Shown: one piece after another, positions 1 through 64,000 of the stretch
How positions within the stretch are numbered: the first letter of the stretch is position 1
Layout of the letters: each line of letters begins with the position of its first letter
Assembly: GCF_014203095.1 (NCBI RefSeq)
Contig: NZ_JACHIG010000008.1
Coordinates: 186,001 to 250,000, forward strand
Direction of reading: 5' to 3'
Origin: Prosthecobacter vanneervenii
Lineage (GTDB): Bacteria > Verrucomicrobiota > Verrucomicrobiia > Verrucomicrobiales > Verrucomicrobiaceae
Length of the DNA stretch: 64,000 nucleotides
Notes under the pieces: model-generated
Seen by the model: only the letters and a program-made list of their open reading frames with translations
The model's database searches: none
Told to the model about the DNA's origin: nothing
Translations under genes and position numbers: made by a program

Positions 1-1096
1 CCAGCAGGTCGGCGATTTTTTCGGCGGAGTTTTTGACCGCGAGCTTCTGCGCCGCCTTTTTCATTTCGCCAGCTTTGCGTGTGTCATTGAAGACGCTGCG
101 AACTGCATCGGCCAGGGTGTCGGCGTTGAGGTCGCTTTCGCCCATGAGCATGGCGGCGCCTGCCTTGTCAAAGATCTCCGCATTGCGGGTCTGGTGATCT
201 TCGGCCGCGTAGGGATAGGGAACCAAGAGGCTGGGAACACCGAAGTAGGCCAGCTCTGACATGGAGGATGCGCCGGAACGTGCGATGGCGAGGTCCGCCA
301 CGCGGTAAGCCAGATCCATGCGATGGCAGAAGGCAGCCACGTGCTGCTTGAGCAGGGGGTGTTTGGCATAGACGTCCCGCACCTCCTCGTAGTCGGTGGG
401 GCCGGCGATGTGCAGGACCTGGATGCCCATTTTTTCAAACTCCTCGAGCGCCATGCCGACAGCCCGGTTCACGCCACGTGCGCCCTGACTGCCGCCCATG
501 ATGAGGAGAGTGCGCTTATCCTTGTCGAGCTTGAAGAAGGCATGCGGATCGTCGCTGTTCTGCTTGCGCATGCTGCTGCGGATCGGGGTGCCGACGACGC
601 GCACGTCCCCGTGCTTGGGGAAGTGGTTTTTGCAGGCATCAAGGCCACAGAGAACGATGTCGCTGAAGCGGGCATTGAGGCGGTTGGCTTTTCCGGGGAT
701 GGCGTTGCTTTCGTGGATGAGGGTGCTGCAGCCTTCTTTGCGACCAGCATACAACGGAGCAAAGGAGGTGAAGCCGCCCATGCCGAGCACCACGTCCACC
801 TGATGGTCGCGAATGATCTTGCGGCAGGCCTTGGTGCCCTGCCAGAGTCCTTTGAGGAAGCCGAACATTTTGGGCGACCACGGCTTGGGCATGGCCAGAA
901 AGGGCATCTTCTCAAACCGAAGCTCCGGGTGCCCCGAAGCAGCCAGGGTGTCGATCTTCTTCTCACTGATAAGGAGGGTCACATCGTGACCACGTGAGGC
1001 GAGAACCTCACCGACGGCAATCCCGGGGAACAAATGCCCTCCGGTGCCACCGCACGCGATAAGGGCGTGGATGGACTTCGAATTTTTCTGTTTCAC
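1..1096 (-). CDS. murG: MurG, lipid II-forming GlcNAc transferase (3' end cut by window)
   Basis: Transfers GlcNAc from UDP-GlcNAc to lipid I on the inner membrane face, giving lipid II. The frame opens with a GTG at 1096 and reads VKQKNSKSIHALIACGGTGG, i.e. the glycine-rich GGTGGH motif of MurG at about residues 16-21, and stays open for 365 codons to the window edge. The last visible residues (AAQKLAV..SAEKIADLL) look like the usual MurG C-terminal helix, so only a few residues should be missing. It follows ftsW by 14 bp and is the last visible gene of the dcw operon; murC/ddl/ftsQ would be expected to the left. No clear Shine-Dalgarno precedes the GTG, so the exact start is inferred from the N-terminal motif spacing. 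Confidence 0.93.
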   Translation of the reverse strand, partial: MKQKNSKSIHALIACGGTGGHLFPGIAVGEVLASRGHDVTLLISEKKIDTLAASGHPELRFEKMPFLAMPKPWSPKMFGFLKGLWQGTKACRKIIRDHQVDVVLGMGGFTSFAPLYAGRKEGCSTLIHESNAIPGKANRLNARFSDIVLCGLDACKNHFPKHGDVRVVGTPIRSSMRKQNSDDPHAFFKLDKDKRTLLIMGGSQGARGVNRAVGMALEEFEKMGIQVLHIAGPTDYEEVRDVYAKHPLLKQHVAAFCHRMDLAYRVADLAIARSGASSMSELAYFGVPSLLVPYPYAAEDHQTRNAEIFDKAGAAMLMGESDLNADTLADAVRSVFNDTRKAGEMKKAAQKLAVKNSAEKIADLL

Positions 1097-1110
1097 TCAG
1101 ATTCAAAAGG

Positions 1111-2271
1111 CTAAAGCTGTGGAGTCCAGCGGCGCTTTCTGCGGATCACGGGAAGCTGATCCCAGGTCAGATGCACGCCCTGGCGATGGATGTTGATCAG
1201 GATGCCAACCGCGACCATCGCGGCGACCAGGCTGGACCCTCCGTAACTTACGAAGGGCAGTGGCAATCCCTTGTTTGGCAGCAAAGCAGTGGTCACGCCC
1301 ATGTTCAAGAGCGCTTCCATGCCTAATAAAAAAGTAAGTCCGGCACCTAAAAGCTTGCCAAAACGGTTCGGCGCGTACGCAGAAACGACCATCCCGGCCA
1401 TGACCAGCACGGCAAAAGCCAGAACCACCGCCGCCGTGCCACGCAGGCCCAACTCCTCTCCAACCATGGGAAAAATGAAGTCGGTGTGAGCTTCAGGAAG
1501 GTAGGAGAGCTTCATGCGCCCCTCCCCCAGGCCGCGGCCTTCCAGACCGCCGGAGCCGAAGGCCAGCTTGGACACCCACTGCTGGAGGCCGAGGTCCTCC
1601 CGGTGTTTTTCGAGGTCGAATGTGACCATGATGCGCTCAAAGCGGTTGGGCAGAAACTTGATCCCAGCCACGAGACCGCCGCCGCAGAGCAGCACGATGA
1701 TGGCCAGGTAGCGCATTTTGGAACCTGCCACAAACATGACCCCCAGCCCTACAGCGGAGGCGAGCAAGGCGCTGCCGAGGTCGAACTCGCAGCCAATCAG
1801 GGCCACGACGCCGAGCAGCATGAAGCCGGGCAGCAGAAACCCACGCAAGAAGGTGCGCGTGAGCGTCTGGTGTGTGCCATACCAGCCTGCCAGCGCGATG
1901 ATCAGTGCGATCTTGGCAAACTCTGAAGGCTGAACACGGAACCCACCCACGCCCAACGCCTGCAGGCCGATCCAGCGGCGGGAACCGTTGATCTTTACTC
2001 CAATCATAGGCACGTAGCACAGCGCCAACAGCACGGAAGCCACGATGAGGATGTGCCAGCGCCAGCGCAGCAAGACATTGTAGTCCACCACGGCCATGAT
2101 CACACATGCCAGACTGGCCACAGCCAGCCAGCCAAGCTGGCGCCAGAGAGTCACGTAGTCCTCACTGCCCTCCTGAGCGACTTCGAAAGTCGTGCTCGCC
2201 AGCATGGTGATGCCGAGCGCGATCAGCGACAGCACTGCGAGCATGAAGAGGAGGATGGAGTACTTGGCCAT
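1111..2271 (-). CDS. ftsW: FtsW, SEDS-family septal peptidoglycan polymerase
   Basis: A 386-residue SEDS (FtsW/RodA/SpoVE) protein with about ten hydrophobic segments, starting with a membrane helix at residues 4-25. Family signatures visible are INGSRRWI near residue 94, QPSEFAKI near 114, and the C-terminal PLPFVSYGGSSL near 345. It polymerises lipid II glycan strands at the septum together with the class B PBP encoded upstream (ftsI). It lies 24 bp downstream of the LysM gene and just before murG, as expected for a dcw cluster. The name ftsW rather than rodA rests on this position. Length is normal for the family. Confidence 0.93.
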   Translation of the reverse strand: MAKYSILLFMLAVLSLIALGITMLASTTFEVAQEGSEDYVTLWRQLGWLAVASLACVIMAVVDYNVLLRWRWHILIVASVLLALCYVPMIGVKINGSRRWIGLQALGVGGFRVQPSEFAKIALIIALAGWYGTHQTLTRTFLRGFLLPGFMLLGVVALIGCEFDLGSALLASAVGLGVMFVAGSKMRYLAIIVLLCGGGLVAGIKFLPNRFERIMVTFDLEKHREDLGLQQWVSKLAFGSGGLEGRGLGEGRMKLSYLPEAHTDFIFPMVGEELGLRGTAAVVLAFAVLVMAGMVVSAYAPNRFGKLLGAGLTFLLGMEALLNMGVTTALLPNKGLPLPFVSYGGSSLVAAMVAVGILINIHRQGVHLTWDQLPVIRRKRRWTPQL

Positions 2272-2295
2272 GCAGCCTACGGCGGTGAAGACTGA

Positions 2296-3468
2296 TTATT
2301 TTGCAGGGATGACCAGCTTCATGCCATCGCGCATGGAGTTGGGATTTTTGATGTTGTTGGCCTTCTGAATGGCGGCCACGGAGACACCATACTTGGAGGC
2401 GAGGCGGTAGAGCGTTTCTCCGGATTTCAACGTGTGGGTGCGGGAAGACGAGGACTTGGCAGCCGTCTTTGGAGGAGCATCAGAGGAGGTCTTTTTAGAG
2501 GTCTCCGCTTTTTTGGTGGCTGGGGGGGCCTCGGCGATTTTCTTCAGCATCTGTGTCGGCGGCGGCACCGGGGTGGGCTTTGCCAGCGGCTTGACCTCGG
2601 CTTTAGCCGTCTGCTTAGTCTCCTCGCGTGGCTTGGTGGTGTCGGCCTTGGGTGCATTTTCTTCCAAAAGGGAGACAGCGCGTGGATTGGAAGGACGCGG
2701 AAGGGCAGCGACCTGAGCAGCCGGGACCGGAGCTGTGGCAGGAGCATCTGCTGCGGCCACCAGCGAGGTGGTGACGGGCGGGGCTTCAAGCGGAGTCAGC
2801 GGGGAGATGGGTGCCATGGTGGCGGCGGACAGGCTGGCAGGGGCATCGGCGGGCTTGACTGCCTCGCTGGGCACCTTGGCGGTGGCCGGCGGCTGGTCAC
2901 GCGTGACTGGGATGGCCTTGGGAGCATCGTCCTTGGCCGCCACAGGCCTGAGCGTTTTGGGATCCACGGGAATGGCGCTGGGCACAGCCTGCTTGGGCAC
3001 GCGCAAGGTCGTGCCGGGACCAATCTGCAGGCCTTTGTCGATCATGTTCAAGCGGGTGATCTCCGCCTCAGTGGTGCCGAACTTGGCCGCGATGGATTTG
3101 ATCGAATCGCCCGAGTGCATCTCGTAGTTGTCATACTGCTCCGTATCCGCCACGGCGCGGGCCTGGGCGCTGACGACTTCAGGCGCAGTCACCGGCAGTC
3201 CGCTGCTGGAGTTCAGCGCACGTGCAGCCTGAGTGACTGTCTGCTGGGGCTTGTCATCGCTGCCCAGGAAATCATAGATGATGATGCCGCCAATGAGGAC
3301 CACATGGATGAGCAGCATGACGACAAACATGCGTGCCATGCCGGAGTTGGGCTCGTGCTGGTTCCATTCGCCTTCTTCGGTCACGAGCGCCACGCGGTGG
3401 CGGTGCCGCTCACCGTCCATCAGGTTCAGGAGCAGCTTGGCTTCTTTAGGCTTGGGTTTCATCTTCAT
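2296..3468 (-). CDS. Membrane-anchored protein with two LysM domains
   Basis: A 390-residue protein: a basic cytoplasmic N-terminus (about 45 residues), one membrane helix at about 46-66 (MFVVMLLIHVVLIGGIIIYD), a first LysM at about 113-160 (SGDSIKSIAAKFGT..), a long Pro/Ala/Lys-rich linker (about 160-340), and a second LysM at the extreme C-terminus (SGETLYRLASKYGVSVAAI..). LysM domains bind GlcNAc-containing glycans, so the protein probably tethers to peptidoglycan from the inner membrane. It sits inside the dcw cluster between murD and ftsW, which suggests a role in division or septal wall synthesis; that role is inference. It has no catalytic domain that I can see. The linker is low-complexity and probably extended. 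Confidence 0.85.
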   Translation of the reverse strand: MKMKPKPKEAKLLLNLMDGERHRHRVALVTEEGEWNQHEPNSGMARMFVVMLLIHVVLIGGIIIYDFLGSDDKPQQTVTQAARALNSSSGLPVTAPEVVSAQARAVADTEQYDNYEMHSGDSIKSIAAKFGTTEAEITRLNMIDKGLQIGPGTTLRVPKQAVPSAIPVDPKTLRPVAAKDDAPKAIPVTRDQPPATAKVPSEAVKPADAPASLSAATMAPISPLTPLEAPPVTTSLVAAADAPATAPVPAAQVAALPRPSNPRAVSLLEENAPKADTTKPREETKQTAKAEVKPLAKPTPVPPPTQMLKKIAEAPPATKKAETSKKTSSDAPPKTAAKSSSSRTHTLKSGETLYRLASKYGVSVAAIQKANNIKNPNSMRDGMKLVIPAK

Positions 3469-3512
3469 AACACCTATGGGTCAGGGATTGTCGGGATTGC
3501 GTGTATTAAAAT

Positions 3513-4817
3513 TCAATTCAAAGCGGCAACGGCTTCACGGAAGACCTCGCCGCGCTGGGCGTAGCCGGTGTACATGTCGAAGGACGAAGTACCCGGACTA
3601 AGGATGATGGCATCTCCAGGCTGAGAGAGCGCGGTGGCCTGCTGCACGGCATCAGCCATGTCTGTGGCGCACTGGCAGGGCAGAAGGTCACCAAATGTCT
3701 GTTTCAACTGCTGAGCAATCTCGCCAATGAGCACCATGGCGCGCACCTGCCCGTTGAGTTCGGAACGCAGGGGGGAATAATCGAGTTCCTTGTCCTTGCC
3801 GCCGGCGATGAGCACAATCGGACGCTCCTGGGAGCGCAGACAGGCCTCCAGTGCGTGGAGATTGGTGGCCTTGGAGTCATTGATGTACTCGCGGTCATGG
3901 AGAGTGCGAACCAGTTCGCAGCGGTGGCGCGGCGGCTCGTAGCTCTCCATCGCCTTGAGCATGTCAGCAAACTGCAGGCCGTAAACGCGGCCGGTCATGA
4001 GGGCGGCAAGCACGTTTTCCATGTTGTGCTTTCCACGAAGCTTCAGCCCTCTGGCGCTGCCGATCTTTTCGCCATGGTGATAAAAAGCGCCATCGCGGTA
4101 GGTGTAATCCGCCTCCGCACCATAGGCGGAGAAAGTCCAGCGCTGGGCTGCACCTGACGATACGCTTTCCCCGGCACGGACGATGGCGATATCGTCTGCC
4201 GTGACGTTTTCAAAGATGCGGGCCTTGGCCTTGTAGTAGGACTCCATGTCCGGATAGCGGTCCAGATGATCCGGGGCGAAGTTCAGCCACAGGCTGGCGC
4301 GAGCACGGAAGTCGCGGATGGTTTCCAACTGGAAGCTGCTGATCTCTAGGGCGAGCACGTCGTAGTGAACCCCGCTGGCGACGACTTCGCTGAGGGACAT
4401 GCCGTGATTGCCACAGGGCACAGACTTCATGCCGCAGCCGTTGAAGAGCGTAGCGATGAGCTCGGTGCAAGTGCTCTTGCCATTGGTGCCGGTGATGGCG
4501 GCCAGCGCCATGTCGGTAAGCTGGAAGGCAAACTCCGTCTCTCCTACCAGCGGCACACCGGCATCGGTGAACTTCTTTGGCAACGGCCAGTGCTCATCGA
4601 GACCGGGGCTGATGATGACCTTGTCAAAGTCGCCGAGCTTGACGACCAGATCGCGCGCAGGCTGGCCGAGCACGCAACGGAAGTCCTCGACCTGCTTTGC
4701 CTTGTCTCCTTCATCAAAGATCGTCACCTCAGCGCCATGCAGGCGTGCAAGACGCGCGGCACCGAGGCCGCTGCGACCAGCGCCGAGAATGGCGAAATGT
4801 TGTGAGGCGAAACGCAT
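3513..4817 (-). CDS. murD: MurD, UDP-MurNAc-L-alanine:D-glutamate ligase
   Basis: Adds D-glutamate to UDP-MurNAc-L-Ala in the cytoplasm using ATP. The 434-residue product begins with a Rossmann-type segment (FAILGAGRSGLGAARLA, residues 8-24), carries the Mur-ligase P-loop ITGTNGKST at about 108-116, a central LWLNFAPDHLDRY motif and the C-terminal-domain NDSKATN signature. Length matches the family. It begins 6 bp after mraY ends and is followed after 44 bp by the LysM gene, in the order mraY-murD typical of dcw clusters. Confidence 0.95.
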   Translation of the reverse strand: MRFASQHFAILGAGRSGLGAARLARLHGAEVTIFDEGDKAKQVEDFRCVLGQPARDLVVKLGDFDKVIISPGLDEHWPLPKKFTDAGVPLVGETEFAFQLTDMALAAITGTNGKSTCTELIATLFNGCGMKSVPCGNHGMSLSEVVASGVHYDVLALEISSFQLETIRDFRARASLWLNFAPDHLDRYPDMESYYKAKARIFENVTADDIAIVRAGESVSSGAAQRWTFSAYGAEADYTYRDGAFYHHGEKIGSARGLKLRGKHNMENVLAALMTGRVYGLQFADMLKAMESYEPPRHRCELVRTLHDREYINDSKATNLHALEACLRSQERPIVLIAGGKDKELDYSPLRSELNGQVRAMVLIGEIAQQLKQTFGDLLPCQCATDMADAVQQATALSQPGDAIILSPGTSSFDMYTGYAQRGEVFREAVAALN

Positions 4818-4822
4818 GAGAA

Positions 4823-5968
4823 TTAACGAAGCTTGAGCGTGGCAAGGCCGAGCATGGCGAAGAACAGGGAGAGCACCCAGAAGCGGACGATGACCTGGTT
4901 CTCATGCCAGCCACCGAGCTCAAAGTGATGATGGATCGGAGCCATGCGGAAGATGCGCTTGCCGCGCTTCTTGAAGCTCCAGACCTGCAGGATGACGCTC
5001 ATGGCCTCCATGACGAAGACGCCGCCAACGAGAGCGAGAACGATCTCCTGTTTACAGCCGATGGCCAGCGAGGCAATGCAGCCGCCAAGCGCGAGGGAGC
5101 CAGTGTCTCCCATGAACATCTTGGCAGGATGCGCATTGAACCAAAGGAAGCCGAGGCAGGCGCCGGCCATGGCCATGGCCACGATGGGCAGTTCATTAGC
5201 CAGGCTGTTGTGTGCCACGCCGAGGTAGTCGGAGTATTTGGCATTGCCGCAGACATAACCAAACGCAGCATAGGCCAGTGAGGTGGTGATGGAGCAGCCG
5301 GTGGCCAGGCCGTCGAGACCATCGGTTAGGTTCACTGCATTGGAAGAACCCACAATGATGAGGGCAAACAGACCCACAGCAAAGAGGTGCATGTCCGTGA
5401 TCACCGCATCTTTCACAAACGGGATGTACAGAGCGCGGAGGGTGATGCCGTTTTCTCCAGGAACAGCATAAGCGAAAAGAAGACCGGCCACGATGGCCAC
5501 CGAGGTCTGCCAGACGAGCTTGGTGCGGGCACTGACGCCTTTGGAGTTCTTCTTGCTGATCTTGAGATAGTCATCTCGAAAGCCCAAGGCACCGAGACCG
5601 ATGGTGGTGAAGAGGACGGTCCACACCATGATATTGTCCCATTTGGCCCAGAGCAGCGTGGAAAGGACGATGGCAGAGAGGATGAGGATGCCGCCCATGG
5701 TGGGGGTGCCAGCTTTTTTACCATGGAGTTCGTGCAGCTTGTGCACCTCCTCCGCCGTACGGATGGGCTGGCCGATCTTGAGGGAGATGAGTTTGCGGAT
5801 CAGGCGATCGCCATACATGAGGGAGAGCGCAAAGGCTGTGAGCGCAGCGCCGCCAGCACGGAAGGTGTGATACTTGAAGAGGTTGAGAATCTTGTACAGA
5901 GCAGCGTCATCGCTGATCCATTGATGAGCGATGAGCCATTCCCTGAATTCGTAAAGCCAGTACATCAT
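4823..5968 (-). CDS. mraY: MraY, phospho-MurNAc-pentapeptide translocase
   Basis: Makes lipid I by moving phospho-MurNAc-pentapeptide onto undecaprenyl phosphate. Diagnostic segments are GTPTMGGILIL (about residue 85), FRDDYLKISKKNSKG, SNAVNLTDGLDGLA and the C-terminal APIHHHFELGGWHE, all signatures of MraY. About ten membrane segments are visible. The frame is open upstream to 6052, but I place the start at the ATG at 5968, which overlaps the murF stop as ATGA; a second ATG follows immediately at 5965. The resulting 381 residues match the family length and imply translational coupling to murF. Confidence 0.95.
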   Translation of the reverse strand: MMYWLYEFREWLIAHQWISDDAALYKILNLFKYHTFRAGGAALTAFALSLMYGDRLIRKLISLKIGQPIRTAEEVHKLHELHGKKAGTPTMGGILILSAIVLSTLLWAKWDNIMVWTVLFTTIGLGALGFRDDYLKISKKNSKGVSARTKLVWQTSVAIVAGLLFAYAVPGENGITLRALYIPFVKDAVITDMHLFAVGLFALIIVGSSNAVNLTDGLDGLATGCSITTSLAYAAFGYVCGNAKYSDYLGVAHNSLANELPIVAMAMAGACLGFLWFNAHPAKMFMGDTGSLALGGCIASLAIGCKQEIVLALVGGVFVMEAMSVILQVWSFKKRGKRIFRMAPIHHHFELGGWHENQVIVRFWVLSLFFAMLGLATLKLR

Positions 5969-7323
5969 GAGGCGGAAAAATGCGTGAGGACTTGTTCCAT
6001 GCGGGCGGAGCGGCTGCCTTTGAGCAGCACCACATCCCCGGTGCGCAGCCACTGGCGCAGATGAGCAGCACAGGTGGCGTGATCGGGGAAGTGTTCGGAC
6101 GGGACGTTTTTCGAAGCCTCGGTGATCCAGGCGGCCTCGCTGCCGCCGACACTGAAAACGGCGTCCAGTTTGAGAGATGCTGCGAACTCGCCCACCCGGC
6201 GGTGCTCGGCTTCAGCGATGGGGCCCAGCTCTCCCATGCGGCCTAGCACGGCCACGCGGCGGCCCTCTCCGAGCGTGCTTAGAGTGCGCAGACCAGCGAT
6301 CATGCTGTCGGGATTGGCGTTGTAAGAGTCATCGATGAACTGGATGCCATGGACCACCTTGGGCTCGACGCGCCCGCCGGTCAGTTTGACTTGATTCAAT
6401 GCCTCGGCGACTTCCGCAGGCGCGATGCCCTGACGCCAGCCCATGCAAGCTGCCAAAGCGGCATTTCCCACCATGTGCTCTCCGAGAATAGGGAGGCGTG
6501 TTTCGAGCTTCTCACCGCTGAAATCGAGGGTGAAGGTGGTGCCTGTGGCATCGGCGCGCAGATTGGAGGCGCTGACATCTCCGCGACCGACACCGGCCAT
6601 CGACACGCTGGCCTGGCAGTGGCGGGAGATGACCTCGCTGTACTTGTCGTTGGCGTTCAGAACCACCACACCACCCGCGCGAACGCTGGCTGCGAGAGTG
6701 CCTTTCTCCCAGGCGATGGCGTCCTGTGTGCCGAGATGCTCGATGTGAGCCATGCCAACATTGGTGATGATGCCGGCATCCGGGCGCGCGATGTCGGTGA
6801 GCACCTTGATCTCTCCAGCATGGTTCATACCCATCTCGGCCACGCAGCACTGGTCTCCTTCACGCAGCGAAAGCAGGGTGAGCGGCAGACCGATGTGGTT
6901 GTTTAGATTTCCCAGCGTGGCGCGGGTCTGGCATTTGCGCGCCATAACGGCGGCTGTGAGATCCTTGGTGGAGGTCTTGCCGTTGCTGCCAGTCAGGCCG
7001 ATGATCAGAGCACCGTGGTGCTGACGATAACCTGCGGCCATCTTCTGCAAAGCCAGGAGGGTGTCTCCCACCTCGATGACGGCACAAGGCAGCGCCCCCC
7101 AGGCAGGATTGATTTTGCTGACGACCACTGCAGCCGCTCCTGAAGCAGCCACCTGCGGGATGAAATCATGCGCATCGAACCTGTCTCCCACCAGCGCCAC
7201 AAAGACCTCGCCAGCGGTGATCTTGCGGGAGTCGGTGTTTACGCTGGTGACCAGACACGCACCATCCCCTCGCAGCGTGCCTGCTGCGAAACCGGCAAGT
7301 GTCTGGAGTGGAACCGGGATCAT
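5965..7323 (-). CDS. murF: MurF, UDP-MurNAc-tripeptide:D-Ala-D-Ala ligase
   Basis: Adds D-Ala-D-Ala to the UDP-MurNAc tripeptide, the last cytoplasmic precursor step. The 452-residue protein carries the P-loop TGSNGKTS at about 111-118, followed by NLNNHIGLPLTLL and AEMGMNHAGEI, which are MurF signatures, and FIDDSYNANPDSM in the central domain. The start overlaps the murE stop by 4 nt and the stop overlaps the mraY start by 4 nt, so the three genes are likely translated in a coupled way. Confidence 0.95.
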   Translation of the reverse strand: MIPVPLQTLAGFAAGTLRGDGACLVTSVNTDSRKITAGEVFVALVGDRFDAHDFIPQVAASGAAAVVVSKINPAWGALPCAVIEVGDTLLALQKMAAGYRQHHGALIIGLTGSNGKTSTKDLTAAVMARKCQTRATLGNLNNHIGLPLTLLSLREGDQCCVAEMGMNHAGEIKVLTDIARPDAGIITNVGMAHIEHLGTQDAIAWEKGTLAASVRAGGVVVLNANDKYSEVISRHCQASVSMAGVGRGDVSASNLRADATGTTFTLDFSGEKLETRLPILGEHMVGNAALAACMGWRQGIAPAEVAEALNQVKLTGGRVEPKVVHGIQFIDDSYNANPDSMIAGLRTLSTLGEGRRVAVLGRMGELGPIAEAEHRRVGEFAASLKLDAVFSVGGSEAAWITEASKNVPSEHFPDHATCAAHLRQWLRTGDVVLLKGSRSARMEQVLTHFSAS

Positions 7324-8897
7324 CGGTCAAATCGATCGGGGCGGTCTGGGCGATCAGGACGGTTGAAGCCTCCGCGCATGGCTTCACGTTCGGCGGCTTT
7401 CTCCTCGCGCTCGGCTGCACGTTCGGCCTTGAGCTGGTGGAGATATTGACGGGCAACCTTGCGGTCATCAAAGGGATGCTTCTTGCCCTGAATGTCCTGA
7501 TAGTCCTCGTGCCCCTTGCCGGCAATGAGGACGATGTCCCCTTCCCGGGCATGCTGCAGAGCGGTCTGGATGGCCTCACGACGGTCCACGATGACTGCGT
7601 GCTTCTGCGGACGGGCAAAGCCGGCCTTGGTGTCGTTCAAAATCTGCACCGGATCTTCGGTGCGTGGATTGTCGGAGGTGAGTACGCAGATGTCGCTGCC
7701 AGCCTCGGCGGCGGCGGCCATTTTGGGGCGCTTGCCACGATCGCGGTCTCCACCGCAACCAAACACAGTGATGAGGCGGCTAGGGCGCAGCGCACGTGCG
7801 GTGCGCACGGCGTTTTCGATGCCGTCCGGGGTATGTGCGTAGTCTACAAAGACCTGGAAGCGGGTGTTTTCAGACACGCGCTCCATGCGCCCAGGCACCT
7901 GCGGTGCGTTTTGCAGGTGCTTGATAGCCTCGCGGAGGTTCAATCCCACGCCCTGAGCGGCGGCAAGTGCGCCGAGCGCGTTATACACATTGAAGTCGCC
8001 GATCAATGGCAAGCGCACCAGGAAGCTGCGGCCTTTGGCCTCCAGCTCAAAGGTGGTGCCGGTGAGATCGTAACGCACATTGACGGCACGGTAGTCACAA
8101 CCCACGCCGAAGCCGAAGCGGACCACACGCCCGGTGTGCTCAAAGCGCTGGATGAGCTTGCGCCCCCAGGCGTCGTCCGCATTGATCACCAGCGTGGAAC
8201 GAGAGGAGGATTCTGCCGTGATCTGGAAGAGACGCACCTTGGCCTCGAAGTACTTCTCCATCGTTCCATGGTAGTCCAGGTGGTCCTGGGTCAGATTGGT
8301 GAAGATGGCGGCGGCAAACGGAAGACCGAATACGCGGTCCTGGTCCAGCGCGTGGGAGGACACCTCCATGGCGCAGGCGCGACAGCCATTGTCACGCATG
8401 CTGCCCAGCAGGCCCTGGATTTCGAGAGACTCGGGCGTGGTGTGGGTGGCAGGCACGTGCTCTCCCCCACCCAGATCATAAAACACGGTGCCCAGCAGAC
8501 CGCTGCGCATCTGTGCGGCATTGAAGAGGTGATGAAGCAGGAAGGCCGTGGTGGTCTTGCCATTTGTGCCCGTGACGCCAGCAATGGTCAGCGCCTTGGC
8601 AGGGTGGCCATTGAGCGCGGCGGCGGCCTGAGCCAGGGCGATGCGGGAATGGCGCACGTGCACCCAGGGGACGGTGCAGTCTTCGGCCGGTGCCTGCTCC
8701 GAGATGATAGCGGCGGCACCGAGCTCGATGGCCTTGCCAATGTAGGCGTGGCCATCGGCATGCGTGCCACGGATGGCCACGAAGGCGATGCCGGGACCAA
8801 CATTACGAGAGTCGTAGGCAAGCCCTGTAATTTCCGTGTCCAAGCTGCCGGAGACGGCGGGCTTGTCGAGATGGGGGATGAAGTCGCGCAGCTTCAT
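7320..8897 (-). CDS. murE: MurE, UDP-MurNAc-dipeptide:meso-diaminopimelate ligase
   Basis: Adds the third stem-peptide residue. The 525-residue protein has the P-loop VTGTNGKTT at about 108-116, LTQDHLDYHGT in the centre, and DNPR at about residue 409; in this family DNPR marks ligases using meso-diaminopimelate rather than lysine, so the wall is predicted to be the A1-gamma type. The C-terminus carries a short charged tail ending in three PDRPDR-type repeats (..RPDRPDRPDRFDR), which is extra relative to typical MurE and probably disordered. Four-nt overlaps link it to ftsI upstream and murF downstream. Confidence 0.95.
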   Translation of the reverse strand: MKLRDFIPHLDKPAVSGSLDTEITGLAYDSRNVGPGIAFVAIRGTHADGHAYIGKAIELGAAAIISEQAPAEDCTVPWVHVRHSRIALAQAAAALNGHPAKALTIAGVTGTNGKTTTAFLLHHLFNAAQMRSGLLGTVFYDLGGGEHVPATHTTPESLEIQGLLGSMRDNGCRACAMEVSSHALDQDRVFGLPFAAAIFTNLTQDHLDYHGTMEKYFEAKVRLFQITAESSSRSTLVINADDAWGRKLIQRFEHTGRVVRFGFGVGCDYRAVNVRYDLTGTTFELEAKGRSFLVRLPLIGDFNVYNALGALAAAQGVGLNLREAIKHLQNAPQVPGRMERVSENTRFQVFVDYAHTPDGIENAVRTARALRPSRLITVFGCGGDRDRGKRPKMAAAAEAGSDICVLTSDNPRTEDPVQILNDTKAGFARPQKHAVIVDRREAIQTALQHAREGDIVLIAGKGHEDYQDIQGKKHPFDDRKVARQYLHQLKAERAAEREEKAAEREAMRGGFNRPDRPDRPDRFDR

Positions 8898-10756
8898 TGT
8901 GCGCCTCCTTTCACCGCCACCTTCACAGGGCGTTCGTTGCGGATGGCCAGATGGTCGAGAGTCTCGCGCACAACCTCAGCGAAAATCGGAGCCGCCACGC
9001 GACCGCCACGGATCATGGCGGCGCTTTCGGCCTTGGGATCGTCCAGCATGACGAGGCAGACGAGCTTGGGGTTGTCGATGGGGGCCATGCCCACAAAGGA
9101 GGTCAGGTAGGAACCGTCAATATAGCGCCTCTTTTCAGGATCATAGCGGCGGGTGGTGCCGGTCTTGCCACCGACGCGGACATCGGGCAGAGCGGCTCGC
9201 TTGCCGGTGCCTTCGAGCACGACTCCTTCGAGGAAGTCGCGCAGGGTAGCGGCGGTCTTGGCGGTGCAGACCTGCCAGACCGGACTGGGCTCGAGAACTT
9301 CGGCTTCTCCGTTGGGTTTGACAATGCGGTCAATAAGCCGCGGCTTCATAAGCACGCCCCCGTTGGCAATGGCGCCGTAGGCCATGCACATTTGCAGGGG
9401 GGTGACTGAGACTTCGTATCCAATAGGCATGCGTGAGTAGGTGGTGTTGCTCCACTTGCCGGTATTGAGGTAGCCGGCTTTCTCGCCGACGAGGCCGATC
9501 CCGGTGGGAGCACCGAATCCGAACCTGCTGGCATAGTCCAGCATCATGTCCTGTCCAACACGTTTGCTGATTTTGTACATGCCAATGTTGCTGGAGTGCA
9601 CGAGCACTCCCTTGACGGTCTGCATGCCGAGGGGCTCGTCGTCGCTGAGCTTCACCTTCCGCACCGGGTCTTCGTAGTGCATGTTGCCGCAGTCGATCAT
9701 CTCTCCTGCGGTGATCTTGCGGTTGTCCAGCCCGGCCGCCAGGGTAACGACTTTGAAGATGGAGCCGGGTTCGTAGGGCTCGGCAATCACATGGTTGGTC
9801 CAGGTGCTGGCCTCGGGGTTGTTGACGTCCCGGTGCGGGCGCGCCGCCATGGCCAGTACGGTGCCGGTGGCAGGCTCGGTGACGACAATAACCGCACGGC
9901 GGGCATCGTAGGTCTTCCAGGCGCGCTCGCAGATGGCCTCGACGTTGTCCTGCAACTGCATGTCAATGGTGAGGTGCACATCGCTGCCGTGCTGGGGATC
10001 GGTGGCCTGACCACGGTAAGAGGGCAGCTCATGGCCGGATTTGTCGCGCTCGATCAACTGCTCTCCTGGCACGCCGGTGAGCCTGGCATCCATGAGCTTT
10101 TCGACGCCCCAGCGGCCTTTGTTGCTGGGGTCGGTGTCTCCCAGCACCAAGGAGAGGCGATCCTGGGCGGGAAAGCGGCGTGCCACGGTGGGGCGCATGT
10201 GAATGCCGAAGATGTGCTGGGTCTTGAAGAGATCAGACCACTCCTTGGCGGTCTCCACGTCCACCTGTTTGGCCAGCACGATTTCAGGTTTGTCGGTGGC
10301 CAGCTGGGCGCGGATCTCCTTCTCCGTCTGTGGCAGGATGCCATCCAGCACCTTGGCGACGTGGTCATGGTAGGCGTTGATGGTTTCTGCGTCGGTCAAC
10401 TTCTCGCGCAATTCGAGAGCTTTCACTCCCTGGATGGCAGCCAGATGGTGGCGAACGGTGACGATCTCCCGCAGGTGGGTGCGGTCCGTGTAGAGCTCGC
10501 GCACGTCTTCGTCGTGGGCAAGGTATTCACCGCTGAGATCCTTGATAGCGCCACGATGCGCGGGCAGAACGATGTGGCGCTGATACTTTTGAGCCGCCAG
10601 AGCGGCCAGGCGCGGAGACTCCTTGATCTGAATGACCGCCAGACGCCAGGTAACGAGAGAAAAGCCCGCCAGCAGCACAAACAGCAGCAGCAGCATGCGG
10701 CGACAGACCGGGCGATCCCGGCGGAGCTGGATTTGACTTGGCAGCGGCTGGCTCAC
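8894..10756 (-). CDS. ftsI: Class B penicillin-binding protein, FtsI-like transpeptidase
   Basis: Septal transpeptidase of 620 residues: one N-terminal membrane helix (about 20-42), a PBP dimerisation/pedestal region, and a C-terminal transpeptidase domain with the three serine-enzyme motifs SxxK (EPGSIFKVVT), SxN (HSSNIGM) and KTG (GGKTGTTRRY). Expected role is crosslinking new septal peptidoglycan with FtsW. The start is a GTG at 10756 that shares one base with the ftsL TAG stop; the stop overlaps murE. No C-terminal PASTA domain is present. Assignment to ftsI rather than an elongation PBP rests on its place between ftsL and murE. Confidence 0.92.
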   Translation of the reverse strand: MSQPLPSQIQLRRDRPVCRRMLLLLFVLLAGFSLVTWRLAVIQIKESPRLAALAAQKYQRHIVLPAHRGAIKDLSGEYLAHDEDVRELYTDRTHLREIVTVRHHLAAIQGVKALELREKLTDAETINAYHDHVAKVLDGILPQTEKEIRAQLATDKPEIVLAKQVDVETAKEWSDLFKTQHIFGIHMRPTVARRFPAQDRLSLVLGDTDPSNKGRWGVEKLMDARLTGVPGEQLIERDKSGHELPSYRGQATDPQHGSDVHLTIDMQLQDNVEAICERAWKTYDARRAVIVVTEPATGTVLAMAARPHRDVNNPEASTWTNHVIAEPYEPGSIFKVVTLAAGLDNRKITAGEMIDCGNMHYEDPVRKVKLSDDEPLGMQTVKGVLVHSSNIGMYKISKRVGQDMMLDYASRFGFGAPTGIGLVGEKAGYLNTGKWSNTTYSRMPIGYEVSVTPLQMCMAYGAIANGGVLMKPRLIDRIVKPNGEAEVLEPSPVWQVCTAKTAATLRDFLEGVVLEGTGKRAALPDVRVGGKTGTTRRYDPEKRRYIDGSYLTSFVGMAPIDNPKLVCLVMLDDPKAESAAMIRGGRVAAPIFAEVVRETLDHLAIRNERPVKVAVKGGAQ

Positions 10757-11145
10757 TAGTGCTTGGGAATGATTTGGGCGACGGAGGGATCAGGGGCCGG
10801 TGCCGGCGCTTCGGCCTTGGGGGGCTCTGCGGGCAGAGGTTTGAGGAAAAGAATGCTCTGCTTGGTCAGCGGACGAAGGAGGGTGCCCACGCTGGTGAGG
10901 CGCGGCTGCACGCGATCGCGCGTGAGCATGGTTTCGATGCGGTTATTCAACGCGAGGATTTCGGCATTGAGGAGACGCATCTCGGACTCGACCTTGCGCT
11001 GCTCTTCGCCAATGGCCCGCACGCGGTTCTTGCTAACGACGATACCCAGACCGACGAGCGCCAGGGAGGCGACGACGATCAGGATGGCCGTGAGCGTGGA
11101 GAGGCCCAGGCTGTTGCGATAGCGGTTGCGCTGACGTGGGTTCAT
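10756..11145 (-). CDS. ftsL: FtsL-like small bitopic division protein
   Basis: A 129-residue protein with a short basic cytoplasmic N-terminus (MNPRQRNRYRNS), one membrane helix at about 16-38 and a predicted coiled coil after it (EEQRKVESEMRLLNAEILALNN), then a Pro/Ala-rich tail. This is the FtsL/DivIC architecture, and the position between rsmH and ftsI is the standard ftsL locus. Sequence conservation of FtsL is weak, so the name depends mostly on position. The frame is open further upstream, but the ATG at 11145 overlaps the rsmH stop as ATGA and gives the normal FtsL size. Confidence 0.8.
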   Translation of the reverse strand: MNPRQRNRYRNSLGLSTLTAILIVVASLALVGLGIVVSKNRVRAIGEEQRKVESEMRLLNAEILALNNRIETMLTRDRVQPRLTSVGTLLRPLTKQSILFLKPLPAEPPKAEAPAPAPDPSVAQIIPKH

Positions 11146-12335
11146 TCGGGCAGACGTTCGGCGACACGCAGCACCGCGCTGCGCGCACGTGGGTTGAGTT
11201 CGATCTCCTGCGGCGTGGCCTGCACGGGCTTGCGGGTGATGAGCTTGAGCACGCAGTCGGGGTTTTTGCGTGCCTCCGGCCATTCCGGGCGGTCAATGTA
11301 AGGGGCGGAAAGATGCTGCAGCGTTTGTTTGACGATCCGGTCCTCCAGCGAGTGGAAGGAGATCACCGCCAGCCTGCCGCCGGGCTTGAGCCAGCGCGGG
11401 GCTGCGGCCAGAAAATCATGCAGTGCGGCTAGCTCGTCATTCACCGCGATGCGCAGTGCCTGAAAGACCAGCGTGGCAGGATGGCGTTTGCCGCGCTTGG
11501 GAGAGGCGGAGGCAACGATGTCTGCGAGCTGGAGCGTGGTGCGGATGGGCGCCAGGCTGCGGGCCTTGAGGATGGCGCGCACGATGCGCCGTGCGTTGTT
11601 TTCCTCCCCGTATTCAAAGAAAATGCGCACGAGCTCGGCTTCCTCGTATGTGTTTACGATGTCGGCGGCGGTGCGCGGTGACTCGGTGTCCATGCGCAGG
11701 TCCAACGGGCCGTCCCTCATAAAAGAGAAGCCGCGTGCGGCATCGTCCAGCTGATGGCTGGACACACCGATGTCCACCAGCATGCCATCAAAACCTGACA
11801 CTCCAGTCTCCTCAACGATCTGAGGGAAATTGCGGAAGTTGCCACGAAGGGCACAGAACTGAGCGGCAAAGGGTTTCAGGCGCTCTGTGGCATGCCTGAG
11901 CGCATTGAGGTCCTGATCCATGGCCACAACGCGTGCCCCATGCTGGAGCAAGGCTTCTGAATGCCCACCACCACCCAGTGTGCCGTCGAAAAAAAGCTTG
12001 CCTGGAGCAGGCTGAAGGAGTTCCAGGACCTCGGACAGAAGCACAGGGGCATGGTAGAAAGGAAGATTCCGCACGGTCGATTCAGGCGGAGTTGGTTCGG
12101 GGATCTCCCCCCCTCCCCCAGCCCCCTGACGTGTCACCAATGTGCCACGTCCCCAAGGCATGAGGTCATCCATGGCGTCTTTGGCTCCAAACCACGCCCA
12201 TGCTCCGACCTGAGAAAATCCAATGATTCTGGAAATCTCAGCCAGCATGCTTTGTACCAACGACCTATCCGCATACCCAGTGGGTTCAGGAAGAGGACGC
12301 AGCAGCGGAAAACCGATGTGGGAGAGCGCGTTCAT
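11142..12335 (-). CDS. rsmH: RsmH, 16S rRNA m4C1402 methyltransferase (first copy; start uncertain)
   Basis: SAM-dependent methyltransferase acting on 16S rRNA C1402. The RsmH core begins at about residue 93 of this frame (FYHAPVLLSEVLE), followed by the SAM motif DGTLGGGGHSEALL (about 117-130), DGMLVDIGVSS, GFSFMRDGPLDLRMD and the C-terminal FHSLEDRIVKQ and NPRARSAVLR. The first 92 residues have no counterpart in RsmH, contain a glycine run, and the annotated ATG has no Shine-Dalgarno but a TATAAA immediately upstream; translation may really begin further in, for example at the ATG at 12173 or 12161 or the GTG at 12074. It is the first gene of the dcw cluster; mraZ is absent. A second rsmH-like gene lies at 48572-49630. 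Confidence 0.9.
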   Translation of the reverse strand: MNALSHIGFPLLRPLPEPTGYADRSLVQSMLAEISRIIGFSQVGAWAWFGAKDAMDDLMPWGRGTLVTRQGAGGGGEIPEPTPPESTVRNLPFYHAPVLLSEVLELLQPAPGKLFFDGTLGGGGHSEALLQHGARVVAMDQDLNALRHATERLKPFAAQFCALRGNFRNFPQIVEETGVSGFDGMLVDIGVSSHQLDDAARGFSFMRDGPLDLRMDTESPRTAADIVNTYEEAELVRIFFEYGEENNARRIVRAILKARSLAPIRTTLQLADIVASASPKRGKRHPATLVFQALRIAVNDELAALHDFLAAAPRWLKPGGRLAVISFHSLEDRIVKQTLQHLSAPYIDRPEWPEARKNPDCVLKLITRKPVQATPQEIELNPRARSAVLRVAERLPE

Positions 12336-12743
12336 GATTTATACGGGTCTACTGAGCTGCCAGACAGGCGAAGTGTGACAGAAAAGCCGCAAACCTAAAA
12401 TTCTAACTAATCTTTATAATCTAGAGGTCCGTCTGTTGGCAATCGCCTATTTCAGAATTTTCGCCTCTTATAGAATTACTCGAATGCTGTTCATTCGATC
12501 AGGCATAGGTTCTAGAGATACCTTCAAAGACAAGCGTCTTGCGCGACTCAGAAAGCCAAACCTGAAAACCAATTTCAGCCGCAAGCCTACCCAGCCCTAG
12601 AATCCTGATCCCTCTTAAAACGGCCACACTCCCACTCAGCCTCCTTAATATTTGCGATTCCTCACCCAAGAGGAATCTCGACAGAGGGCCGGAAGTATTG
12701 CTAGCCTCACGGAAATTGAAACAATTCCGACCCGTAAATCACT
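12336..12743. promoter_or_regulatory. Divergent intergenic region between the dcw cluster and the histone-like gene
   Basis: About 400 bp, clearly more AT-rich than its surroundings, with no convincing ORF. It separates the leftward dcw operon from a rightward gene and so should hold promoters for both. Visible elements are TATAAA just before 12335 on the minus strand (possible -10), TATAAT at 12415-12420 on the plus strand without a good -35, and an inverted repeat TCGAATG-CTGTT-CATTCGA at 12480-12498 that could be an operator. No MraZ gene or recognisable MraZ box was found. Confidence 0.5.
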
Positions 12744-13367
12744 ATGGCTAAGAAACCTGCTCCCAAGAAGGCACCGGCTAAAAAGCCTGCTGCTTCCTCC
12801 AAATCAGCCATAGCGACTAAGAAACCGAAAGCTGCTCCTCCAGCAAAGAAGCCTGCCAAGCCAGCGCCCAAAGCGGCACCGGCAAAAAAAGCCGCCCCCG
12901 TGAAACCTGCGCCAACTCCTGCCCCTGTGCTAAAACCCGTCTTTGAAGCACCGGCGCCCAAGCCAGCGGTAGTTCCTGTAGCAGCAGCCAAGCCTGCTGC
13001 GGTCAAAGCACCTGCACCCGGAGCCACGGCGCTCACCATCGCCGCTCAGGCCTCTGCGGGTGCCGCAGCCAATGGCAACACGCATCCGGCCAACATCCTC
13101 GTGCTGGTCAGCAGCGGTGGATGGCCGGTGACGGATCTGACGAAGGACCACTTTACGCTGATGGAGTACTTTGAAGTGCCAGGCCAGCAGGCCCCTTTCA
13201 GCAACAACATCACCTCTTTCCGCAATGCGGGCACGGGTGCCTACCTGCTGCAGGTGAAGCCGATCAATGGCGCTCCCTGGCGCAGCGGCCACCACCTGGC
13301 CCAGATCCTCATCTCCTCTGCGGATGACCGTCAGGGACAGGGAGCGGTGAAGCTGATCATCCGCTGA
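12744..13367 (+). CDS. Lys/Ala/Pro-rich histone-H1-like tail fused to a folded C-terminal domain
   Basis: A 207-residue protein. Residues 1 to about 95 are almost entirely K, A, P and V, with repeats such as KKPA, KPAPK and APAKK, like bacterial histone-H1-like DNA-binding tails. From about 108 the composition changes to a normal globular domain (HPANILVLVSSGGWPVTDLTKDHF.., then ..RNAGTGAYLLQVKP.., ending AVKLIIR) with alternating hydrophobic residues suggesting a beta-sandwich. The tail probably binds nucleic acid or another polyanion; the C-terminal domain is unrecognised. Because the protein lacks a signal peptide I infer a cytoplasmic or nucleoid location. An Ala/Pro linker in a wall protein would look similar, but the dense lysines favour DNA binding. 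Confidence 0.75.
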   Translation: MAKKPAPKKAPAKKPAASSKSAIATKKPKAAPPAKKPAKPAPKAAPAKKAAPVKPAPTPAPVLKPVFEAPAPKPAVVPVAAAKPAAVKAPAPGATALTIAAQASAGAAANGNTHPANILVLVSSGGWPVTDLTKDHFTLMEYFEVPGQQAPFSNNITSFRNAGTGAYLLQVKPINGAPWRSGHHLAQILISSADDRQGQGAVKLIIR

Positions 13368-13416
13368 TTATTCAGACTGCTCTTTCTTTATCGACAGCTC
13401 ATGCGGCTCCGCTAGC

Positions 13417-14475
13417 ATGCGCGGCATGAATCGCCGCACCTTCCTCGCGCAGTCTCTCGCCGCCACCGCCGCAGCATCGCTCTCCCGCGCTGCCACGGGA
13501 TCCAAACTAGCCATCGGCCTCGACCACTTTGCCGTACGCGCCACGGGATGGAAGGCGGGCCAGTTTATCGACTATGCTGCGTCTCTGAAGCTGGACACGA
13601 TGTTCATCTCGGAGCTGCCTATCTTTGAGAACTTTGAAGAAGGGTATCTTAAAGGTCTCAAAGAACAGGCAGACCGCGCCGGGATCAAACTCTACGTGGG
13701 CACCGGCTGCGTCTGCAACACCTCCAACCGCTGGAAGGACACCTACGGCACGGCGGAGGAGCACCTGAGCCTGACCATCCGCATCGCCAAGACGCTGGGC
13801 TCTCCGGTGGCGCGCTGCTATCTTGGCGATCAAAAAGACCGTTCGGGTGATGGTGGCATCCAGAGACACATTGAATCACTGGTCAAAACCATCAAAGCCT
13901 GCCAGTCCAAGGCTGAAGGAGAGGGCATCAAGATCGCCGTGGAAAACCACGCGGGAGATATGCAGTCTCATGAACTGAAGGCGCTGATCGAGGCAGCAGG
14001 AAAAGGCTATGTGGGAGCCAACATCGACCCCGGCAACGCGGTCTGGGCTTTGGAGGAACCACTGATGCATCTCGAAGTGCTCGGGCCTCTCACGATCTGC
14101 AGCAGCGTGCGTGACAGCATGCTGTGGGAAGATGAAAATGGAGCGGTGGTGCAGTGGACCGCCGTGGGTGATGGCATCGTGGATTTCAAAGCCTATGCCA
14201 AACGCTTTGCAGAACTGGCTCCAGGCGTGCCGCTGCAGGTGGAAACGATCTCGGGATTTGCCCGGCCCTTCGCGTGGAAGAAAGACGAGTTCTGGAAGAT
14301 CTTCCCCAACCACCGCGACACGCCGATGTTTAAAGCCTGGCTGGACATGGCCAAGCGCGGCCACAAGATCGACAGCTTCAAAGCTCCCGAAGGTCCCAGT
14401 AAAAAGGATGCTGAGATCGCCTACCAGAAGGGCGAAGCCGAGCGCAGCTTTGCCTGGCTGCGTGCTAATGCGTAG
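13417..14475 (+). CDS. Tat-exported sugar phosphate isomerase/epimerase-like TIM-barrel protein
   Basis: A 352-residue protein with a twin-arginine signal at the start (MNRRTFLAQSLAATAAASLSRA), so export to the periplasm in folded form is likely. The rest reads as a xylose-isomerase-like TIM barrel (AP endonuclease 2 superfamily): KLAIGLDHFAVRATGW.., KIAVENHAGDM, GANIDPGNAVW and VPLQVETISGFARPF, with Glu/His/Asp residues in metal-binding positions. The substrate is unknown. Exported members of this family are abundant in Verrucomicrobia and Planctomycetes. A second in-frame ATG at 13426 places the RR motif closer to the start and is an equally good initiation site; no Shine-Dalgarno distinguishes them. 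Confidence 0.85.
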   Translation: MRGMNRRTFLAQSLAATAAASLSRAATGSKLAIGLDHFAVRATGWKAGQFIDYAASLKLDTMFISELPIFENFEEGYLKGLKEQADRAGIKLYVGTGCVCNTSNRWKDTYGTAEEHLSLTIRIAKTLGSPVARCYLGDQKDRSGDGGIQRHIESLVKTIKACQSKAEGEGIKIAVENHAGDMQSHELKALIEAAGKGYVGANIDPGNAVWALEEPLMHLEVLGPLTICSSVRDSMLWEDENGAVVQWTAVGDGIVDFKAYAKRFAELAPGVPLQVETISGFARPFAWKKDEFWKIFPNHRDTPMFKAWLDMAKRGHKIDSFKAPEGPSKKDAEIAYQKGEAERSFAWLRANA

Positions 14476-14527
14476 ATCGTTTCTTCTGAGGAAGAATATC
14501 CGCCTGATCTAGCGAGCACAGTGGCTC

Positions 14528-16291
14528 CTATTTCGAGGCGGGCTCATTCCATTCTACACCGAAGGATTCATCCGTGAGCGTTTTGAGAAACGCCACGAGA
14601 GCGGCCTTGTCCTCGACCGTGAGGCCGAGGCCTTGGTTGCGCAGGTGTTTGGCCAGATTGGGGTCCAGCGTTGAGCTTGCTCTCACACCGTGATCGTAAT
14701 GCTCAATGACCTCCTCCAGTGTGGAGAAGCGGCCATCATGCATGTAGGGTGCGGTGCGCGCCACATTACGCAAACTGGGCACCATGAAGCGGCCGCGGTC
14801 CGTTGGCTTGCCACTCACTTGAGCCAGGCCTTCGTCCTGTATGCCCGCATCGTCATCGAGGCCGTTGTTGAGAAACTGGCTGTTGCTGAACTGAGCACCG
14901 CCGTGGCAGTGAAAGCAGTCGCCGCCCTTGATTCCATGACCTGGATCGCTCTCGGTAAAGAAGAGGGTGAAACCGTGCTTTTCCTGCTCTGTGAGTGTAG
15001 CTTTGCCGGAGACCATGCGATCCATTTTTGAGTCTGCGGAGATAAGGGTGAGCAAGTACTGCTCCATGGCGCGTGCCATGCGGTCTGGCGTGATTTCATC
15101 GCTGCCAAATGCCCGCTGGAACATTGGCTTGAGATCATCGATCTTTGTCAGCACGTGGTCGAGTGTCTCGTGCATTTCTGCGGGGTCCTGAATAGGACGG
15201 AGGGTCTGATCTCTCAGAGTTGGGGCGCGACCATCCCAGAAGAAGGAGGATTTCCACGCGAGATTGAAAAGCGGCATGGCATTGCGCTTCCCTAACTGGC
15301 CCTCCGCACCGAGACTGAAGCGGCGTGGATCGCTGAATGCAGCCTTGGTATCGTGGCAGCTGGCGCAGGACTGGGTGTTGTTGATGGAAAGCCGCACATC
15401 GTGAAACAAGCGGTCGCCGAGGCTGACACCTGCCACGGTGAGCGGATTGTCCGCCGGAAAATTCACCGCCGGGAAATGAGGCGGTATCTTGGCGGCGATC
15501 AACGGGGGCTTCCAACTGGCATCCGCTGCAGGTCTTTGTTTCGGCGAGAGATCAGGCTCCAGACGCACGATGCCGAAGGCGCGTACGGCATTGTCCGCGA
15601 TGCGTTCCGCCAGACCGCCATCTTCGCCGGAGTGCGTGGAGTCGGCCTTGCTGATCTCGATGGCATGCGCTCCGGAGAAGAAGCGGTCCGCATGCAGGCT
15701 GAGCGTGAGCAGCTGGTCATTGCGCAGGTCCATTGCCAGCGGCACCTCCACCGTGGCGCGGCATTTCTGCCCGGCCAGATGATAGGAGTAGCCACCGAGC
15801 TTTTCATCTGGCTGGCGATAGCGCCCCTCAATGGCGAGAAAGATGTACTGCCCACGCCAGCTCCAGTGCAGTTGATTGACCTCCGGGTTCAACGGGTGAC
15901 CCGCAGGCCACGAGGCGGCATCTTGGTGGTCGGCCGCGTCATCCAGCCCCAAGTCAAACCTCAGTGCGCGGTACACCGCAGGGGGGATGCCATCGAGCAC
16001 GAAAGACAGCTTCTGCCTTCCTACATCCACCGTTGCCACCCAGTTCTTCGCGCCGATCCATCCGCCATCCTCCCGCTGCAGCTCTGCATGCGAAAGCAGC
16101 ATTGCGATGCGAGACACAGAGATTACTTCTCCAGTCGCATTTTTTAAACCGGCTGCATCAAGCACGAGCGGCTTCCCTTCCCAGCGCGGCTCAATGCGTA
16201 CCGTGAGCTGCGACGCCGCTAAAGCCGGCTGCCTCAAGCCAAAGACAAGAAGCAGAAACACTAGGACATGCACGGGCAGGCGTAGCCTCAT
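14528..16291 (-). CDS. Secreted MbnP-like domain fused to a MauG/MbnH-type di-haem peroxidase
   Basis: About 587 residues from the chosen ATG. Layout: signal peptide (MRLRLPVHVLVFLLLVFGLR..), an MbnP-like domain (about 25-250, with LTVRIEPRWEGKPL.., NQLHWSWRGQYIFLAIEGRY and a C-terminal sheet), then a di-haem cytochrome c peroxidase-like domain (about 280-587) with CASCH near 311 and CFHCH near 460. In methanobactin-type systems MbnP is a separate partner protein and MbnH a separate MauG-like di-haem enzyme that oxidises a Trp of MbnP; here both appear in one chain. The Trp-rich HWSW segment is the analogue of the modified region, which is inference. The frame extends upstream to 16414; 16336 is another possible start, but 16291 gives a clean signal peptide. 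Confidence 0.8.
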   Translation of the reverse strand: MRLRLPVHVLVFLLLVFGLRQPALAASQLTVRIEPRWEGKPLVLDAAGLKNATGEVISVSRIAMLLSHAELQREDGGWIGAKNWVATVDVGRQKLSFVLDGIPPAVYRALRFDLGLDDAADHQDAASWPAGHPLNPEVNQLHWSWRGQYIFLAIEGRYRQPDEKLGGYSYHLAGQKCRATVEVPLAMDLRNDQLLTLSLHADRFFSGAHAIEISKADSTHSGEDGGLAERIADNAVRAFGIVRLEPDLSPKQRPAADASWKPPLIAAKIPPHFPAVNFPADNPLTVAGVSLGDRLFHDVRLSINNTQSCASCHDTKAAFSDPRRFSLGAEGQLGKRNAMPLFNLAWKSSFFWDGRAPTLRDQTLRPIQDPAEMHETLDHVLTKIDDLKPMFQRAFGSDEITPDRMARAMEQYLLTLISADSKMDRMVSGKATLTEQEKHGFTLFFTESDPGHGIKGGDCFHCHGGAQFSNSQFLNNGLDDDAGIQDEGLAQVSGKPTDRGRFMVPSLRNVARTAPYMHDGRFSTLEEVIEHYDHGVRASSTLDPNLAKHLRNQGLGLTVEDKAALVAFLKTLTDESFGVEWNEPASK

Positions 16292-16455
16292 GCGGCAAAA
16301 TACCGGCGGAGAGATGCGTGGCAAACGCGCGCGCATGATTTTGTCTCCTTCCTGGAACCCACGGCCGCTTCGCCGACCCGCAGCGCCCAAAGTCTTTTCT
16401 CCTCCTGCTTGCATGCCAGCAGGGCCACGCTTATAAAAACCGGCATCAGGACCAC

Positions 16456-16492
16456 GCGTGGATAGCTCAGTGGTAGAGCGGCTCGTTTACAC
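16456..16492 (+). tRNA. 5' half of host tRNA-Val(UAC), split by the island
   Basis: GCGTGGA acceptor strand, TA, D-arm GCTC-AGTGGTA-GAGC, G, anticodon-stem strand GCTCG and the full 7-nt anticodon loop TTTACAC (16486-16492), after which homology to tRNA stops abruptly. The missing 3' half is at 44697-44741. Joined at TTTACAC the two halves give a complete tRNA-Val(UAC): GCTCG pairs with CGAGT, acceptor GCGTGGA pairs with TCCGCGC (one G-U), and CCA is encoded. As it stands the gene is interrupted and should be non-functional. Confidence 0.9.
16473..16492 (+). other. attL: left attachment site
   Basis: Contains the core TTTACAC (16486-16492) preceded at a fixed distance by GTAGAGC (16473-16479). 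The same GTAGAGC-6 nt-TTTACAC arrangement occurs at the right end (44684-44703), where the left arm comes from the element. So element and host att sites share both the 7-bp core and a 7-bp outer block. Sequence to the right of 16492 is island. Confidence 0.8.
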
Positions 16493-16599
16493 TTCTTGCG
16501 AGGCCGTTTCCCTGGGGTGGACAGGATTGGACAAATGCCCATTTCACTAGGGAAAGTGTCTTTTGGCGGAAGGCTCAAAAAGACAGGTTTTCTGTCGTC

Positions 16600-16620
16600 G
16601 GGGGCAACATTGGGGGTAAC
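16600..16620 (+). repeat. Left-end GGGGG(C/T)AAC repeats, candidate recombinase arm sites
   Basis: GGGGGCAAC at 16600-16608 and GGGGGTAAC at 16612-16620, same orientation, 12 bp apart. The same nonamers recur at the right end (44548-44556, 44589-44596, 44601-44609) and upstream of the internal integrase (39528-39576). Placement about 110 bp inside the core fits arm-type sites of a tyrosine integrase, but they could also be regulator operators. Confidence 0.5.
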
Positions 16621-16647
16621 AGAACTCCGCACTTTTTCCAGCGGAGT

Positions 16648-16718
16648 GCGGCGTGAGAGATTCGAACTCCCGACCAACTGCGTGTAAAGCAGCCGCTCTA
16701 CCACTGAGCTAACGCCGC
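16648..16718 (-). tRNA. tRNA-Val(UAC), complete copy carried by the island
   Basis: On the minus strand the 71-nt sequence folds as a full cloverleaf: acceptor GCGGCGT/ACGCCGC, D-arm GCTC/GAGC, anticodon stem GCTGC/GCAGT around loop TTTACAC (anticodon TAC), T-arm GGGAG-TTCGAAT-CTCTC. CCA is not encoded. The D-arm and anticodon loop are identical to the split host tRNA-Val, whereas the acceptor and T stems differ, so this is a diverged homologue, not a duplication of the target. It would restore decoding by the disrupted isoacceptor. Orientation is opposite to the host gene. Confidence 0.93.
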
Positions 16719-16816
16719 TTGTTTTGAGCCGCGCAAAACTGCGGCACGTTCGCAGTCATGGCAAGAGCATAATTCGGAAGATCGCGAAGTGGCGTGACGT
16801 GGTGGAATTTGCCAGC

Positions 16817-17482
16817 CTAGCTTGGCAAACTCAACCCCGCCCCTTCTGCTTTGCTCGGAAGACGTGTGTTCGACACGATCTCAACGCCTTTGGCTTGTTC
16901 AACCAGCGCCGCGAAAGCTGCTTGGGTTTGCAGCTTCTTTTTTTCATCGTCGTTTAGCTCAAGTTTGGTTTCGCCATCTGGCCTTTGAGTGGTGCTTTGC
17001 ACCTTCACTTCAATCGGTTTGGGCAGTGGTTTGAATGAAGACTCAAGGAACTGCCCGATCCCTTCCGGGGTTTGCATGTTGTCAGGAACGGGAACGCTCT
17101 CGGTGAGCGTCAATTTGCCATTGCCATCCATGCGCCCTTTGAAAAGCATTGTCTGGCCGTGCTCGTTGGTCAGGCTGACGATGCGGAAATCGTCTCCAGT
17201 TTCAGCGTTTACTCCCACGCGCTCCGTCAAAAACTTCTTTCGCCCTTCTGGGGTATCAAGACCGGCTAGGTGAATGGCTCCCGCTTTCAGAGCAGTGGGA
17301 GCGGACTCCTCTCTCAAAAGGTGTCTCTGGAGCATCCCCACCACAGAGTCTAACGCGTCGGCAAGCACGCTTCGTGCCCCAGAAGCCGACTGATACTCTG
17401 CACTCAGAGCGCCTGCCTGATTGACTGCGCTTACCACCGCATGTTTGTCGTATGCAGTGAGGTCGAATTTCCCGTCACCCAT
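16817..17482 (-). CDS. Island protein of unknown function, conserved-looking, soluble
   Basis: A 221-residue protein from the ATG at 17482, preceded on its strand by AGAGGGGGG, 4 nt from the start, which decides this start over the longer open frame (to 17845). It has no signal peptide or membrane segment; the middle reads as mixed alpha/beta (RKKFLTERVGVN..GDDFRIVSLTNEHGQTMLFKGRMDGNGKLTLTE) and the end is charged with possible coiled coil (ELNDDEKKKLQTQAAFAALVEQ). I do not recognise the family. It is the first gene inside the left end, 98 bp from the island tRNA-Val, and about 220 bp downstream of a small ORF and ardC. Confidence 0.7.
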   Translation of the reverse strand: MGDGKFDLTAYDKHAVVSAVNQAGALSAEYQSASGARSVLADALDSVVGMLQRHLLREESAPTALKAGAIHLAGLDTPEGRKKFLTERVGVNAETGDDFRIVSLTNEHGQTMLFKGRMDGNGKLTLTESVPVPDNMQTPEGIGQFLESSFKPLPKPIEVKVQSTTQRPDGETKLELNDDEKKKLQTQAAFAALVEQAKGVEIVSNTRLPSKAEGAGLSLPS

Positions 17483-17576
17483 TTTACCCCCCTCTTCATC
17501 ATTTAGCCCACTGGCAGAACATCCAGCATAGCGCACCCGCGTTAATTTTGCATTACACTGGCGCAAGCCATTGATT

Positions 17577-17595
17577 GGGATGCATTTTGCATCCC
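17577..17595. repeat. Perfect inverted repeat (8-bp stem)
   Basis: GGGATGCA-TTT-TGCATCCC in the 220-bp gap between the small ORF at 17703 and the gene at 17482. There is no T-run on either side, so it is not a typical terminator. It may be an operator or structured leader element of the downstream gene. Confidence 0.45.
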
Positions 17596-17702
17596 CTGGG
17601 CCGCTCTTGCGGCCCGTCGGGGTGGTGTGGGCGGGCAAATCCAAAAAGTATTCCGCAGAGCGAGCAAGCGAGCGGCGCGTCTGCCGGGAAAATCCGCTGC
17701 CC

Positions 17703-17921
17703 CTATCGGGGCAGTGCTTCCATGTGCAGGTGCAGCTTTCGGTCATTGGCCATCCGGCACGAGAGCGAAACGGCGCGGCGGTAGCTGAGGCAATGATAAA
17801 CCGTTGTGCGCGGCTGGCGGTCTTGTGTCGAGATGACGGCGACACGCCACGCGGGGCGCTGCCTTCCGTTCACGGTTGCGGCCCCCTTGTGGGGGCCGGT
17901 CATTTTGACGAACGCATTCAT
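17703..17921 (-). CDS. Small basic protein translationally coupled to ardC
   Basis: A 72-residue ORF whose ATG (17919-17921) overlaps the ardC stop as ATGA. The product has a patterned C-terminal part (RVAVISTQDRQPRTTVYH.., SYRRAVSLSCRMANDRKLHL, ending HMEALPR) suggestive of a small alpha/beta fold, and is rich in Arg and His. I recognise no family. The coupling and the regular pattern argue for a real gene; against it, a perfect hairpin CGGCCCCC-TTGT-GGGGGCCG lies within its first 45 nt, so the region may instead be structured non-coding sequence. Confidence 0.5.
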   Translation of the reverse strand: MNAFVKMTGPHKGAATVNGRQRPAWRVAVISTQDRQPRTTVYHCLSYRRAVSLSCRMANDRKLHLHMEALPR

Positions 17922-18817
17922 GGGCGGGCGTCCTCCTGCGCAAGGTTCAAGATGTAGTTGGCGGCTTTCTGCGCCTGCGATGCGGCGCGGATGATCCAGC
18001 CTTTAGCGTCCTTGCTTTGCAGGGCGTTAATCCAGCCTTGCAGGTAGGCGGCGGAGTTGGTGAGTTCGTCCTCAATGATGCCAGCATGGGCATTCAGGAA
18101 CGAAGCGGCCATTTCTGCTACAAGCTCTTCCTCGGCGTAGGTCTTGCGAGCGGTGTCGCCGTCGGCGCTGATGCCGCGATTCTCCAGCAAGGTCTTGCGG
18201 GCAAGGCGTGAAGCATGGCCGGTGCTGTGGGCCAGCTCATGAAAAAGCGTGGAATAATACGCCTCCTCGCCTTCAAAAAATCGCCCCTCTGGCATGTGGA
18301 CGCTATCGGTTGCGGGACGGTAGCAAGGAACCGCTGCCCCCTCGCGGATGGCTGGGGCGCTCGGCATGGCTGCCACGATGGCGCGGGCGCGGTCGGTCTT
18401 ATCGGAAAGGGAAAGCTCCGGCAGGTTCTCAGGCGTGGGGAACTCGATGCCCTCAATCTGCGAAGCATGAAACACGGTGTAAGCCCTCAAAAAGCGGCGT
18501 GTCTCGCCCTCGCCTTCCTCGGCATGGCTGCCCTCGTCCTGCTTGTTGTAGGTGCCATACTTCACCACAAGCGAACCTTTCTCTCCCTTGCGGACGTGTC
18601 CGCCAAGCTCCTTTGCCTGAATGAAGGTCAGGAAAAACGGGGACGTGCAACGAAGGCTGCCCAAAAGAAAGACGTTAATCCCCTGATAAGCTCTGCCGGT
18701 GGCAAAGTTGCGAGGAAACCCAACCTTTGAAAAGTATGGCGATTTCCACGGGATGACCCCGGCTTGTAGTTGGTCGATGATGCGGTCTGTAACCTGTGTG
18801 TAGATGTCTGATTTCAT
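17918..18817 (-). CDS. ardC: ArdC-type antirestriction protein (ssDNA-binding domain plus zincin)
   Basis: A 299-residue protein with the two ArdC parts: an N-terminal ssDNA-binding domain (about 1-125: IYTQVTDRIIDQLQAG.., VIPWKSPYFS.., GRAYQGINVFLLG..) and a C-terminal zincin-like metallopeptidase domain with HELAHSTGH at about 194-202 and the later glutamate in YAEEELVAEMAA. ArdC proteins protect incoming plasmid DNA from restriction and are common on conjugative and mobilizable elements, fitting the island. The start at 18817 is chosen because AGGAGA stands 7 nt upstream; the frame is open to 18982. Also called DUF1738/ArdC N-terminal family in databases. Confidence 0.9.
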   Translation of the reverse strand: MKSDIYTQVTDRIIDQLQAGVIPWKSPYFSKVGFPRNFATGRAYQGINVFLLGSLRCTSPFFLTFIQAKELGGHVRKGEKGSLVVKYGTYNKQDEGSHAEEGEGETRRFLRAYTVFHASQIEGIEFPTPENLPELSLSDKTDRARAIVAAMPSAPAIREGAAVPCYRPATDSVHMPEGRFFEGEEAYYSTLFHELAHSTGHASRLARKTLLENRGISADGDTARKTYAEEELVAEMAASFLNAHAGIIEDELTNSAAYLQGWINALQSKDAKGWIIRAASQAQKAANYILNLAQEDARP

Positions 18818-19364
18818 GATGATTTCTCCTGTTTCGGTTTTGCGAAAAGCACTCACGCGCGCGCAAAACATGAGTGCCAAAAGCCGGAGGAACGGGCGGG
18901 CAGTCACAGGGAGGCTCCAAAGGAGGGTGCCCTTTAGGGACAGCCTTTGGATGCCCTTGACGGACCGAACGTCTGGAGGCATCAGAGCCGCCTGATTATG
19001 AGGGCGGCGTTACTTCACGCGGCCTAGCGTGGACTTTGCTGGCACGGAGGCGGTTTCAGCGCAGTCGCAGTGAAACGGAGCGAAGCTGAGGACGCCTTGG
19101 TGCGCTTAAAGGGTGGAACTGGCAGGGTTCATGAAGAAGACGCGGGTCGGCCCATGCCGACGAAAAGCGGCGTTTCGTGAATGGTGCCAGGCGGCAGGAT
19201 AAAACCACCTGCGCAGCATGGCGGGATTGGGAAAGCGCAGCGGCCAATACCCGCCTTGCTGCCTGATCGGTGGACGGGGAGCAAGCTGGCCTTGGGGACG
19301 GATGCGCCGCGAGTGACGAAGGAGGGAAAGCGGGCGCAGTCACGCCGCAAGGCTTCGGCCAAAA
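18818..19364. other. Gene-free GC-rich region upstream of ardC
   Basis: About 550 bp without a credible gene; frames here are uninterrupted only because of high GC. It contains the paired motifs CCAAAGG (18908-18914) and CCTTTGG (18942-18948), an inverted repeat resembling those of the putative oriT region at 36780-36995. The region should include the ardC promoter, but I see no clear -35/-10. Confidence 0.4.
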
Positions 19365-19472
19365 GGTGGGCTTGCTCGCGGCGGGTGGTGCGGAGCTGAG
19401 GGCGTTACGGGACACCTCCCGTTAGAATGGGTAGCGCCGCACGCAGTAGGCGCGAGGGAAAGGCTTTTCCCG
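19365..19472 (-). repeat. Three-hairpin repeat, copy 1
   Basis: A roughly 108-bp segment about 90% identical by eye to copy 2 (20229-20335), with a 72-bp core also present in copy 3 (21000-21071). The core holds three inverted repeats: ACGGGA-CACC-TCCCGT (19407-19422), GCGCC-10 nt-GGCGC (19434-19453) and GGGAAA-GGCT-TTTCCC (19456-19471). It ends 8 bp past the stop of the 87-residue gene, so it would be the 3' UTR of that gene or an intercistronic structured element. Confidence 0.75.
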
Positions 19473-19479
19473 CCCTCTC

Positions 19480-19743
19480 TCACTCCACGTTGTATTCATC
19501 ATCAGGAATGTGCGCCACCTCCGTAACGTAGTATTCGAGACGATTCACAAATCGGCAGCCGTTAACGATAACTGCATCGCCAGAATCAGGGCAGTCAACC
19601 AGCGTCCAGATTTTATTGGGGGCCTGCGTCTTGAGGAATTCCCAATCGTCATGCGTATCGAAGGCAATGTGGTCAGTGCCGGGTTTGGTGATGGGCTTGA
19701 ACTGGTCGAACCATACGCCGTAATCGAGCTGAATGAACGTCAT
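19480..19743 (-). CDS. Small orphan island protein (87 aa)
   Basis: Starts at the ATG at 19743, preceded by GGGAGAG about 8 nt upstream. The product (MTFIQLDYGVWFDQFKPITK.., ..DWEFLKTQAPNKIWTLVDCPD.., ..VNRLEYYVTEVAHIPD) is acidic and globular-looking, without signal peptide or membrane helix. I do not recognise a family. It lies 4 bp downstream of the 44-residue ORF and 8 bp before repeat copy 1, in the string of small genes between ArdC and the PIN protein, a position where anti-defence or accessory proteins are common. Confidence 0.65.
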   Translation of the reverse strand: MTFIQLDYGVWFDQFKPITKPGTDHIAFDTHDDWEFLKTQAPNKIWTLVDCPDSGDAVIVNGCRFVNRLEYYVTEVAHIPDDEYNVE

Positions 19744-19747
19744 GGGC

Positions 19748-19882
19748 CTACTCTCCCTTCGCTTTAGTTTTGAGAGCTTCGGCAGCCTCCAGCCACTCTT
19801 GCCCAAGTATCTCTACGTCTGGGTCGTTCAATGCCCATTCGAGCACATGCAGCAGTTCCAGTTCTAGTTGAGTCAATTGCAT
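19748..19882 (-). CDS. Very small acidic helical protein (44 aa)
   Basis: MQLTQLELELLHVLEWALND.. to ..EAAEALKTKAKGE. The start at 19882 has a strong AAAAGGAGA 6 nt upstream, and the stop is 4 bp before the next gene, so a two-gene transcription unit is likely. The sequence is leucine- and glutamate-rich and predicted alpha-helical throughout. No family recognised; the ribosome binding site is the main evidence. Confidence 0.6.
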   Translation of the reverse strand: MQLTQLELELLHVLEWALNDPDVEILGQEWLEAAEALKTKAKGE

Positions 19883-20228
19883 GATTCGTCTCCTTTTCAG
19901 TGTTGAGGCTGCGCCTATCGCGGCCTGATGGCCTAGCCAGAAAGGCCCCATGAGGCGGGACGGAGTGAACCGATCACAGCGGAGAATTGGGGGAGACCTT
20001 CAGGGGGAACCTATTGTCCGCTTGAACGGACTGACGGGGACTTTAGCGATGCCATAAACAGGCACGATTGCGCAGGCGTCGGCAGAGGAGACGCACATGC
20101 TGTTGCATTTGAACGTGCTGGGCAGTGAGCTTGAAGCGCAGCGGAGAGAGAAGCTGCCGGGCAACCACTTCGGGAGGCATGGGAAGCAAGCTGGCCGTTG
20201 GAACGGTAAAGCCGCAGGCCCGTCCAGC
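19883..20228. other. Gene-free GC-rich region upstream of the 44-aa/87-aa genes
   Basis: About 350 bp, no credible gene. It carries several short palindromes (for example GGCC blocks around 19920-19945) and a segment with GTCCG..CGGAC near 20016-20030. It presumably includes the promoter of the two small genes, but no sigma-70 motif stands out. Confidence 0.35.
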
Positions 20229-20335
20229 GGTGGGCTTGCTCGCGGCGGGTGGCGCGGAGCCGAGGGCGTTACGGGACACTTCCCGTTGGAATGGGTAGCG
20301 CCGCACGCAGTAGGCGCGAGGGAAAGGCTTTTCCC
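20229..20335 (-). repeat. Three-hairpin repeat, copy 2
   Basis: Same element as copy 1. Hairpins: ACGGGA-CACT-TCCCGT (20271-20286), GCGCC/GGCGC (20298-20317) and GGGAAA-GGCT-TTTCCC (20320-20335). Differences from copy 1 fall mostly in loops and linkers (CACC versus CACT, GTTAGAA versus GTTGGAA), while stems are kept. It lies downstream of the DUF6876-type gene, separated from it by an intrinsic terminator. Confidence 0.75.
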
Positions 20336-20352
20336 ACTAAACGCAGGGATTT

Positions 20353-20391
20353 GAAAACAAGAACCCCCGCCCGGTGGATACCGGGCGGGGG
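20353..20391 (-). terminator. Rho-independent terminator of the DUF6876-type gene
   Basis: On the minus strand a perfect 12-bp stem CCCCCGCCCGGT with its complement around the 4-nt loop ATCC (20364-20391), followed by TTCTTGTTTT. It starts 10 bp after the stop codon of the upstream gene. Confidence 0.8.
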
Positions 20392-20400
20392 TATGCCGAG

Positions 20401-20763
20401 CTAATACTCGCTCGGCAACATCATCACGTTGTTCGTGAAGTAGAGAGAGATTTCATCCAGTGGGAAATCGGTGAATTCGATTTCCTTGGAGAAGACGATT
20501 CGGCCATTGCCATCGTCGCAGGCCAGTGTGGCGGCGTGGTCAGCATTGACCTTCAGACGCCACGTCTGGAACTCTTCGGCGGTGACGGCTGGGATGGATT
20601 GAGCGAAAGCGATCTCATCAACCAGCCAGTAGGCACCGCCTGCCTCTGCGACATGCTGAACACCATCGGTGTAAAGCACGTTGCGTGCGAGGCCGTGGCG
20701 ATACCACTGGTCGGTTCCGGTGAATTGGCGAAGATCGGCTTTGCTGAGTGTTTTCTGTGTCAT
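20401..20763 (-). CDS. DUF6876-family protein (120 aa)
   Basis: The product begins MTQKTLSKADLRQFTGTDQW, continues YRHGLARNVLYTDGVQHVAE.. GGAYWLVDEIAF.., and ends ..EISLYFTNNVMMLPSEY. This QFTG..WYRH..LYTDGV..AYWL pattern matches what I remember as DUF6876, a plasmid/phage-associated family of unknown function; that assignment is from memory. The ATG at 20763 has AAGGAGCC 5 nt upstream; the longer frame to 21042 is rejected. It has its own terminator and a three-hairpin repeat behind it. Confidence 0.75.
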   Translation of the reverse strand: MTQKTLSKADLRQFTGTDQWYRHGLARNVLYTDGVQHVAEAGGAYWLVDEIAFAQSIPAVTAEEFQTWRLKVNADHAATLACDDGNGRIVFSKEIEFTDFPLDEISLYFTNNVMMLPSEY

Positions 20764-20999
20764 GTTTGGCTCCTTGTTTATTGATTGCCCCATTGCGGGA
20801 CAGCGGTTCAAGGAGCTGGGGTCATGAGGCTGGCGGTCATGCCCCGAACACGGGAGCGCAGCGAATGGAGCGGGCACGGGGTTGACGGCCAGACGGCCCC
20901 AGCCAAAACCGCGCCCCAGGCCGCAAGGGCAAAAACAAGGAGCCGCACAGAAAGCACGGAGCCGAACCAGAGCGTCAACGGACCGACGCAGAGAGCCAC
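20764..20999. other. GC-rich spacer upstream of the DUF6876-type gene
   Basis: 236 bp with no credible gene. It contains GGGGTCATGAGGC..GCGGTCATGCCCC (20818-20845), an imperfect palindrome. Frames through it share a few residues with frames through the other repeat regions only because the three-hairpin element is repeated. Confidence 0.3.
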
Positions 21000-21071
21000 T
21001 GAGGGCGTTACGGGACACCTCCCGTAATGGGTAGCGCCCCACGCAGTAGGCGCGAGGGAAAGGCTTTTCCC
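21000..21071 (-). repeat. Three-hairpin repeat, copy 3
   Basis: Core-only copy: ACGGGA-CACC-TCCCGT (21010-21025), GCGCC/GGCGC (21033-21052) and GGGAAA-GGCT-TTTCCC (21056-21071). The linker between hairpins 1 and 2 is 4 nt shorter than in copy 1. The element ends 8 bp past the PIN gene stop, the same distance as copy 1 from its gene. Confidence 0.75.
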
Positions 21072-21078
21072 GAATGAG

Positions 21079-22107
21079 TTATGTATCGAGCATGTCCCAT
21101 TCGTCACCTAGCGCCCATCGAAGTGCAGAGAGCTTTCCGTTAATCATTCCCCACTCAAAGTCATCCCAAGGCCCGAGATTTTCCAAGCCATATTTCTTCT
21201 CAACTTTCCGCGCAGATTTCTTCGCGCCCTCCCATATGTCTCGCTGAATAGTTGTCTCCCGTGGGTCTCTAGCCGGGTAGGCTTCTTTGGCGACAATTTT
21301 AATCAAGCCACATTCAATCTTCTCTCTGCGAATTTGGTGACGATTATACCAAACCTTGTCGATTAGCTCTTCAATAGAATCAAGGATTTCGCTCAATTGC
21401 CTTGGCTCTTCGGTCCACTCGTGCTCCATCATCAAATCTGACACCATCACAGGTTGCACACGTTTCAACGCCTCGGTGAGCTTGATGAAGTATAAGGATT
21501 TAATTTTGCTGAAGTAGTTGGAGAAGTCGGGGTGTGGCAATCGATGGTCAGCGTTGGGATGGCTGAAGTCTTTGGTGTTGTGTGTCACGAAGGCAAAACG
21601 CAAGCCCCTATTGGCAGCGGAAAGCATGTCCCCGTATATCTCCATCAGCATCGCATCCGCCATGCTGTTGCGTTGTGTGTGAAATGGAGCCTTTTTGGCA
21701 AGCGCCCGTTCGGCAGCTCGCAGCTTCACGGCGTCTGACACTCCCACCATCTCGGCAGCATCAAATAGCTTCTCTAAGCGTCCAATCGACTCAATGGCGC
21801 TTTCCCCCATGCTGGGCAGCCTGAAATCGAGGTCGCTGAGCTGTTCTAAAACGATTCGCTTCGTTTTGCCGCCACCAAGTAGCTCAACTGCTTGCTTAGC
21901 TCTCTTGAGGGTGCTTGACAGGCTACGCTGGCTGTCCTCCACAATGCGAGCCTTATTACGGGTGAATTCATCACGAACGATGGTCGGCACAATCAGTGTA
22001 ACCTGCTTTTGCCGGACCAGCTCCTCCAAAACGCCAATAGTAGCCTGCTGCTGGTGGTCCTTTGCCATGTCAAGCCAGACACAGGTATCAATTAGCAGTT
22101 TGAACAT
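21079..22107 (-). CDS. PIN-domain nuclease-like protein (342 aa)
   Basis: N-terminal PIN domain with the acidic residues of this RNase fold: Asp7 in FKLLIDTCVWLD, Glu47 in IVRDEFTRN, Asp near 148 in SMADAMLMEIYGDML, and the HNTKDF segment near 175. The remaining 160 residues form a helical C-terminal region of unknown role. The layout resembles long PIN proteins of the DUF4935 type. No small antitoxin is adjacent, so it is not a simple VapBC pair; it is the last gene of the seven-gene defence block, 50 bp after the helicase fusion, suggesting an RNA-cleaving effector. That role is inference. Confidence 0.8.
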   Translation of the reverse strand: MFKLLIDTCVWLDMAKDHQQQATIGVLEELVRQKQVTLIVPTIVRDEFTRNKARIVEDSQRSLSSTLKRAKQAVELLGGGKTKRIVLEQLSDLDFRLPSMGESAIESIGRLEKLFDAAEMVGVSDAVKLRAAERALAKKAPFHTQRNSMADAMLMEIYGDMLSAANRGLRFAFVTHNTKDFSHPNADHRLPHPDFSNYFSKIKSLYFIKLTEALKRVQPVMVSDLMMEHEWTEEPRQLSEILDSIEELIDKVWYNRHQIRREKIECGLIKIVAKEAYPARDPRETTIQRDIWEGAKKSARKVEKKYGLENLGPWDDFEWGMINGKLSALRWALGDEWDMLDT

Positions 22108-22157
22108 ATGAACTTCCTTAATGTGGAGTGGACACCAGTTGCGAGAGCGTCCGAATG

Positions 22158-24308
22158 TCAGGTGCGGAGATCTTCAATAAACTCTGACGCAGGCGATATG
22201 CCCGTAATTAAAAGCTGGTCGCGAGCGCGGGTGCAGGCGACGTAAAGAAGGTGCCGCTCTGTGTTGTAAACCTCTTCAAGGTCGGCGTCATCGGAAATGG
22301 ACTCGATGCGTTCCTGCAACGGCAGAACCTCATCGTCGCAGGCCATGACGGCCACTGCCCGGAACTCAAGCCCTTTGGCAAGGTGCATGGTGCAAATGGA
22401 CGCAAAGCCGCTGGTTGTCTCCACTTGTTCATCAAGCGTCTTGAAGGGAATTCCTGCTTTTTGAACCGCCTCGCGGGCACGTTCCAATTGGGCCTCGGAG
22501 CGAACGAAAATGCCGAATTCGTGAGGGGCAATCCCCTCGTCCTTGCGAGCGGTGAGCCAATCGGCAACAGCCACTATTTCCTCTTCTTCGGTCTTCAGGA
22601 TGCGGATGTCAGGCGGTGGACCGTTGAAAACTGACACCGTTTCATCCCTTTGCTCCTTGTTCCCGTCCACGTCGCTAATCTCAGGACCAAGCAAGCGGTC
22701 GGCCTGGGTGCGGATTTGATGCGAGGTTCTGTAGTTGATTCGCAGGTTGCGAGAGCGTCCTCGAATATCCACGCCAAGAGCGAGCCACGAAAAAGGCTGC
22801 TGGAAAATCCGCTGCCCAAGATCGCCAGCGAAGAAAAGAGCATCGGGGCGTTTAGCTCCGATGGCTGCAAGAAACCGCAGATGTGCGATGCCGATGTCCT
22901 GGGCCTCGTCCACTACGGCAAAGTCAAAGGGTGGGTTCTTGTCTTTGTGAATGGCTGCTGCCAGTTTCGTAAACATCTCTGAGACAGTGACCAGCTTGCG
23001 GGCAGCAAGCTGGGAACGGACATTCTCGAAGATTTGCCAGAGAAGCGCCCGTTGCGCTTCCGGCAAACGTGTCTTGCGGCCAAGCCGGACAACATCCCGA
23101 TAAGACTCCCATGTGTTGAGCTGCCATGCGTCAACGATCTGCTCCCATTCGGATAAAAGGAACTGGCTGCTGAACTTGTGGCCGGCAACGGCTTTGGACG
23201 CTTCGGCGATGATTTTCAGAATATCCGAGCGCGAGGCAATGTTTGCCGTTCCGAAGTGCGCTTTGTAAAGGCGGCTGCCAATCGCCTCGATGGAGTGGAC
23301 TTCTAGCCGCTCCGCAAGGCGAGGCTCGTTGCTGATAAGCCTGCGCAGCTTTGAGCGAAGCGAGTTCGCCAAGATGTGCGAGAACGTCGTGAGCAGCACC
23401 CTGGCGTTGGGATTGTTGCGAGCCAGAAACACGGCGCGATGAACGGCAACGATGGTTTTGCCTGTTCCGGCAGAACCAGACACACGGGCTGGGCCGCTGT
23501 AATTGCGCTCGACTGAATGCCGCTGGTCGGGGTGAAGGAAGACAGACCACTTGTCCCAAGGGAATTCGAGCGCCCTTTCCAACTCTTCGACGTTGGACAT
23601 CACGCGGAAACGGCGCTGTGCGTCTGGATGCTCGAACGGATTTGCCGTGACAGGAGCGGTCTGCGGAATGCGAGGTTTCCCACCTGTGGCGAGTTCCAGC
23701 AATGCCTCTGCTGCCTCCGTGGGCAAACGGTCGGACAAGAGCAGCAATGTGTCCTCGTCCGCTTGGCGAACATCTGCGAGCCATTCGCTGGGCACGCCGT
23801 AGGACAGCAGTTCATCATCCGAGCATTGCGCGAAGAGCTGCCTTTTGCGGGGCTTAGGCTCTGGCAGTTCTTGCTGGACGTAGGTAGGGACGAAAATCTC
23901 GTGAACCGTCTCGCGGATTTCCACCAACTGAGCAGCACCGGTCTTGGGGTGCGTCTCCAGCTTGCGCCGTTCCGCCCAATCATACGCTTTGTCGTGGTGG
24001 TCAACGTAACACAAGAGCAAGTTGGCGTCGCTCTTGTGGACAATCAGGCGGATGTCGCGATTAACGCGCACCGACCAGAAATTCTTGTCCCTCGCCTTGT
24101 CGAGCTTGTGGAAGCTCATGCCGGGATTAGCCGGGTTGATCTGCAAGTCGAACGCCGTCGTCTTCACGGCCTTCTGCTCGTCGCCGGTGAGACGAGCAAG
24201 GCTGTCGGTAAATGTGTCTGCAATGCGGAATTCTGTGCCAGTGCTTTTCAAGAGAGTGTCCTCTTCACCAGGATGGTATTTTGAAGAGGCGACCTTGATC
24301 GCTCTCAT
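22158..24308 (-). CDS. RelE/ParE-like domain fused to a UvrD/Rep-type helicase
   Basis: A 716-residue protein. Residues about 38-115 (DSLARLTGDEQKAVKTTA.. to ..NLLLCYVDHHDKAYDWAERR) look like a RelE/ParE toxin fold. From about 260 it is a superfamily I helicase: GSAGTGKT at 287-294, DEAQD near 468, INYRTSHQIR, HLAKGLEFRAV and the C-terminal YVACTRARDQL. It should be an ATP-dependent helicase or translocase, with the toxin-like part possibly acting as a targeting or RNase module. The ATG at 24308 overlaps the ABC-3C ATPase gene by 44 nt and has no Shine-Dalgarno; a TTG at 24251 with AGAGG 8 nt upstream is an alternative start that would still keep the RelE-like part. Confidence 0.85.
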   Translation of the reverse strand: MRAIKVASSKYHPGEEDTLLKSTGTEFRIADTFTDSLARLTGDEQKAVKTTAFDLQINPANPGMSFHKLDKARDKNFWSVRVNRDIRLIVHKSDANLLLCYVDHHDKAYDWAERRKLETHPKTGAAQLVEIRETVHEIFVPTYVQQELPEPKPRKRQLFAQCSDDELLSYGVPSEWLADVRQADEDTLLLLSDRLPTEAAEALLELATGGKPRIPQTAPVTANPFEHPDAQRRFRVMSNVEELERALEFPWDKWSVFLHPDQRHSVERNYSGPARVSGSAGTGKTIVAVHRAVFLARNNPNARVLLTTFSHILANSLRSKLRRLISNEPRLAERLEVHSIEAIGSRLYKAHFGTANIASRSDILKIIAEASKAVAGHKFSSQFLLSEWEQIVDAWQLNTWESYRDVVRLGRKTRLPEAQRALLWQIFENVRSQLAARKLVTVSEMFTKLAAAIHKDKNPPFDFAVVDEAQDIGIAHLRFLAAIGAKRPDALFFAGDLGQRIFQQPFSWLALGVDIRGRSRNLRINYRTSHQIRTQADRLLGPEISDVDGNKEQRDETVSVFNGPPPDIRILKTEEEEIVAVADWLTARKDEGIAPHEFGIFVRSEAQLERAREAVQKAGIPFKTLDEQVETTSGFASICTMHLAKGLEFRAVAVMACDDEVLPLQERIESISDDADLEEVYNTERHLLYVACTRARDQLLITGISPASEFIEDLRT

Positions 24309-26061
24309 CGTGTAATGTTAGGATGATTTCGTTCTGGCTGAAAACAGCGCCATCTTCAGCGGCACGCGCAGGCAAGTCAGAGTCGATCAACGTAATAACT
24401 GGCTGGACGTTTAGGTCGGCATATTTGCGGAGCACTGTGAGCAAGTTTTCCTTCTTGCGATCATCCAGCGATTCAAACACGCCATCGTGGTAAACAAAGC
24501 CGGGGAACTTTTCAGCAACATGGGCACGCAAGATTGCCAAATCGAAAGCCACGCAAAGCAGTTTACGGTAAGTGTGCCCCAAGTCAGCGCTAGTCGAATT
24601 GCCAGATTCATCAAGAATTTCGGCTTGGAATTCCAAATGCCCAGCCTGGTTCAATGCAACGCTAAGCAAAGCCTTTCTGTTTATTACATCCTCGACAATC
24701 TCACTGAAGTATAAGCGAATGAGTGAGAAGAGGCTCTTTTCATCTGCATTCTGCTTGTTGGTATCCTCTTCGATCTTTGCTTGGAGTTGAGTTTTCGCTT
24801 CTTTGAGAGCGCGAATCTCTGTGCGGAGTTCCTGCAACCTATGAAGTGAATCCTTCTGACGTTCCAGCGAAGTAATGTCAGCTCTCAGCGTCACCAGCTC
24901 GTCAGACACGCGCTTGTATTTATCGAATACATCGGTGGTGCTCAGAAACGAAAGTGCATCGGATCGCTTCTTGCCGAGGGATGTTAATTCGGCGTTTATT
25001 TGCTTTAGGGCACCCTCAATTTCGGTGAGTTCTTCACGCAAGTAAACGCCACGCTCTTCGGTTATAGCCTTGTTGAATTCAATAAGCTGCTGAAAGTCTT
25101 TTTTTATCTGTCCTTGAAACAATATGCCTGCTTCTTCAAACAAGCGCTTGGCTTCTTCAGGACTGAACAAGACTTGCTCCTCCTCCAGAGATGCGACAAT
25201 CTTCTTCTTATTCTGATTCAATGAATATCGCTGCGAATTCAAATCAGCGATAGTGGCATCGAAATCGTTAACCAATTGTTTGGTCTTTTCTTTGTCTTGT
25301 GAGCGAAAGTCAAAAGCAGTCAAAAGCGCAGTCTTCTTTTCGGCCTCCTGCTTTTTCAGAAGCAGTATCCCTTCAATCTTGCTGATGTCCTCAGCAGACC
25401 CCCCCAATTCTTTTTTAATTACGTCGGCGTCACTCTCCTTTTTTGAAAGCTCCTCCTCTTTCTGGTAGTGCTGCTCTAACAGTTCTCCGTCAAAGCCCAA
25501 AATGTGAGCAAGGAAAGGTTTCCATTGAGAATGTCGGGAGGCGAATTTTCGCAGATGAAATACTTCACGGAAATCATCCTGGGAACGGAGAAGGTATCCA
25601 AGGATTTTGCGAAATGCCCAAGGTTTAAGCGTTCGCCAATCGAGAAGCCCGTCGAGTAGTTCCTTGGAGCGATCAAAGGGAACATTGCAGTGATCCCAAC
25701 TTGAATCAGGTAACTCAGAGAAGTCTTGGTCGCTTGCCGAGTGTCGCTTGAAGCTAATCTGCGACGCCGCTTCGACCCCTCTCCGAACCGTGACAAACGA
25801 TCCCGCCTCCAATTCAATCTCCAGATAGAAGACAAAATCCTTGAAAATCTCTTCGTGTTTGAACAAAAAAAACTTCGGATCACGTCCTGATAAAAAGCAG
25901 AAATCAAGCAGACGCCCCAAGGTGGTTTTGCCAAGATTGTGCGTATCTTTGTTTCGATTTTCTGGCAAACGAATCTCAGCCATAACCACGTTCAAGCCTG
26001 AAACGAAATTCACGGGCGTGAAGCTATCGGGCTTGTTTGTGTAAAGTTTAGACAGCTTCAT
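24265..26061 (-). CDS. ABC-3C system SMC/RecN-like ATPase (DUF2326 type)
   Basis: A 598-residue protein: N-terminal ABC head half with the P-loop NLGKTTLGRLLDF at about 42-54, long coiled-coil arms (about 190-440, rich in E, K, L), and a C-terminal half with HTYRKLLCVAFDLAILRAH and FVYHDGVFESLDDRKKENLL, which would supply the signature and Walker B-type regions. This is the architecture of the DUF2326 ATPases of ABC-three-component (ABC-3C) conflict systems. It overlaps the middle component upstream by 14 nt and the RelE-helicase gene downstream by up to 44 nt. The protein presumably senses invading DNA and licenses the nuclease component; that is inferred from the family proposal, not shown by sequence. 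Confidence 0.85.
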   Translation of the reverse strand: MKLSKLYTNKPDSFTPVNFVSGLNVVMAEIRLPENRNKDTHNLGKTTLGRLLDFCFLSGRDPKFFLFKHEEIFKDFVFYLEIELEAGSFVTVRRGVEAASQISFKRHSASDQDFSELPDSSWDHCNVPFDRSKELLDGLLDWRTLKPWAFRKILGYLLRSQDDFREVFHLRKFASRHSQWKPFLAHILGFDGELLEQHYQKEEELSKKESDADVIKKELGGSAEDISKIEGILLLKKQEAEKKTALLTAFDFRSQDKEKTKQLVNDFDATIADLNSQRYSLNQNKKKIVASLEEEQVLFSPEEAKRLFEEAGILFQGQIKKDFQQLIEFNKAITEERGVYLREELTEIEGALKQINAELTSLGKKRSDALSFLSTTDVFDKYKRVSDELVTLRADITSLERQKDSLHRLQELRTEIRALKEAKTQLQAKIEEDTNKQNADEKSLFSLIRLYFSEIVEDVINRKALLSVALNQAGHLEFQAEILDESGNSTSADLGHTYRKLLCVAFDLAILRAHVAEKFPGFVYHDGVFESLDDRKKENLLTVLRKYADLNVQPVITLIDSDLPARAAEDGAVFSQNEIILTLHDESDQGRLFKIPSW

Positions 26062-26299
26062 TTGAAGGTCCCGTAAATTCTATTGCGTCAGTTTTTGGAA
26101 GGTAGTTAATGCGTCCCATTAAAAAGAGAAAATTCAGCGCAGGGAGAAACAAGACATCCCCTCCAGCTACGCTTTTCTTTGCGAATGAGCGCAGTTTTTC
26201 ATACTCCTCGACCCGACGAGCCTTGAGATGAACGAGCATCAGAAGTGCGACGTTAATCACCGTGCGATCTGGATGGGAATGTTTACTTGGTCTCAGCAT
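26048..26299 (-). CDS. ABC-3C middle component (MC6-like)
   Basis: An 83-residue protein beginning MLRPSKHSHPDRTVINVALL and ending in a winged-helix-like stretch (VLFLPALNFLFLMGRINYLP..). The MLRPSKHSHPDRTV start is what I remember as the hallmark of ABC-3C middle component type 6. The start at 26299 is supported by GGGGAGG 6 nt upstream, inside the end of the preceding gene, with a 17-nt overlap. An ATG further up (26320) is less likely. Middle components are thought to bridge the ATPase and the effector subunit. Confidence 0.82.
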   Translation of the reverse strand: MLRPSKHSHPDRTVINVALLMLVHLKARRVEEYEKLRSFAKKSVAGGDVLFLPALNFLFLMGRINYLPKTDAIEFTGPSNEAV

Positions 26300-27248
26300 C
26301 GCCGACCTCCCCAATGTCACAGTTCCAATACATATAGAACAGCACCACCCGCGTCAATCGCTTGTGCCCATGCTGTCTCAAGACCGCATCTCTGCCAAAG
26401 AGTAAGTCCACAAGATATTCCATCACTTCGTCAAAAGTTTGATAATCCTTGCGTTTTGCGATGATTTTCAACTGGAACTCATCGACCACAGATTCATACA
26501 TTTGAAGTAGCTTGTCGTTCTCAGGGGCCGCCAAGAATGTTCTGATCTGTGCCGTCTCCTTGAGATACCTTTTGCGCTGCGCCTCCGCATATTCTGGGGT
26601 CATGTTGTTCAGCGCGTTCTTCTTGTCGTATGAAATTCGCGGCGCTGGTGGATCGTCCAAAATCTTGCTCAATTCCTCTCTCTGAAGAGCAATAGCCTGA
26701 ACAACTTCGGCCAAATCATCTGGACTCACTATGAGGGGGGAGTCGATTGGGTCGAGGCTCGCCAGTTTTGCTGCTTCTGGAAAAAGTTTCAGCCATTTCT
26801 CCAGTTGCTCAATATCGCACAAATAGATGGATGCCTCTGGAATGCCGCACTCTTTTGAAATGTGAGCACGAATGACGCTCTCTGTGTTGCCGCCAAGACG
26901 ACGGTTTGCAAAAAGCATGTAGTGGTCCAGTTGCTTGCCGTCTCGAAGCGTCTTAATCCGACCGATCTCTTCACCAATCACGTTCTGGTTGCTTTCCGCA
27001 TTGAAGAAATCTGATTCCGAAAAACGGCGATTGTAGCCATTCGTATGCTTTGCCTGAATGATGGTGGTGCCGACCCAAGGTGCAGCCTTGCTCGGATGCA
27101 GTTCAGCGGTTCCCACAAATTTGGCGTCTCGTCCACCGTCTGGCCCCTCTGCGAATCCTTGCACCGAAATTCCGAGCAACTTTTGGCATAAGAAAACCAC
27201 GAGGTCCTCAAATTGCTTATCGCTCAAATCTTCGTATGCGTATTTCAT
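26283..27248 (-). CDS. ABC-3C effector/CTD subunit with a restriction endonuclease-like N-terminus
   Basis: A 321-residue protein. The first about 150 residues form a PD-(D/E)xK-type nuclease domain: GPDGGRDAKF (Asp at about 41) and TTIIQAKHT (QAK at about 65-67), as in Mrr-like enzymes. The C-terminal third (about 210-321, ..YEDRLKYLKET.-like helices through VVLFYMYWNCDIGEV) corresponds to the C-terminal domain used by ABC-3C systems to contact the middle component. It starts the three-gene ABC-3C cassette, 42 bp after the type III methyltransferase gene. Likely a DNA-cleaving effector. Assignment rests on the catalytic motif plus the two following genes. Confidence 0.83.
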   Translation of the reverse strand: MKYAYEDLSDKQFEDLVVFLCQKLLGISVQGFAEGPDGGRDAKFVGTAELHPSKAAPWVGTTIIQAKHTNGYNRRFSESDFFNAESNQNVIGEEIGRIKTLRDGKQLDHYMLFANRRLGGNTESVIRAHISKECGIPEASIYLCDIEQLEKWLKLFPEAAKLASLDPIDSPLIVSPDDLAEVVQAIALQREELSKILDDPPAPRISYDKKNALNNMTPEYAEAQRKRYLKETAQIRTFLAAPENDKLLQMYESVVDEFQLKIIAKRKDYQTFDEVMEYLVDLLFGRDAVLRQHGHKRLTRVVLFYMYWNCDIGEVGDAETK

Positions 27249-27290
27249 CAGGTGTTCGTCTCTGGGTCGTTTGACAGCGGATTGTAAACG

Positions 27291-30074
27291 TTAAACACGA
27301 AAAACTTTCATCACTTCGTCGCCAAGGTGATTGATGACTTTGACTGCGATGCGGCCCTTCTTCGGCTTGTCGAAGGGGCGCGAGGTGTCGCTGTTCAGCG
27401 TGGCCCACGCATCAGCATCAATCTCCGCTTTCAGCGTGGTCTTGAGTGAATTGTAGGGGTCGTTGGCACCGAGGAAATAGGCATGGCGCACGAAGAAGCT
27501 CTCTTCGTTGTAGTCGGTATCAATAAACCAGCAGGCGATGCCGTCCGCGCCATCGCTGCGAACCTCGCCGGTGTTGGGGTGGAACACGTCAACGCCGTTC
27601 ACTTTCACGCGGATTCTGCCGTCTTTCTCTGGCAGGATGGTGATGTCAGGTTCACCGAAGATGACGAACAGGTTGCCCTTGCCGGTGTTCTTGAGGTCGT
27701 CGGACATGTGAAGGTCTGCGTTCATGCGGGCCTTCAGCACGGGGATTCTTCCCAGCTTATTGAACTCGGTCGTGTGTGCCTCGAAGTTGAAGGCGCAGGC
27801 GATCAGGACATCAAAGTCAGCGTCCCCTGCTTCACGAGCTGCAAGCACGAGGTCTTGGCGCTGCACGGTTCCGAATTCCGGGCCGATGAAAATGGCGGCG
27901 CGTTTCTCCGTGTCGCCCTCCATGTAGCGTCCTTCGCCGCAAACCAGTTCACCGGGCCAAGGTGTAAGAGCGGTGAAGACAATCTTGTCTTCCTTGTGTG
28001 CCTGCTGCACGCCTGCGGCCTTGAGGTTTTCTAGAACCATCTGCGGGAAGGTCTGCTTGGCTCCATACTCGGCCTCACCCTCTTTGAGCGTGTCAATCAA
28101 CTCATCGTCTTCATCAACGCCCAGGACTCGATGCGGCGAGAGACTTTCCACTGTGAAGGGACCGGCCACGCGAACCTTCTTCTTGTCGTCGAAAGGCTTG
28201 TCGTAAAGATACTCATAGTCGCCTTTTGCCGAAATAGAGGCGTCGATTTCTTTCTGCCGTGCAATCCGTCCCTGCCACCAGTCAGAGTGCATTTTTTTTG
28301 CAGCATCCGACCACTTAGCGTCGGCCTCGCGTGGGATTTCCCACTCCTGCCAGGTCTTCTTGAGCGAGTCATTCAACGATTCGCGCAATGGTTCCAGCTT
28401 CGCTTGCCACTTCTCCCATATCACATCTATCTCTGCATTGTTGGCAATAGACTTGAGGGTGATGTGAGGGACACGCTCATAGACAAAGCCTTGGCGGATA
28501 TTTCCATGCACGGGCTGTGAACTTGGCGCGGAGCGGGTGATTTCCGCTTCCTTGAGTTGGCCTTCACGGGAGTCAGCCAGCAAATAATACGGGTAACGTG
28601 CGCCCATGATGCGGGCACGAGCCAAAGCGAGTGCAACGCGAGAGGTGTCAATTGTGATCCAGCGGCGGCCCCATTGCTCAGCGACAGCAGCGGTAGTGCC
28701 CGAACCGCAGGTCGGGTCGAGCACGAGGTCGCCTGGGTCCGTAGTCATCAAGAGACAGCGTTGAATGACCTTCGAGGTTGTCTGAACGACGTAAACCTTA
28801 TTCTGTTCTGCGGTGCCCATCGTGTCTTCCCACAGATTCGGAATGGCCACTGCGGCGAAGTCGTTGAAGAAGATTTTATAATTCACGAACTCCTTGGTTT
28901 TCAGGAGTCGGTTTGACTTCAAGAGCCTCTCCATACCGGCGGCACCTGTTTTCCAGCCGCCTTTTCGTGGCCTCAGCTTGTGCCCGTTGAGGCTGAACTC
29001 AAAGAGAGTGGATTCGCTCGCAGTTTCAGAAGTTAAAGGACCAGCCAGAAAAACTCTTTCTCCTTCCGCCAAAGCCTGTTCGCCGCTTGCCTCGCTTGCT
29101 TTGAGCGGACGAATTGTTCCGTCCATTGCCTGCACCGAACGATACCTAGCACCAGCTCCCTCACGGAGATCCTTTTCAAAGTATGCGGGCCGATATTTTG
29201 CGACTGCTGCATCTTTTGCATACCAAACGATATAGTCCGATATGTTGTCGATGTGGGCTTGTCCCATTCCACCGCTTTTCTTGGTCGTGATTAGACTAAT
29301 GAAATTAGTATCTCCAAAAACTTCATCCATTACTGCGCGCACGCGATGGACATTTTCATCGCCAATCTGCACAAAAATAGAGCCGGAGTCAGTGAGTAGG
29401 TCGCGAGCGACAGTAAGCCGGTCACGCAGGTAGGTGAGGTAGCTGTGGATACCGTCACGCCAGGTGTCGCGGAAGGCTTTGACCTGTTCTGGCTCGCGGG
29501 TGATGTGGTCGGCTTTGCCGTCTTTCACATCGCGGCTGGTCGTGGACCACTGGAAGTTGCTGTTGAACTTGATGCCGTAGGGTGGGTCGAAGTAGATGCA
29601 CTGCACACGCCCACGCAGGCCCTCGCGCTCTGCAAGGCTTGCCATGACCTGCAAGGAATCGCCGAGAATCATGCGATTGCTCCAGTTCTGGTCGTGGGCA
29701 TAGAACTCGGTCTTGTCCGCCCCCTTGGGGATGCCGTTGAAGTCGGCAAACAGGTCAGGCGTTAGCAGCCCTTCATCATGCTGGCGCTCCTTGGTTTCAC
29801 GAAGCAGGTCATCAATTAATGCCTTCGGATGAACCTTCTCCTGAATGTAGAGCGGTGGCGCATGAACCACGAGGTCACTCCAATCCTGCTCGTCCTTCCC
29901 ACGCCAGACAAGCTGAGGGTCGAGGTCGGTGTTGCGCGGATAGCGAATCTGCTTGGGGTTCTGCTGCTCGGCATGGAGCACGGATTGGAACTCGGCAGTC
30001 GGAATGTTCTTCCGCTTCGCCTCTTCGTGCGTTAGCGTTTCGACGGTCTTTGCTGTGGTCGGTTTCTTCGCCAT
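27291..30074 (-). CDS. Type III restriction-modification DNA methyltransferase (Mod)
   Basis: A 927-residue site-specific adenine or cytosine-N4 methyltransferase with DPPY at 163-166 before the SAM motif LDPTCGSGTTAAVAEQWG (near 453), i.e. the beta-class order typical of type III Mod subunits. The region between holds the specificity domain. A C-terminal extension of about 450 residues beyond the SAM motif is longer than in classical Mod proteins. The ATG at 30074 has GAAGGAAAT upstream; the longer frame (to 30191) overlaps the restriction subunit gene. It lies 1 bp downstream of the Res gene. Confidence 0.92.
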   Translation of the reverse strand: MAKKPTTAKTVETLTHEEAKRKNIPTAEFQSVLHAEQQNPKQIRYPRNTDLDPQLVWRGKDEQDWSDLVVHAPPLYIQEKVHPKALIDDLLRETKERQHDEGLLTPDLFADFNGIPKGADKTEFYAHDQNWSNRMILGDSLQVMASLAEREGLRGRVQCIYFDPPYGIKFNSNFQWSTTSRDVKDGKADHITREPEQVKAFRDTWRDGIHSYLTYLRDRLTVARDLLTDSGSIFVQIGDENVHRVRAVMDEVFGDTNFISLITTKKSGGMGQAHIDNISDYIVWYAKDAAVAKYRPAYFEKDLREGAGARYRSVQAMDGTIRPLKASEASGEQALAEGERVFLAGPLTSETASESTLFEFSLNGHKLRPRKGGWKTGAAGMERLLKSNRLLKTKEFVNYKIFFNDFAAVAIPNLWEDTMGTAEQNKVYVVQTTSKVIQRCLLMTTDPGDLVLDPTCGSGTTAAVAEQWGRRWITIDTSRVALALARARIMGARYPYYLLADSREGQLKEAEITRSAPSSQPVHGNIRQGFVYERVPHITLKSIANNAEIDVIWEKWQAKLEPLRESLNDSLKKTWQEWEIPREADAKWSDAAKKMHSDWWQGRIARQKEIDASISAKGDYEYLYDKPFDDKKKVRVAGPFTVESLSPHRVLGVDEDDELIDTLKEGEAEYGAKQTFPQMVLENLKAAGVQQAHKEDKIVFTALTPWPGELVCGEGRYMEGDTEKRAAIFIGPEFGTVQRQDLVLAAREAGDADFDVLIACAFNFEAHTTEFNKLGRIPVLKARMNADLHMSDDLKNTGKGNLFVIFGEPDITILPEKDGRIRVKVNGVDVFHPNTGEVRSDGADGIACWFIDTDYNEESFFVRHAYFLGANDPYNSLKTTLKAEIDADAWATLNSDTSRPFDKPKKGRIAVKVINHLGDEVMKVFRV

Positions 30075-30075
30075 G

Positions 30076-33000
30076 TTAATTTCCTTCGGTCGTAGCCGCG
30101 CCGGTGGCGGAATCGACCATCTTGTTAAAGTTATCTGCAACCTTGGCTGCAAAGTCGGACTCGATCTGGAAAACCTCGGTGAACTCGGCAAACGTCCATC
30201 TTCCGAAGGTCTGGAGGTGATTCACGCCGGGAACCCAATAGGTTTCCATCGTGCTTTTCTTCTCCTTGGCGTCTTCGCGACGGTAGCCTTTGATTTCGAC
30301 AACGAGGCGAAGCAGGTCGTCGGGGCCGTGCCCGTCATCAATGAGCACGATGAAGTCGGGCAGGTATTTCCTCATCGTGGAACCAAAGCGATACGGCACT
30401 TCGAGACCGAGGTTGTGGTTCTTCACATAGGCACGCACCTTTGGGTGTGCCTCTGCCACGCGGCAGAACTCGGCTTCCCAATCGCTGTCGAGGACAATCC
30501 AGTTGATGTGACAGTGAGATGAACTGGTCTCCCAAAGGTCTGTTTTCGATGTATTGAAACGAACGTGCTTGGTGGAGCCTTCGGGGTTGTAGGGATCGAG
30601 CAAAGCCTTAATGGGTCGCTCGCCGACGAAGGCCCTCGTGATTCCGGCAGTGATACGGTTGCACGCCATGTCTGCCAACTCCTGATACATGAGGAGTCCG
30701 GGGTAGGTTTCGCCCTTGCAGACAAGGCAGGTGTCCAGCCACTGCTTTGAGATGCGCTTGAGCTGGCCGAACAGGTGGAGTTTCGGTTCCTCCCCTGGGT
30801 CACGCCATTTGGTGTAGAGCAGGCGTTGCGTGACGTGGAAAAGCAGCGTGGACGGGCGCATGTCGCCAAGGTGCTTGAGGCTCATGTCGGCGGATTCGCC
30901 GATGATGCCCGCATTCTTGGTGATGGATGGGCCGACAATATCGGGGCTGAGTTCAAGAATTGAGTCTTCTGTGAATTCAGCCGTGAGCCGCTCCTCTGGA
31001 AGTTCTACGCGATAGCCTTCCACACGAGGGAAACGAATTTCGAGGGCGTCACGCTCAGGGCGAACGGCCTTGACCTGAATGGTCTGGCGCGGCGGCTGCG
31101 GCGTTGAAATGACAGGCTTCGCTGTGAAGTCGAAGGGAATGCCGAAGACATCTGCATACTCGACGTTGAAAAGCCCCTCCTCGTTCAGATCATAAGACTG
31201 ACGGCGCAAGGCTCGTCCGATAACCTGCTCGCAAAGAAGCTGCGTTCCAAACGCTCGAATGCCGAGAACGTGAGTGACGGTGTTCGCGTCCCAGCCTTCC
31301 GTGAGCATGGACACGGAAACAACACAGCGAACCGAGCCGCCAAGCTGGCCGTGCTTGCCTACGGTGTTCATCACTTCGCGAAGCAATTCCTGGTCGGTGA
31401 TGCTCTCGGCTTTGCGCTGGTCGCCTGTGCGCTCTGTGATTTCCCGGCGGAAGCGGTCAATTTCATCCGCAGCCATGCTGCGGAAATTGGTATCGAGCGC
31501 ATCGCCTGCCTCTAGCTGTTCGCTGTCGATGAGCAACGTGTTGGGACGTGGCAGCGCATTTCCTGTTGTCTCGTCAAAATTGCGGAAGAGCGCGAGCCGC
31601 CCGTTTTCGAGCGTCGTTGTCCCGTCTTCGTTGGTGCGGTGGAAGCCGCTGACAAAATCGTAAACGAGTTTTGAAATGGCGGTGTTCTGGCAAACAATGA
31701 TGAAGCAGGGCGGGACTTTGATGCCCTTTTCTTCCCAAAGGTGGAAAGTCTTCTCATAGTGGCCGTAGAGAGCTTGAAGGGCTGTTTGCAGACGTGTGGG
31801 CAGTTTGAGAGGATCAAGCTCCTCAGAGGTGCCACGGCCCTTCTTTGGCATGTCCTTCCGAATGTTCTCCCAGAGATTTCTGAACATGGGCATTTCATCG
31901 CCTGGGATGTTCTCGGCCACTGGCACGCGGGGCAGCTTCACAATGCCGCACTCAATGGCATCCATGAGCGAGAAGTCGCTCATCGTCCAAGGAAACAAGG
32001 TGCCCTCTGCGTAACCGGAACCACTCAGGAAGAATGGCGTAGCGGACAAATCGAACACGCGAGAGATGCCGAGTTTACGGTTTACGGCCTCAAGGCCGGA
32101 AATCCAGAGGCGGGCTGCTTCGCTGTTTTTCTCAGCTTCCTTTTTCTCGTCGCCCTTCAACTCCTCGTCATCTTCCTCCTTGGGCTTCTCACGGTAGCAG
32201 TGATGGGCTTCATCATTCAGGACGACGATATTCTTCAATCCCATCAAGTCAGGCATGACGCGCTGGAGCATCTGCCCTTCTGTTTCCAAAGTGTTCAGGT
32301 CTTCACCGTTCTTGCCCTTGAGCAAGGAGCGGCCTCCGGCTGAAATCTCGATGCGCTCGCGCAGCTTGAAGGCGTGATAGTTCGTGATGACGATCTTGGC
32401 GCGGTTCACGTCTTCGAGCATATCACCGGGCACCAGTTCTCGGCTGGCGTAATAGCTGTCCGGGTCGTTGGGCTGAAGGACGCGCAAGCGGTCTTTGATG
32501 GTGAGTCCGGGAGCACAAATCAGGAAGCCGCGGCTGAAGGTCTTGCTGGTCGGTCGCCGTGCTGCATTGATGGTCTGCCAAGCAATGAGCATTGCCATCA
32601 CTGTTGTTTTGCCTGCACCTGTGGCGAGTTTGAGCGCAAGGCGCATCAGTTCGGGGTTGGCATCCTTGTTTGCTGCCGCGAGGTGTTCGAGAATGGCCTT
32701 GCCGCTTTTTGAGTTCGGAGCAACCTCCGTAAGCCAGATTGCGACCTCAACGGCCTCGACCTGGCAGAAAAAGGGGCGAACACCGCTGAAATTGTGGTGC
32801 CGCCAGTGTTGAAGCAGCCGCGCCGTCTCTGGCGTCACCTGCCAAAGGCTGGGTTCTGGAAGCGCCCGCCATGCGTCAACATGCTGGCGGACCTGATTGA
32901 TGATGGATGTGGCGTCGTATTGCTGCTGCTTTGTGGACAACCCCTTCCCTTCATCGAAAACAAAGTCCTGCTGGGAGGCGACGCGCTTCCGCTTCTTGGG

Positions 33001-33147
33001 CTTGGGAATCGGAGTGATGAAATCCGCCCGTCGTCTCTGCGGGACAATTTTTTGCGTCGGCTGTCCAGATTCATCGAGTTCCCAGTGCTGCTGGGGCCTC
33101 TCGTAGGGCGAATTGAGAATCGGATGCTCGAAAAAGGGGTTGGACAT
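30076..33147 (-). CDS. Type III-like restriction endonuclease, helicase/nuclease subunit (Res)
   Basis: A 1023-residue protein: superfamily II helicase with Walker A LATGAGKTTV (near 180), DEAH-type NDEAHH (near 311) and SATPFFLSGSG, helicase C-terminal motif VIGRALRRQ (near 645), then a C-terminal PD-(D/E)xK nuclease (LPDFIVLID near 932 and LVVEIKGYRRE about 18 residues later). All motifs are intact. With the adjacent Mod gene it should form an ATP-dependent restriction system. The N-terminal start (MSNPFFEHPILNSPYERP) resembles what I recall as the BPTD_3080-type restriction enzymes. The start has AGGAA about 7 nt upstream. It is the first gene of the seven-gene defence block. Confidence 0.9.
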   Translation of the reverse strand: MSNPFFEHPILNSPYERPQQHWELDESGQPTQKIVPQRRRADFITPIPKPKKRKRVASQQDFVFDEGKGLSTKQQQYDATSIINQVRQHVDAWRALPEPSLWQVTPETARLLQHWRHHNFSGVRPFFCQVEAVEVAIWLTEVAPNSKSGKAILEHLAAANKDANPELMRLALKLATGAGKTTVMAMLIAWQTINAARRPTSKTFSRGFLICAPGLTIKDRLRVLQPNDPDSYYASRELVPGDMLEDVNRAKIVITNYHAFKLRERIEISAGGRSLLKGKNGEDLNTLETEGQMLQRVMPDLMGLKNIVVLNDEAHHCYREKPKEEDDEELKGDEKKEAEKNSEAARLWISGLEAVNRKLGISRVFDLSATPFFLSGSGYAEGTLFPWTMSDFSLMDAIECGIVKLPRVPVAENIPGDEMPMFRNLWENIRKDMPKKGRGTSEELDPLKLPTRLQTALQALYGHYEKTFHLWEEKGIKVPPCFIIVCQNTAISKLVYDFVSGFHRTNEDGTTTLENGRLALFRNFDETTGNALPRPNTLLIDSEQLEAGDALDTNFRSMAADEIDRFRREITERTGDQRKAESITDQELLREVMNTVGKHGQLGGSVRCVVSVSMLTEGWDANTVTHVLGIRAFGTQLLCEQVIGRALRRQSYDLNEEGLFNVEYADVFGIPFDFTAKPVISTPQPPRQTIQVKAVRPERDALEIRFPRVEGYRVELPEERLTAEFTEDSILELSPDIVGPSITKNAGIIGESADMSLKHLGDMRPSTLLFHVTQRLLYTKWRDPGEEPKLHLFGQLKRISKQWLDTCLVCKGETYPGLLMYQELADMACNRITAGITRAFVGERPIKALLDPYNPEGSTKHVRFNTSKTDLWETSSSHCHINWIVLDSDWEAEFCRVAEAHPKVRAYVKNHNLGLEVPYRFGSTMRKYLPDFIVLIDDGHGPDDLLRLVVEIKGYRREDAKEKKSTMETYWVPGVNHLQTFGRWTFAEFTEVFQIESDFAAKVADNFNKMVDSATGAATTEGN

Positions 33148-33279
33148 GGGCGGTTCCTGGGCGTCGGGCTGTATTCGTCGGGTTGGTGAAAAACGTCAAT
33201 GCATCCTCACCTCGGCGCATCAGTTTTCCTCTCTTAATTGTCATCGCCCGTTTAATATAGGATTTTTTGGAAATCCGAG

Positions 33280-33993
33280 TCAAGCCGCTTGGGTTGGCTG
33301 ATTGTCCTTGAGCTTAAAAGTCCGCTGAAGATCGCGATTCAAGCGGTCTTCGGCAAAGCCCAATTTGCTCAAGTCCGCTGAGGTTTCTTTAGCGTGCTCC
33401 TGCACCTCTGGGGCAAGCACCGCCTCGGCGACGATTTCCTCGGAAGCGAGCTTGGCGTTTATTGTGGTCAATTCTGCCTGTGCCGCCTGTAAAGCAACCG
33501 TCCGCTTGCTGGAATCAGATTCATGCGCCAGCACACGAATGAACTGGTCGATGTTGCCGAGGCGCATCACCAGCTCCTTTTTGGATTGAGCAGACTTGGA
33601 GAGCTTCGTCTGCTTCTGGTTCTCGTTCTCCAAGTGCTGCATCTTGGCTTCAAAATGCTTTTGGTCCCGCTGACTTTTGAAGTCGCTGACTTTCTCCGCC
33701 ATGCTCTTGACCACTGAGGCGTGCAGCAATGCAACGAAGTGCGCCACGACGAACACAATGCCAAGCCCTGCAAAGCCCCAAATATAGACCCATATTCTCG
33801 CCTTGCCGGGTTCATTGCTGTTCCACCAACGCATGATGGCATTACTCGCCTGCAACTCGGCGGAAGCCTTCTCATAGGCAGCATTGGCTTCAGGAATGAT
33901 CCATGAAGCCCACAATACGGCAAAAACAAGGAACCAAAAGATTCTTGGTCGTTTGGCTCCTTCTTCACAATCGAACAGTTCGTCGGCGCTCAT
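33280..33993 (-). CDS. Membrane protein with coiled coil (mobilization-associated, unknown)
   Basis: A 237-residue protein with two membrane helices (about 17-37 and 68-90) and a long charged coiled coil after the second (VKSMAEKVSDFKSQRDQKHFEAKMQHLENENQKQ-type heptads, about 95-135), followed by helical Ala/Glu-rich sequence. The start overlaps the stop of the next upstream gene as ATGA, so it is translated with it. It is the last of four tightly packed genes (coupling protein, membrane protein, coiled coil, this one), so I infer a role in DNA transfer; there is no recognised family. Confidence 0.7.
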   Translation of the reverse strand: MSADELFDCEEGAKRPRIFWFLVFAVLWASWIIPEANAAYEKASAELQASNAIMRWWNSNEPGKARIWVYIWGFAGLGIVFVVAHFVALLHASVVKSMAEKVSDFKSQRDQKHFEAKMQHLENENQKQTKLSKSAQSKKELVMRLGNIDQFIRVLAHESDSSKRTVALQAAQAELTTINAKLASEEIVAEAVLAPEVQEHAKETSADLSKLGFAEDRLNRDLQRTFKLKDNQPTQAA

Positions 33994-34514
33994 GTTGGTT
34001 TAGGGAGGGCTAAGGCTTTGTGATCTGCCTGCACAACCGGCGGCATGTTGCCGCCGATCAGCAGCAGGACTTTGGTCATCTCACGGTAGAGTTCCGCGCA
34101 GTCAGCGCGAATCTGCGTGAGATGAAGGTCGATGTCGGACAGGCGCGAACGGATGTTCGCACGCTCCAGCGGGTCAGTGGCTTTGATTTCAGCGTCGATA
34201 TACTTGTCTTGCTGTGCCATGTAGTGGCGGCACTGCTCCGCAAAAATGGACAACGTTTCGAGAAAGCCTTGCTGAACCGCGTCGATCCGCTTGTCGATCA
34301 AGGCCCGCATCATGTCTCTTATCAAATCCGCCTTGAGGCTCAGAACATGCCTTTCGTGAGAGAGCACAGCGCCAAGCGTCTGCTCGCGGTGTTGGAGTTG
34401 AAGCTCCAGCGCGGCCAATCGGACGCGCCCCTGCTCCACGTCCACCTTCCGGTTTGCGACGGAGGCGGCTGTTTGCAGAGCCGACATGAGCATTTGGATC
34501 TGTTGGTGATTCAT
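33990..34514 (-). CDS. Soluble coiled-coil protein of the mobilization operon, unknown
   Basis: A 174-residue, almost entirely helical protein (MNHQQIQMLMSALQTAAS.. through ..LERANIRSRLSDIDLHLTQI..), rich in Gln, Arg and Leu, with no signal peptide or membrane segment. It overlaps the following membrane protein gene by 4 nt and lies 11 bp after the preceding one. The pairing of a coiled-coil protein with two membrane proteins next to a coupling ATPase suggests a structural or docking role, by context only. Confidence 0.7.
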   Translation of the reverse strand: MNHQQIQMLMSALQTAASVANRKVDVEQGRVRLAALELQLQHREQTLGAVLSHERHVLSLKADLIRDMMRALIDKRIDAVQQGFLETLSIFAEQCRHYMAQQDKYIDAEIKATDPLERANIRSRLSDIDLHLTQIRADCAELYREMTKVLLLIGGNMPPVVQADHKALALPKPT

Positions 34515-34525
34515 ATAGGGCGGAT

Positions 34526-35203
34526 TCAGTTGGAACGACGTTTCTTGATGTTGGCCTCGATGTCCGGTGCCAGCCCGGTAGGGATGGCGTTTGAAGATGG
34601 CTGTGGAGTATGCGGCGCAGAATCGTCGAAGGTTTCGACCGTATTGCTGTGGACCTCAGATGTGATGACGCTATCCAGGATGTCGAAGTCCCGATTGAGT
34701 TCCTTCTGGAACACCAGGTCTTCAAAAATGCGCAGGGCCGCCCCTGCGATCATTAGCCAAAATCCAAGCGCGGTGGATTCTGGCAGGAGCACAAGTCCCG
34801 CGAAGATGCAAAAGAATGGATCGGCAAAGCGAGCCATTCGGCGGAAGCGGCGGCAGAACTGCGGCAGCCACCGGTAGTCAAAGGGCGAAGTCCCGATGTA
34901 ATAGGTGTGCTGCAAGACACCCTTCTTGAATTCCCGCCAGCGTTTGGTGCGCTGACAACTGGAGAGGAAAAGCGAAAGCATGGCGAACCAGAAAAGCCAT
35001 TCGGGATGAGCGCCGGGTTTGTCGGGCGGAATGATGGCGGCAACGAGCGTCAAGATTCCGGTCATGATTATCATGGGCAACGGCGTCAAGAGGCGGTAGC
35101 CGATGTCCCGCCGCAGGAACACCATCACGGTCATGGCGGGGTAGCGCATGAGCCATTTGGAGTTTTCACCCCTCAACCAGTCTGAGAATCGGCGGCGGTG
35201 CAT
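34526..35203 (-). CDS. Membrane protein next to the coupling ATPase
   Basis: A 225-residue protein with membrane helices at about 39-60, 68-84 and 132-160, a basic N-terminus (MHRRRFSDWLRG) and a hydrophilic, Pro/Ser-rich tail (about 185-225). It begins 2 bp after the coupling protein gene stops. VirD4/TraD proteins normally carry their own N-terminal membrane anchor; the adjacent coupling protein lacks one, so this protein may supply the anchor in trans. That is inference. No named family recognised. Confidence 0.7.
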   Translation of the reverse strand: MHRRRFSDWLRGENSKWLMRYPAMTVMVFLRRDIGYRLLTPLPMIIMTGILTLVAAIIPPDKPGAHPEWLFWFAMLSLFLSSCQRTKRWREFKKGVLQHTYYIGTSPFDYRWLPQFCRRFRRMARFADPFFCIFAGLVLLPESTALGFWLMIAGAALRIFEDLVFQKELNRDFDILDSVITSEVHSNTVETFDDSAPHTPQPSSNAIPTGLAPDIEANIKKRRSN

Positions 35204-35204
35204 T

Positions 35205-36680
35205 TCAGCTCTGGTTGAAGGTTAGCATTCGGTAGGGCAGTGATTCCTTACCCTGCTTGAAAAGACGGCCCCCGTTGTAAACGATGGCCTCGACCTGGTT
35301 GTCGTGGAGGGAGCCGCCCCGCTTGAGCATCGTGAAGAACGACGGCTCAACGTAGGAGCGCCGCTGCTCGGAGCGGCTGACTCCGGCACTGTGGCTGCCG
35401 CCGTCCATGATCTGCCTGCCCCCTTCGTTTCTTGATTGGCCCGCGTTGGTGGAGGTGATAGTCATCCAGCGTTCACCAAACAGCTTGGAAGCCCACTCGT
35501 TTGTCTCCCCGCTATTTTGGCAGAAAAACTTGGCCTGAAGATTCCCCAGCAGGGAATCGACGGCATCAGTGTTCCCAAGAACACGCCGGTAGCTTTCACG
35601 GTTTTGCGTCAGGAAAACCGTGCAGCCCCCTGCCGATCTGGCGACTGCCTGATATTCGGCATCGAACTTCGTGACGAAGTTCTGCGCCTCGTCGGCCCAA
35701 AGGAAGACGGGGCGCAAGAAGCTGTCCCGTTTCGGCGGCGGTGTGCGCCGAAGCACGGCGACTTGGAAGCAGTATTTCCAAGCGAGGTTGGCGATGCGTC
35801 CAGCGAGCCGGTATTCCTGAACCGGCAAGTCCACGATGATGATCTTCCCGCCGAACGTGTCCTCCGGCTTGATGTTGGTGTCGGAGGAGAAGAGCTGCCG
35901 GAGGGGGCGCGTCACAAGCGGACGGGCGAGCATCGAGAACGACAGGTTGATGACGCTGCGGGTCTTCTCGGAAAGCTGGGGGTATTCCTTCATCCAGTAG
36001 TTCCGGCACTCCTCGAAGTCCGCCCGGACTTCGGGACGGGCTTTGCTCGTCTCGCGGTCAGCCTCTTTAATGATGGCCGCGCAAGTGCTGCTTTGCTGCC
36101 ATTCTGGGTCGTCTAGCTGTGCCAAATTTTGGGGTGCGGTCGTCACAATCGACCGCATCAGCGGGAGCGAAACTTGCAGGTTCGCGAACAGCGGCAAATC
36201 GACCAGATTGGTGTTCAGGTGGTGCAGGGCATCGTCCCAAAACTTGTTGTCCCCCTGGCCGCCCTCGGTGGCACCTGATGAGGCGATGGCACCAGCAATC
36301 TCGTCGAGGATGGAGACGATGTTGATGGTCAGCCCTCCCCCCTCTTCTGGACGGCTGGCTTCCCATTCGAGGAAGTTGAAGCGGCTGGTTCCCGCGCCGT
36401 CCACGATGACGAGATCCTTGTGACGCTTTGTCTCAGTCGCCCACTGCTCCCATTGGCGACGTTCTTCCTTCTTCGCGCAGAGCACGAGTCCGCCGAAGCC
36501 GGCGGCGAGGTAGCCATAGGCCAGATGCTTTGCAGGGCCGCTGGTCTTGCCACTGCCGGTTGCACCGAAAACGCAGACGCCAGTCAGCGCGTCGGAGATG
36601 CGGAAGCCATCTCCGTCACCCCAATCGCGAAGGAGTGTTTGAGGGTGAAATTCGGGCAACTTCTTTCCGCCGGGCCACAT
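35205..36680 (-). CDS. VirD4/TraD-type coupling ATPase (TraM-recognition domain)
   Basis: A 491-residue type IV coupling protein. Walker A GATGSGKTSG at 39-48, Walker B LWADEAQNF near 325, LTQN shortly after, and the TraD/VirD4-like C-terminal segment with AKFFCQNSGETNEWASKLFG. It would pump the relaxase-DNA complex to a mating channel. There are no N-terminal membrane helices: the P-loop comes 39 residues from the start, unlike classical VirD4. The downstream genes encode two membrane proteins that could anchor it. No other type IV secretion genes occur in the window, which marks the element as mobilizable rather than self-transmissible. Confidence 0.88.
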   Translation of the reverse strand: MWPGGKKLPEFHPQTLLRDWGDGDGFRISDALTGVCVFGATGSGKTSGPAKHLAYGYLAAGFGGLVLCAKKEERRQWEQWATETKRHKDLVIVDGAGTSRFNFLEWEASRPEEGGGLTINIVSILDEIAGAIASSGATEGGQGDNKFWDDALHHLNTNLVDLPLFANLQVSLPLMRSIVTTAPQNLAQLDDPEWQQSSTCAAIIKEADRETSKARPEVRADFEECRNYWMKEYPQLSEKTRSVINLSFSMLARPLVTRPLRQLFSSDTNIKPEDTFGGKIIIVDLPVQEYRLAGRIANLAWKYCFQVAVLRRTPPPKRDSFLRPVFLWADEAQNFVTKFDAEYQAVARSAGGCTVFLTQNRESYRRVLGNTDAVDSLLGNLQAKFFCQNSGETNEWASKLFGERWMTITSTNAGQSRNEGGRQIMDGGSHSAGVSRSEQRRSYVEPSFFTMLKRGGSLHDNQVEAIVYNGGRLFKQGKESLPYRMLTFNQS

Positions 36681-36779
36681 GCGGGGATGGATTTAGCAGC
36701 GGCATTTTTTGGCGGCAAGGTAAATCGCGGACATAGGCGGCGAGCGGGGGTTTCAGGGGGTGGTCAGTCCCCATGAAGC

Positions 36780-36995
36780 GGGTTCCAAGGGGGCACCCTT
36801 TGGGTCAGGGATTTGAAGGGCGGAACGCCCTCAGCGGGCGCAACGAACGCCCGCCAAAAAGGGTTCCAAGGGAGACGCTCCTTTGGTCGGGTTGCAAGGG
36901 CAGAGCGCCCTTGCCGAGCGGTAAAACCGCTCACCCAAGCGGGGTCCAGGGGGCGGCTTTGAAGCCCCCTTGGCGAGGAATGTTGCTTGCAACAT
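36780..36995. repeat. Dense array of short hairpins, candidate oriT/leader region
   Basis: Lies in the 560-bp gene-free space between the divergent coupling protein and relaxase genes. Successive inverted repeats by eye: CCAAGGG..CCCTTTGG, AGGGCG-GAA-CGCCCT, GCGGGCG-7 nt-CGCCCGC, CCAAGGGAG-ACG-CTCCTTTGG (one G-T), CAAGGGC-5 nt-GCCCTTG, GAGCGGT-AAA-ACCGCTC, GGCTT-TG-AAGCC, GTTGC-TT-GCAAC. At least seven hairpins in about 215 bp. The nicking site of a MobA/MobL relaxase is normally next to its gene, so oriT is expected here, but I cannot point to the nic site. Confidence 0.55.
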
Positions 36996-37240
36996 ATAAC
37001 CTCGCCATTCCTCCGCTCGCCTGTCGGCTCGCTCCGTAACGGGCTGTGGTGCTCGCTGACCGCTCGCGGCCATTATTATGATGACTGCGCACCGGCCAAG
37101 GGTGGCGGTCGCAGTGACGAAAGAGGGCTGGGCTGCCTCAAATCGCGCAACCCCGCAGCCAGCCTCATTCTCCGAGACAAAAGGCAACGCACTATGGTAT
37201 AATGTTCGGAAGAGAGTCGGTCGGACGACTGGAGAGGCGT

Positions 37241-38152
37241 ATGGCAATGTTCCGACTCGAAGCGAAGATTTTTAGCCGCGAAAAGCGTGGCCGGTCAGTC
37301 GTAGCTGCCGCCGCTTACCGCGCAGGAACGAAGCTCCGCGACGAGATTAAAGAGAAGATTTTTGACTATGCTCGGCGGAGCAAGGGGGTGGTCTCTCACG
37401 CGATTCTCGCGCCCGAAGATGCTCCCGCCTGGGCGCAAGATTCCGGTAAGTTGTGGAACGCGGTAGAAGCTGGAGAGAAGCGCAAAGACGCCCAGCTTGC
37501 CCGCGAATTTATCCTGTCAGTTCCGCCGGAACTGCCCACTCAGGCCCAATTTCAGACGGCAGTGGATTGGGCCAAAACTCATTTGGTGAACTCCGGGATG
37601 ATTGCCGAATTGTCACTTCATCATCCCAAGTCCGGCAAAAATCCGCACGTCCATATTCTATGCACCATGCGCAAATTGGAGGGCGAGGAGTTCAGCCGGA
37701 AGAAGGCGACGGAATGGAATGACGTTGGCCTTCTGGTCAAACAGCGGGCCTCCTGGGCGGAGGCGGTGAACGCCGCGCTTGAACAAGCCGGACGTGAAGA
37801 GCGGGTGGATCATCGGTCACTAAAAGACCGGGGAATCGACCGGCTGCCCCAGCCAAAAATTGGCGTGTCCGCCACCGCCTTAAAGCGCCGGGGAGTCGAA
37901 GACGACCCGAAACGCTTTCAGGAGGTTCGCCGCGTTAAAGTCCTCAATGAGGTTCTCCCGATGATGAAGGCCCTCAAGGGGCACGGTGAAGTGGCCCAAA
38001 ATGGCGCTGGTCATTCGTGGTGGGAGCGTTCGGTGATGTTCCTGGGGCGGGTCAAAGCGCAGGCCGCCGAAGTTGCCAAGAACACCTGGAGGAAGTTTGT
38101 TGACGCCCGGAAGGGCCGCGATGACACGAAAGGGCCAGAACTTGATTTTTAA
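37241..38152 (+). CDS. MobA/MobL-family relaxase
   Basis: A 303-residue HUH relaxase. The N-terminal segment FRLEAKIFSREKRGRSVVAA with the catalytic Tyr at about 26 in AAAYRAGTK, and the HUH motif in NPHVHILCTMR (two His at about 136 and 138), are the MobA/MobL signatures. It should nick at oriT and lead single-strand transfer. The frame opens at 37202; I use the ATG at 37241 (another ATG at 37247), with GGAGAG just upstream, because the conserved domain begins immediately after. It is shorter than primase-fused MobA proteins. Two small genes follow at 2-nt and 1-nt spacing. Confidence 0.9.
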   Translation: MAMFRLEAKIFSREKRGRSVVAAAAYRAGTKLRDEIKEKIFDYARRSKGVVSHAILAPEDAPAWAQDSGKLWNAVEAGEKRKDAQLAREFILSVPPELPTQAQFQTAVDWAKTHLVNSGMIAELSLHHPKSGKNPHVHILCTMRKLEGEEFSRKKATEWNDVGLLVKQRASWAEAVNAALEQAGREERVDHRSLKDRGIDRLPQPKIGVSATALKRRGVEDDPKRFQEVRRVKVLNEVLPMMKALKGHGEVAQNGAGHSWWERSVMFLGRVKAQAAEVAKNTWRKFVDARKGRDDTKGPELDF

Positions 38153-38154
38153 TT

Positions 38155-38502
38155 ATGGCAACACTCAATCCTCTGAAACGGCGCTCAATGGATGCAATCA
38201 CGCATTCAGAGACACAGGCGCACATGCGCCTGTTCTGCGGCACCTCCGCAACAAGGGTCAAGGCTCCGGCTGCCGCCCCCTCCTCACCTCAGAGCTTTGC
38301 AAAAGGCGTGAAGCGACTGGCGATGGACGCTGTTTCCAACGTGGAAACCGTCGCCCAGGTTGGCTGGGTAAAGCTCACCGGCGGGGTGGCCGTTTATTCG
38401 GCAAGGATTCGAGAAATGGACCGCGACGCGCAAAGAGACGACGCGCTGCGCAAATATGTAAAGGCTCAAGAGAAGCAGAGCCGAGAACACGAAAGGGAAT
38501 GA
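38155..38502 (+). CDS. Small basic protein downstream of the relaxase
   Basis: A 115-residue protein, Ala/Lys/Arg-rich, with a hydrophobic amphipathic stretch in the middle (VETVAQVGWVKLTGGVAVYSA, about 63-83) and a highly charged coiled-coil-like end (REMDRDAQRDDALRKYVKAQEKQ..). It starts 2 bp after the relaxase stop and ends 1 bp before the next gene, so it is part of a mobilization operon. Likely an accessory relaxosome protein by position; family unknown. Confidence 0.65.
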   Translation: MATLNPLKRRSMDAITHSETQAHMRLFCGTSATRVKAPAAAPSSPQSFAKGVKRLAMDAVSNVETVAQVGWVKLTGGVAVYSARIREMDRDAQRDDALRKYVKAQEKQSREHERE

Positions 38503-38503
38503 A

Positions 38504-38941
38504 ATGAACGACCCTCTTGCACAGTTTCGCAAAAAGCCACCCGGAACGACGGCGGACACGCCGCCCCCAAAAGGTTCCGACGAGTACGTGGCTTTCGACG
38601 CCAAAGACAAAGTGGACCGCCTCAAGATCAGGCGGGCAAACGACCCGACGCGCTCGCCGGGCTATGCCTACCTGCTCGACATTGTTTACGACGGCCCCTA
38701 TGGGACCAACTTTGTCTTGGTGTTCACCTTCCTGATGGTGCTTGTCAGGGGAAAGAATCTCCAGAGCGTGGTGATGGCTTTGGAAATGGGCACTGCCGAT
38801 TTCATTCAGGAGTTCGACCCTGACAGGTGGCAAATGCCCAAAGACGACAAGGCTCCGTTTATTGAGTCAATCGAGGTGATCGTTCAGGAGAGCGGGCCGT
38901 CCATTGCCGACAGCGAGAGAGGCAAGAAGACGGTTCACTAG
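38504..38941 (+). CDS. Unknown protein of the mobilization operon (145 aa)
   Basis: Hydrophilic, Pro-rich N-terminus (MNDPLAQFRKKPPGTTADTP), then a globular part with a hydrophobic core (PGYAYLLDIVYDGPYGTNFV.., VVMALEMGTADFIQEFDPDR) and a charged tail. The pattern YGTNF(V/I)LVFTFLMV..VRGKNL suggests a small alpha/beta domain; no membrane helix is certain. It ends the three-gene relaxase operon, and the upstream GGAATGAA is a weak ribosome binding site. No family recognised. Confidence 0.65.
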   Translation: MNDPLAQFRKKPPGTTADTPPPKGSDEYVAFDAKDKVDRLKIRRANDPTRSPGYAYLLDIVYDGPYGTNFVLVFTFLMVLVRGKNLQSVVMALEMGTADFIQEFDPDRWQMPKDDKAPFIESIEVIVQESGPSIADSERGKKTVH

Positions 38942-38993
38942 GCTTGAAGCGTGTTTTGAAATGAGGCTTATGAGGTAAAGAAAGAGGTAGGTT

Positions 38994-39203
38994 ATGATGA
39001 ACGGCATTCCTGAAACCGGCTTTGTCCGGCTCTCTCAGGTGTTAAACGTGATTCCCATCGGCAAGACGTGCTGGTGGGAGGGCGTGAAGTCGGGGCGTTT
39101 CCCCAAGCCAATCAAGTTGACGGAACGCTGCACCGCATGGAGAGCGGAAGACATTCACGAGCTGATAAAGGCACTCTCGGAACAATCCGCTACACGGCAT
39201 TGA
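38994..39203 (+). CDS. AlpA-like excisionase/regulator
   Basis: A 69-residue winged-helix protein: VRLSQVLNVIPIGKTCWWEG.. KSGRFPKPIKLTERCTAWRAEDI.., the AlpA signature (R..VL...P...S/T.W..V..G.FP.P..L..R..AW...DI). AlpA proteins act as excisionase or integrase regulators on P4-like elements; the P4-type integrase gene follows 370 bp downstream in the same orientation. GAGGTAGG lies 6 nt upstream of the tandem ATGs. One canonical AlpA position, usually Ser/Thr, reads KTCWW here. Confidence 0.88.
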   Translation: MMNGIPETGFVRLSQVLNVIPIGKTCWWEGVKSGRFPKPIKLTERCTAWRAEDIHELIKALSEQSATRH

Positions 39204-39274
39204 TGAGTGGCTGGTGTTTCGATTGCCCTTTTTTGTGAATTCTGTTACAAATTTTTTCAGCTCGTTTTTCCCCG

Positions 39275-39298
39275 CGCAGGATTGATAAGAATCCTGCG
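39275..39298. repeat. Perfect 9-bp inverted repeat upstream of the internal integrase
   Basis: CGCAGGATT-GATAAG-AATCCTGCG. No T-run follows on either strand, so it is more likely a protein-binding palindrome (AlpA or integrase regulation) than a terminator. Confidence 0.5.
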
Positions 39299-39393
39299 AC
39301 ACAGCTTCAATCAAACGGGGGTAAATATAGGGGTAAACGAGTTTTCCACATCGTTAATTGAACAAGTTTAACAAGTGGTTGGCGCGATGATGT

Positions 39394-39413
39394 GAATCCT
39401 ATCTCCCCGACCA
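39394..39413 (+). other. tRNA 3'-end-like sequence, possible attP of the internal integrase
   Basis: GAATCCTATCTCCCCGACCA looks like the end of a tRNA: GAATCC of the T-loop/T-stem, a 7-nt acceptor strand, discriminator and CCA. No 5' part exists upstream. It lies 164 bp before the start of a P4-type integrase; such enzymes normally integrate at tRNA 3' ends with the tRNA fragment next to int. It may be a fossil or alternative attachment site. Confidence 0.4.
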
Positions 39414-39576
39414 TCTCTTCAAACGGCAGGGGCCGTTAACGTCCGAAAAATCGAGCAAAACAGCCACTCAGACGCAGCGCATGGTTCGCTGGCGTTCGCA
39501 CCGAATCGTTGACATTCGCGTGCGAATGGGGGTAACATTTTATGCAGTTACCCCCACTTGTGCAGGAGTTACCCCC

Positions 39577-40779
39577 ATGCCTCTCACAAACACTGCGATT
39601 CGCAGTGCTAAGCCGCAGAGCAAGCCTTTCAAACTGTCAGATGGCGGCGGGTTGTTCCTGCTCGTCCAGCCGAACGGCAGCAAATGGTGGCGATACAAGT
39701 ATCGGTTTGGGGGTAAGGAAAAGCTCCTCGCGCTCGGTTCTTACCCTGAAGTGAGCCTCGCCGAGGTCAGGGAACTGCACTACAAGGCGCGGAAAGCCTT
39801 GTCTGCTGGCATAGATCCCGGCGAAAAGAAGAAGGAAGCCAAGCAGCGCCTCCGCTCCAAAGTGGAGAGCGATTTCGAGTCTGTGGCCCGTGAGTATCAC
39901 GAACAGCATCTTCATGAGTGGAACCCCCGCTATGCCCGCGATGTAATCAATCGCCTCGAAACACATCTCTTCCCGAAGTTTGGCAAGAAGCCTATCGCCG
40001 ACATCACCTCGCTTGATGTTTTGGACGCCCTTCGAGTCATCGAGAAGGCCGGGGCTTTGGATATGGCTCAACGCATGATGCAGACATGCGCACAAGTCTT
40101 CCGCTACGCCGTGACCACGGGGCGGGCAGAGCGCAACCCGGTGACAGACTTGCGCGGAGCGCTCAAGGCACCGGTCAGGAAGCATCATGCCTACTTGGAT
40201 GCCAACCAACTGCCGGAGTATTTGGAAAAGCTGGCCGCCTACCAAGGCGAGCCGCAAACCACGCTGGCCCTCCGTTTTCTACTACTTACCTTCGTTCGCA
40301 CCACTGAGCTGCGCGGTGCTCTTTGGAAGGAAATCAGCTTTGAAAATGCTGATTGGCGTATTCCAGCGGAGCGCATGAAAATGAAAGACCCGCATATTGT
40401 GCCGCTCTCGCGGCAGGCAATCGCGGTCCTGAAGGAACTACAAAAGCTAACGGGACACCGGGAGCACGTCTTCCCCAATCAGAACAACCCCAAGACCTTC
40501 ATGTCTGAGAACACGATGCTCTATGCCCTCTACCGGATGGGCTATCACAGCCGGACCACAGGTCACGGCTTCAGAGCGACGGCCAGCACGATTCTCAATG
40601 AAAACGGCTTTCAGCCCGACTTGATCGAACGCCAGCTCGCCCACTGCGAGCGGAACAAGGTTCGCGCTGCTTACAATCACGCCCAATACTTGCCGGAGCG
40701 CCGGAAAATGATGCAATGGTGGGCTGACTACTTGGACGAAGCAGCCAAGAATAAATCGCCCAAGAAACCGAAAAAGTGA
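39577..40779 (+). CDS. P4-type tyrosine integrase (DUF4102 arm domain)
   Basis: A 400-residue integrase. N-terminal arm-binding domain starts right at the chosen ATG (MPLTNTAIRSAKPQSKPFKL.. DGGGLFLLV), followed by a SAM-like core-binding domain and a catalytic domain with Arg in TFVRTTELRG (near 240), His-x-x-Arg in TGHGFRATAST (near 330), His in LAHCERN and the nucleophile Tyr in AAYNHAQY (near 365). All catalytic residues are intact. The frame is open upstream to 39481 but those codons run through the GGGGGTAAC repeats and do not match the family. It is 4 kb from the right end, unlike the second recombinase, which adjoins it. Confidence 0.92.
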   Translation: MPLTNTAIRSAKPQSKPFKLSDGGGLFLLVQPNGSKWWRYKYRFGGKEKLLALGSYPEVSLAEVRELHYKARKALSAGIDPGEKKKEAKQRLRSKVESDFESVAREYHEQHLHEWNPRYARDVINRLETHLFPKFGKKPIADITSLDVLDALRVIEKAGALDMAQRMMQTCAQVFRYAVTTGRAERNPVTDLRGALKAPVRKHHAYLDANQLPEYLEKLAAYQGEPQTTLALRFLLLTFVRTTELRGALWKEISFENADWRIPAERMKMKDPHIVPLSRQAIAVLKELQKLTGHREHVFPNQNNPKTFMSENTMLYALYRMGYHSRTTGHGFRATASTILNENGFQPDLIERQLAHCERNKVRAAYNHAQYLPERRKMMQWWADYLDEAAKNKSPKKPKK

Positions 40780-41006
40780 GCGGTTTCGTCGCTTGGATGA
40801 TGCCCCCCTCGCCCCGCCTTTTGTGGTGGTGACTGCGAGAATGATTAGCCAGACACGAGTGCGTTCAAGGCTGTTCACTTCCGCGCTGTGCTTGTGCAGT
40901 TTCGCCCCGTTGGCGCTGCGCGGCCTTTCCCGCTCCCTCGCTTAACCTGGCTTTTGGCCTCGCTCGCGTCACGCCAATCAAGGCGGGCAGCAGCAAGGAG
41001 GACAAC

Positions 41007-41102
41007 ATGACCATCGGCGAACTCGCACTTCTCATCAGTTCAATAGCTCAACTGATTGCTTCATGCGTTGCAGTAGTCAGCACCAAGCGCCGCAAACGCT
41101 AG
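41007..41102 (+). CDS. 31-residue single-membrane-helix protein
   Basis: ATG at 41007 preceded by a near-perfect AAGGAGG 5 nt upstream. The product is MTIGELALLISSIAQLIASC followed by VAVVSTKRRKR: one hydrophobic helix and a C-terminal basic cluster (KRRKR) that would sit in the cytoplasm. Too short for standard ORF cut-offs. It lies between the convergent integrase and Fic genes, where no other coding sequence is visible. It could be a small toxin (type I-like) or a membrane peptide; no antisense RNA was identified. Confidence 0.6.
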   Translation: MTIGELALLISSIAQLIASCVAVVSTKRRKR

Positions 41103-41138
41103 TGTTGCGGGCACTCGGCTGCGTGCTGGGCGCTCTTG

Positions 41139-42188
41139 TCACGGTAGGGCATACCATGTGCCCTTGCCTGCCCCGTGCTTGACCAAATGGCCTTGCTCCA
41201 GCAAGTGCCGGAAATGCTCCTTGAGCGTGTTCCGGCTTGCTCCAGTCACCTTGATGATGTCGCCCATTGTCACGCGGCCATGCTGCCTTGCATGGTCGAT
41301 GATCTGCACGGCCAGTTCTGGCAGGGCGGCCATGACAATCTTTTCGCGCTCAACCTTCGTTGCCAAGCGGCGTTTCTGCTGCTGCAAAGCACGCAGAAAG
41401 AACAGCAGCCAAGGCTGCCAGTTGGGCGCGTCGGTGCGGATGGTTCCCTGTGTCTGGCGAAGACCGAGATAGTAGCCCTCTTTGCTGTTCTCAATGACGC
41501 TCTCCAGCGAACTGTAAGGCACATAGGCGTAGCCAGCCTGTAACAGTAGCAGGGTGGTCAGAATGCGGCTCAAGCGGCCATTGCCATCTTGGAAGGGATG
41601 GATTTCCAAGAACACCACGACAAAGACAGCAACAACCAGCAGCGGGTGCGTGCGCTTCAACTCGCGAGCCTCGTTCAGCCAAGCGACAAGCTCGGCCATG
41701 AGGCGCGGTGTATCGAACGGCGTGGCTGTCTCGAACACAATGCCGATCTGCTTGCCGTTCTCATCGAAGGCGGCGACGCTGTTGGAAAGCGTTTTGTATT
41801 CGCCGCGATGCCGCTCGTCCTTCTCGCTGTAGCGCAGAAGGTCGCGGTGAAGCTGCTTGATGTGGTTCTCGGTGATGGGGATGTCTTGCCAAGCATGGAA
41901 GATGGTTTCCATGACCTCGGCATAGCCAGCGACTTCCTGCTCGTCGCGAGTGTCGAACTTCTTGATTTCCAGATTGGCAAGCAGCCGCTCGACCTCACGG
42001 TCGGTGAGTTTGCTGCCCTCAATGCGAGTGGAAGAACCGATGCTCTCAATGGTCGCAACGTGGCGCAGTGCCTTCAAGCGTTCAGGGGCAAGCGTGCCAA
42101 GGGCACGCCAAGCGCCTTTGAACTCGTCAATTTCGGCAATCAGCGCCAGCAATTCGGGCGTGATCTGAATGGCATCGGTTTTCAGCAT
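41139..42188 (-). CDS. Fic-family AMP/NMP-transferase with winged-helix C-terminus
   Basis: A 349-residue Fic protein with the full active-site motif HPFQDGNGRLSR at about 197-208 and the inhibitory motif SSTRIEG at about 52-58 placed N-terminal to it (class II Fic, autoinhibited in cis). The C-terminus (about 290-349, ..VTMGDIIKVTGASRNTLKEH..) is a winged-helix DNA-binding domain, so it may bind DNA and regulate itself. The usual activity is AMP transfer to target proteins. The start has AGGAGG 6 nt upstream. Two copies of a 16-bp motif lie just upstream (42213-42262). Confidence 0.92.
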   Translation of the reverse strand: MLKTDAIQITPELLALIAEIDEFKGAWRALGTLAPERLKALRHVATIESIGSSTRIEGSKLTDREVERLLANLEIKKFDTRDEQEVAGYAEVMETIFHAWQDIPITENHIKQLHRDLLRYSEKDERHRGEYKTLSNSVAAFDENGKQIGIVFETATPFDTPRLMAELVAWLNEARELKRTHPLLVVAVFVVVFLEIHPFQDGNGRLSRILTTLLLLQAGYAYVPYSSLESVIENSKEGYYLGLRQTQGTIRTDAPNWQPWLLFFLRALQQQKRRLATKVEREKIVMAALPELAVQIIDHARQHGRVTMGDIIKVTGASRNTLKEHFRHLLEQGHLVKHGAGKGTWYALP

Positions 42189-42212
42189 GGGAACCTCCTA
42201 CACCCGAATATA

Positions 42213-42262
42213 CACCCATAAACACCCAAAAGTCCATCCAAAAGAGCACCCACAAACACCCA
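42213..42262. promoter_or_regulatory. Direct repeats upstream of fic, candidate operator
   Basis: CACCCATAAACACCCA at 42213-42228 and CACCCACAAACACCCA at 42247-42262, 34 bp apart (about three helical turns), with further CACCC half-sites around them. They are 25-75 bp upstream of the Fic start codon. Fic carries its own winged-helix domain, so autoregulation at these sites is plausible. Confidence 0.6.
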
Positions 42263-42291
42263 TATCCGCCCGTAAGCGATTGATTTTCCGT

Positions 42292-42516
42292 TTAGCGGTC
42301 TGCTTCCGGTTCGGGCGGCTGGCGCTCCTGGCCTTTTGCCACGTCGGCCTTTGGCTTGCTCTGGCGTGCGGCGTCCTGCTCCTGCTCGTATTGCTCCCTG
42401 ACTGCCTCGCGCACGGTATCAAGGCTCTGTGCGGGATGTTGCTTTGCAAATCCGGCGCGGAGCCGCTGGCCCAGCTTTTCGAGCGCGAGTTCTGCTTCTG
42501 TGGGTGGCTGTGGCAT
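42292..42516 (-). CDS. Small charged protein coupled to the sigma factor
   Basis: A 74-residue protein, very hydrophilic and helical (MPQPPTEAELALEKLGQRLR.., ..VREAVREQYEQEQDAARQSK..), ending in a Pro/Glu-rich tail. The start is 2 nt downstream of the sigma-factor stop, so the two are co-translated. It could be a soluble regulator or anti-sigma, but it has no zinc-binding or membrane anti-sigma features; role unknown. Confidence 0.65.
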   Translation of the reverse strand: MPQPPTEAELALEKLGQRLRAGFAKQHPAQSLDTVREAVREQYEQEQDAARQSKPKADVAKGQERQPPEPEADR

Positions 42517-42518
42517 GG

Positions 42519-43076
42519 TCAGGCAACAAGTGATTTAGCTTCTTCCAAGCAGCGTCCAATTCGCATTCTGACGTTATCGTAGCTGAGGTTCTGCTGTTCG
42601 GCAATTTCGGCGTAAGCCAGTCCGAAAACGAAGTGCTTCCAAAGGTATTCGTAGCATTCGGGTTTGGAGCGGGTGAGCAGCTTCATTGCATAATCAAGAT
42701 CATGCCTGTCTTGATGCGACAGGGGCGCATCCTGCGCAGACGCTTCAATCAGCTCTGCGAGTTCATGGTGTGACATCGGCTGCATCCGGTCGTTCGCTTC
42801 GCGTCGCTGTTGATCGGCAATCTTGTTGCGGGCAATACGATAGCACCACGCCCAAAACTCGCTTTTGCTGTCGCCGTTGAACTTGCCAAGCGACATGGCA
42901 ACGGCCTTCAAAACTTCCTGAAGCACGTCATCAGCAGAAGATGAGTAAAGCGCTTTGAAGACGAAAAACCGCAAGTCCGGCTCGATCTGGCGGAAGATGT
43001 CTTCCGCGAGTCGGAGCCGCTCGGCCAGTCCAGTTGTCAGCCGGTAGGTGCGGACAAGTTTTAGCAGGTCATCCAT
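42519..43076 (-). CDS. ECF-like sigma-70 family sigma factor
   Basis: A 185-residue protein with sigma region 2 (RFFVFKALYSSSADDVLQEV.., SEFWAWCYRIARNKIADQQRRE, about 35-95) and region 4 (about 125-180, ..YEYLWKHFVFGLAYAEIAEQ, then NLSYDNVRMRIGRCLEEAK), with no region 3 or 1.1, so ECF-like. Similar sigma factors of the Rhodopirellula/Verrucomicrobium type are common in the phylum. It diverges from the HTH gene at 43170. Which island promoters it reads is unknown. Confidence 0.82.
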   Translation of the reverse strand: MDDLLKLVRTYRLTTGLAERLRLAEDIFRQIEPDLRFFVFKALYSSSADDVLQEVLKAVAMSLGKFNGDSKSEFWAWCYRIARNKIADQQRREANDRMQPMSHHELAELIEASAQDAPLSHQDRHDLDYAMKLLTRSKPECYEYLWKHFVFGLAYAEIAEQQNLSYDNVRMRIGRCLEEAKSLVA

Positions 43077-43169
43077 TGTTCATTGCAGGCTAGAAGCCGC
43101 GATTTCACCGCGCAAATGTTTTTGAAAACGTCTGTTCGGATTCGGGGCTGGGACCGGACTGAACGGCAA

Positions 43170-43466
43170 ATGGAAATGCTCGCCTCCACTCAAGACCCTC
43201 TGATTCTGGCTCAAGCCATTGCTGCGCTGCCCGGTTTGGTCCAGCGCGTGAGCACGCTGGAAGCCGAAATAGCGACCCTCAGAAAAGCCGCGAGGCCGTC
43301 TGTCAGAAAATGCCTTTCGCTCAAAGAAAGCGCCGAGATTCTTGGCGTGTCTCAAAAGACGGTGAGCAGGTTCATTGAGCGCAAACTTTTGCGCCGCAGT
43401 CCACTGACGGCGCTGGTGCGGATTCCAAGGGAAGACGTTGAAGCCTTGGCAAAGGCTACGCTTTGA
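43170..43466 (+). CDS. HTH excisionase-like DNA-binding protein
   Basis: About 98 residues from the ATG at 43170 (the frame is open from 43083). A short coiled coil (PGLVQRVSTLEAEIATLRKA) precedes a MerR/excisionase-type helix-turn-helix: CLSLKESAEILGVSQKTVSR FIERKLLRRSPLTALVRIPR (written in two pieces), ending EDVEALAKATL. It converges with the end integrase and overlaps its 3' end by 11 nt, the usual place of an Xis gene. Divergent from the sigma factor with about 90 bp between. Confidence 0.78.
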   Translation: MEMLASTQDPLILAQAIAALPGLVQRVSTLEAEIATLRKAARPSVRKCLSLKESAEILGVSQKTVSRFIERKLLRRSPLTALVRIPREDVEALAKATL

Positions 43467-44574
43467 GTTTTGAGAGCTGTTCCTGCTCATAGGCATTGTC
43501 TGAGTCTGAGATGACCCATGAATAGGTGCGGCGAATCAGAACGCCATTATCGCGGTGCCCCTGCCATTTGGCGATTGCCTCCGCTGCTACCCCTTTGCGG
43601 AGAAACCATGTGATGCGAGCCTTGCGGAAATCAATCGGCGAGTAGGCGGGGAATCCAAGGCGCGTGCAGGCGTTGTAAAGCGCTTGCTTGGGCGACAGGA
43701 TCGAGAAGAGCGGCCCTGAGGCTGGCTTGCCCTGCCGCTCGTGCAAATCGAGGAGAAAGGGCTTCAAGTGGTCGTAGATCGGGACACGGAAATAAGCGCC
43801 GGTCTTCTGGCGCTTCACCTCGATGTAGCCGCCCTGCCAGTTCACTTTCTGCCAGTCTGCATAAATGCACTCTGCTGTTCCAAGAGCGGCCTTGTGCATG
43901 AATTCCAGCATGTCCGCCGAGCGTTCCGCCGTGTCGGAAAACGGGCGGCTGCGAACATGGTCACAAATCTCCTGGCACTGCTCGACGGTGGGAACCTGCG
44001 CAGGAGCGCGGTTCGCCTTCTTGCGGCGGATGGATTTGGGAACCTTGTCATACGGGGTTTCCGAAATATCGCCGTCGTGCAAAGCCAGCTCGAAGGCGTT
44101 CTTCACGATGCGGCTCATGTCGTTGTAAGCGAGTGCTCCGAGCTTTTTGGAACGCCTTCCCAAGAAGTCCGAAATGTCGGACGGCTTGATTGATTCAATC
44201 GGCTTTTTCAGAAACTCCGGGTAGTCCATCTCGAAGCCACGCCGGACCCAATCCATTTTGTCCTGCGTTGCCTCGCTCTTTCCCTTGAGCGAGTCTTTGA
44301 GCTTCTGGAGCAAATCGCCGAACGGCATTTGCGCGTTGGCGGGTGGCGGGTTCTCCAGCTTTTCAACCCATGCCTTGAATGCCTTTTCCGCCCACTTGCG
44401 ATCTGAGATGTTCTGCCCTTCCGGCGTGGTCAGTGCGACCACTTTCTTGACGCCCCGTATCTTCTTCTTGCCGTAGTAGCTGCCGTTTTCGTGGCGGTAA
44501 AGACCGGGAAAGCCGGGGATTTTCGAGAGGCTTTGGAGGGTGGTCTTGGGGGCAACAGAATCCTTCGATTTCAT
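43456..44574 (-). CDS. End-proximal tyrosine recombinase (probable island integrase), first catalytic Arg missing
   Basis: A 372-residue tyrosine recombinase from the ATG at 44574 (frame open to 44598). Arm-type N-terminus, SAM-like domain (FGDLLQKLKDSLKGKSEATQ..), and catalytic domain with Lys in VKRQKTGAY, Arg in PIDFRKARITW, His in KWQGHRDNG and nucleophile Tyr in RRTYSWV (near 350). The position that normally holds the first catalytic Arg (TG-x-R-x-xE) reads AALGTAEC, so the Arg appears to be Gly, and the box II His reads Ile. I recall related Verrucomicrobia integrases with LGQAE at this point, so this may be a family variant, not decay. It starts 123 bp from the right core, the normal int-att arrangement. 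Confidence 0.82.
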   Translation of the reverse strand: MKSKDSVAPKTTLQSLSKIPGFPGLYRHENGSYYGKKKIRGVKKVVALTTPEGQNISDRKWAEKAFKAWVEKLENPPPANAQMPFGDLLQKLKDSLKGKSEATQDKMDWVRRGFEMDYPEFLKKPIESIKPSDISDFLGRRSKKLGALAYNDMSRIVKNAFELALHDGDISETPYDKVPKSIRRKKANRAPAQVPTVEQCQEICDHVRSRPFSDTAERSADMLEFMHKAALGTAECIYADWQKVNWQGGYIEVKRQKTGAYFRVPIYDHLKPFLLDLHERQGKPASGPLFSILSPKQALYNACTRLGFPAYSPIDFRKARITWFLRKGVAAEAIAKWQGHRDNGVLIRRTYSWVISDSDNAYEQEQLSKLKA

Positions 44575-44609
44575 GCCGGAAGTTAATCGGGGTAACAAAC
44601 GGGGGCAAC
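44548..44609. repeat. Right-end GGGGG(C/T)AAC repeats, candidate arm sites
   Basis: GGGGGCAAC at 44548-44556 (inside the integrase coding start), GGGGTAAC at 44589-44596 and GGGGGCAAC at 44601-44609, all in the same plus-strand orientation as the left-end copies. They lie 88-149 bp inside the right core. Confidence 0.5.
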
Positions 44610-44683
44610 ATTTATTTTCCGCTTAACCCTGATTCTTGCGTTTCCCTTGGTAATTTGAGGATTTTAGCGCCTCATTCCGCTAT

Positions 44684-44703
44684 GTAGAGCAATCCTTTTA
44701 CAC
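44684..44703 (+). other. attR: right attachment site
   Basis: GTAGAGC (44684-44690), six nt, then the core TTTACAC (44697-44703), reproducing the spacing of the host tRNA at the left end (16473-16492). The 13 bp before the core are element sequence, the sequence after it is host tRNA. Confidence 0.8.
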
Positions 44704-44741
44704 CGAGTTGGTCGGGGGTTCGAATCCCTCTCCGCGCACCA
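44697..44741 (+). tRNA. 3' half of host tRNA-Val(UAC)
   Basis: TTTACAC anticodon loop, anticodon-stem strand CGAGT, variable loop TGGTC, T-arm GGGGG-TTCGAAT-CCCTC, acceptor TCCGCGC, discriminator A and encoded CCA (44739-44741). No 5' half lies upstream; it is at 16456-16492. Confidence 0.9.
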
Positions 44742-44763
44742 CCTTCAAAGAAGGTCATTATTT
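44741..44763 (+). terminator. Short hairpin after the host tRNA-Val
   Basis: ACCTTC-AAA-GAAGGT (44741-44755) followed by CATTATTT. It could terminate the tRNA transcript, and it overlaps the stop of the convergent gene. Confidence 0.4.
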
Positions 44764-47700
44764 GGAAGTCACCCGCATCCACTTCCGAGCCTCCATGCCG
44801 CTGGCCAATTCTTTGACGCGGATCTCCCAGGTGCCCGAGTCTTCATTGGGAGCGATGTCCAGGCTGACTTCGACGATGCCGTTTTCAGCTGCGTAAAAGC
44901 CGCTGCCTTCGGTGGATTTTCCGCTCGCATCGCGGACATCGACACGCACGGGCACCACGGCTTTGGTAGGAGCATCTTGAGTGGTGGTGATGCTAACGGA
45001 GATTTTGCCTTTATTGCCGGCAATGGCATTTTCCGGGACATCGAGCTTCAGGCCGAGCAGTGGCTTTGGCATGACCATGAAGATACGGCCGTCACACGGC
45101 CCGAGATCGACAGGCCAGCTCAGCGTGCCATCCGGGCCGCGCTTGGGAACGATGAACTGCGTGCCTGTGAGTTCATAGACATTGGCGGCGTCCATTTTCA
45201 AGCTAACCACGCCACTGGAAGGCAGGCCATTTTCCATCACCAGGCCATGCTGGCCCACATAGGTGCCGTATTCGCGTTTGTCATTCACGACAAAGACATA
45301 GGTGGCATCTCCAAATTTGCGCGTGCGCACGATGATCTCGGGATTGTCGCACATGGCCTTCTGCGGCAGCGAGAAGCCGCTCACCGTCTGCGCCATTTCG
45401 AGCACCTTGGTCTTGTCCACGTCGGCCTTCTTCACGCGTTTGAAGCTCGGCAGCACAAAGTCCGGCTTGAGTCCCGGGCAGATAAATTCATCCGCCACGA
45501 TCTTGCCGCCTTTTTTCTGCCAGTCCTGAATGCGTGTGACCACAGATTTGGTCAGCACGTCGCAATACGGCATGACGAGCACCTTGCGCCCGCTGAGGCC
45601 GTTCTTGAGCAGAGTCTCCTCATAGAGCATGTCCGTCTGCACATGCGCATGCTGCAGCGCCAGCCACACGTCTGCGGCCCAGTCGGTGTTGTTTCCGTAA
45701 CTGCCACGCCGGGCGAACATCTGCGAGGTGAAACTTTCCAGGAAAGCCACCTCGCTGCGCTCATCGGGAATGGCCATCAGCGCGGGTCCAAGCGGCTCGA
45801 TCACATCGTGAATGAGCTGCTTGAGCACGGGAGCGGTATTTGGATTGGTGAAGCGGTAGCCGCCGGGGCTGTCTGTGGGCACGAGCGACTGCCACCCATG
45901 ATACATGATGCCCTGCACGGGCCGCGCGATCTTCGTCCAAAGTGCTTCCTTCAAATGCATCGGCGCTATGGTGATGTAGGCCGCGTCCGGATCGTGGTCC
46001 TGCCAGGCCACCACCTCTCCGGGTGCCTTGCTGCCGATCGGTGCGGTCTGTGAGCGGTACCAGATGAGCTGCGTCATCTTCATCACGCGCTGATTTTTGC
46101 CGCTGGCCGCGCTCATGGCAAAGAGCTGGTCGGCGCACATGCCTATTTTTTGTGGATCTGGATAGGTGTAGGTCCAGTGCGAGAGCACATCCACCGCGCC
46201 ACCCGCGCCGCTGATGCTCGGCTGCCGCACAGCGGGGTCAAAGAAGGTCCAGCCACGGCTGCTTTTCACGCCTTTGTGCAAGGCGGTGTGCAGACCGTTC
46301 CAGCCATCCCCCACCGTCCAGAACCAGCGCAGGTATTTCAAAATGGGGTGGTCGTCGGCGACGACGCGGTCTGCCGGAAAGTCCTTCAGCTTGGTCCAGT
46401 CCACGCCCCACTTGGCAGAAACCTCGGCGGGGATGTCTGTGCCGGCAAACTTCTTGTAAGCTTCAACATCCACCGAGTTGAAGCTCACCTGGGTGTTGTC
46501 GCGGACTTCGGAATTGATCAGCGTGGTGGTGAAGGCAGGATGATCGCCATAGGCCTTGGCCACGCTCATGCCCACTACCTGGAAGAAGGAGGCAAAGTCC
46601 GGCAGCGAGGCGCAGATGTCCGGACGTGCATAGGGCTTCCCATCGCGGCCGATGCGCAGATTTTTTTCCTCGGACTCGAGTGCGCGCCCTGGTGAGAGGC
46701 TGGCGATGACCTCCAAGCCGTTGGCCAGCGCCTGATCCAGCATGTCACGCTTTTTGGCAATCACCTCCAGCTTGGCTGGCGGGACGACCTTTTTCTGTTG
46801 CCACATCTCGCCGTAGTCTGCCCCCAGCCCGATAAAATGCGTGAATCCGATGTCTTTGAGCCGGACCATTTCATCGCCATCCGCCCCCCACATGATGACC
46901 GGCATGCGCTCCGGCACACGCGGCACGATTTTCAACGAAGCCGCCTGCTCGGTAGCGTAGTCACCCGCCTCGAAGCGCACACGCAGCTCATACTCGTCGG
47001 GCTTGAGGGCGGTGTTGAGCGCGTATTTGGCGGTGAAGCTTTTTCCTGGAGCTAGATCTGGAATGATGAAGTCCTCGCTTCGACCGCCGAGGCTGGTTTT
47101 GAGCTTGGCAGCCCTTAAGGTCTCACGGCGCAGGTTAGTGCAGATGATCTCCACCGGCCTGGCTGTCTCCATGCGCCGCCACACACGGCGCCCGGTGGCG
47201 ATCTCCAAGGACACACGCTCGAAATTCAGCACTCCTTCGCAGATGCGCACTTCATCAATGAATCCTGGAAAGCCACCGTAGTTGCTACCCAGGCGGTCGC
47301 CGATGCTCAGCGGCTTGGTGCCGGGTGCCACGGCACCAAAGCCTGCGAGCTTTGATCCACCCGCCGCCACGCCATTGCGATAGAACTTGCCCTCTCCTGT
47401 CCCGTCATAGGTGAAGGCCACGTGCTGCCACACATCCGTCTCCAGCTTGAACGGCAGGGAGTAGATGGTCTTTGACTCTGCGCCAAACCCCAGCGTCACC
47501 CACATGCGACGCAGACCGGCTTTGTCAGCATCGCCGATTTGCCACTGGTAGTCCGTGTGATCGACATACTTCTTGTCCAGCAGGAAGCAGCGCAGCCGGG
47601 GTTCAAAGGCCGCCTTTGGCTTAATCCACATTTCCAGGGTAAAGGCCCCCTTCACCGGCTTCACTGCCACAACCGCCGCATGTCTCTTGTCCTCAACGGG

Positions 47701-47952
47701 AAATCCTGGAAAGGACTCCAAGGCTCCGCCAAATTTTCCAGCGGGATTGAGGGCCGCTCCATGAAGTGTCACATCCTTCGACTCTTCATCAAACTTCCAG
47801 CAGCCTAGCACCTGCGCCCCGGTGGCGTCATCCTTGGCGTAACCCGTTTCCCAGGTTTCCTGAAGTGCTGCGTGAGCCCCGGAGGAAATCAACAATGTAC
47901 TGGCGATGAGGGAACGGACAGAGTGAAGCATGAGACGAAACAAAGCCTTCAT
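44758..47952 (-). CDS. Large secreted LamG protein with glycosidase-like barrel
   Basis: About 1064 residues from the ATG at 47952 (frame open to 48039). Signal peptide (LMLHSVRSLIASTLLISSGA..), LamG/concanavalin-like domain (about 50-260: CWKFDEESKDVTLHG.., FTLEMWIKPKA.., WQHVAFTYDG.., GFIDEVRICEGVLNF), a beta-domain, then a TIM-barrel-like region (MPVIMWGADGDEMVRLKDIG.., GLGADYGEMW.., ..YLRWFWTVGDGWNGLH..) and an Ig-like end. This reads as a carbohydrate-active or polysaccharide-binding secreted protein of the type common in Verrucomicrobia; the exact glycoside family is not clear. It is the first chromosomal gene beyond the island. Confidence 0.8.
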   Translation of the reverse strand: MKALFRLMLHSVRSLIASTLLISSGAHAALQETWETGYAKDDATGAQVLGCWKFDEESKDVTLHGAALNPAGKFGGALESFPGFPVEDKRHAAVVAVKPVKGAFTLEMWIKPKAAFEPRLRCFLLDKKYVDHTDYQWQIGDADKAGLRRMWVTLGFGAESKTIYSLPFKLETDVWQHVAFTYDGTGEGKFYRNGVAAGGSKLAGFGAVAPGTKPLSIGDRLGSNYGGFPGFIDEVRICEGVLNFERVSLEIATGRRVWRRMETARPVEIICTNLRRETLRAAKLKTSLGGRSEDFIIPDLAPGKSFTAKYALNTALKPDEYELRVRFEAGDYATEQAASLKIVPRVPERMPVIMWGADGDEMVRLKDIGFTHFIGLGADYGEMWQQKKVVPPAKLEVIAKKRDMLDQALANGLEVIASLSPGRALESEEKNLRIGRDGKPYARPDICASLPDFASFFQVVGMSVAKAYGDHPAFTTTLINSEVRDNTQVSFNSVDVEAYKKFAGTDIPAEVSAKWGVDWTKLKDFPADRVVADDHPILKYLRWFWTVGDGWNGLHTALHKGVKSSRGWTFFDPAVRQPSISGAGGAVDVLSHWTYTYPDPQKIGMCADQLFAMSAASGKNQRVMKMTQLIWYRSQTAPIGSKAPGEVVAWQDHDPDAAYITIAPMHLKEALWTKIARPVQGIMYHGWQSLVPTDSPGGYRFTNPNTAPVLKQLIHDVIEPLGPALMAIPDERSEVAFLESFTSQMFARRGSYGNNTDWAADVWLALQHAHVQTDMLYEETLLKNGLSGRKVLVMPYCDVLTKSVVTRIQDWQKKGGKIVADEFICPGLKPDFVLPSFKRVKKADVDKTKVLEMAQTVSGFSLPQKAMCDNPEIIVRTRKFGDATYVFVVNDKREYGTYVGQHGLVMENGLPSSGVVSLKMDAANVYELTGTQFIVPKRGPDGTLSWPVDLGPCDGRIFMVMPKPLLGLKLDVPENAIAGNKGKISVSITTTQDAPTKAVVPVRVDVRDASGKSTEGSGFYAAENGIVEVSLDIAPNEDSGTWEIRVKELASGMEARKWMRVTSK

Positions 47953-47977
47953 CCAGGTGCAGTCTTTCAAACAAGTG

Positions 47978-48289
47978 CTACTCCAGCCTTTCCCGCAGCT
48001 TCTGAAGCAGCATGTCAGGGTCCTGCCGCAAATCCGCAATCAAGTGCACCATGATGCCTCTGGGCTCGATTTGGTAATACAGGCCATAGACATAGCCCGG
48101 AACTAGAGCGCGGCGAAATCCCAGCATACGCTGCGGTGCTGACTGTGGAAAAATCTCCAGCTGCCGGATGACACCGCCGAGTTGCTCCATGAAGTCGTCA
48201 CCGGCTCCATCGCGCTGATCGGAAAGGCGGTTGTAAATATGCTGAATATCAGATTCCGCACCAGCAAGAATGACCACTGGAATCTTCAC
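47978..48289 (-). CDS. RelE/ParE-type toxin
   Basis: A 103-residue protein with the ParE/RelE pattern: VVILAGAESDIQHIYNRLSD.., LEIFPQSAPQRMLGFRRALV.., YGLYYQIEPRGIMVHLIADLRQDP. The start is a GTG 1 nt after the antitoxin stop. Members poison gyrase or cleave mRNA; which is not evident. It forms a type II toxin-antitoxin pair with the preceding gene. Confidence 0.88.
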   Translation of the reverse strand: MKIPVVILAGAESDIQHIYNRLSDQRDGAGDDFMEQLGGVIRQLEIFPQSAPQRMLGFRRALVPGYVYGLYYQIEPRGIMVHLIADLRQDPDMLLQKLRERLE

Positions 48290-48290
48290 C

Positions 48291-48512
48291 TCAATGGCGG
48301 CCTTGGATCAAAGAGCGAACCTGCTCCCAGCTTTTGCCAGAATCTGCACCGGCATGATAGTTGGCGAGCCTTTCAGCCAAAATACTTGCAACCCCGGGAG
48401 GATCATCGATTTCGGCTTCGTGCTGTAGTACGTCTTCCCATAGCTCTGCCATTAGCTCCAGCTTCTCCTGAGGACGCATGGAACTAAGTTGAGGAATGGT
48501 CTCAGCAATCAT
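48291..48512 (-). CDS. Antitoxin, putative addiction-module component family
   Basis: A 73-residue acidic protein: MSPQEKLELMAELWEDV-like start (IPQLSSMRPQEKLELMAELW), then ..DDPPGVASILAERLANYHAG.. and GKSWEQVRSLIQGR at the end. This is the pattern of the small TIGR02574-type addiction-module antitoxins that pair with ParE-like toxins. It lies directly upstream of the toxin and should repress its own promoter. Confidence 0.85.
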   Translation of the reverse strand: MIAETIPQLSSMRPQEKLELMAELWEDVLQHEAEIDDPPGVASILAERLANYHAGADSGKSWEQVRSLIQGRH

Positions 48513-48571
48513 GCCCTTATTCTAAACCTGCATCGCTTTGCCTCAACCTAGATTTCAGCAACGATCGGCAT

Positions 48572-49630
48572 TCACCCCTTCACCGCCCATCTCAGCTTCG
48601 CGGGGGCCGCACGTGGATTGCTGCGTGTCTCCTCGGAAGAGGGGCGGATCACCTCGTCATTGGCGGCACTGAAAAGGCCGCTGCGCAGGCCTTCACGAAA
48701 GAGGTGCTTCACCCGACGGTCCTCGCCAGAATGGAAGGTCAGGATGGCCACACGTGCGCCGGGGCGCAGGCAGGCGGGCAGCTGACGTAGAAAGGTGTCT
48801 AGTGCGGTGAACTCTTCATTGACCGCAATGCGCAGGGCCTGGAAGACCCGGCGCACGGTGGCCTCACGCTCTTCTTCGTCCATGCGATATGGCAGCACCC
48901 GGCGCACGGCCTCGGCTAGCGTGCGCGTGGTAGCCACATCCTCCCCAGCCAGCGCCTGCGCGAGCAGCCTGGCATGCGGCTCATCGGCATTTTCTGACAG
49001 GATCGCGGTTAGTTTTTCCGCCGTAAGCTTGTGCAGCATCTCGCGCGCAGACACACCGCGTTGCGGGTTCATGCGCATGTCCAGAGGGCCGTCATGCTTG
49101 AAGCTGAAGCCACGGGAGGGATTGTCGAACTGCATGGAGGAGCATCCGAGGTCAGCCAGCAGCACATCAGCCCCGTCGCTCCAGCCCACCTCGCCAAGCG
49201 CGCGCTGGAGACCCGCAAAATTCATGCGTTTCACCACGAGCGCGGACTCCTCACAGCCGGTAGCGCGCAGCCTTGCTTCTGTACGCACGATCTCGATGGG
49301 ATCCTGATCGAGGGCCAGCAATGTCCCGCCGGGCTGCACGGCTTTGAGCAAAGCGCTGGCATGGCCGCCATAGCCGAGCGTGCAGTCCACCGCACGCTCC
49401 CCAGGCTTTACCGCCAGGATCTGCATGATCTCATTCAGCAAAATAGGCACGTGCTGCCCTGCTGGGGTTTTGCCCGAAGCTCGAACCTTGGCGATGGTCT
49501 CGGCGTAACGCTCAGGATTCAGCTCCTTGTACTTGTGCTCAAAGCGCCGAGGATTTTTGCCGGAGTAGCGCGGACGACGACGATGCGGCGTGGGTGCCGG
49601 TGCAGATTCTGGGACTTCAGATTCGCTCAC
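48572..49630 (-). CDS. Second RsmH-like SAM methyltransferase (paralogue)
   Basis: A 352-residue protein with the RsmH layout: HVPILLNEIMQIL (about 60), SAM motif DCTLGYGGHASALLKA, DVLLADLGCSSMQFDNPSRG, GFSFKHDGPLDMRMNP, FQALRIAVNEEF and TFHSGEDRRVKHL. It has a basic N-terminal extension (HRRRPRYSGKNPRRFEHKYK). It is clearly homologous to the dcw copy at 11142-12335 but divergent: DGTLGGGGH becomes DCTLGYGGH and FHSLEDR becomes FHSGEDR. Its target may be C1402 or another RNA site. It overlaps the MazG-like gene by 4 nt. Confidence 0.85.
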   Translation of the reverse strand: MSESEVPESAPAPTPHRRRPRYSGKNPRRFEHKYKELNPERYAETIAKVRASGKTPAGQHVPILLNEIMQILAVKPGERAVDCTLGYGGHASALLKAVQPGGTLLALDQDPIEIVRTEARLRATGCEESALVVKRMNFAGLQRALGEVGWSDGADVLLADLGCSSMQFDNPSRGFSFKHDGPLDMRMNPQRGVSAREMLHKLTAEKLTAILSENADEPHARLLAQALAGEDVATTRTLAEAVRRVLPYRMDEEEREATVRRVFQALRIAVNEEFTALDTFLRQLPACLRPGARVAILTFHSGEDRRVKHLFREGLRSGLFSAANDEVIRPSSEETRSNPRAAPAKLRWAVKG

Positions 49631-49971
49631 AGCTCGTTGTATTTGGCGTTCGATCCCTTCGCCTTGGCCACAGGATAGCGCGTTTCATTTCGCTCGATCT
49701 TGTCGAGCATGGCCTGACCGAGATCCACACCCAGATTATGCGCCAGCTCAAAGAGCAGAATGCCCACATCAGCCATCTCGTCCTTGAGCTCCGGCATTTT
49801 CTCCTTCACGCGCTTCTCGATCTGCCCCGGCTGCTGCCAGACAAAGTGCTGCAGCAGCTCCCCGGCCTCGGCCGTGATGGCAACCGCCAGCTCCTTGGGG
49901 TTGTGAAATTGCATCCAGTCCCGGGCGTCACGAAACGCGCAGATGCGGGCGGTGATTTCTTCGATGGTCAT
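49627..49971 (-). CDS. MazG-like nucleotide pyrophosphohydrolase
   Basis: A 114-residue protein with the all-alpha NTP-PPase motifs EAGELLQHF (ExxE-type) and DEMADVGILLFE (ExxD), which bind Mg2+. Family members hydrolyse dCTP or other NTPs to keep the pool clean (RS21-C6/dCTPase type). The frame is open to 50031, but the conserved part begins at the ATG at 49971 (MTIEEITARICAFRDARDW). Its stop overlaps the start of the RsmH paralogue, so the two are co-translated. Confidence 0.85.
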   Translation of the reverse strand: MTIEEITARICAFRDARDWMQFHNPKELAVAITAEAGELLQHFVWQQPGQIEKRVKEKMPELKDEMADVGILLFELAHNLGVDLGQAMLDKIERNETRYPVAKAKGSNAKYNEL

Positions 49972-50083
49972 GCGGCATGATGCAGGCACGCGTCCCCCCC
50001 GGCAACCCGGAAGAAGACAAGAAGCGCTCATTCAGTCGCAAGACGTGCTGGACAGTCCGCCGTAATTTAAAGAAGATCATCCT

Positions 50084-50500
50084 ATGAAAATTCACCGCAT
50101 CCTTGCTCTCGCCTGCGGCTTCGCCGCCTTCACCACCCTCAAGGCCGTCGGAGATACACCGGTGGATTTTGTGAAACAGATCAAGCCGATCCTCGCTGAC
50201 CGCTGCGTGGAGTGCCACAACTCCGAGACCCTGCTGGGAGAGCTGAACCTTCAGTCGCGCGCCCTTGCCTTTGAAAAGCGTAAGGCAGGCCCGGTGATCC
50301 ATCCAAAGAATGCTGACAAAAGCATGCTCTACCTTGTGCTGACCCTGCCGCCCAAGGACAAGAAGGCCATGCCCGCCACCGGCCACCGCATTCCCAAGGA
50401 TGAGATCCAGCTCATCCGCCAGTGGATCAATGAGGGAGCTCAGTGGCCCGAGGGCAAAGACGGGGCGATCAGTGCCCAGCATAAGAAACCCGGGAAATAA
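50084..50500 (+). CDS. Secreted PSCyt1-type single-haem protein
   Basis: A 138-residue protein with a signal peptide (MKIHRILALACGFAAFTTL) and one c-type haem site in ADRCVECHNSE (about 45). The following ..LNLQSRALAFE and IPKDEIQLIRQWINEGAQWP are typical of the PSCyt1 domains that form the N-terminus of large cytochromes in Planctomycetes/Verrucomicrobia; here the domain stands alone, which may be an electron carrier or a split remnant. The distal ligand (Met or His) is not obvious. Confidence 0.85.
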   Translation: MKIHRILALACGFAAFTTLKAVGDTPVDFVKQIKPILADRCVECHNSETLLGELNLQSRALAFEKRKAGPVIHPKNADKSMLYLVLTLPPKDKKAMPATGHRIPKDEIQLIRQWINEGAQWPEGKDGAISAQHKKPGK

Positions 50501-50630
50501 TCTCCTCGCGTGCTGACAACCATTCCAAGGCGGGACTCTTGCAGGAAGCAGATGCAGGCTCCGTGCGCTGCTGACGCCGTCAACGGGTGTGGCTTGAATC
50601 TGGCCTCACCAGAGGTAGATGCAGTTTACC

Positions 50631-52367
50631 ATGAAACTCCTGGGCCTGCTGACCGTCCTATCACTGATTCCGCTTTGCCAACCGCTGGCTCAGGAGATCC
50701 CGCCCGGCGGTGCTGATATTCGTGGAGAGACATCCCTGGCTGCATCCGCATCTGCGGCGGCAGGAAAAGCTGAGGATCTGCAGACAGGCAGGCGCATCAC
50801 CATCACCAAACCGGATGCAGCAAAGGCTTATACAGCACAGTTCACGGCCCCCATCGCCGGTGGGATAGCGAAAGGCGAAAACGTGCTGGCGATCATCAAA
50901 GCACGAAGTGTCGGGAGCGCAGATACCGGAGAGGTGCTGGCCAAGCTGCAGCTGAATGCAGCACCTTACACCTCCTTTGGCAGCACGGTCGGTGTCGCCA
51001 TCTTTCCTGACTGGACGGAGCAGCCGGTGCTCTTCACCGCAGATGCGCCAGTTCCAGAGGGGAAGGCCGCCATTGTGCTGCTATGCGGGCAGAAGGAGCA
51101 AAGCCTCGAGGTCGAAAGCATCCGCGTGCTGAAGTATCCGGCTGTAGCAGACGTCAGCTCTTTCCCAAAAGCCCGTCTGATCAAACGCACCTATGAGGGC
51201 CGCGAGCCGGATGCACCATGGCGCAAGGCCGCGCTGGAGAGGATCGAGCAGCACCGCAAGGCGGACCTCTCCATGATCGTGAAGGACGAAGCCGGCGGCC
51301 CCATAGCTAATGCCGAGGTCAAGCTCAGCCTGCGCCGTCATGCTTTTGGCTTCGGCTCCGCCGTGGTGGCGAAGCGTTTGAGCGGAGAAAGCGAGGACGA
51401 CCACCGCTACCGCGAAATCATCGACCGCCTCTTCAGCATCGTGGTCTTCGAAAACGACCTGAAGGACGGCAACTGGGCTCCAGATTTCGACGAGCAGCGG
51501 AAAGCCAAACGAAACACGGAGCTGAACCTGGCCTTTGACTGGCTTTCGAAGCATCACATCTCCGTGCGCGGACATTATCTCATGCAGGTGGCCACACCGT
51601 TCAATCTGCATGACGTCAAGGACAGCGCCGTCATCCGTGACCGCACGCTCGCCAGCGTGAAGGAGCGCCTGTCCTTTGTGAATGACCGCGTGGTCGAGTG
51701 GGATGTGATCAATCACCCCATCGCCTGGAACGGCGCCGACATGCTGAACAAACGCCCAGGCCTGGAGCAACTCGACTGTGAGGTCTTCACGCTGGCACGT
51801 TCGCTGACGAAACTGCCATTCTTCGTCAATGAAGATCAGGTGTTCCGCCCGGGACCTCAGCATGAAGACACGCTGGCCTATATTGAAGCGCTCAATAAAG
51901 CAGGACTCACCGTGGCCGGTCTCGGCAATCAGGCACACTTCCACGAGAGCTACCTGCCATCTCCTGAACATTTGCTCAAGGTCACGGACGAGTTTGCCCA
52001 AGTGGTGCCGCATCAATCCATCACCGAATACGACATCGTGACCACGGAGGATGAAGAACTGGCTGCGGACTACACACGCGATGTGCTCATTTCAGTCTTC
52101 AGCCACCCGGCTTACACTAGCTTCTTGCTGTGGGGTTTCTGGGAAGGCTCCCACTGGAAGCCGGAGGCGGCATCATGGAGCAAGGATTGGAGCATCCGTA
52201 AACGCGGTGAAGTGCTGGAAGAATGGATCGGGCGCAGGTGGCGCACGGAGGTCACTTTGCAGACGGACGCCAAAGGCCGTGTGAAATGGCGCGGCTTCCC
52301 CGGATGGTATGAGGTAAGCGTTGCTGGACAGAAAACCGTCCTGACCATGCCCGGGATCGAGCCTTGA
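50631..52367 (+). CDS. Secreted GH10-like protein with altered acid/base residue
   Basis: About 578 residues: signal peptide (MKLLGLLTVLSLIPLCQPLA), a beta-sandwich N-terminal domain (about 30-190), then a GH10 xylanase-like barrel (FGFGSAVVAKRLSG.., VFENDLKDGNW, VRGHYLMQVA, ITEYDI near 465, LLWGFWEGSHWKPEAA). In GH10 the acid/base Glu is in WDVxNE; here the motif is VEWDVINHPI (near 360), so the Glu appears replaced by His, while the nucleophile Glu in ITEYDI is kept. The 50619 ATG is an alternative start. Likely a secreted polysaccharide-acting or -binding protein. Confidence 0.85.
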   Translation: MKLLGLLTVLSLIPLCQPLAQEIPPGGADIRGETSLAASASAAAGKAEDLQTGRRITITKPDAAKAYTAQFTAPIAGGIAKGENVLAIIKARSVGSADTGEVLAKLQLNAAPYTSFGSTVGVAIFPDWTEQPVLFTADAPVPEGKAAIVLLCGQKEQSLEVESIRVLKYPAVADVSSFPKARLIKRTYEGREPDAPWRKAALERIEQHRKADLSMIVKDEAGGPIANAEVKLSLRRHAFGFGSAVVAKRLSGESEDDHRYREIIDRLFSIVVFENDLKDGNWAPDFDEQRKAKRNTELNLAFDWLSKHHISVRGHYLMQVATPFNLHDVKDSAVIRDRTLASVKERLSFVNDRVVEWDVINHPIAWNGADMLNKRPGLEQLDCEVFTLARSLTKLPFFVNEDQVFRPGPQHEDTLAYIEALNKAGLTVAGLGNQAHFHESYLPSPEHLLKVTDEFAQVVPHQSITEYDIVTTEDEELAADYTRDVLISVFSHPAYTSFLLWGFWEGSHWKPEAASWSKDWSIRKRGEVLEEWIGRRWRTEVTLQTDAKGRVKWRGFPGWYEVSVAGQKTVLTMPGIEP

Positions 52368-52411
52368 CCGCGCCCTTCTCTCACGCATGGGTGGCGGTAT
52401 CCCGCCACACC

Positions 52412-53761
52412 ATGAAGTCTGTCACTGTCTCTCCCGCCGCACCGATTTTCTTCTGGTCGCTCGTTTCTGCCATGGCCGGATTTTTGTTCGGCTTTGACAC
52501 CGTGGTCATCTCAGGTGCGGAAAAGACCATTCAGACTCTCTGGGGGCTGAGCGACACTTTGCACGGCATTGCCATGGCCTCCGCCCTTTATGGCACAGTG
52601 ATCGGTTCGGTGATCGGCGGCTGGCCTACGGACCGCTGGGGGCGCAAGGTGACTCTTATCTGGGTTGGGGTGTTGTACCTGGTCTCGGCAGTTTGGTCAG
52701 GGCTCGCTCCCGAGGTCATATCGTTGATCGTGGCGCGGTTCATCGGCGGCCTCGGTGTCGGCATCTCCACCATTGCCGCCCCGCTCTACATTGCGGAGAT
52801 TTCACCTCCTGAGCGCCGTGGACGACTGGCGGGCATGTTCCAATTTAACATCGTCTTCGGCATCGTGATCGCCTTCTTGTCAAACTACCTCCTCGGCGGC
52901 ATCGGCGCAGATGCCTGGCGCTGGATGCTCGGTGTGGCGGCAGCGCCTTCGCTTGTTTACCTGCTGCTGTGTTTCCGCATTCCTGAAAGCCCGCGCTGGC
53001 TACTCACACGCAAGGATGATCGTGCGCAGGGTGTCGCCGTGCTGAGAATGATCCAGCCGGAAATGAACGAAGGGCAGATCCAGACGCTCGCAGATCAGAT
53101 CGCCTCCGCTGCGTCTGCCGGACGCGCCAGATCCGAGGGCTTCTGGAGCTCGAGGCTGCGCGCGCCCATCCTGCTGGCTTTCAGCATCGCCTTTTTCAAT
53201 CAGCTCTCCGGAATCAACGCGGTGCTCTACTTCGCGCCGCGCATCTTTGAGCTCACAGGCCTGGCGGCAAAAGCTGCACTGCTGCAATCCGTGGGCATCG
53301 GCATCACCAATCTGATCTTTACTTTCATCGGTTTGTGGCTCATTGACCGCCTGGGGCGGCGCACTCTGCTCTACCTCGGCTCGTTCGGTTACATCACCTC
53401 CCTGGGGTTGTGCGCATGGGCGTTTTTCACACAGCATTACGCCATCGTCCCTGCGTGCATCTTCACCTTCATCGCAGCTCATGCCATAGGCCAGGGGGCT
53501 GTCATCTGGGTTTTCATCGCGGAGATTTTTCCGGACCAGCATCGTGCAGGAGGCCAGTCTCTCGGCAGCTTCACCCACTGGGTGTTTGCCGCGCTGCTGA
53601 CCACCTTTTTTCCGCGTATGGTCTCCAGCCTGCCACCGGGCTGGGTCTTCACCTTTTTCTGCGGCATGATGGCGCTGCAACTCGTGTGGGTGCACCTCAT
53701 GGTGCCGGAGACCAAAGGAGTGCCGCTTGAAAAAATCGAAAAACAACTCGGCATCGTGTGA
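52412..53761 (+). CDS. MFS sugar porter (SP family)
   Basis: About 449 residues, 12 hydrophobic segments. Signatures: GFLFGFDTVVISGA at TM1, DRWGRK between TM2 and TM3, RFIGGLGVGIST, PLYIAEISPPERRGRL, PESPRWLL, DRLGRRTLL between TM8 and TM9, and PETKG at the end. This is the XylE/GalP/AraE-type sugar:H+ symporter family. The frame opens at a TTG at 52364 overlapping the GH10-like stop, but the ATG at 52412 precedes the first helix directly and is preferred. Following the GH10-like gene, it may import its sugar products. Confidence 0.9.
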   Translation: MKSVTVSPAAPIFFWSLVSAMAGFLFGFDTVVISGAEKTIQTLWGLSDTLHGIAMASALYGTVIGSVIGGWPTDRWGRKVTLIWVGVLYLVSAVWSGLAPEVISLIVARFIGGLGVGISTIAAPLYIAEISPPERRGRLAGMFQFNIVFGIVIAFLSNYLLGGIGADAWRWMLGVAAAPSLVYLLLCFRIPESPRWLLTRKDDRAQGVAVLRMIQPEMNEGQIQTLADQIASAASAGRARSEGFWSSRLRAPILLAFSIAFFNQLSGINAVLYFAPRIFELTGLAAKAALLQSVGIGITNLIFTFIGLWLIDRLGRRTLLYLGSFGYITSLGLCAWAFFTQHYAIVPACIFTFIAAHAIGQGAVIWVFIAEIFPDQHRAGGQSLGSFTHWVFAALLTTFFPRMVSSLPPGWVFTFFCGMMALQLVWVHLMVPETKGVPLEKIEKQLGIV

Positions 53762-53785
53762 TTCAAACTGCACTGCCAACCGCCC

Positions 53786-55111
53786 ATGATCTTCCGCTTC
53801 GCACCCGCCCTTTTCGCACTTATCGGTATGGCTGCAGCCGCCGATACACCAGTCACCATCTCCAGCCTTGCCGAACTTGAGCAGGCTGCATCCGGAAACG
53901 GGCAGCAGGTGAAAATGAAGCCGGGCACCTACCGGCTGGCAGAGTTCATCCCGCTGAAAACGATTCCCGAACGCCACAAAAAAGCCCGTTGGCAGTTCCT
54001 CACTTTCAGCGGCTCCGGCAACAACTTTGACCTGAGTGGTGTAACCATCGAACTGGACACCACGTTGCGTGAAAAGCTGCACGCTCCGATTCACACGGAT
54101 GAGTTTTTGGTGAGCGGTAAGAACAACCTGATCTGCGGGCTCACAATCACCAGCATCGGCAAAGGAGCAGCTTTTGGCGGTGCGGTGCTCGGTGTCACAG
54201 GTCAGGGAAACACCCTGCGGGACTGCACCATCCACGTGGAAGGCTCCAGCCCTTACGGCTACGGAGACCTCTTTGGCAAAGGAGGCTACAAGCACAGTGG
54301 TGTGCATGTCACAGGCAGCGGATCTCGTTTCATCGGCTGCAAAGTTTTTCAGAAGGCATTCGGCCATGGCTTCTACCTTCAGGAAAACTGCAACGACGTG
54401 CTTTTTGAGAACTGCCACGTGGAAGGCGTGATGCGCAGCACGGACGAGATGCTTGCGGAGACATCGGGCATGGCCTTTGAGCACCACTTTGCAAGCGTGG
54501 CGACGAACCGCAGCGGCACCAACCGCATTCAGCCTGGTTACATGAAAGCGCTCAGCGAGGACGCCTTTCGCACCTACCACACCCACCAGGGGCTGGTGCT
54601 GCGCGGCTGCACCGCCACGCGAATGCGAGGTGGTTTTGAACTGCGCACCAAGACCGCCCCACGCCTGGAAAACTGCACCGCGACCGCCTGTGAACGCGCC
54701 TTCTGGATTTCCACAGGTGCCGTCTTGACGAAGTGCAAGGGCGATGCCCGCTACGGCCCCCTACTCTATGTGGAGGGGGACAAAGCCAGGGTGGATGTGC
54801 AACTGCTGCCGACTGAGGCAGAAAACATTCACGTGCATGCGATCTCCGCCATCTACGGCACCAACAATGAGGTAACGATCTCCGCATCCAAAAACCGCGC
54901 GCATGCAGCACCTATCCTCGTCGGCTTCACGCCACCCTCCATGGGTGAAAACGCCACTGCCAATTCCGAGCGCGCCGCTCGCAGCCTGATCCTGCACAAT
55001 CACACATCGATGCCCGTTGTGATCGGGGCCAAGGCCGAAAAATGCCAGATCTTCACGCAAGGTCTGGTGCAGGAAAACAAAGGCCGGGATATCGCCATTC
55101 AAACTCGCTGA
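53786..55111 (+). CDS. Secreted right-handed beta-helix protein
   Basis: A 441-residue protein with a signal peptide (MIFRFAPALFALIGMAAAAD) and repeated short beta-strand/Asn/Cys ladders (NNLICGLTI.., GNTLRDCTIHVEG.., SRFIGCKVF.., NCNDVLFENCHVEG) typical of pectate-lyase/parallel beta-helix proteins. Catalytic residues of a known polysaccharide lyase family were not identified. It lies 24 bp after the sugar porter gene and 7 bp before the next gene, all in one direction. Confidence 0.82.
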   Translation: MIFRFAPALFALIGMAAAADTPVTISSLAELEQAASGNGQQVKMKPGTYRLAEFIPLKTIPERHKKARWQFLTFSGSGNNFDLSGVTIELDTTLREKLHAPIHTDEFLVSGKNNLICGLTITSIGKGAAFGGAVLGVTGQGNTLRDCTIHVEGSSPYGYGDLFGKGGYKHSGVHVTGSGSRFIGCKVFQKAFGHGFYLQENCNDVLFENCHVEGVMRSTDEMLAETSGMAFEHHFASVATNRSGTNRIQPGYMKALSEDAFRTYHTHQGLVLRGCTATRMRGGFELRTKTAPRLENCTATACERAFWISTGAVLTKCKGDARYGPLLYVEGDKARVDVQLLPTEAENIHVHAISAIYGTNNEVTISASKNRAHAAPILVGFTPPSMGENATANSERAARSLILHNHTSMPVVIGAKAEKCQIFTQGLVQENKGRDIAIQTR

Positions 55112-55118
55112 TCGCTTC

Positions 55119-56663
55119 ATGCTCCGCATTCTTACCCTTCTGTGTATTCTGCTTCTCAGCCGTTTGAATGCTGCGGAATACCAGTGGTCTGCCGAAATCT
55201 CGTCGAAAGTCAGCGCGGAGACCAAGGGACATCCTCGTGCGTTTTTGTGGATACCTCCATCGTGTGAGCGCGTGCGTGGAGTCTTGCTGGCACAGCACAA
55301 CATGCTGGAACTCCCAGTCTTAGAAAGCCCGCTTTTCCGCCAGGCCATGGCAGAGCTGAATTTTGCCATCGTCTGGATCACGCCGCCCTGGGGAGGTGCC
55401 ACAAGTCTGGATGCCGCAGGTGCCTCCGAACTGGTGGCCGTGCTAGACACGCTCGCTGCCAAATCAGGCTACGCAGAACTGGCCACCGCCCCGCTGGTTC
55501 CGGTAGGGCATTCCGCCATGGCGGAATTTCCCTACCTCTTTGCGTCGGCACTGCCGCAGCGCACGCTGGCGGCCATTTCACTGAAGGGGTCCTGGCCAGA
55601 AAAGCAGCCATGGGTTGAAGGATTCGCCGCCGCAGGCGTGCCCCTGCTTTTCATCAGCGGTGAATATGAATGGGCCGAGGAACGGGCGGGTAAGGCCCAG
55701 GCTTTTCGACGCAAACATCCCTCCGCCCCTCTGTCGATGCTGGCAGATGCAGGTGGCGGGCATTTTGATCATCATGAGGCAATCATTCGCTTCATGGCGG
55801 ACTACATCCGTGCGGCGGCACTCCATCCTGAACGCCCGCTGGATGCCACCAAGCAAGGGGCGCTGGTGGACCGGTGGCGCATGAACCAGCCTCCCCGCAG
55901 CAACTCCGCAGACACCTTCTGGTGCTTTGATGAAAAACAGGCCCTCGCGACAGAACTCCTTCAAAACGCATTCACTGGAAAACAACCGCAGCTTCTCGGC
56001 TGCAAACAAAATGGACGCGTGGTGGGCCAGGTGAATGGCACCCATCAGCAGGTGACGCTGCAGTGGCTCCCGGATCCAAAAGGCGATGGACTGACTTTCA
56101 CACTCGAAGGCGCGTTTCTTGACACTGTCCCGGCCGGGCGGCCGGAACGCTGGACAAAGCTCAAGGCAGACTCTGCGATTTCTCACCCGAATAACACCGA
56201 TAAGATCACCATCTCCCCCATCTGCGGGCCGGTGGAAAAGCTCAACGCAAACACCTTCGCCTTGAAGTTTGACCGGCTTGGTTTTGACAACGCCATGCGC
56301 AGCTCAGAAATCTGGCTGCAGATCGAACACCCCGGAGATGATCATTATAAACGCGCCGTTCAGCAGGCACTTCTGCGCATCCCGATTCGCAACACCCAGG
56401 GGCAGCCGCAGACCATCGAGTTTGATCCGATCGCTACGGATTTGAAGCTCCACGCCCGGTCAAGCGCTGGCGAGAAAGTACGCTTTTATGTGCGCGAAGG
56501 CCCGGCGGAAATCGTCGATGACAAACTGCAACTCACACCACTCCCACCCCACGCCAAGAAACCCGTGGAGATCACCGTGGTGGCCTGGCAGTGGGGCCGG
56601 AGCATTGAACCAAAGCTGCAAACTGCCGAGCCAGTGAGCCGCACTTTGGTCATTCATCCGTAA
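55119..56663 (+). CDS. Secreted alpha/beta-hydrolase-like protein
   Basis: A 514-residue protein with a signal peptide (MLRILTLLCILLLSRLNAAE). The N-terminal half looks like an alpha/beta hydrolase: RVRGVLLAQHNMLELPVLES.., and VPVGHSAMAEFPYLFA supplies a G-x-S-x-nucleophile elbow (GHSAM, about 130), with GGGHFDHHEA as the likely catalytic His. The C-terminal half (about 280-514) is an immunoglobulin-like or carbohydrate-binding region without a clear family. Substrate unknown; neighbours suggest plant or algal polymer breakdown. Confidence 0.78.
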   Translation: MLRILTLLCILLLSRLNAAEYQWSAEISSKVSAETKGHPRAFLWIPPSCERVRGVLLAQHNMLELPVLESPLFRQAMAELNFAIVWITPPWGGATSLDAAGASELVAVLDTLAAKSGYAELATAPLVPVGHSAMAEFPYLFASALPQRTLAAISLKGSWPEKQPWVEGFAAAGVPLLFISGEYEWAEERAGKAQAFRRKHPSAPLSMLADAGGGHFDHHEAIIRFMADYIRAAALHPERPLDATKQGALVDRWRMNQPPRSNSADTFWCFDEKQALATELLQNAFTGKQPQLLGCKQNGRVVGQVNGTHQQVTLQWLPDPKGDGLTFTLEGAFLDTVPAGRPERWTKLKADSAISHPNNTDKITISPICGPVEKLNANTFALKFDRLGFDNAMRSSEIWLQIEHPGDDHYKRAVQQALLRIPIRNTQGQPQTIEFDPIATDLKLHARSSAGEKVRFYVREGPAEIVDDKLQLTPLPPHAKKPVEITVVAWQWGRSIEPKLQTAEPVSRTLVIHP

Positions 56664-56749
56664 GGCTCGCACAACTGCTCAAAAACAAATTCATGTGCGC
56701 TGCAACCAATCAAGCCGTGCTCGGTTTGATCAGCCGTAACATCTGCACC

Positions 56750-57517
56750 ATGAAAACATCCCCATCTCCATTTCACATTCCGCTGAACCGCCGCAGGCTG
56801 CTCCATAGCATGCTGCTGACCACCGGCGGCATCATCACCAACAGCGTGTATGCCGAGGCACTGACGCTCACGCCACGCGCCACTGAAGGCCCCTACTACC
56901 CTGATCATCTGCCACTGGATCAGGACAATGACCTCACGATGATCATCGGTGGAAAAGCACCAGCAAGCGGTGTGGTGACCGAGTTTGGCGGACGCCTGCT
57001 GAATGCAGATGGCAAGCCGATTGAAAATGGAGTGATCGAACTCTGGCAGGCGGACAACAATGGCTGCTACATCCACAGCCGTGGCGCCCAGCAGGGAAAT
57101 GAAAAGGATCCAAACTTCCAGGGCTTCGGCAAAATCGAAACCAATGCCAAGGGTGAATACCGCTTCCGCACGATCAAACCCGGTCTCTACACCGGGCGCA
57201 CGATCCACTGGCACATCCGTGTGAAGCAGGGAGGCAAGAGTATGCTCACCACGCAGCTTTTTATCGCCGGTGTACCGCAGAATGACCGCGACGGCATCCT
57301 GCGCAGCATGGGCACGGAGCAGCAGCGCCTCTCCGTCATTCGCGAGTTCAAACCCATGAGTACTGAAAGCAAGGAGCTCGTCGGCACTTGGGACATCGTG
57401 ATCGGCCACACCCCCGAAGATCCAGAGCAGAGTGGTCGCGGCCCCGGAGGCCCGCCAAGAATACGGCGTGATGCCGATCAGGACATCAAAGACGCATTGT
57501 TTGGCCCTTCATTTTAG
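56750..57517 (+). CDS. Exported intradiol ring-cleavage dioxygenase-like protein
   Basis: About 255 residues. A Tat-like signal (NRRRLLHSMLLTTGGIITNS) precedes an intradiol dioxygenase domain: TEGPYYPDH, ..VIELWQADNNGCYIHS.., RTIKPGLYTGRTIHWHIRVK and TTQLFI, which hold the Fe(III) Tyr/Tyr/His/His ligands. These enzymes open catechols or protocatechuate; exported versions may act on lignin- or polyphenol-derived aromatics. The frame is open from 56693; I start at the ATG at 56750 because the signal follows directly. It overlaps the convergent sirtuin gene by 9 nt. Confidence 0.85.
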   Translation: MKTSPSPFHIPLNRRRLLHSMLLTTGGIITNSVYAEALTLTPRATEGPYYPDHLPLDQDNDLTMIIGGKAPASGVVTEFGGRLLNADGKPIENGVIELWQADNNGCYIHSRGAQQGNEKDPNFQGFGKIETNAKGEYRFRTIKPGLYTGRTIHWHIRVKQGGKSMLTTQLFIAGVPQNDRDGILRSMGTEQQRLSVIREFKPMSTESKELVGTWDIVIGHTPEDPEQSGRGPGGPPRIRRDADQDIKDALFGPSF

Positions 57518-58240
57518 CCAAGCCTGACGGTGAGTGTCCGTCAGCAGCTGCTCCACAAATTTGGGCAGCTCTACGGATACGGGGCCGATGACTCGCTCGC
57601 GGAACTGGCGTGATATTTCCGTGCTCTCGATGTTGAACTCCACGAGACGGCATGCCGGATTTCGCGCAGCCTCTTTGGCAAAGCCTGCCGCAGGGTAAAC
57701 CACGCCTGAGGTGCCGATGCAGAGAAAGATGTCGGCGTTCTTCAGGACGTTCATGATCGTCTCCATCTCAAACGGGAACTCGCCAAACCAGACGATGTGG
57801 GGTCTCAAGCCCCCGATCTCACCACATGCCCGGCAACGTGTGCCGGAGGCTAGATCCTTGTTCCATGCCATCACTGCACCACAGCATTCGCAGCGCGCTT
57901 TGCGCAGCTCTCCGTGCATGTGGATCAGCTTTTCGCTACCAGCGCGCTCGTGCAGATCATCCACATTTTGCGTGACCAGCAGAAACCTGCCGCGCCACTC
58001 ACGCTCCAGCCGCGCCAGGGCATGGTGGCCCGCATTGGGCTCCACCGTGTTCAGAGCCGCACGACGCAGATTGTAAAACCGGTGCACCAGCTCCGGATCG
58101 CGAGCAAAGCCCTCAGGCGAGGCGACCATCTCAATATGATGCCCCTCCCAAAGCCCGTCAGCGCCGCGAAAAGTGGGCACGCCAGACTCGGCAGACATAC
58201 CCGCTCCAGTGAGCACGACGATGTTGGGCTCTGCTCTCAT
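57509..58240 (-). CDS. cobB: Sirtuin NAD-dependent protein deacylase
   Basis: A 243-residue sirtuin with NAD-binding [31 protein letters not shown], a four-Cys zinc site (ARCECCG and TRCRACGEI) and [19 protein letters not shown]. It removes acyl groups from lysines. The ATG at 58240 overlaps the stop of the upstream rRNA methyltransferase gene as ATGA; the longer frame to 58309 is not needed. Confidence 0.93.
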
Positions 58241-58815
58241 TTTTTCGGCTGCCTCTGGCGAACGCATTCGAACAGGCACACGCCAGTGGCCACGGAGACA
58301 TTCAGACACTCGACTTTTCCGGCCATGGGTATTTTAACGAGGAAATCGCAATGCTCTCCGGTAAGGCGGCGCATGCCGGGCCCCTCGGCCCCCATGACGA
58401 TGCCGATGCCGCCTTTGAGATCGAGATCGTAGAGACTCTTGGTGGCTTCATCGGCCGTGCCCACCAGCCAGATTCCCAGCTCCTTGAGCTTGTCCATCGT
58501 GCGCACAAGATTGGTCACACGAACGAGCGGAATGTTTTCCGCGCCGCCACAGGCCACACGCACCACCGTTTCCGTGATGGGTGCAGTTTTGTCCTTGGGC
58601 ATGATGACCATGCAGACCCCGGCCGCATCAGCGGTGCGCAAGCAGGCACCTAGATTGTGCGGGTCCTGCACACAGTCGAGGATCAGCACCAGCGGATTGG
58701 ATTTGTCTTCCAGCAGAGCAGCAATGTCTCCTTCATCATAGATATGGACTTGGTGATCAGAGCGGGCGTGGCGGTTCTGCCGGGCGGTAGGCTGGTCTGG
58801 ACGATTCGGGCGCAT
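58237..58815 (-). CDS. SpoU/TrmH-family RNA 2'-O-methyltransferase (RlmB-like)
   Basis: A 192-residue SPOUT methyltransferase with the three family motifs: [25 protein letters not shown] and [21 protein letters not shown] at the knot. It lacks the N-terminal L30-like substrate-binding domain of RlmB, so it is short. The frame is open to 58929; I choose the ATG at 58815 ([10 protein letters not shown]). Methylates ribose in rRNA or tRNA; target unknown. Confidence 0.88.
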
Positions 58816-58912
58816 GGTATGGTGTCCCCGGACAGTGCGCCACGAATGGCGTTTGGCAAAATGATAGAAGCGTCGGCTTGCAGTCTGTGTGAACTGCCCG
58901 GAGCAGTCGGGC

Positions 58913-59566
58913 ATGAAATCGCTTTTCAAACGCTGGTGGCTGCCTGGAATGGCCCTTGTTTTGGCAGGGGCGAGTCTCGTCTTTGGCAGCGAGTGGTGGG
59001 TAGCTCATGCCGCCCAGGGGCGCTGCTACGACTCGGTGGATTCCATCCCCGCAGCTCCAGTGGCGGTGGTGCTGGGCGCAGCCTCGCGTCTTTCAGGCGG
59101 CAGGCCCAATCTCTTCTTTCTCCCACGTATGGAAGCCGCTGCGGCTCTCTTCAAGGCAGGCAGAGTCAAGGCGCTGATCGTCAGCGGAGACAACAGCCGT
59201 CAGGACTATGACGAGCCCACTGACATGAAGCATGCATTGATGCAGTTGGGCGTGCCTGTAGAGAAAATCGTATGCGACTACGCCGGCTTTCGAACGCTCG
59301 ACTCCGTCGTCCGTGCCCGCGAGGTCTTCGGGCAGCAGAAAATCATCTTCGTTTCACAGAGATTTCACAATGCACGCGCCATCTATCTGGCCCGTGCTTT
59401 TGGAATCGATGCCTGGGGACTGGACGCAGGAGATGTCCCTGTGGCATTGTCCGTGAAAACCTTCCTGCGTGAAAAGCTGGCCTGCGTCAAAGCAGTGCTG
59501 GATGTGAATGTGTTGCACACGCGCCCCAAACATCTCGGGGAAAAGGTGTCGGTGCCGCTAGATTGA
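58913..59566 (+). CDS. SanA/YdcF-like DUF218 membrane protein
   Basis: About 217 residues: an N-terminal membrane helix ([19 protein letters not shown]), then a DUF218 domain ([17 protein letters not shown].., [20 protein letters not shown].., [12 protein letters not shown].., [19 protein letters not shown].., [19 protein letters not shown]). SanA-type proteins affect envelope barrier function. Divergent from the methyltransferase and partly overlapping its open frame, which supports the shorter start of that gene. The ATG at 58913 is used. Confidence 0.9.
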
Positions 59567-59573
59567 GCAGCTC

Positions 59574-62500
59574 TCATAACCACACCGTGAGCGCACGTCG
59601 CAGCTCCGGCCCCGAAGTCACGCGAAAACTCTCATCCAGCTCCAGCCGTGCCTTGTGCCCGTTTTGCGAGATCTCGATGAAGACTGGCAATGTACCTGGA
59701 TAGGCCAGCAGCACCTCTTCGATGCGCTCCAGATCCGTCTCGGTGTGATGTTTGGTGTTCAGCCTGAGCACGATCGGCTTGGGAGGCGCGGGTGGTTTCG
59801 GCGGCGGGGGCAGCGAGGGATCAGGATCGCTGGCATTGCGCGGTTTGGCCGCCTTCGGCTTGAGCGGCGAGGCACCATTGAGCGTGACGCGGTTGCCGTC
59901 CGTCTTCTGGTCCTTGCTCACACGCACACGCAGCGCCAGCACGGCACCGTCGGCCAGCACCTCCTTCACCTTCTCGTAGTCGTCACTCCAGCACATCATC
60001 TCGATCTGCCCGGTGAAATCTTCCACCCTGAAGGTGGCGAAGGGGCGGTTGTCTCGTTTGGAGTAGCGCACTTCCAGCTGGCTGATGATGCCTGCGATGG
60101 TGTGCGAGCTCGCCTTCTCCTTGGTGTCGATGCCTTCGATGGAGGCGATTTTGATGAGCTTGGGCGAATCAAAGTGGCCGCGATAGCTGTCCAAAGGATG
60201 ACCGCTGACATAGAAGCCGAGCAGCTCCTTCTCAAAGGCCAGGATCTCGTCAGGAGTCCACACCACGGCAGGTGTTGCCGTCTCGCTCTTTTTTGACTTT
60301 GGCTGCGCAAGATCAAAGTCATCAAACAAGCCGCCCTGCCCTGATCTCCGATCTTTCTGCAGCGAGGCTGCAGAAGCCAGCACCTGCTCCAGCTTGGCAA
60401 ACATCACCGAACGCGACTCGCGGGTGAAATCAAACGCCCCCGCTTTCACGAGAGCTTCCATGAGCTTCTTATTCACCGCCCGGTTGTCCAGCCTTGCGGC
60501 AAAGTCTTCCAGGCTGGTATAGGGACCATTCGCCTCACGTTCGGCGATGGCGGCCTCCATGGCTCCCTCACCCACATTCTTGATGGCGCTGAGCCCGTAG
60601 CGGATGGCGTTGGGCTGCTCGGCCTCTGTTTCAAAGCGTTCAGGAGCAAATTTCAGCGACGACTTGTTCACGTCAGGCGGCAACACCTTGATGCCCATTT
60701 CAAAGCACTCGCTGACGAAATTGGCTATCTTGTCGGGATTGCTGATTTCATAACTGAGCACCGCCGCCATGAACTCCACGGGGTAGTTGGCCTTCAGGTA
60801 GGCTGTGCGGTACGTCACGATACCGTAGGCTGCGGAGTGGGATTTGTTGAAGCCGTATTGCGCGAATTTTTCGAGCAAGTCGAAGATGGAGTTTGCCAGC
60901 TTGGCCTGGATGTCATTCGTCTTGAGGCAGCCCTCGACGAAAATAAGACGCTGGCGCGCCATCTCAGCAGCGTCTTTTTTACCCATCGCGCGTCGGAGCA
61001 AGTCAGCTTGGCCGAGTGAGAAACCGGCCAGAAGATTGGCCGCCTGCATCACCTGCTCCTGATACACCAGAATGCCGTAGGTCTCCTTGGAGATCTTCTC
61101 CAGCAGCGGGTGGGGGTAGTCCACCTTCTCCTCGCCCTTCTTACGCTTGATGTAATCGGGAATAAACTGCATCGGACCCGGACGGTACAGCGCCAGAATA
61201 GCGATAATTTCCTCGATGGTGTCAGGCCCGAGCTGTTTGCAAGTGTTGACCATCCCACCAGATTCCATCTGGAACACCGCGACTGTTTCGCCGCGTTTGA
61301 TGAGATCGAAGGTGTTTGTGTCCTCCAGTGGCGCATTGGCCACTCTGAAGCCGGGTACACGTTTCTGAATCCAGAACTCAGCCTCGTGGATCACCGTCAG
61401 CGTTTTGAGACCGAGGAAGTCCATCTTCAGCATCCCCAGCTCGGTGAGCGGCTTCATCGCATACTGCGAGAGGATGGCATCTTCCTTGTCTCGTGTGAGG
61501 GCGATGAAGTTGTCCAGCCTGCGGTCCCCGATAACCACACCTGCGGCATGCACGCCGGTGCCTCGCGTCAGGCCTTCCAGGAAGGTGGCATGCCTCCAGA
61601 GCTCCTGCGCATTGGCATCGGCCTCCAGCTTGGCCGCGAGATCCGGATTCTTCTTCACCGACTCCTCCAAATCGATGTTCAACTCGTTCGGGATCATCTT
61701 GGAGAGCGCATCACTGTCTCCATAGCTCCAGCCGAGCACACGGCCCACGTCACGGATGACGGACTTGGCCCCCATGGTGCCGAAGGTAATGATATGGGAA
61801 ACGCTGAGGTCCCCGTACTTTTCGCGCACGTACTGGATCACCTCCGGACGGCGCGTCTGGCAGAAGTCGATATCGATATCAGGAGGGCTGACACGCTCGG
61901 GATTGAGGAATCGCTCAAACACCAGTTCAAACCGCAGCGGATCAATGTCCGTGATGCCGAGGCAGAACGCCACGAGTGAACCTGCGGCAGAGCCACGGCC
62001 CGGTCCCACGGGAATGTTGTGCTCGCGAGCCCAGTTGATGAAGTCCCAGACGATGAGGAAGTAGCTGGTGAAGTTTTTCTCCTTCAGCAGGGCCAGCTCC
62101 ACCTCCATTCGGTGGTGGAGGACCTCGTCATTCAGCGCGCGGTCACGGCCATAGCGGCGCTCCAACCCCTCCGTGGTCAATCGGCGCAGGTACTCGTTGC
62201 GGTCCCCGCCATCCGGCATCGGATACTGCGGATAGCGATCAATACTTGTCGAGTCGAGATGGATTTTGACATCGCAGCGCTCGGCGATTTCCAGCGTGGC
62301 GTCGCAGGCCTCCGGCACCTCGGCAAAGAGGGCGCGCATCTCCTCGGCAGTCTTGAAATAGACCTCCGGGGAGTACGTCATACGGTTCTGGTCATAGATG
62401 CTCGCCCCCGTGCCGATGCAGATCATGATGTCGTGAGACTCATGGTCGCTGCGGTTGAGAAAGTGCACATCGTTCGTGGCCACCGTCTTGAGGCCGTACT

Positions 62501-63092
62501 GCTTGCCCCACTCGATCATCTGCCGCGCACTCTTGCGCTGGGCCTCCATGTTGTGGTCCTGGATCTCCAGGTAAAAATTCTCCGGACCAAAGATGTCGCG
62601 GAACTCCTGCAAGCTCTTCTCCGCCTCGTCCTTGCGGTCGGAGAGCAGGAGTTCGTTGATCTCTCCATTGATGCAGCCACTGAGGCAGATCAGGCCCTTG
62701 GAGTACTCCCGCAGCGCATCCTTGTCCACGCGCGGTTTGTACCACTGGCCCTCCAGATGCCCTTTGGTGATCAGCTTGGAGAGGTTCTCAAATCCCTCAT
62801 TGCTCGCTGCCAGCAGCGTCAGATGGGAGGAGCGCTTGCGGCCTGCCACCTCATTTTTGTCCATCATGGAGCCAGGGGCCAGGTAGGCCTCGCAGCCGAG
62901 GATGCTCTTCACCTTGGCCTTTTTCGCAGCCATGTAGAAATCGATCGCGCCGAAAAGATTGCCGTGATCCGTGATCGCCACGGCGGGCATCTCCAGTTCC
63001 TTCACCCGCTTCATGAGCGCATCGATGCGCACCGCGCCATCGAGCAGCGAGTAGTCGGTATGAAGGTGGAGATGGACAAAGGAATCAGGCAT
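59574..63092 (-). CDS. dnaE: DNA polymerase III alpha subunit
   Basis: A 1172-residue replicative polymerase. N-terminal PHP domain (VHLHLHTDYSLLDGAV), polymerase active-site aspartates in PPDIDIDFCQTRRPEV (near 403) and KMDFLGLKTL (near 557), finger/tau-binding regions, and a C-terminal OB-fold (AGIISQLEVRYSKRDNRPFA) followed by a Pro-rich linker (PSLPPPPKPPAPPKP) and a short end domain. Full-length and intact, of the DnaE1 type. No regulatory site is evident; it is transcribed away from the secreted protein gene upstream by 60 bp. Confidence 0.96.
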   Translation of the reverse strand: MPDSFVHLHLHTDYSLLDGAVRIDALMKRVKELEMPAVAITDHGNLFGAIDFYMAAKKAKVKSILGCEAYLAPGSMMDKNEVAGRKRSSHLTLLAASNEGFENLSKLITKGHLEGQWYKPRVDKDALREYSKGLICLSGCINGEINELLLSDRKDEAEKSLQEFRDIFGPENFYLEIQDHNMEAQRKSARQMIEWGKQYGLKTVATNDVHFLNRSDHESHDIMICIGTGASIYDQNRMTYSPEVYFKTAEEMRALFAEVPEACDATLEIAERCDVKIHLDSTSIDRYPQYPMPDGGDRNEYLRRLTTEGLERRYGRDRALNDEVLHHRMEVELALLKEKNFTSYFLIVWDFINWAREHNIPVGPGRGSAAGSLVAFCLGITDIDPLRFELVFERFLNPERVSPPDIDIDFCQTRRPEVIQYVREKYGDLSVSHIITFGTMGAKSVIRDVGRVLGWSYGDSDALSKMIPNELNIDLEESVKKNPDLAAKLEADANAQELWRHATFLEGLTRGTGVHAAGVVIGDRRLDNFIALTRDKEDAILSQYAMKPLTELGMLKMDFLGLKTLTVIHEAEFWIQKRVPGFRVANAPLEDTNTFDLIKRGETVAVFQMESGGMVNTCKQLGPDTIEEIIAILALYRPGPMQFIPDYIKRKKGEEKVDYPHPLLEKISKETYGILVYQEQVMQAANLLAGFSLGQADLLRRAMGKKDAAEMARQRLIFVEGCLKTNDIQAKLANSIFDLLEKFAQYGFNKSHSAAYGIVTYRTAYLKANYPVEFMAAVLSYEISNPDKIANFVSECFEMGIKVLPPDVNKSSLKFAPERFETEAEQPNAIRYGLSAIKNVGEGAMEAAIAEREANGPYTSLEDFAARLDNRAVNKKLMEALVKAGAFDFTRESRSVMFAKLEQVLASAASLQKDRRSGQGGLFDDFDLAQPKSKKSETATPAVVWTPDEILAFEKELLGFYVSGHPLDSYRGHFDSPKLIKIASIEGIDTKEKASSHTIAGIISQLEVRYSKRDNRPFATFRVEDFTGQIEMMCWSDDYEKVKEVLADGAVLALRVRVSKDQKTDGNRVTLNGASPLKPKAAKPRNASDPDPSLPPPPKPPAPPKPIVLRLNTKHHTETDLERIEEVLLAYPGTLPVFIEISQNGHKARLELDESFRVTSGPELRRALTVWL

Positions 63093-63152
63093 GCGGCGCG
63101 GGAGAGGATTAACTCTTTCTCGGAGAGATGGACAAGCAGGACTTCTTCACAT

Positions 63153-63902
63153 TCAGTCATCACGGGCCCTGCCGTGGGCACGGTGATGGTGGCGGTAGTA
63201 TTTGAGCAGCCGCCAGCCGGCAATCCCGGCAATGCAAGTAGCAGCAGTCAGCAATGTGAGAAAAATCCTGCCGGTCGCAGCGGGTTCGGTCGCCGTAGAA
63301 GGAGGCGACACTGGCTTGGCGGATGTTGCTGGCGCAGCGATTTTTAGCTCAAAGGGGCGGCTGACCTCCCCTGGAAACACCACCTGCGGACGCGGCTCAG
63401 CCCTGCCCTGCTGGGAAAGCAGCAGGATCATGCTGGTGTTGGCGTTTTTGGCAAAATCCACCCTGAAAGTGTTGGCGCCTTCCGGCAGACGTCCTTCCAT
63501 CGTGGCCAGTAGATGAACCTCCTCGGTTTCTGGCTTCAGCGGGGTATTATCAGCACCATCCATCGCCTGGATCTGGCAGGCTGGCAGCGGCTTTTTCTCA
63601 TCATTAAAAATCAGGCTCACAGCACCCCTAAGGTACTGCTGTGCTTTTTCATGGGTGGCAGCCACCTGCGCCGGCGTCTGCTCACGGTACCATGAGCCCG
63701 GCACGGGCGGCAGGGTGGTAGGATCCGAGGCTAGAAAGGTGCGTGGATCCACATTGATCCTCAGTGTGTAGGCTCCCCCGGGGGCAAAATCTGCCTCCAC
63801 TGTCATGTTAGGCACCACGTGAGCCTGAGCCAGCCCAATGGTGCATCCCGCCACCCCTAGGACGGCGCTCCTCAGCCAGTTGCCGGAAAATCGATGCATC
63901 AT
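63153..63902 (-). CDS. Secreted protein with C-terminal membrane anchor, unknown
   Basis: A 249-residue protein: signal peptide (GNWLRSAVLGVAGCTIGLAQA), an extracytoplasmic beta-rich domain (about 30-190), a Thr/Ser/Pro/Ala-rich stalk, a membrane helix at about 210-228 (IFLTLLTAATCIAGIAGWRL) and a basic His/Arg tail (KYYRHHHRAHGRARDD). This resembles cell-surface proteins anchored from the periplasm. Family unknown. It is the last complete gene; 63903-64000 shows no further gene. Confidence 0.75.
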   Translation of the reverse strand: MMHRFSGNWLRSAVLGVAGCTIGLAQAHVVPNMTVEADFAPGGAYTLRINVDPRTFLASDPTTLPPVPGSWYREQTPAQVAATHEKAQQYLRGAVSLIFNDEKKPLPACQIQAMDGADNTPLKPETEEVHLLATMEGRLPEGANTFRVDFAKNANTSMILLLSQQGRAEPRPQVVFPGEVSRPFELKIAAPATSAKPVSPPSTATEPAATGRIFLTLLTAATCIAGIAGWRLLKYYRHHHRAHGRARDD

Positions 63903-64000
63903 GCGTCATGGTGGAGATGAGCCTGCCATTGGCAAATGTAACGTCGTAATACACTTACCGTCTCTGGCTTAGGCCCTTGATTCTCTAAACAAAAATCTCT

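Follow-up and report, generated by a model that had tools for sequence, protein, structure and literature searches.

What becomes of a bacterial cell when a mobile element splits one of its tRNA genes? The question is raised by a locus of Prosthecobacter vanneervenii (assembly GCF_014203095.1, contig NZ_JACHIG010000008.1, positions 186,001 to 250,000), of which the whole stretch of 64,000 nt was analysed and is called the window here. A reading of the sequence alone had claimed that an island in the window breaks one tRNA-Val(UAC) gene and brings another. Both halves of the broken host gene and the intact copy in the island were indeed located (Table 1). The halves overlap in TTTACAC, which is the anticodon loop, and when joined they form a 75-base gene that 12 of the 48 genomes analysed from the genus carry at 100% identity. 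The answer we favor, with a probability of roughly 85%, is that a mobilizable-type element split the single tRNA-Val(UAC) gene of the host and that the tRNA of the element takes over. This reading draws on sequence observations, namely the split gene, the empty site in relatives, the single intact UAC tRNA, and the recurrence in other genomes. We infer from them that the island tRNA is expressed, charged, and essential, and that the element can be excised and transferred.

The regions around 11 intact tRNA genes, identical or similar to the joined gene, were compared with the proteins encoded at the flanks of the island in the window. Two genomes (G004 and G008) hold the intact gene between orthologues of both flanking genes (ORFs 13417-14475 and 44758-48039, 82-86% identity) and represent the empty site. 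One flank was present in G001, G011, G012, and G013 (the G013 region begins near a contig end), and neither flank in G014, G016, G018, G033, and G236. The window has an extra ORF (14528-16414) between the left orthologue and the split tRNA gene.

Table 1. Features of the island and its junctions (positions in the window).
Feature	Position	Strand	Evidence or remark
Host tRNA-Val(UAC) 5' half (positions 1-37); attL core TTTACAC 16486-16492	16456..16492	+	100% match to intact gene of relatives
Host tRNA-Val(UAC) 3' half (positions 31-75); attR core TTTACAC 44697-44703	44697..44741	+	100% match
Island, attL core to attR core (28,211 bp core start to core start)	16486..44703	.	Split tRNA-Val(UAC), shared TTTACAC; empty site in G004, G008
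Terminator-like hairpin 3' of island tRNA	16582..16596	-	2 sites in region vs. 0.9 expected by chance
Intact replacement tRNA-Val(UAC)	16646..16718	-	ARAGORN; 73.1 bits; compensatory T-stem change among copies
Conserved upstream block, TTGCC(A) and CTCAAAACAAG-like leader (presumed promoter)	16719..16778	-	Alignment of seven island-type copies
ArdC-like anti-restriction protein	17918..18982	-	Pfam ArdcN 4.8e-32, MPTase-PolyVal
Variable defence-like cargo: PIN, UvrD-like helicase, DUF2326, ABC-3C CTD12, type III restriction-modification Mod, Res	21079..33147	-	
TraG/TraD-like coupling protein	35205..36680	-	Pfam TraG-D_C 1.4e-11; 90-97% identical in G024, G445
MobQ-family relaxase	37202..38152	+	Pfam MobA_MobL 1.9e-63; NCBIfam MobQ 211.7 bits, cut-off 200
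IntA, second integrase, arm-binding domain	39481..40779	+	Pfam; 66-68% identical in G445, G024
IntB, boundary integrase, 98 bp from attR	43456..44598	-	Pfam Phage_integrase 1.5e-7; phrog_1 integrase 1.7e-23; relatives beside tRNA genes

The only tRNA called by ARAGORN in the window was the tRNA-Val with the anticodon TAC inside the island. With 73.1 bits it ranked fourth among the 51 tRNA hits of Infernal in the whole genome and is therefore no chance cloverleaf. It has the acceptor stem GCGGCGT/ACGCCGC and the discriminator base A, and CCA is not encoded. The sequence-only reading had placed it 155 bp inside the left end and in opposite orientation to the split gene; the orientation was correct, but 153 bases separate the attL core from the 3' end of the tRNA. 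The anticodon TAC, the anticodon loop, and the D-arm are identical in the two genes and the acceptor stem is different, as had been stated. The T stem differs in one pair, but acceptor and T stem do not make up all of the differences, since the anticodon stem also differs between the island copy and the split host gene (CTGC/GCAG vs. CTCG/CGAG). Pair 52-62 of the T stem is A-U in some island-type copies and G-C in others, which is a compensatory change. Upstream of the tRNA, TTGCC and a leader similar to CTCAAAACAAG (with one-base variants) were kept in all seven island-type copies, and a search for a sigma-70 consensus promoter upstream of the island tRNA gave no match. The sequence of the terminator-like hairpin (16596-16582) recurs in G002 and G445.

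To count the tRNA-Val(UAC) genes of the whole genome, all 51 Infernal tRNA places in the assembly of the window's genome (G000; 6.66 Mb, 33 contigs, 97.3% complete) were re-read with ARAGORN. The valine anticodons CAC, GAC, and TAC were found once each, and the gene with TAC was the island copy. Further intact copies elsewhere in the genome, which the sequence-only reading had named as its refutation, were thus not found. A hidden Val(UAC) gene in a tRNA array on contig C9 was considered and rejected, since the three Infernal hits without an ARAGORN call have non-Val anticodon loops. The array itself (G000:C9:182813-184036, outside the window) is compact and contains several low-scoring, non-standard tRNAs. 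By the wobble rules, neither a GAC nor a CAC anticodon reads GUA. Among the flanking ORFs counted, 14 of 16 used the codon GTA, which made up 28 of 588 codons for valine. Because the island carries the sole UAC gene, because the GAC and CAC tRNAs do not read GUA, and because GTA occurs in most of these ORFs, the island tRNA is very probably essential, subject to the missing part of the 97.3%-complete assembly, in which a second tRNA-Val(UAC) gene is possible.

Islands that enter tRNA genes usually leave one junction that yields a working tRNA (Islander, PMC4383910), and the internal tRNA would then be a passenger. In favor of such an ordinary arrangement, relatives of IntB in G028, G032, and G006 adjoin an intact tRNA-Val(UAC), and a spare 5' half is present elsewhere in each assembly, as expected if the tRNA was rebuilt. 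However, no tRNA was called at either junction by ARAGORN in the window or by Infernal in the genome. At the attR junction, G000 and G445 gave no tRNA match at E ≤ 1 and G024 only a sub-threshold match of 24.3 bits (cut-off 29), so a tRNA rebuilt at attR was rejected. The 5' arm contributed by the element at attR has lost the match to the D-stem, while GAGC stands in register in three islands; this arm was not accepted as a decayed tRNA 5' half, since an integrase core site could look alike. With neither junction giving a tRNA, we regard an ordinary tRNA-integrating island as extremely unlikely. In an initial search with a T-loop pattern, 14 hits were obtained where chance alone would give 19.5, and the hit at 44717 counted only because of its context.

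The genes of the island identify the type of element. No phage structural family was detected in 20 ORFs by Pfam or in 10 ORFs by PHROGs, and a relaxase and a coupling protein were found instead, so that the identity as a prophage was rejected. The 20 ORFs scanned gave an integrase, a MobQ relaxase, and a coupling protein, but no further family of a transfer channel. By this gene content the island qualifies as an integrative mobilizable element, with an integrase and a relaxase and without a full conjugation apparatus. The cargo from PIN to Res (21079-33147) was not detected in the G024 and G445 stretches that were compared. Two near-identical repeats of 107 nt (19365-19471 and 20229-20335, 96%) and a third partial copy (20999-21072) lie in the island, at spacings of 864 and about 740 bp. 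IntA looks like an ordinary integrase and is more diverged between the islands (66-68%) than the neighboring genes.

In a tree of 22 integrase homologues, in which several branches are long and the details unsure, IntB proteins of G000, G024, and G445 formed one group with G019 as sister, within a clade of 12. Among the other nine members of this clade, eight are encoded no more than about 0.5 kb from an intact tRNA gene, which is Val(UAC) in G028, G032, and G006, Pro(CGG) in G027, G029, and G011, and Ala(CGC) in G005 and G436; G019 has no such neighbor. Two usual catalytic residues, the first arginine (in the TG(M/L)R box) and the first histidine of the HxLRH box, are missing in all 12 clade members and kept in the other 10 rows. 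In CTnDOT-type and IntDes integrases, the first arginine is reported to be displaced (PMC8138268). IntB is presumed to catalyze the integration, as its position and its relatives suggest. IntA, which by reading of its sequence keeps this arginine and this histidine, could be the catalyst instead. Relatives of IntB were found neither in IMG/VR by six peptide patterns nor in PLSDB plasmids or INPHARED phages at E ≤ 1e-5, and the search for a solved structure near IntB gave a best E of 0.85.

The island-type tRNA was present in seven of the 48 genus genomes (G000, G024, G445, G002, G010, G435, and G028). The attL junction is identical in G000, G024, G445, and G002, with host sequence to position 37 followed by TTCTTGCGAGG. 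The matching attR was found in G000, G024, and G445, and G002 shows one junction. The islands of G024 and G445, the latter spread over two contigs, have 17 and 18 of 25 tested ORFs in common with the island of the window. Coupling protein, relaxase, both integrases, and a sigma factor are common to the three islands, and ArdC is partial in G024. In about 6 kb of sequence to either side of the islands in G024 and G445, the window flank proteins tested had no match; these islands therefore occupy other neighborhoods. In a sample of 387 genomes of the phylum, with few of the genus, the island-type tRNA was detected only in G000 at E ≤ 1e-24.

An intact host-type tRNA was found in 36 of the 48 genomes (34 at an identity of at least 92%, G007 and G440 at 87%). 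Six of the seven genomes with the island-type tRNA (G000, G002, G010, G024, G435, and G445) have no intact host gene, compared to 35 of 41 genomes lacking the island-type tRNA that hold it. No Val(UAC) gene was seen in G015, G020, G025, G026, G436, and G443, of which four are less than 90% complete. The absence of another Val(UAC) in G445 and G443 was taken from one comparison of the 48 genomes; a second listing covered the others. The association of the island-type tRNA with a missing host gene gave a Fisher p of 4.6e-4 for the 48 genomes and of 2.5e-5 for the 33 genomes of better quality (host gene missing in 5/5 vs. 1/28), in both cases with shared ancestry ignored.

The seventh carrier, G028, has the island-type tRNA at another locus together with an intact host-type tRNA, in an assembly with 8% contamination. 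Its tRNA-Val (G028:C7:133060-133132) stands alone with the upstream block and adjoins a tRNA-Gly(UCC); it is possibly the source or an escapee of the island tRNA. This copy has about 148 bp in common with the island copy, and one side of the locus is orthologous to G000. It would suit the view that the island-type tRNA is a native second gene of the chromosome, captured by the element or joined by an element landing beside it, and that the host never depended on the island. In all four assemblies with the attL junction, however, the tRNA lies within the element and is bordered to the left and right by conserved sequence of the element, and G000 has no other copy. We regard a native second gene as a very unlikely explanation; the two views are compatible, as capture of a native gene may be the origin of the island tRNA.

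A tRNA that has become indispensable should remain when other parts of the element are lost. G010 has kept the replacement tRNA, about 0.55 kb that can be aligned to the G024 island, and a remnant of the host T-arm 0.9 kb away. Neither IntB (E ≤ 1e-20) nor relaxase nor coupling protein was found in this assembly, which is 95% complete, and no other Val(UAC) was found in it. A short integrase-like fragment beside the host remnant was recognized from its translation, with no family match. G010 thus suggests a replacement tRNA that outlasted a decayed element. Relaxase and coupling protein gave no match in G002 (which has an IntB fragment only), G435, and G028; assembly gaps could account for this, or a different history in the case of G028. 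G435 was rejected as a decayed island, since the 7.2 kb between its tRNA halves lie on the outer side of attL. Its contig stops 193 bp upstream of the tRNA, leaving the island interior off the contig. The two host tRNA halves are in opposite orientation on this contig (G435:C466) and the attL, otherwise similar, has one core base changed, an arrangement that suggests a rearrangement.

We propose that the 28.2-kb mobilizable-type element recombined, by way of the 7-bp core TTTACAC, with the single tRNA-Val(UAC) gene of the host at its anticodon loop. Because the match of the attachment site of the element to the host barely exceeds the core, neither junction would rebuild a tRNA, and the tRNA-Val(UAC) beside this attachment site would become the tRNA that reads GUA. 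Excision, if precise, would give back the host gene and is predicted to be harmless, because the joined halves equal a gene present at 100% identity in 12 of the 48 genomes. Imprecise loss would be lethal, and the replacement tRNA is therefore expected to persist while the rest of the element decays. The idea of a tRNA-based addiction, put forward by the sequence-only reading, has to be narrowed accordingly in scope: imprecise deletion or damage of the tRNA is predicted to be lethal, but loss of the island as such is not. Loss of a toxin-antitoxin element kills the cell, whereas precise excision of the replacing island is predicted to leave a healthy one.

It had also been suggested that the tRNA defines the target range of the element. 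Some support came from the acceptor stems, as one island tRNA serves hosts that differ in their allele, GCGTGGA in G000, G002, and G445 and GCACGGA in G024. In G032 the tRNA beside a canonical element combines GCACGGA with TCCGCGC and has an A3-C70 mismatch, and the spare 5' half there reads GCGTGGA. A complete tRNA would avoid such a clash of acceptor-stem alleles, and the changed anticodon stem may protect the island tRNA from the integrase of its own element. More tentatively, and with somewhat less than even confidence, we suggest that a non-phage mobilizable family switched from rebuilding to replacing its target tRNA. The element would thereby be freed from the need for an allele match, its integrase would be kept off the new tRNA, and, because the tRNA stays when the element decays, an essential host tRNA gene would be exchanged for a mobile one, as G010 suggests.

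The main role of the tRNA might instead be protection from tRNA-cutting defences or the supply of codons, both of which are discussed for phage tRNAs (PMC10865867), and its match to the broken gene would be a coincidence. The island does carry defence-like cargo. It has a single tRNA, however, whose isotype is precisely the one disrupted and whose anticodon loop is unchanged, and of the 421 valine codons in 17 ORFs of the island only 18 are GTA. We therefore consider this explanation highly improbable.

Replacement of a target tRNA by the integrating element has precedents in phages. For actinobacteriophages (Fionnbharth, LeBron, Gaia, and others) tRNA-dependent lysogeny was shown experimentally by Guerrero-Bustamante and Hatfull (mBio 2024; PMC10865867), who also describe related integrases of both modes. 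The island resembles these phages in its integrase-family genes, the short core TTTACAC in a host tRNA gene, the empty site in relatives, the lack of a tRNA call at attL and attR, and the cognate tRNA inside. It differs in that the phages were tested at the bench, whereas the island has a relaxase and a coupling protein, belongs to the Verrucomicrobiaceae, and is known from its sequence alone; its IntB has an unusual active site. In Sinorhizobium prophages similar to Mesorhizobium phage vB_MloP_Lo5R7ANS, integration is described to inactivate the host tRNA-Leu(UAG), which a prophage tRNA replaces (PMC11476347, PMC12429752). The host tRNA is replaced in both cases, but there by a prophage, for another tRNA and in another phylum. 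Prophage Lj965 of Lactobacillus johnsonii, as cited in PMC10865867, likewise rebuilds no tRNA and carries the cognate one, which is the same logic in a prophage rather than a non-phage island. Canonical tRNA-site islands as outlined for Islander (PMC4383910) also have an integrase, a tRNA target, a crossover in the anticodon loop, and a tRNA fragment at the end, but they restore the target from attP, whereas the replacing island brings a separate gene.

None of the matches listed from open-licence full-text literature describes replacement of the target tRNA by a mobilizable element other than a phage. The logic of tRNA replacement is thus known from phages, and a non-phage island of mobilizable type would be new. 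The spread of tRNA-dependent integration beyond actinophages was named as an open question by its authors (PMC10865867), and the present sequence evidence carries it to an island of mobilizable type in a different phylum. Finders built on the principle given in PMC4383910, which look for a rebuilt tRNA together with a fragment, would probably miss replacing elements. Empty sites, canonical elements that rebuild the tRNA, elements that replace it, and at least one remnant form a natural series in the genus, with which one can ask which of the two modes is older and whether essential tRNA genes are turned over by mobile elements. A further locus in the genus (G007:C9:15461-21591) has a variant intact tRNA-Val(UAC) with a host-type 3' remnant 6 kb away, perhaps from another integration event at the same hotspot.
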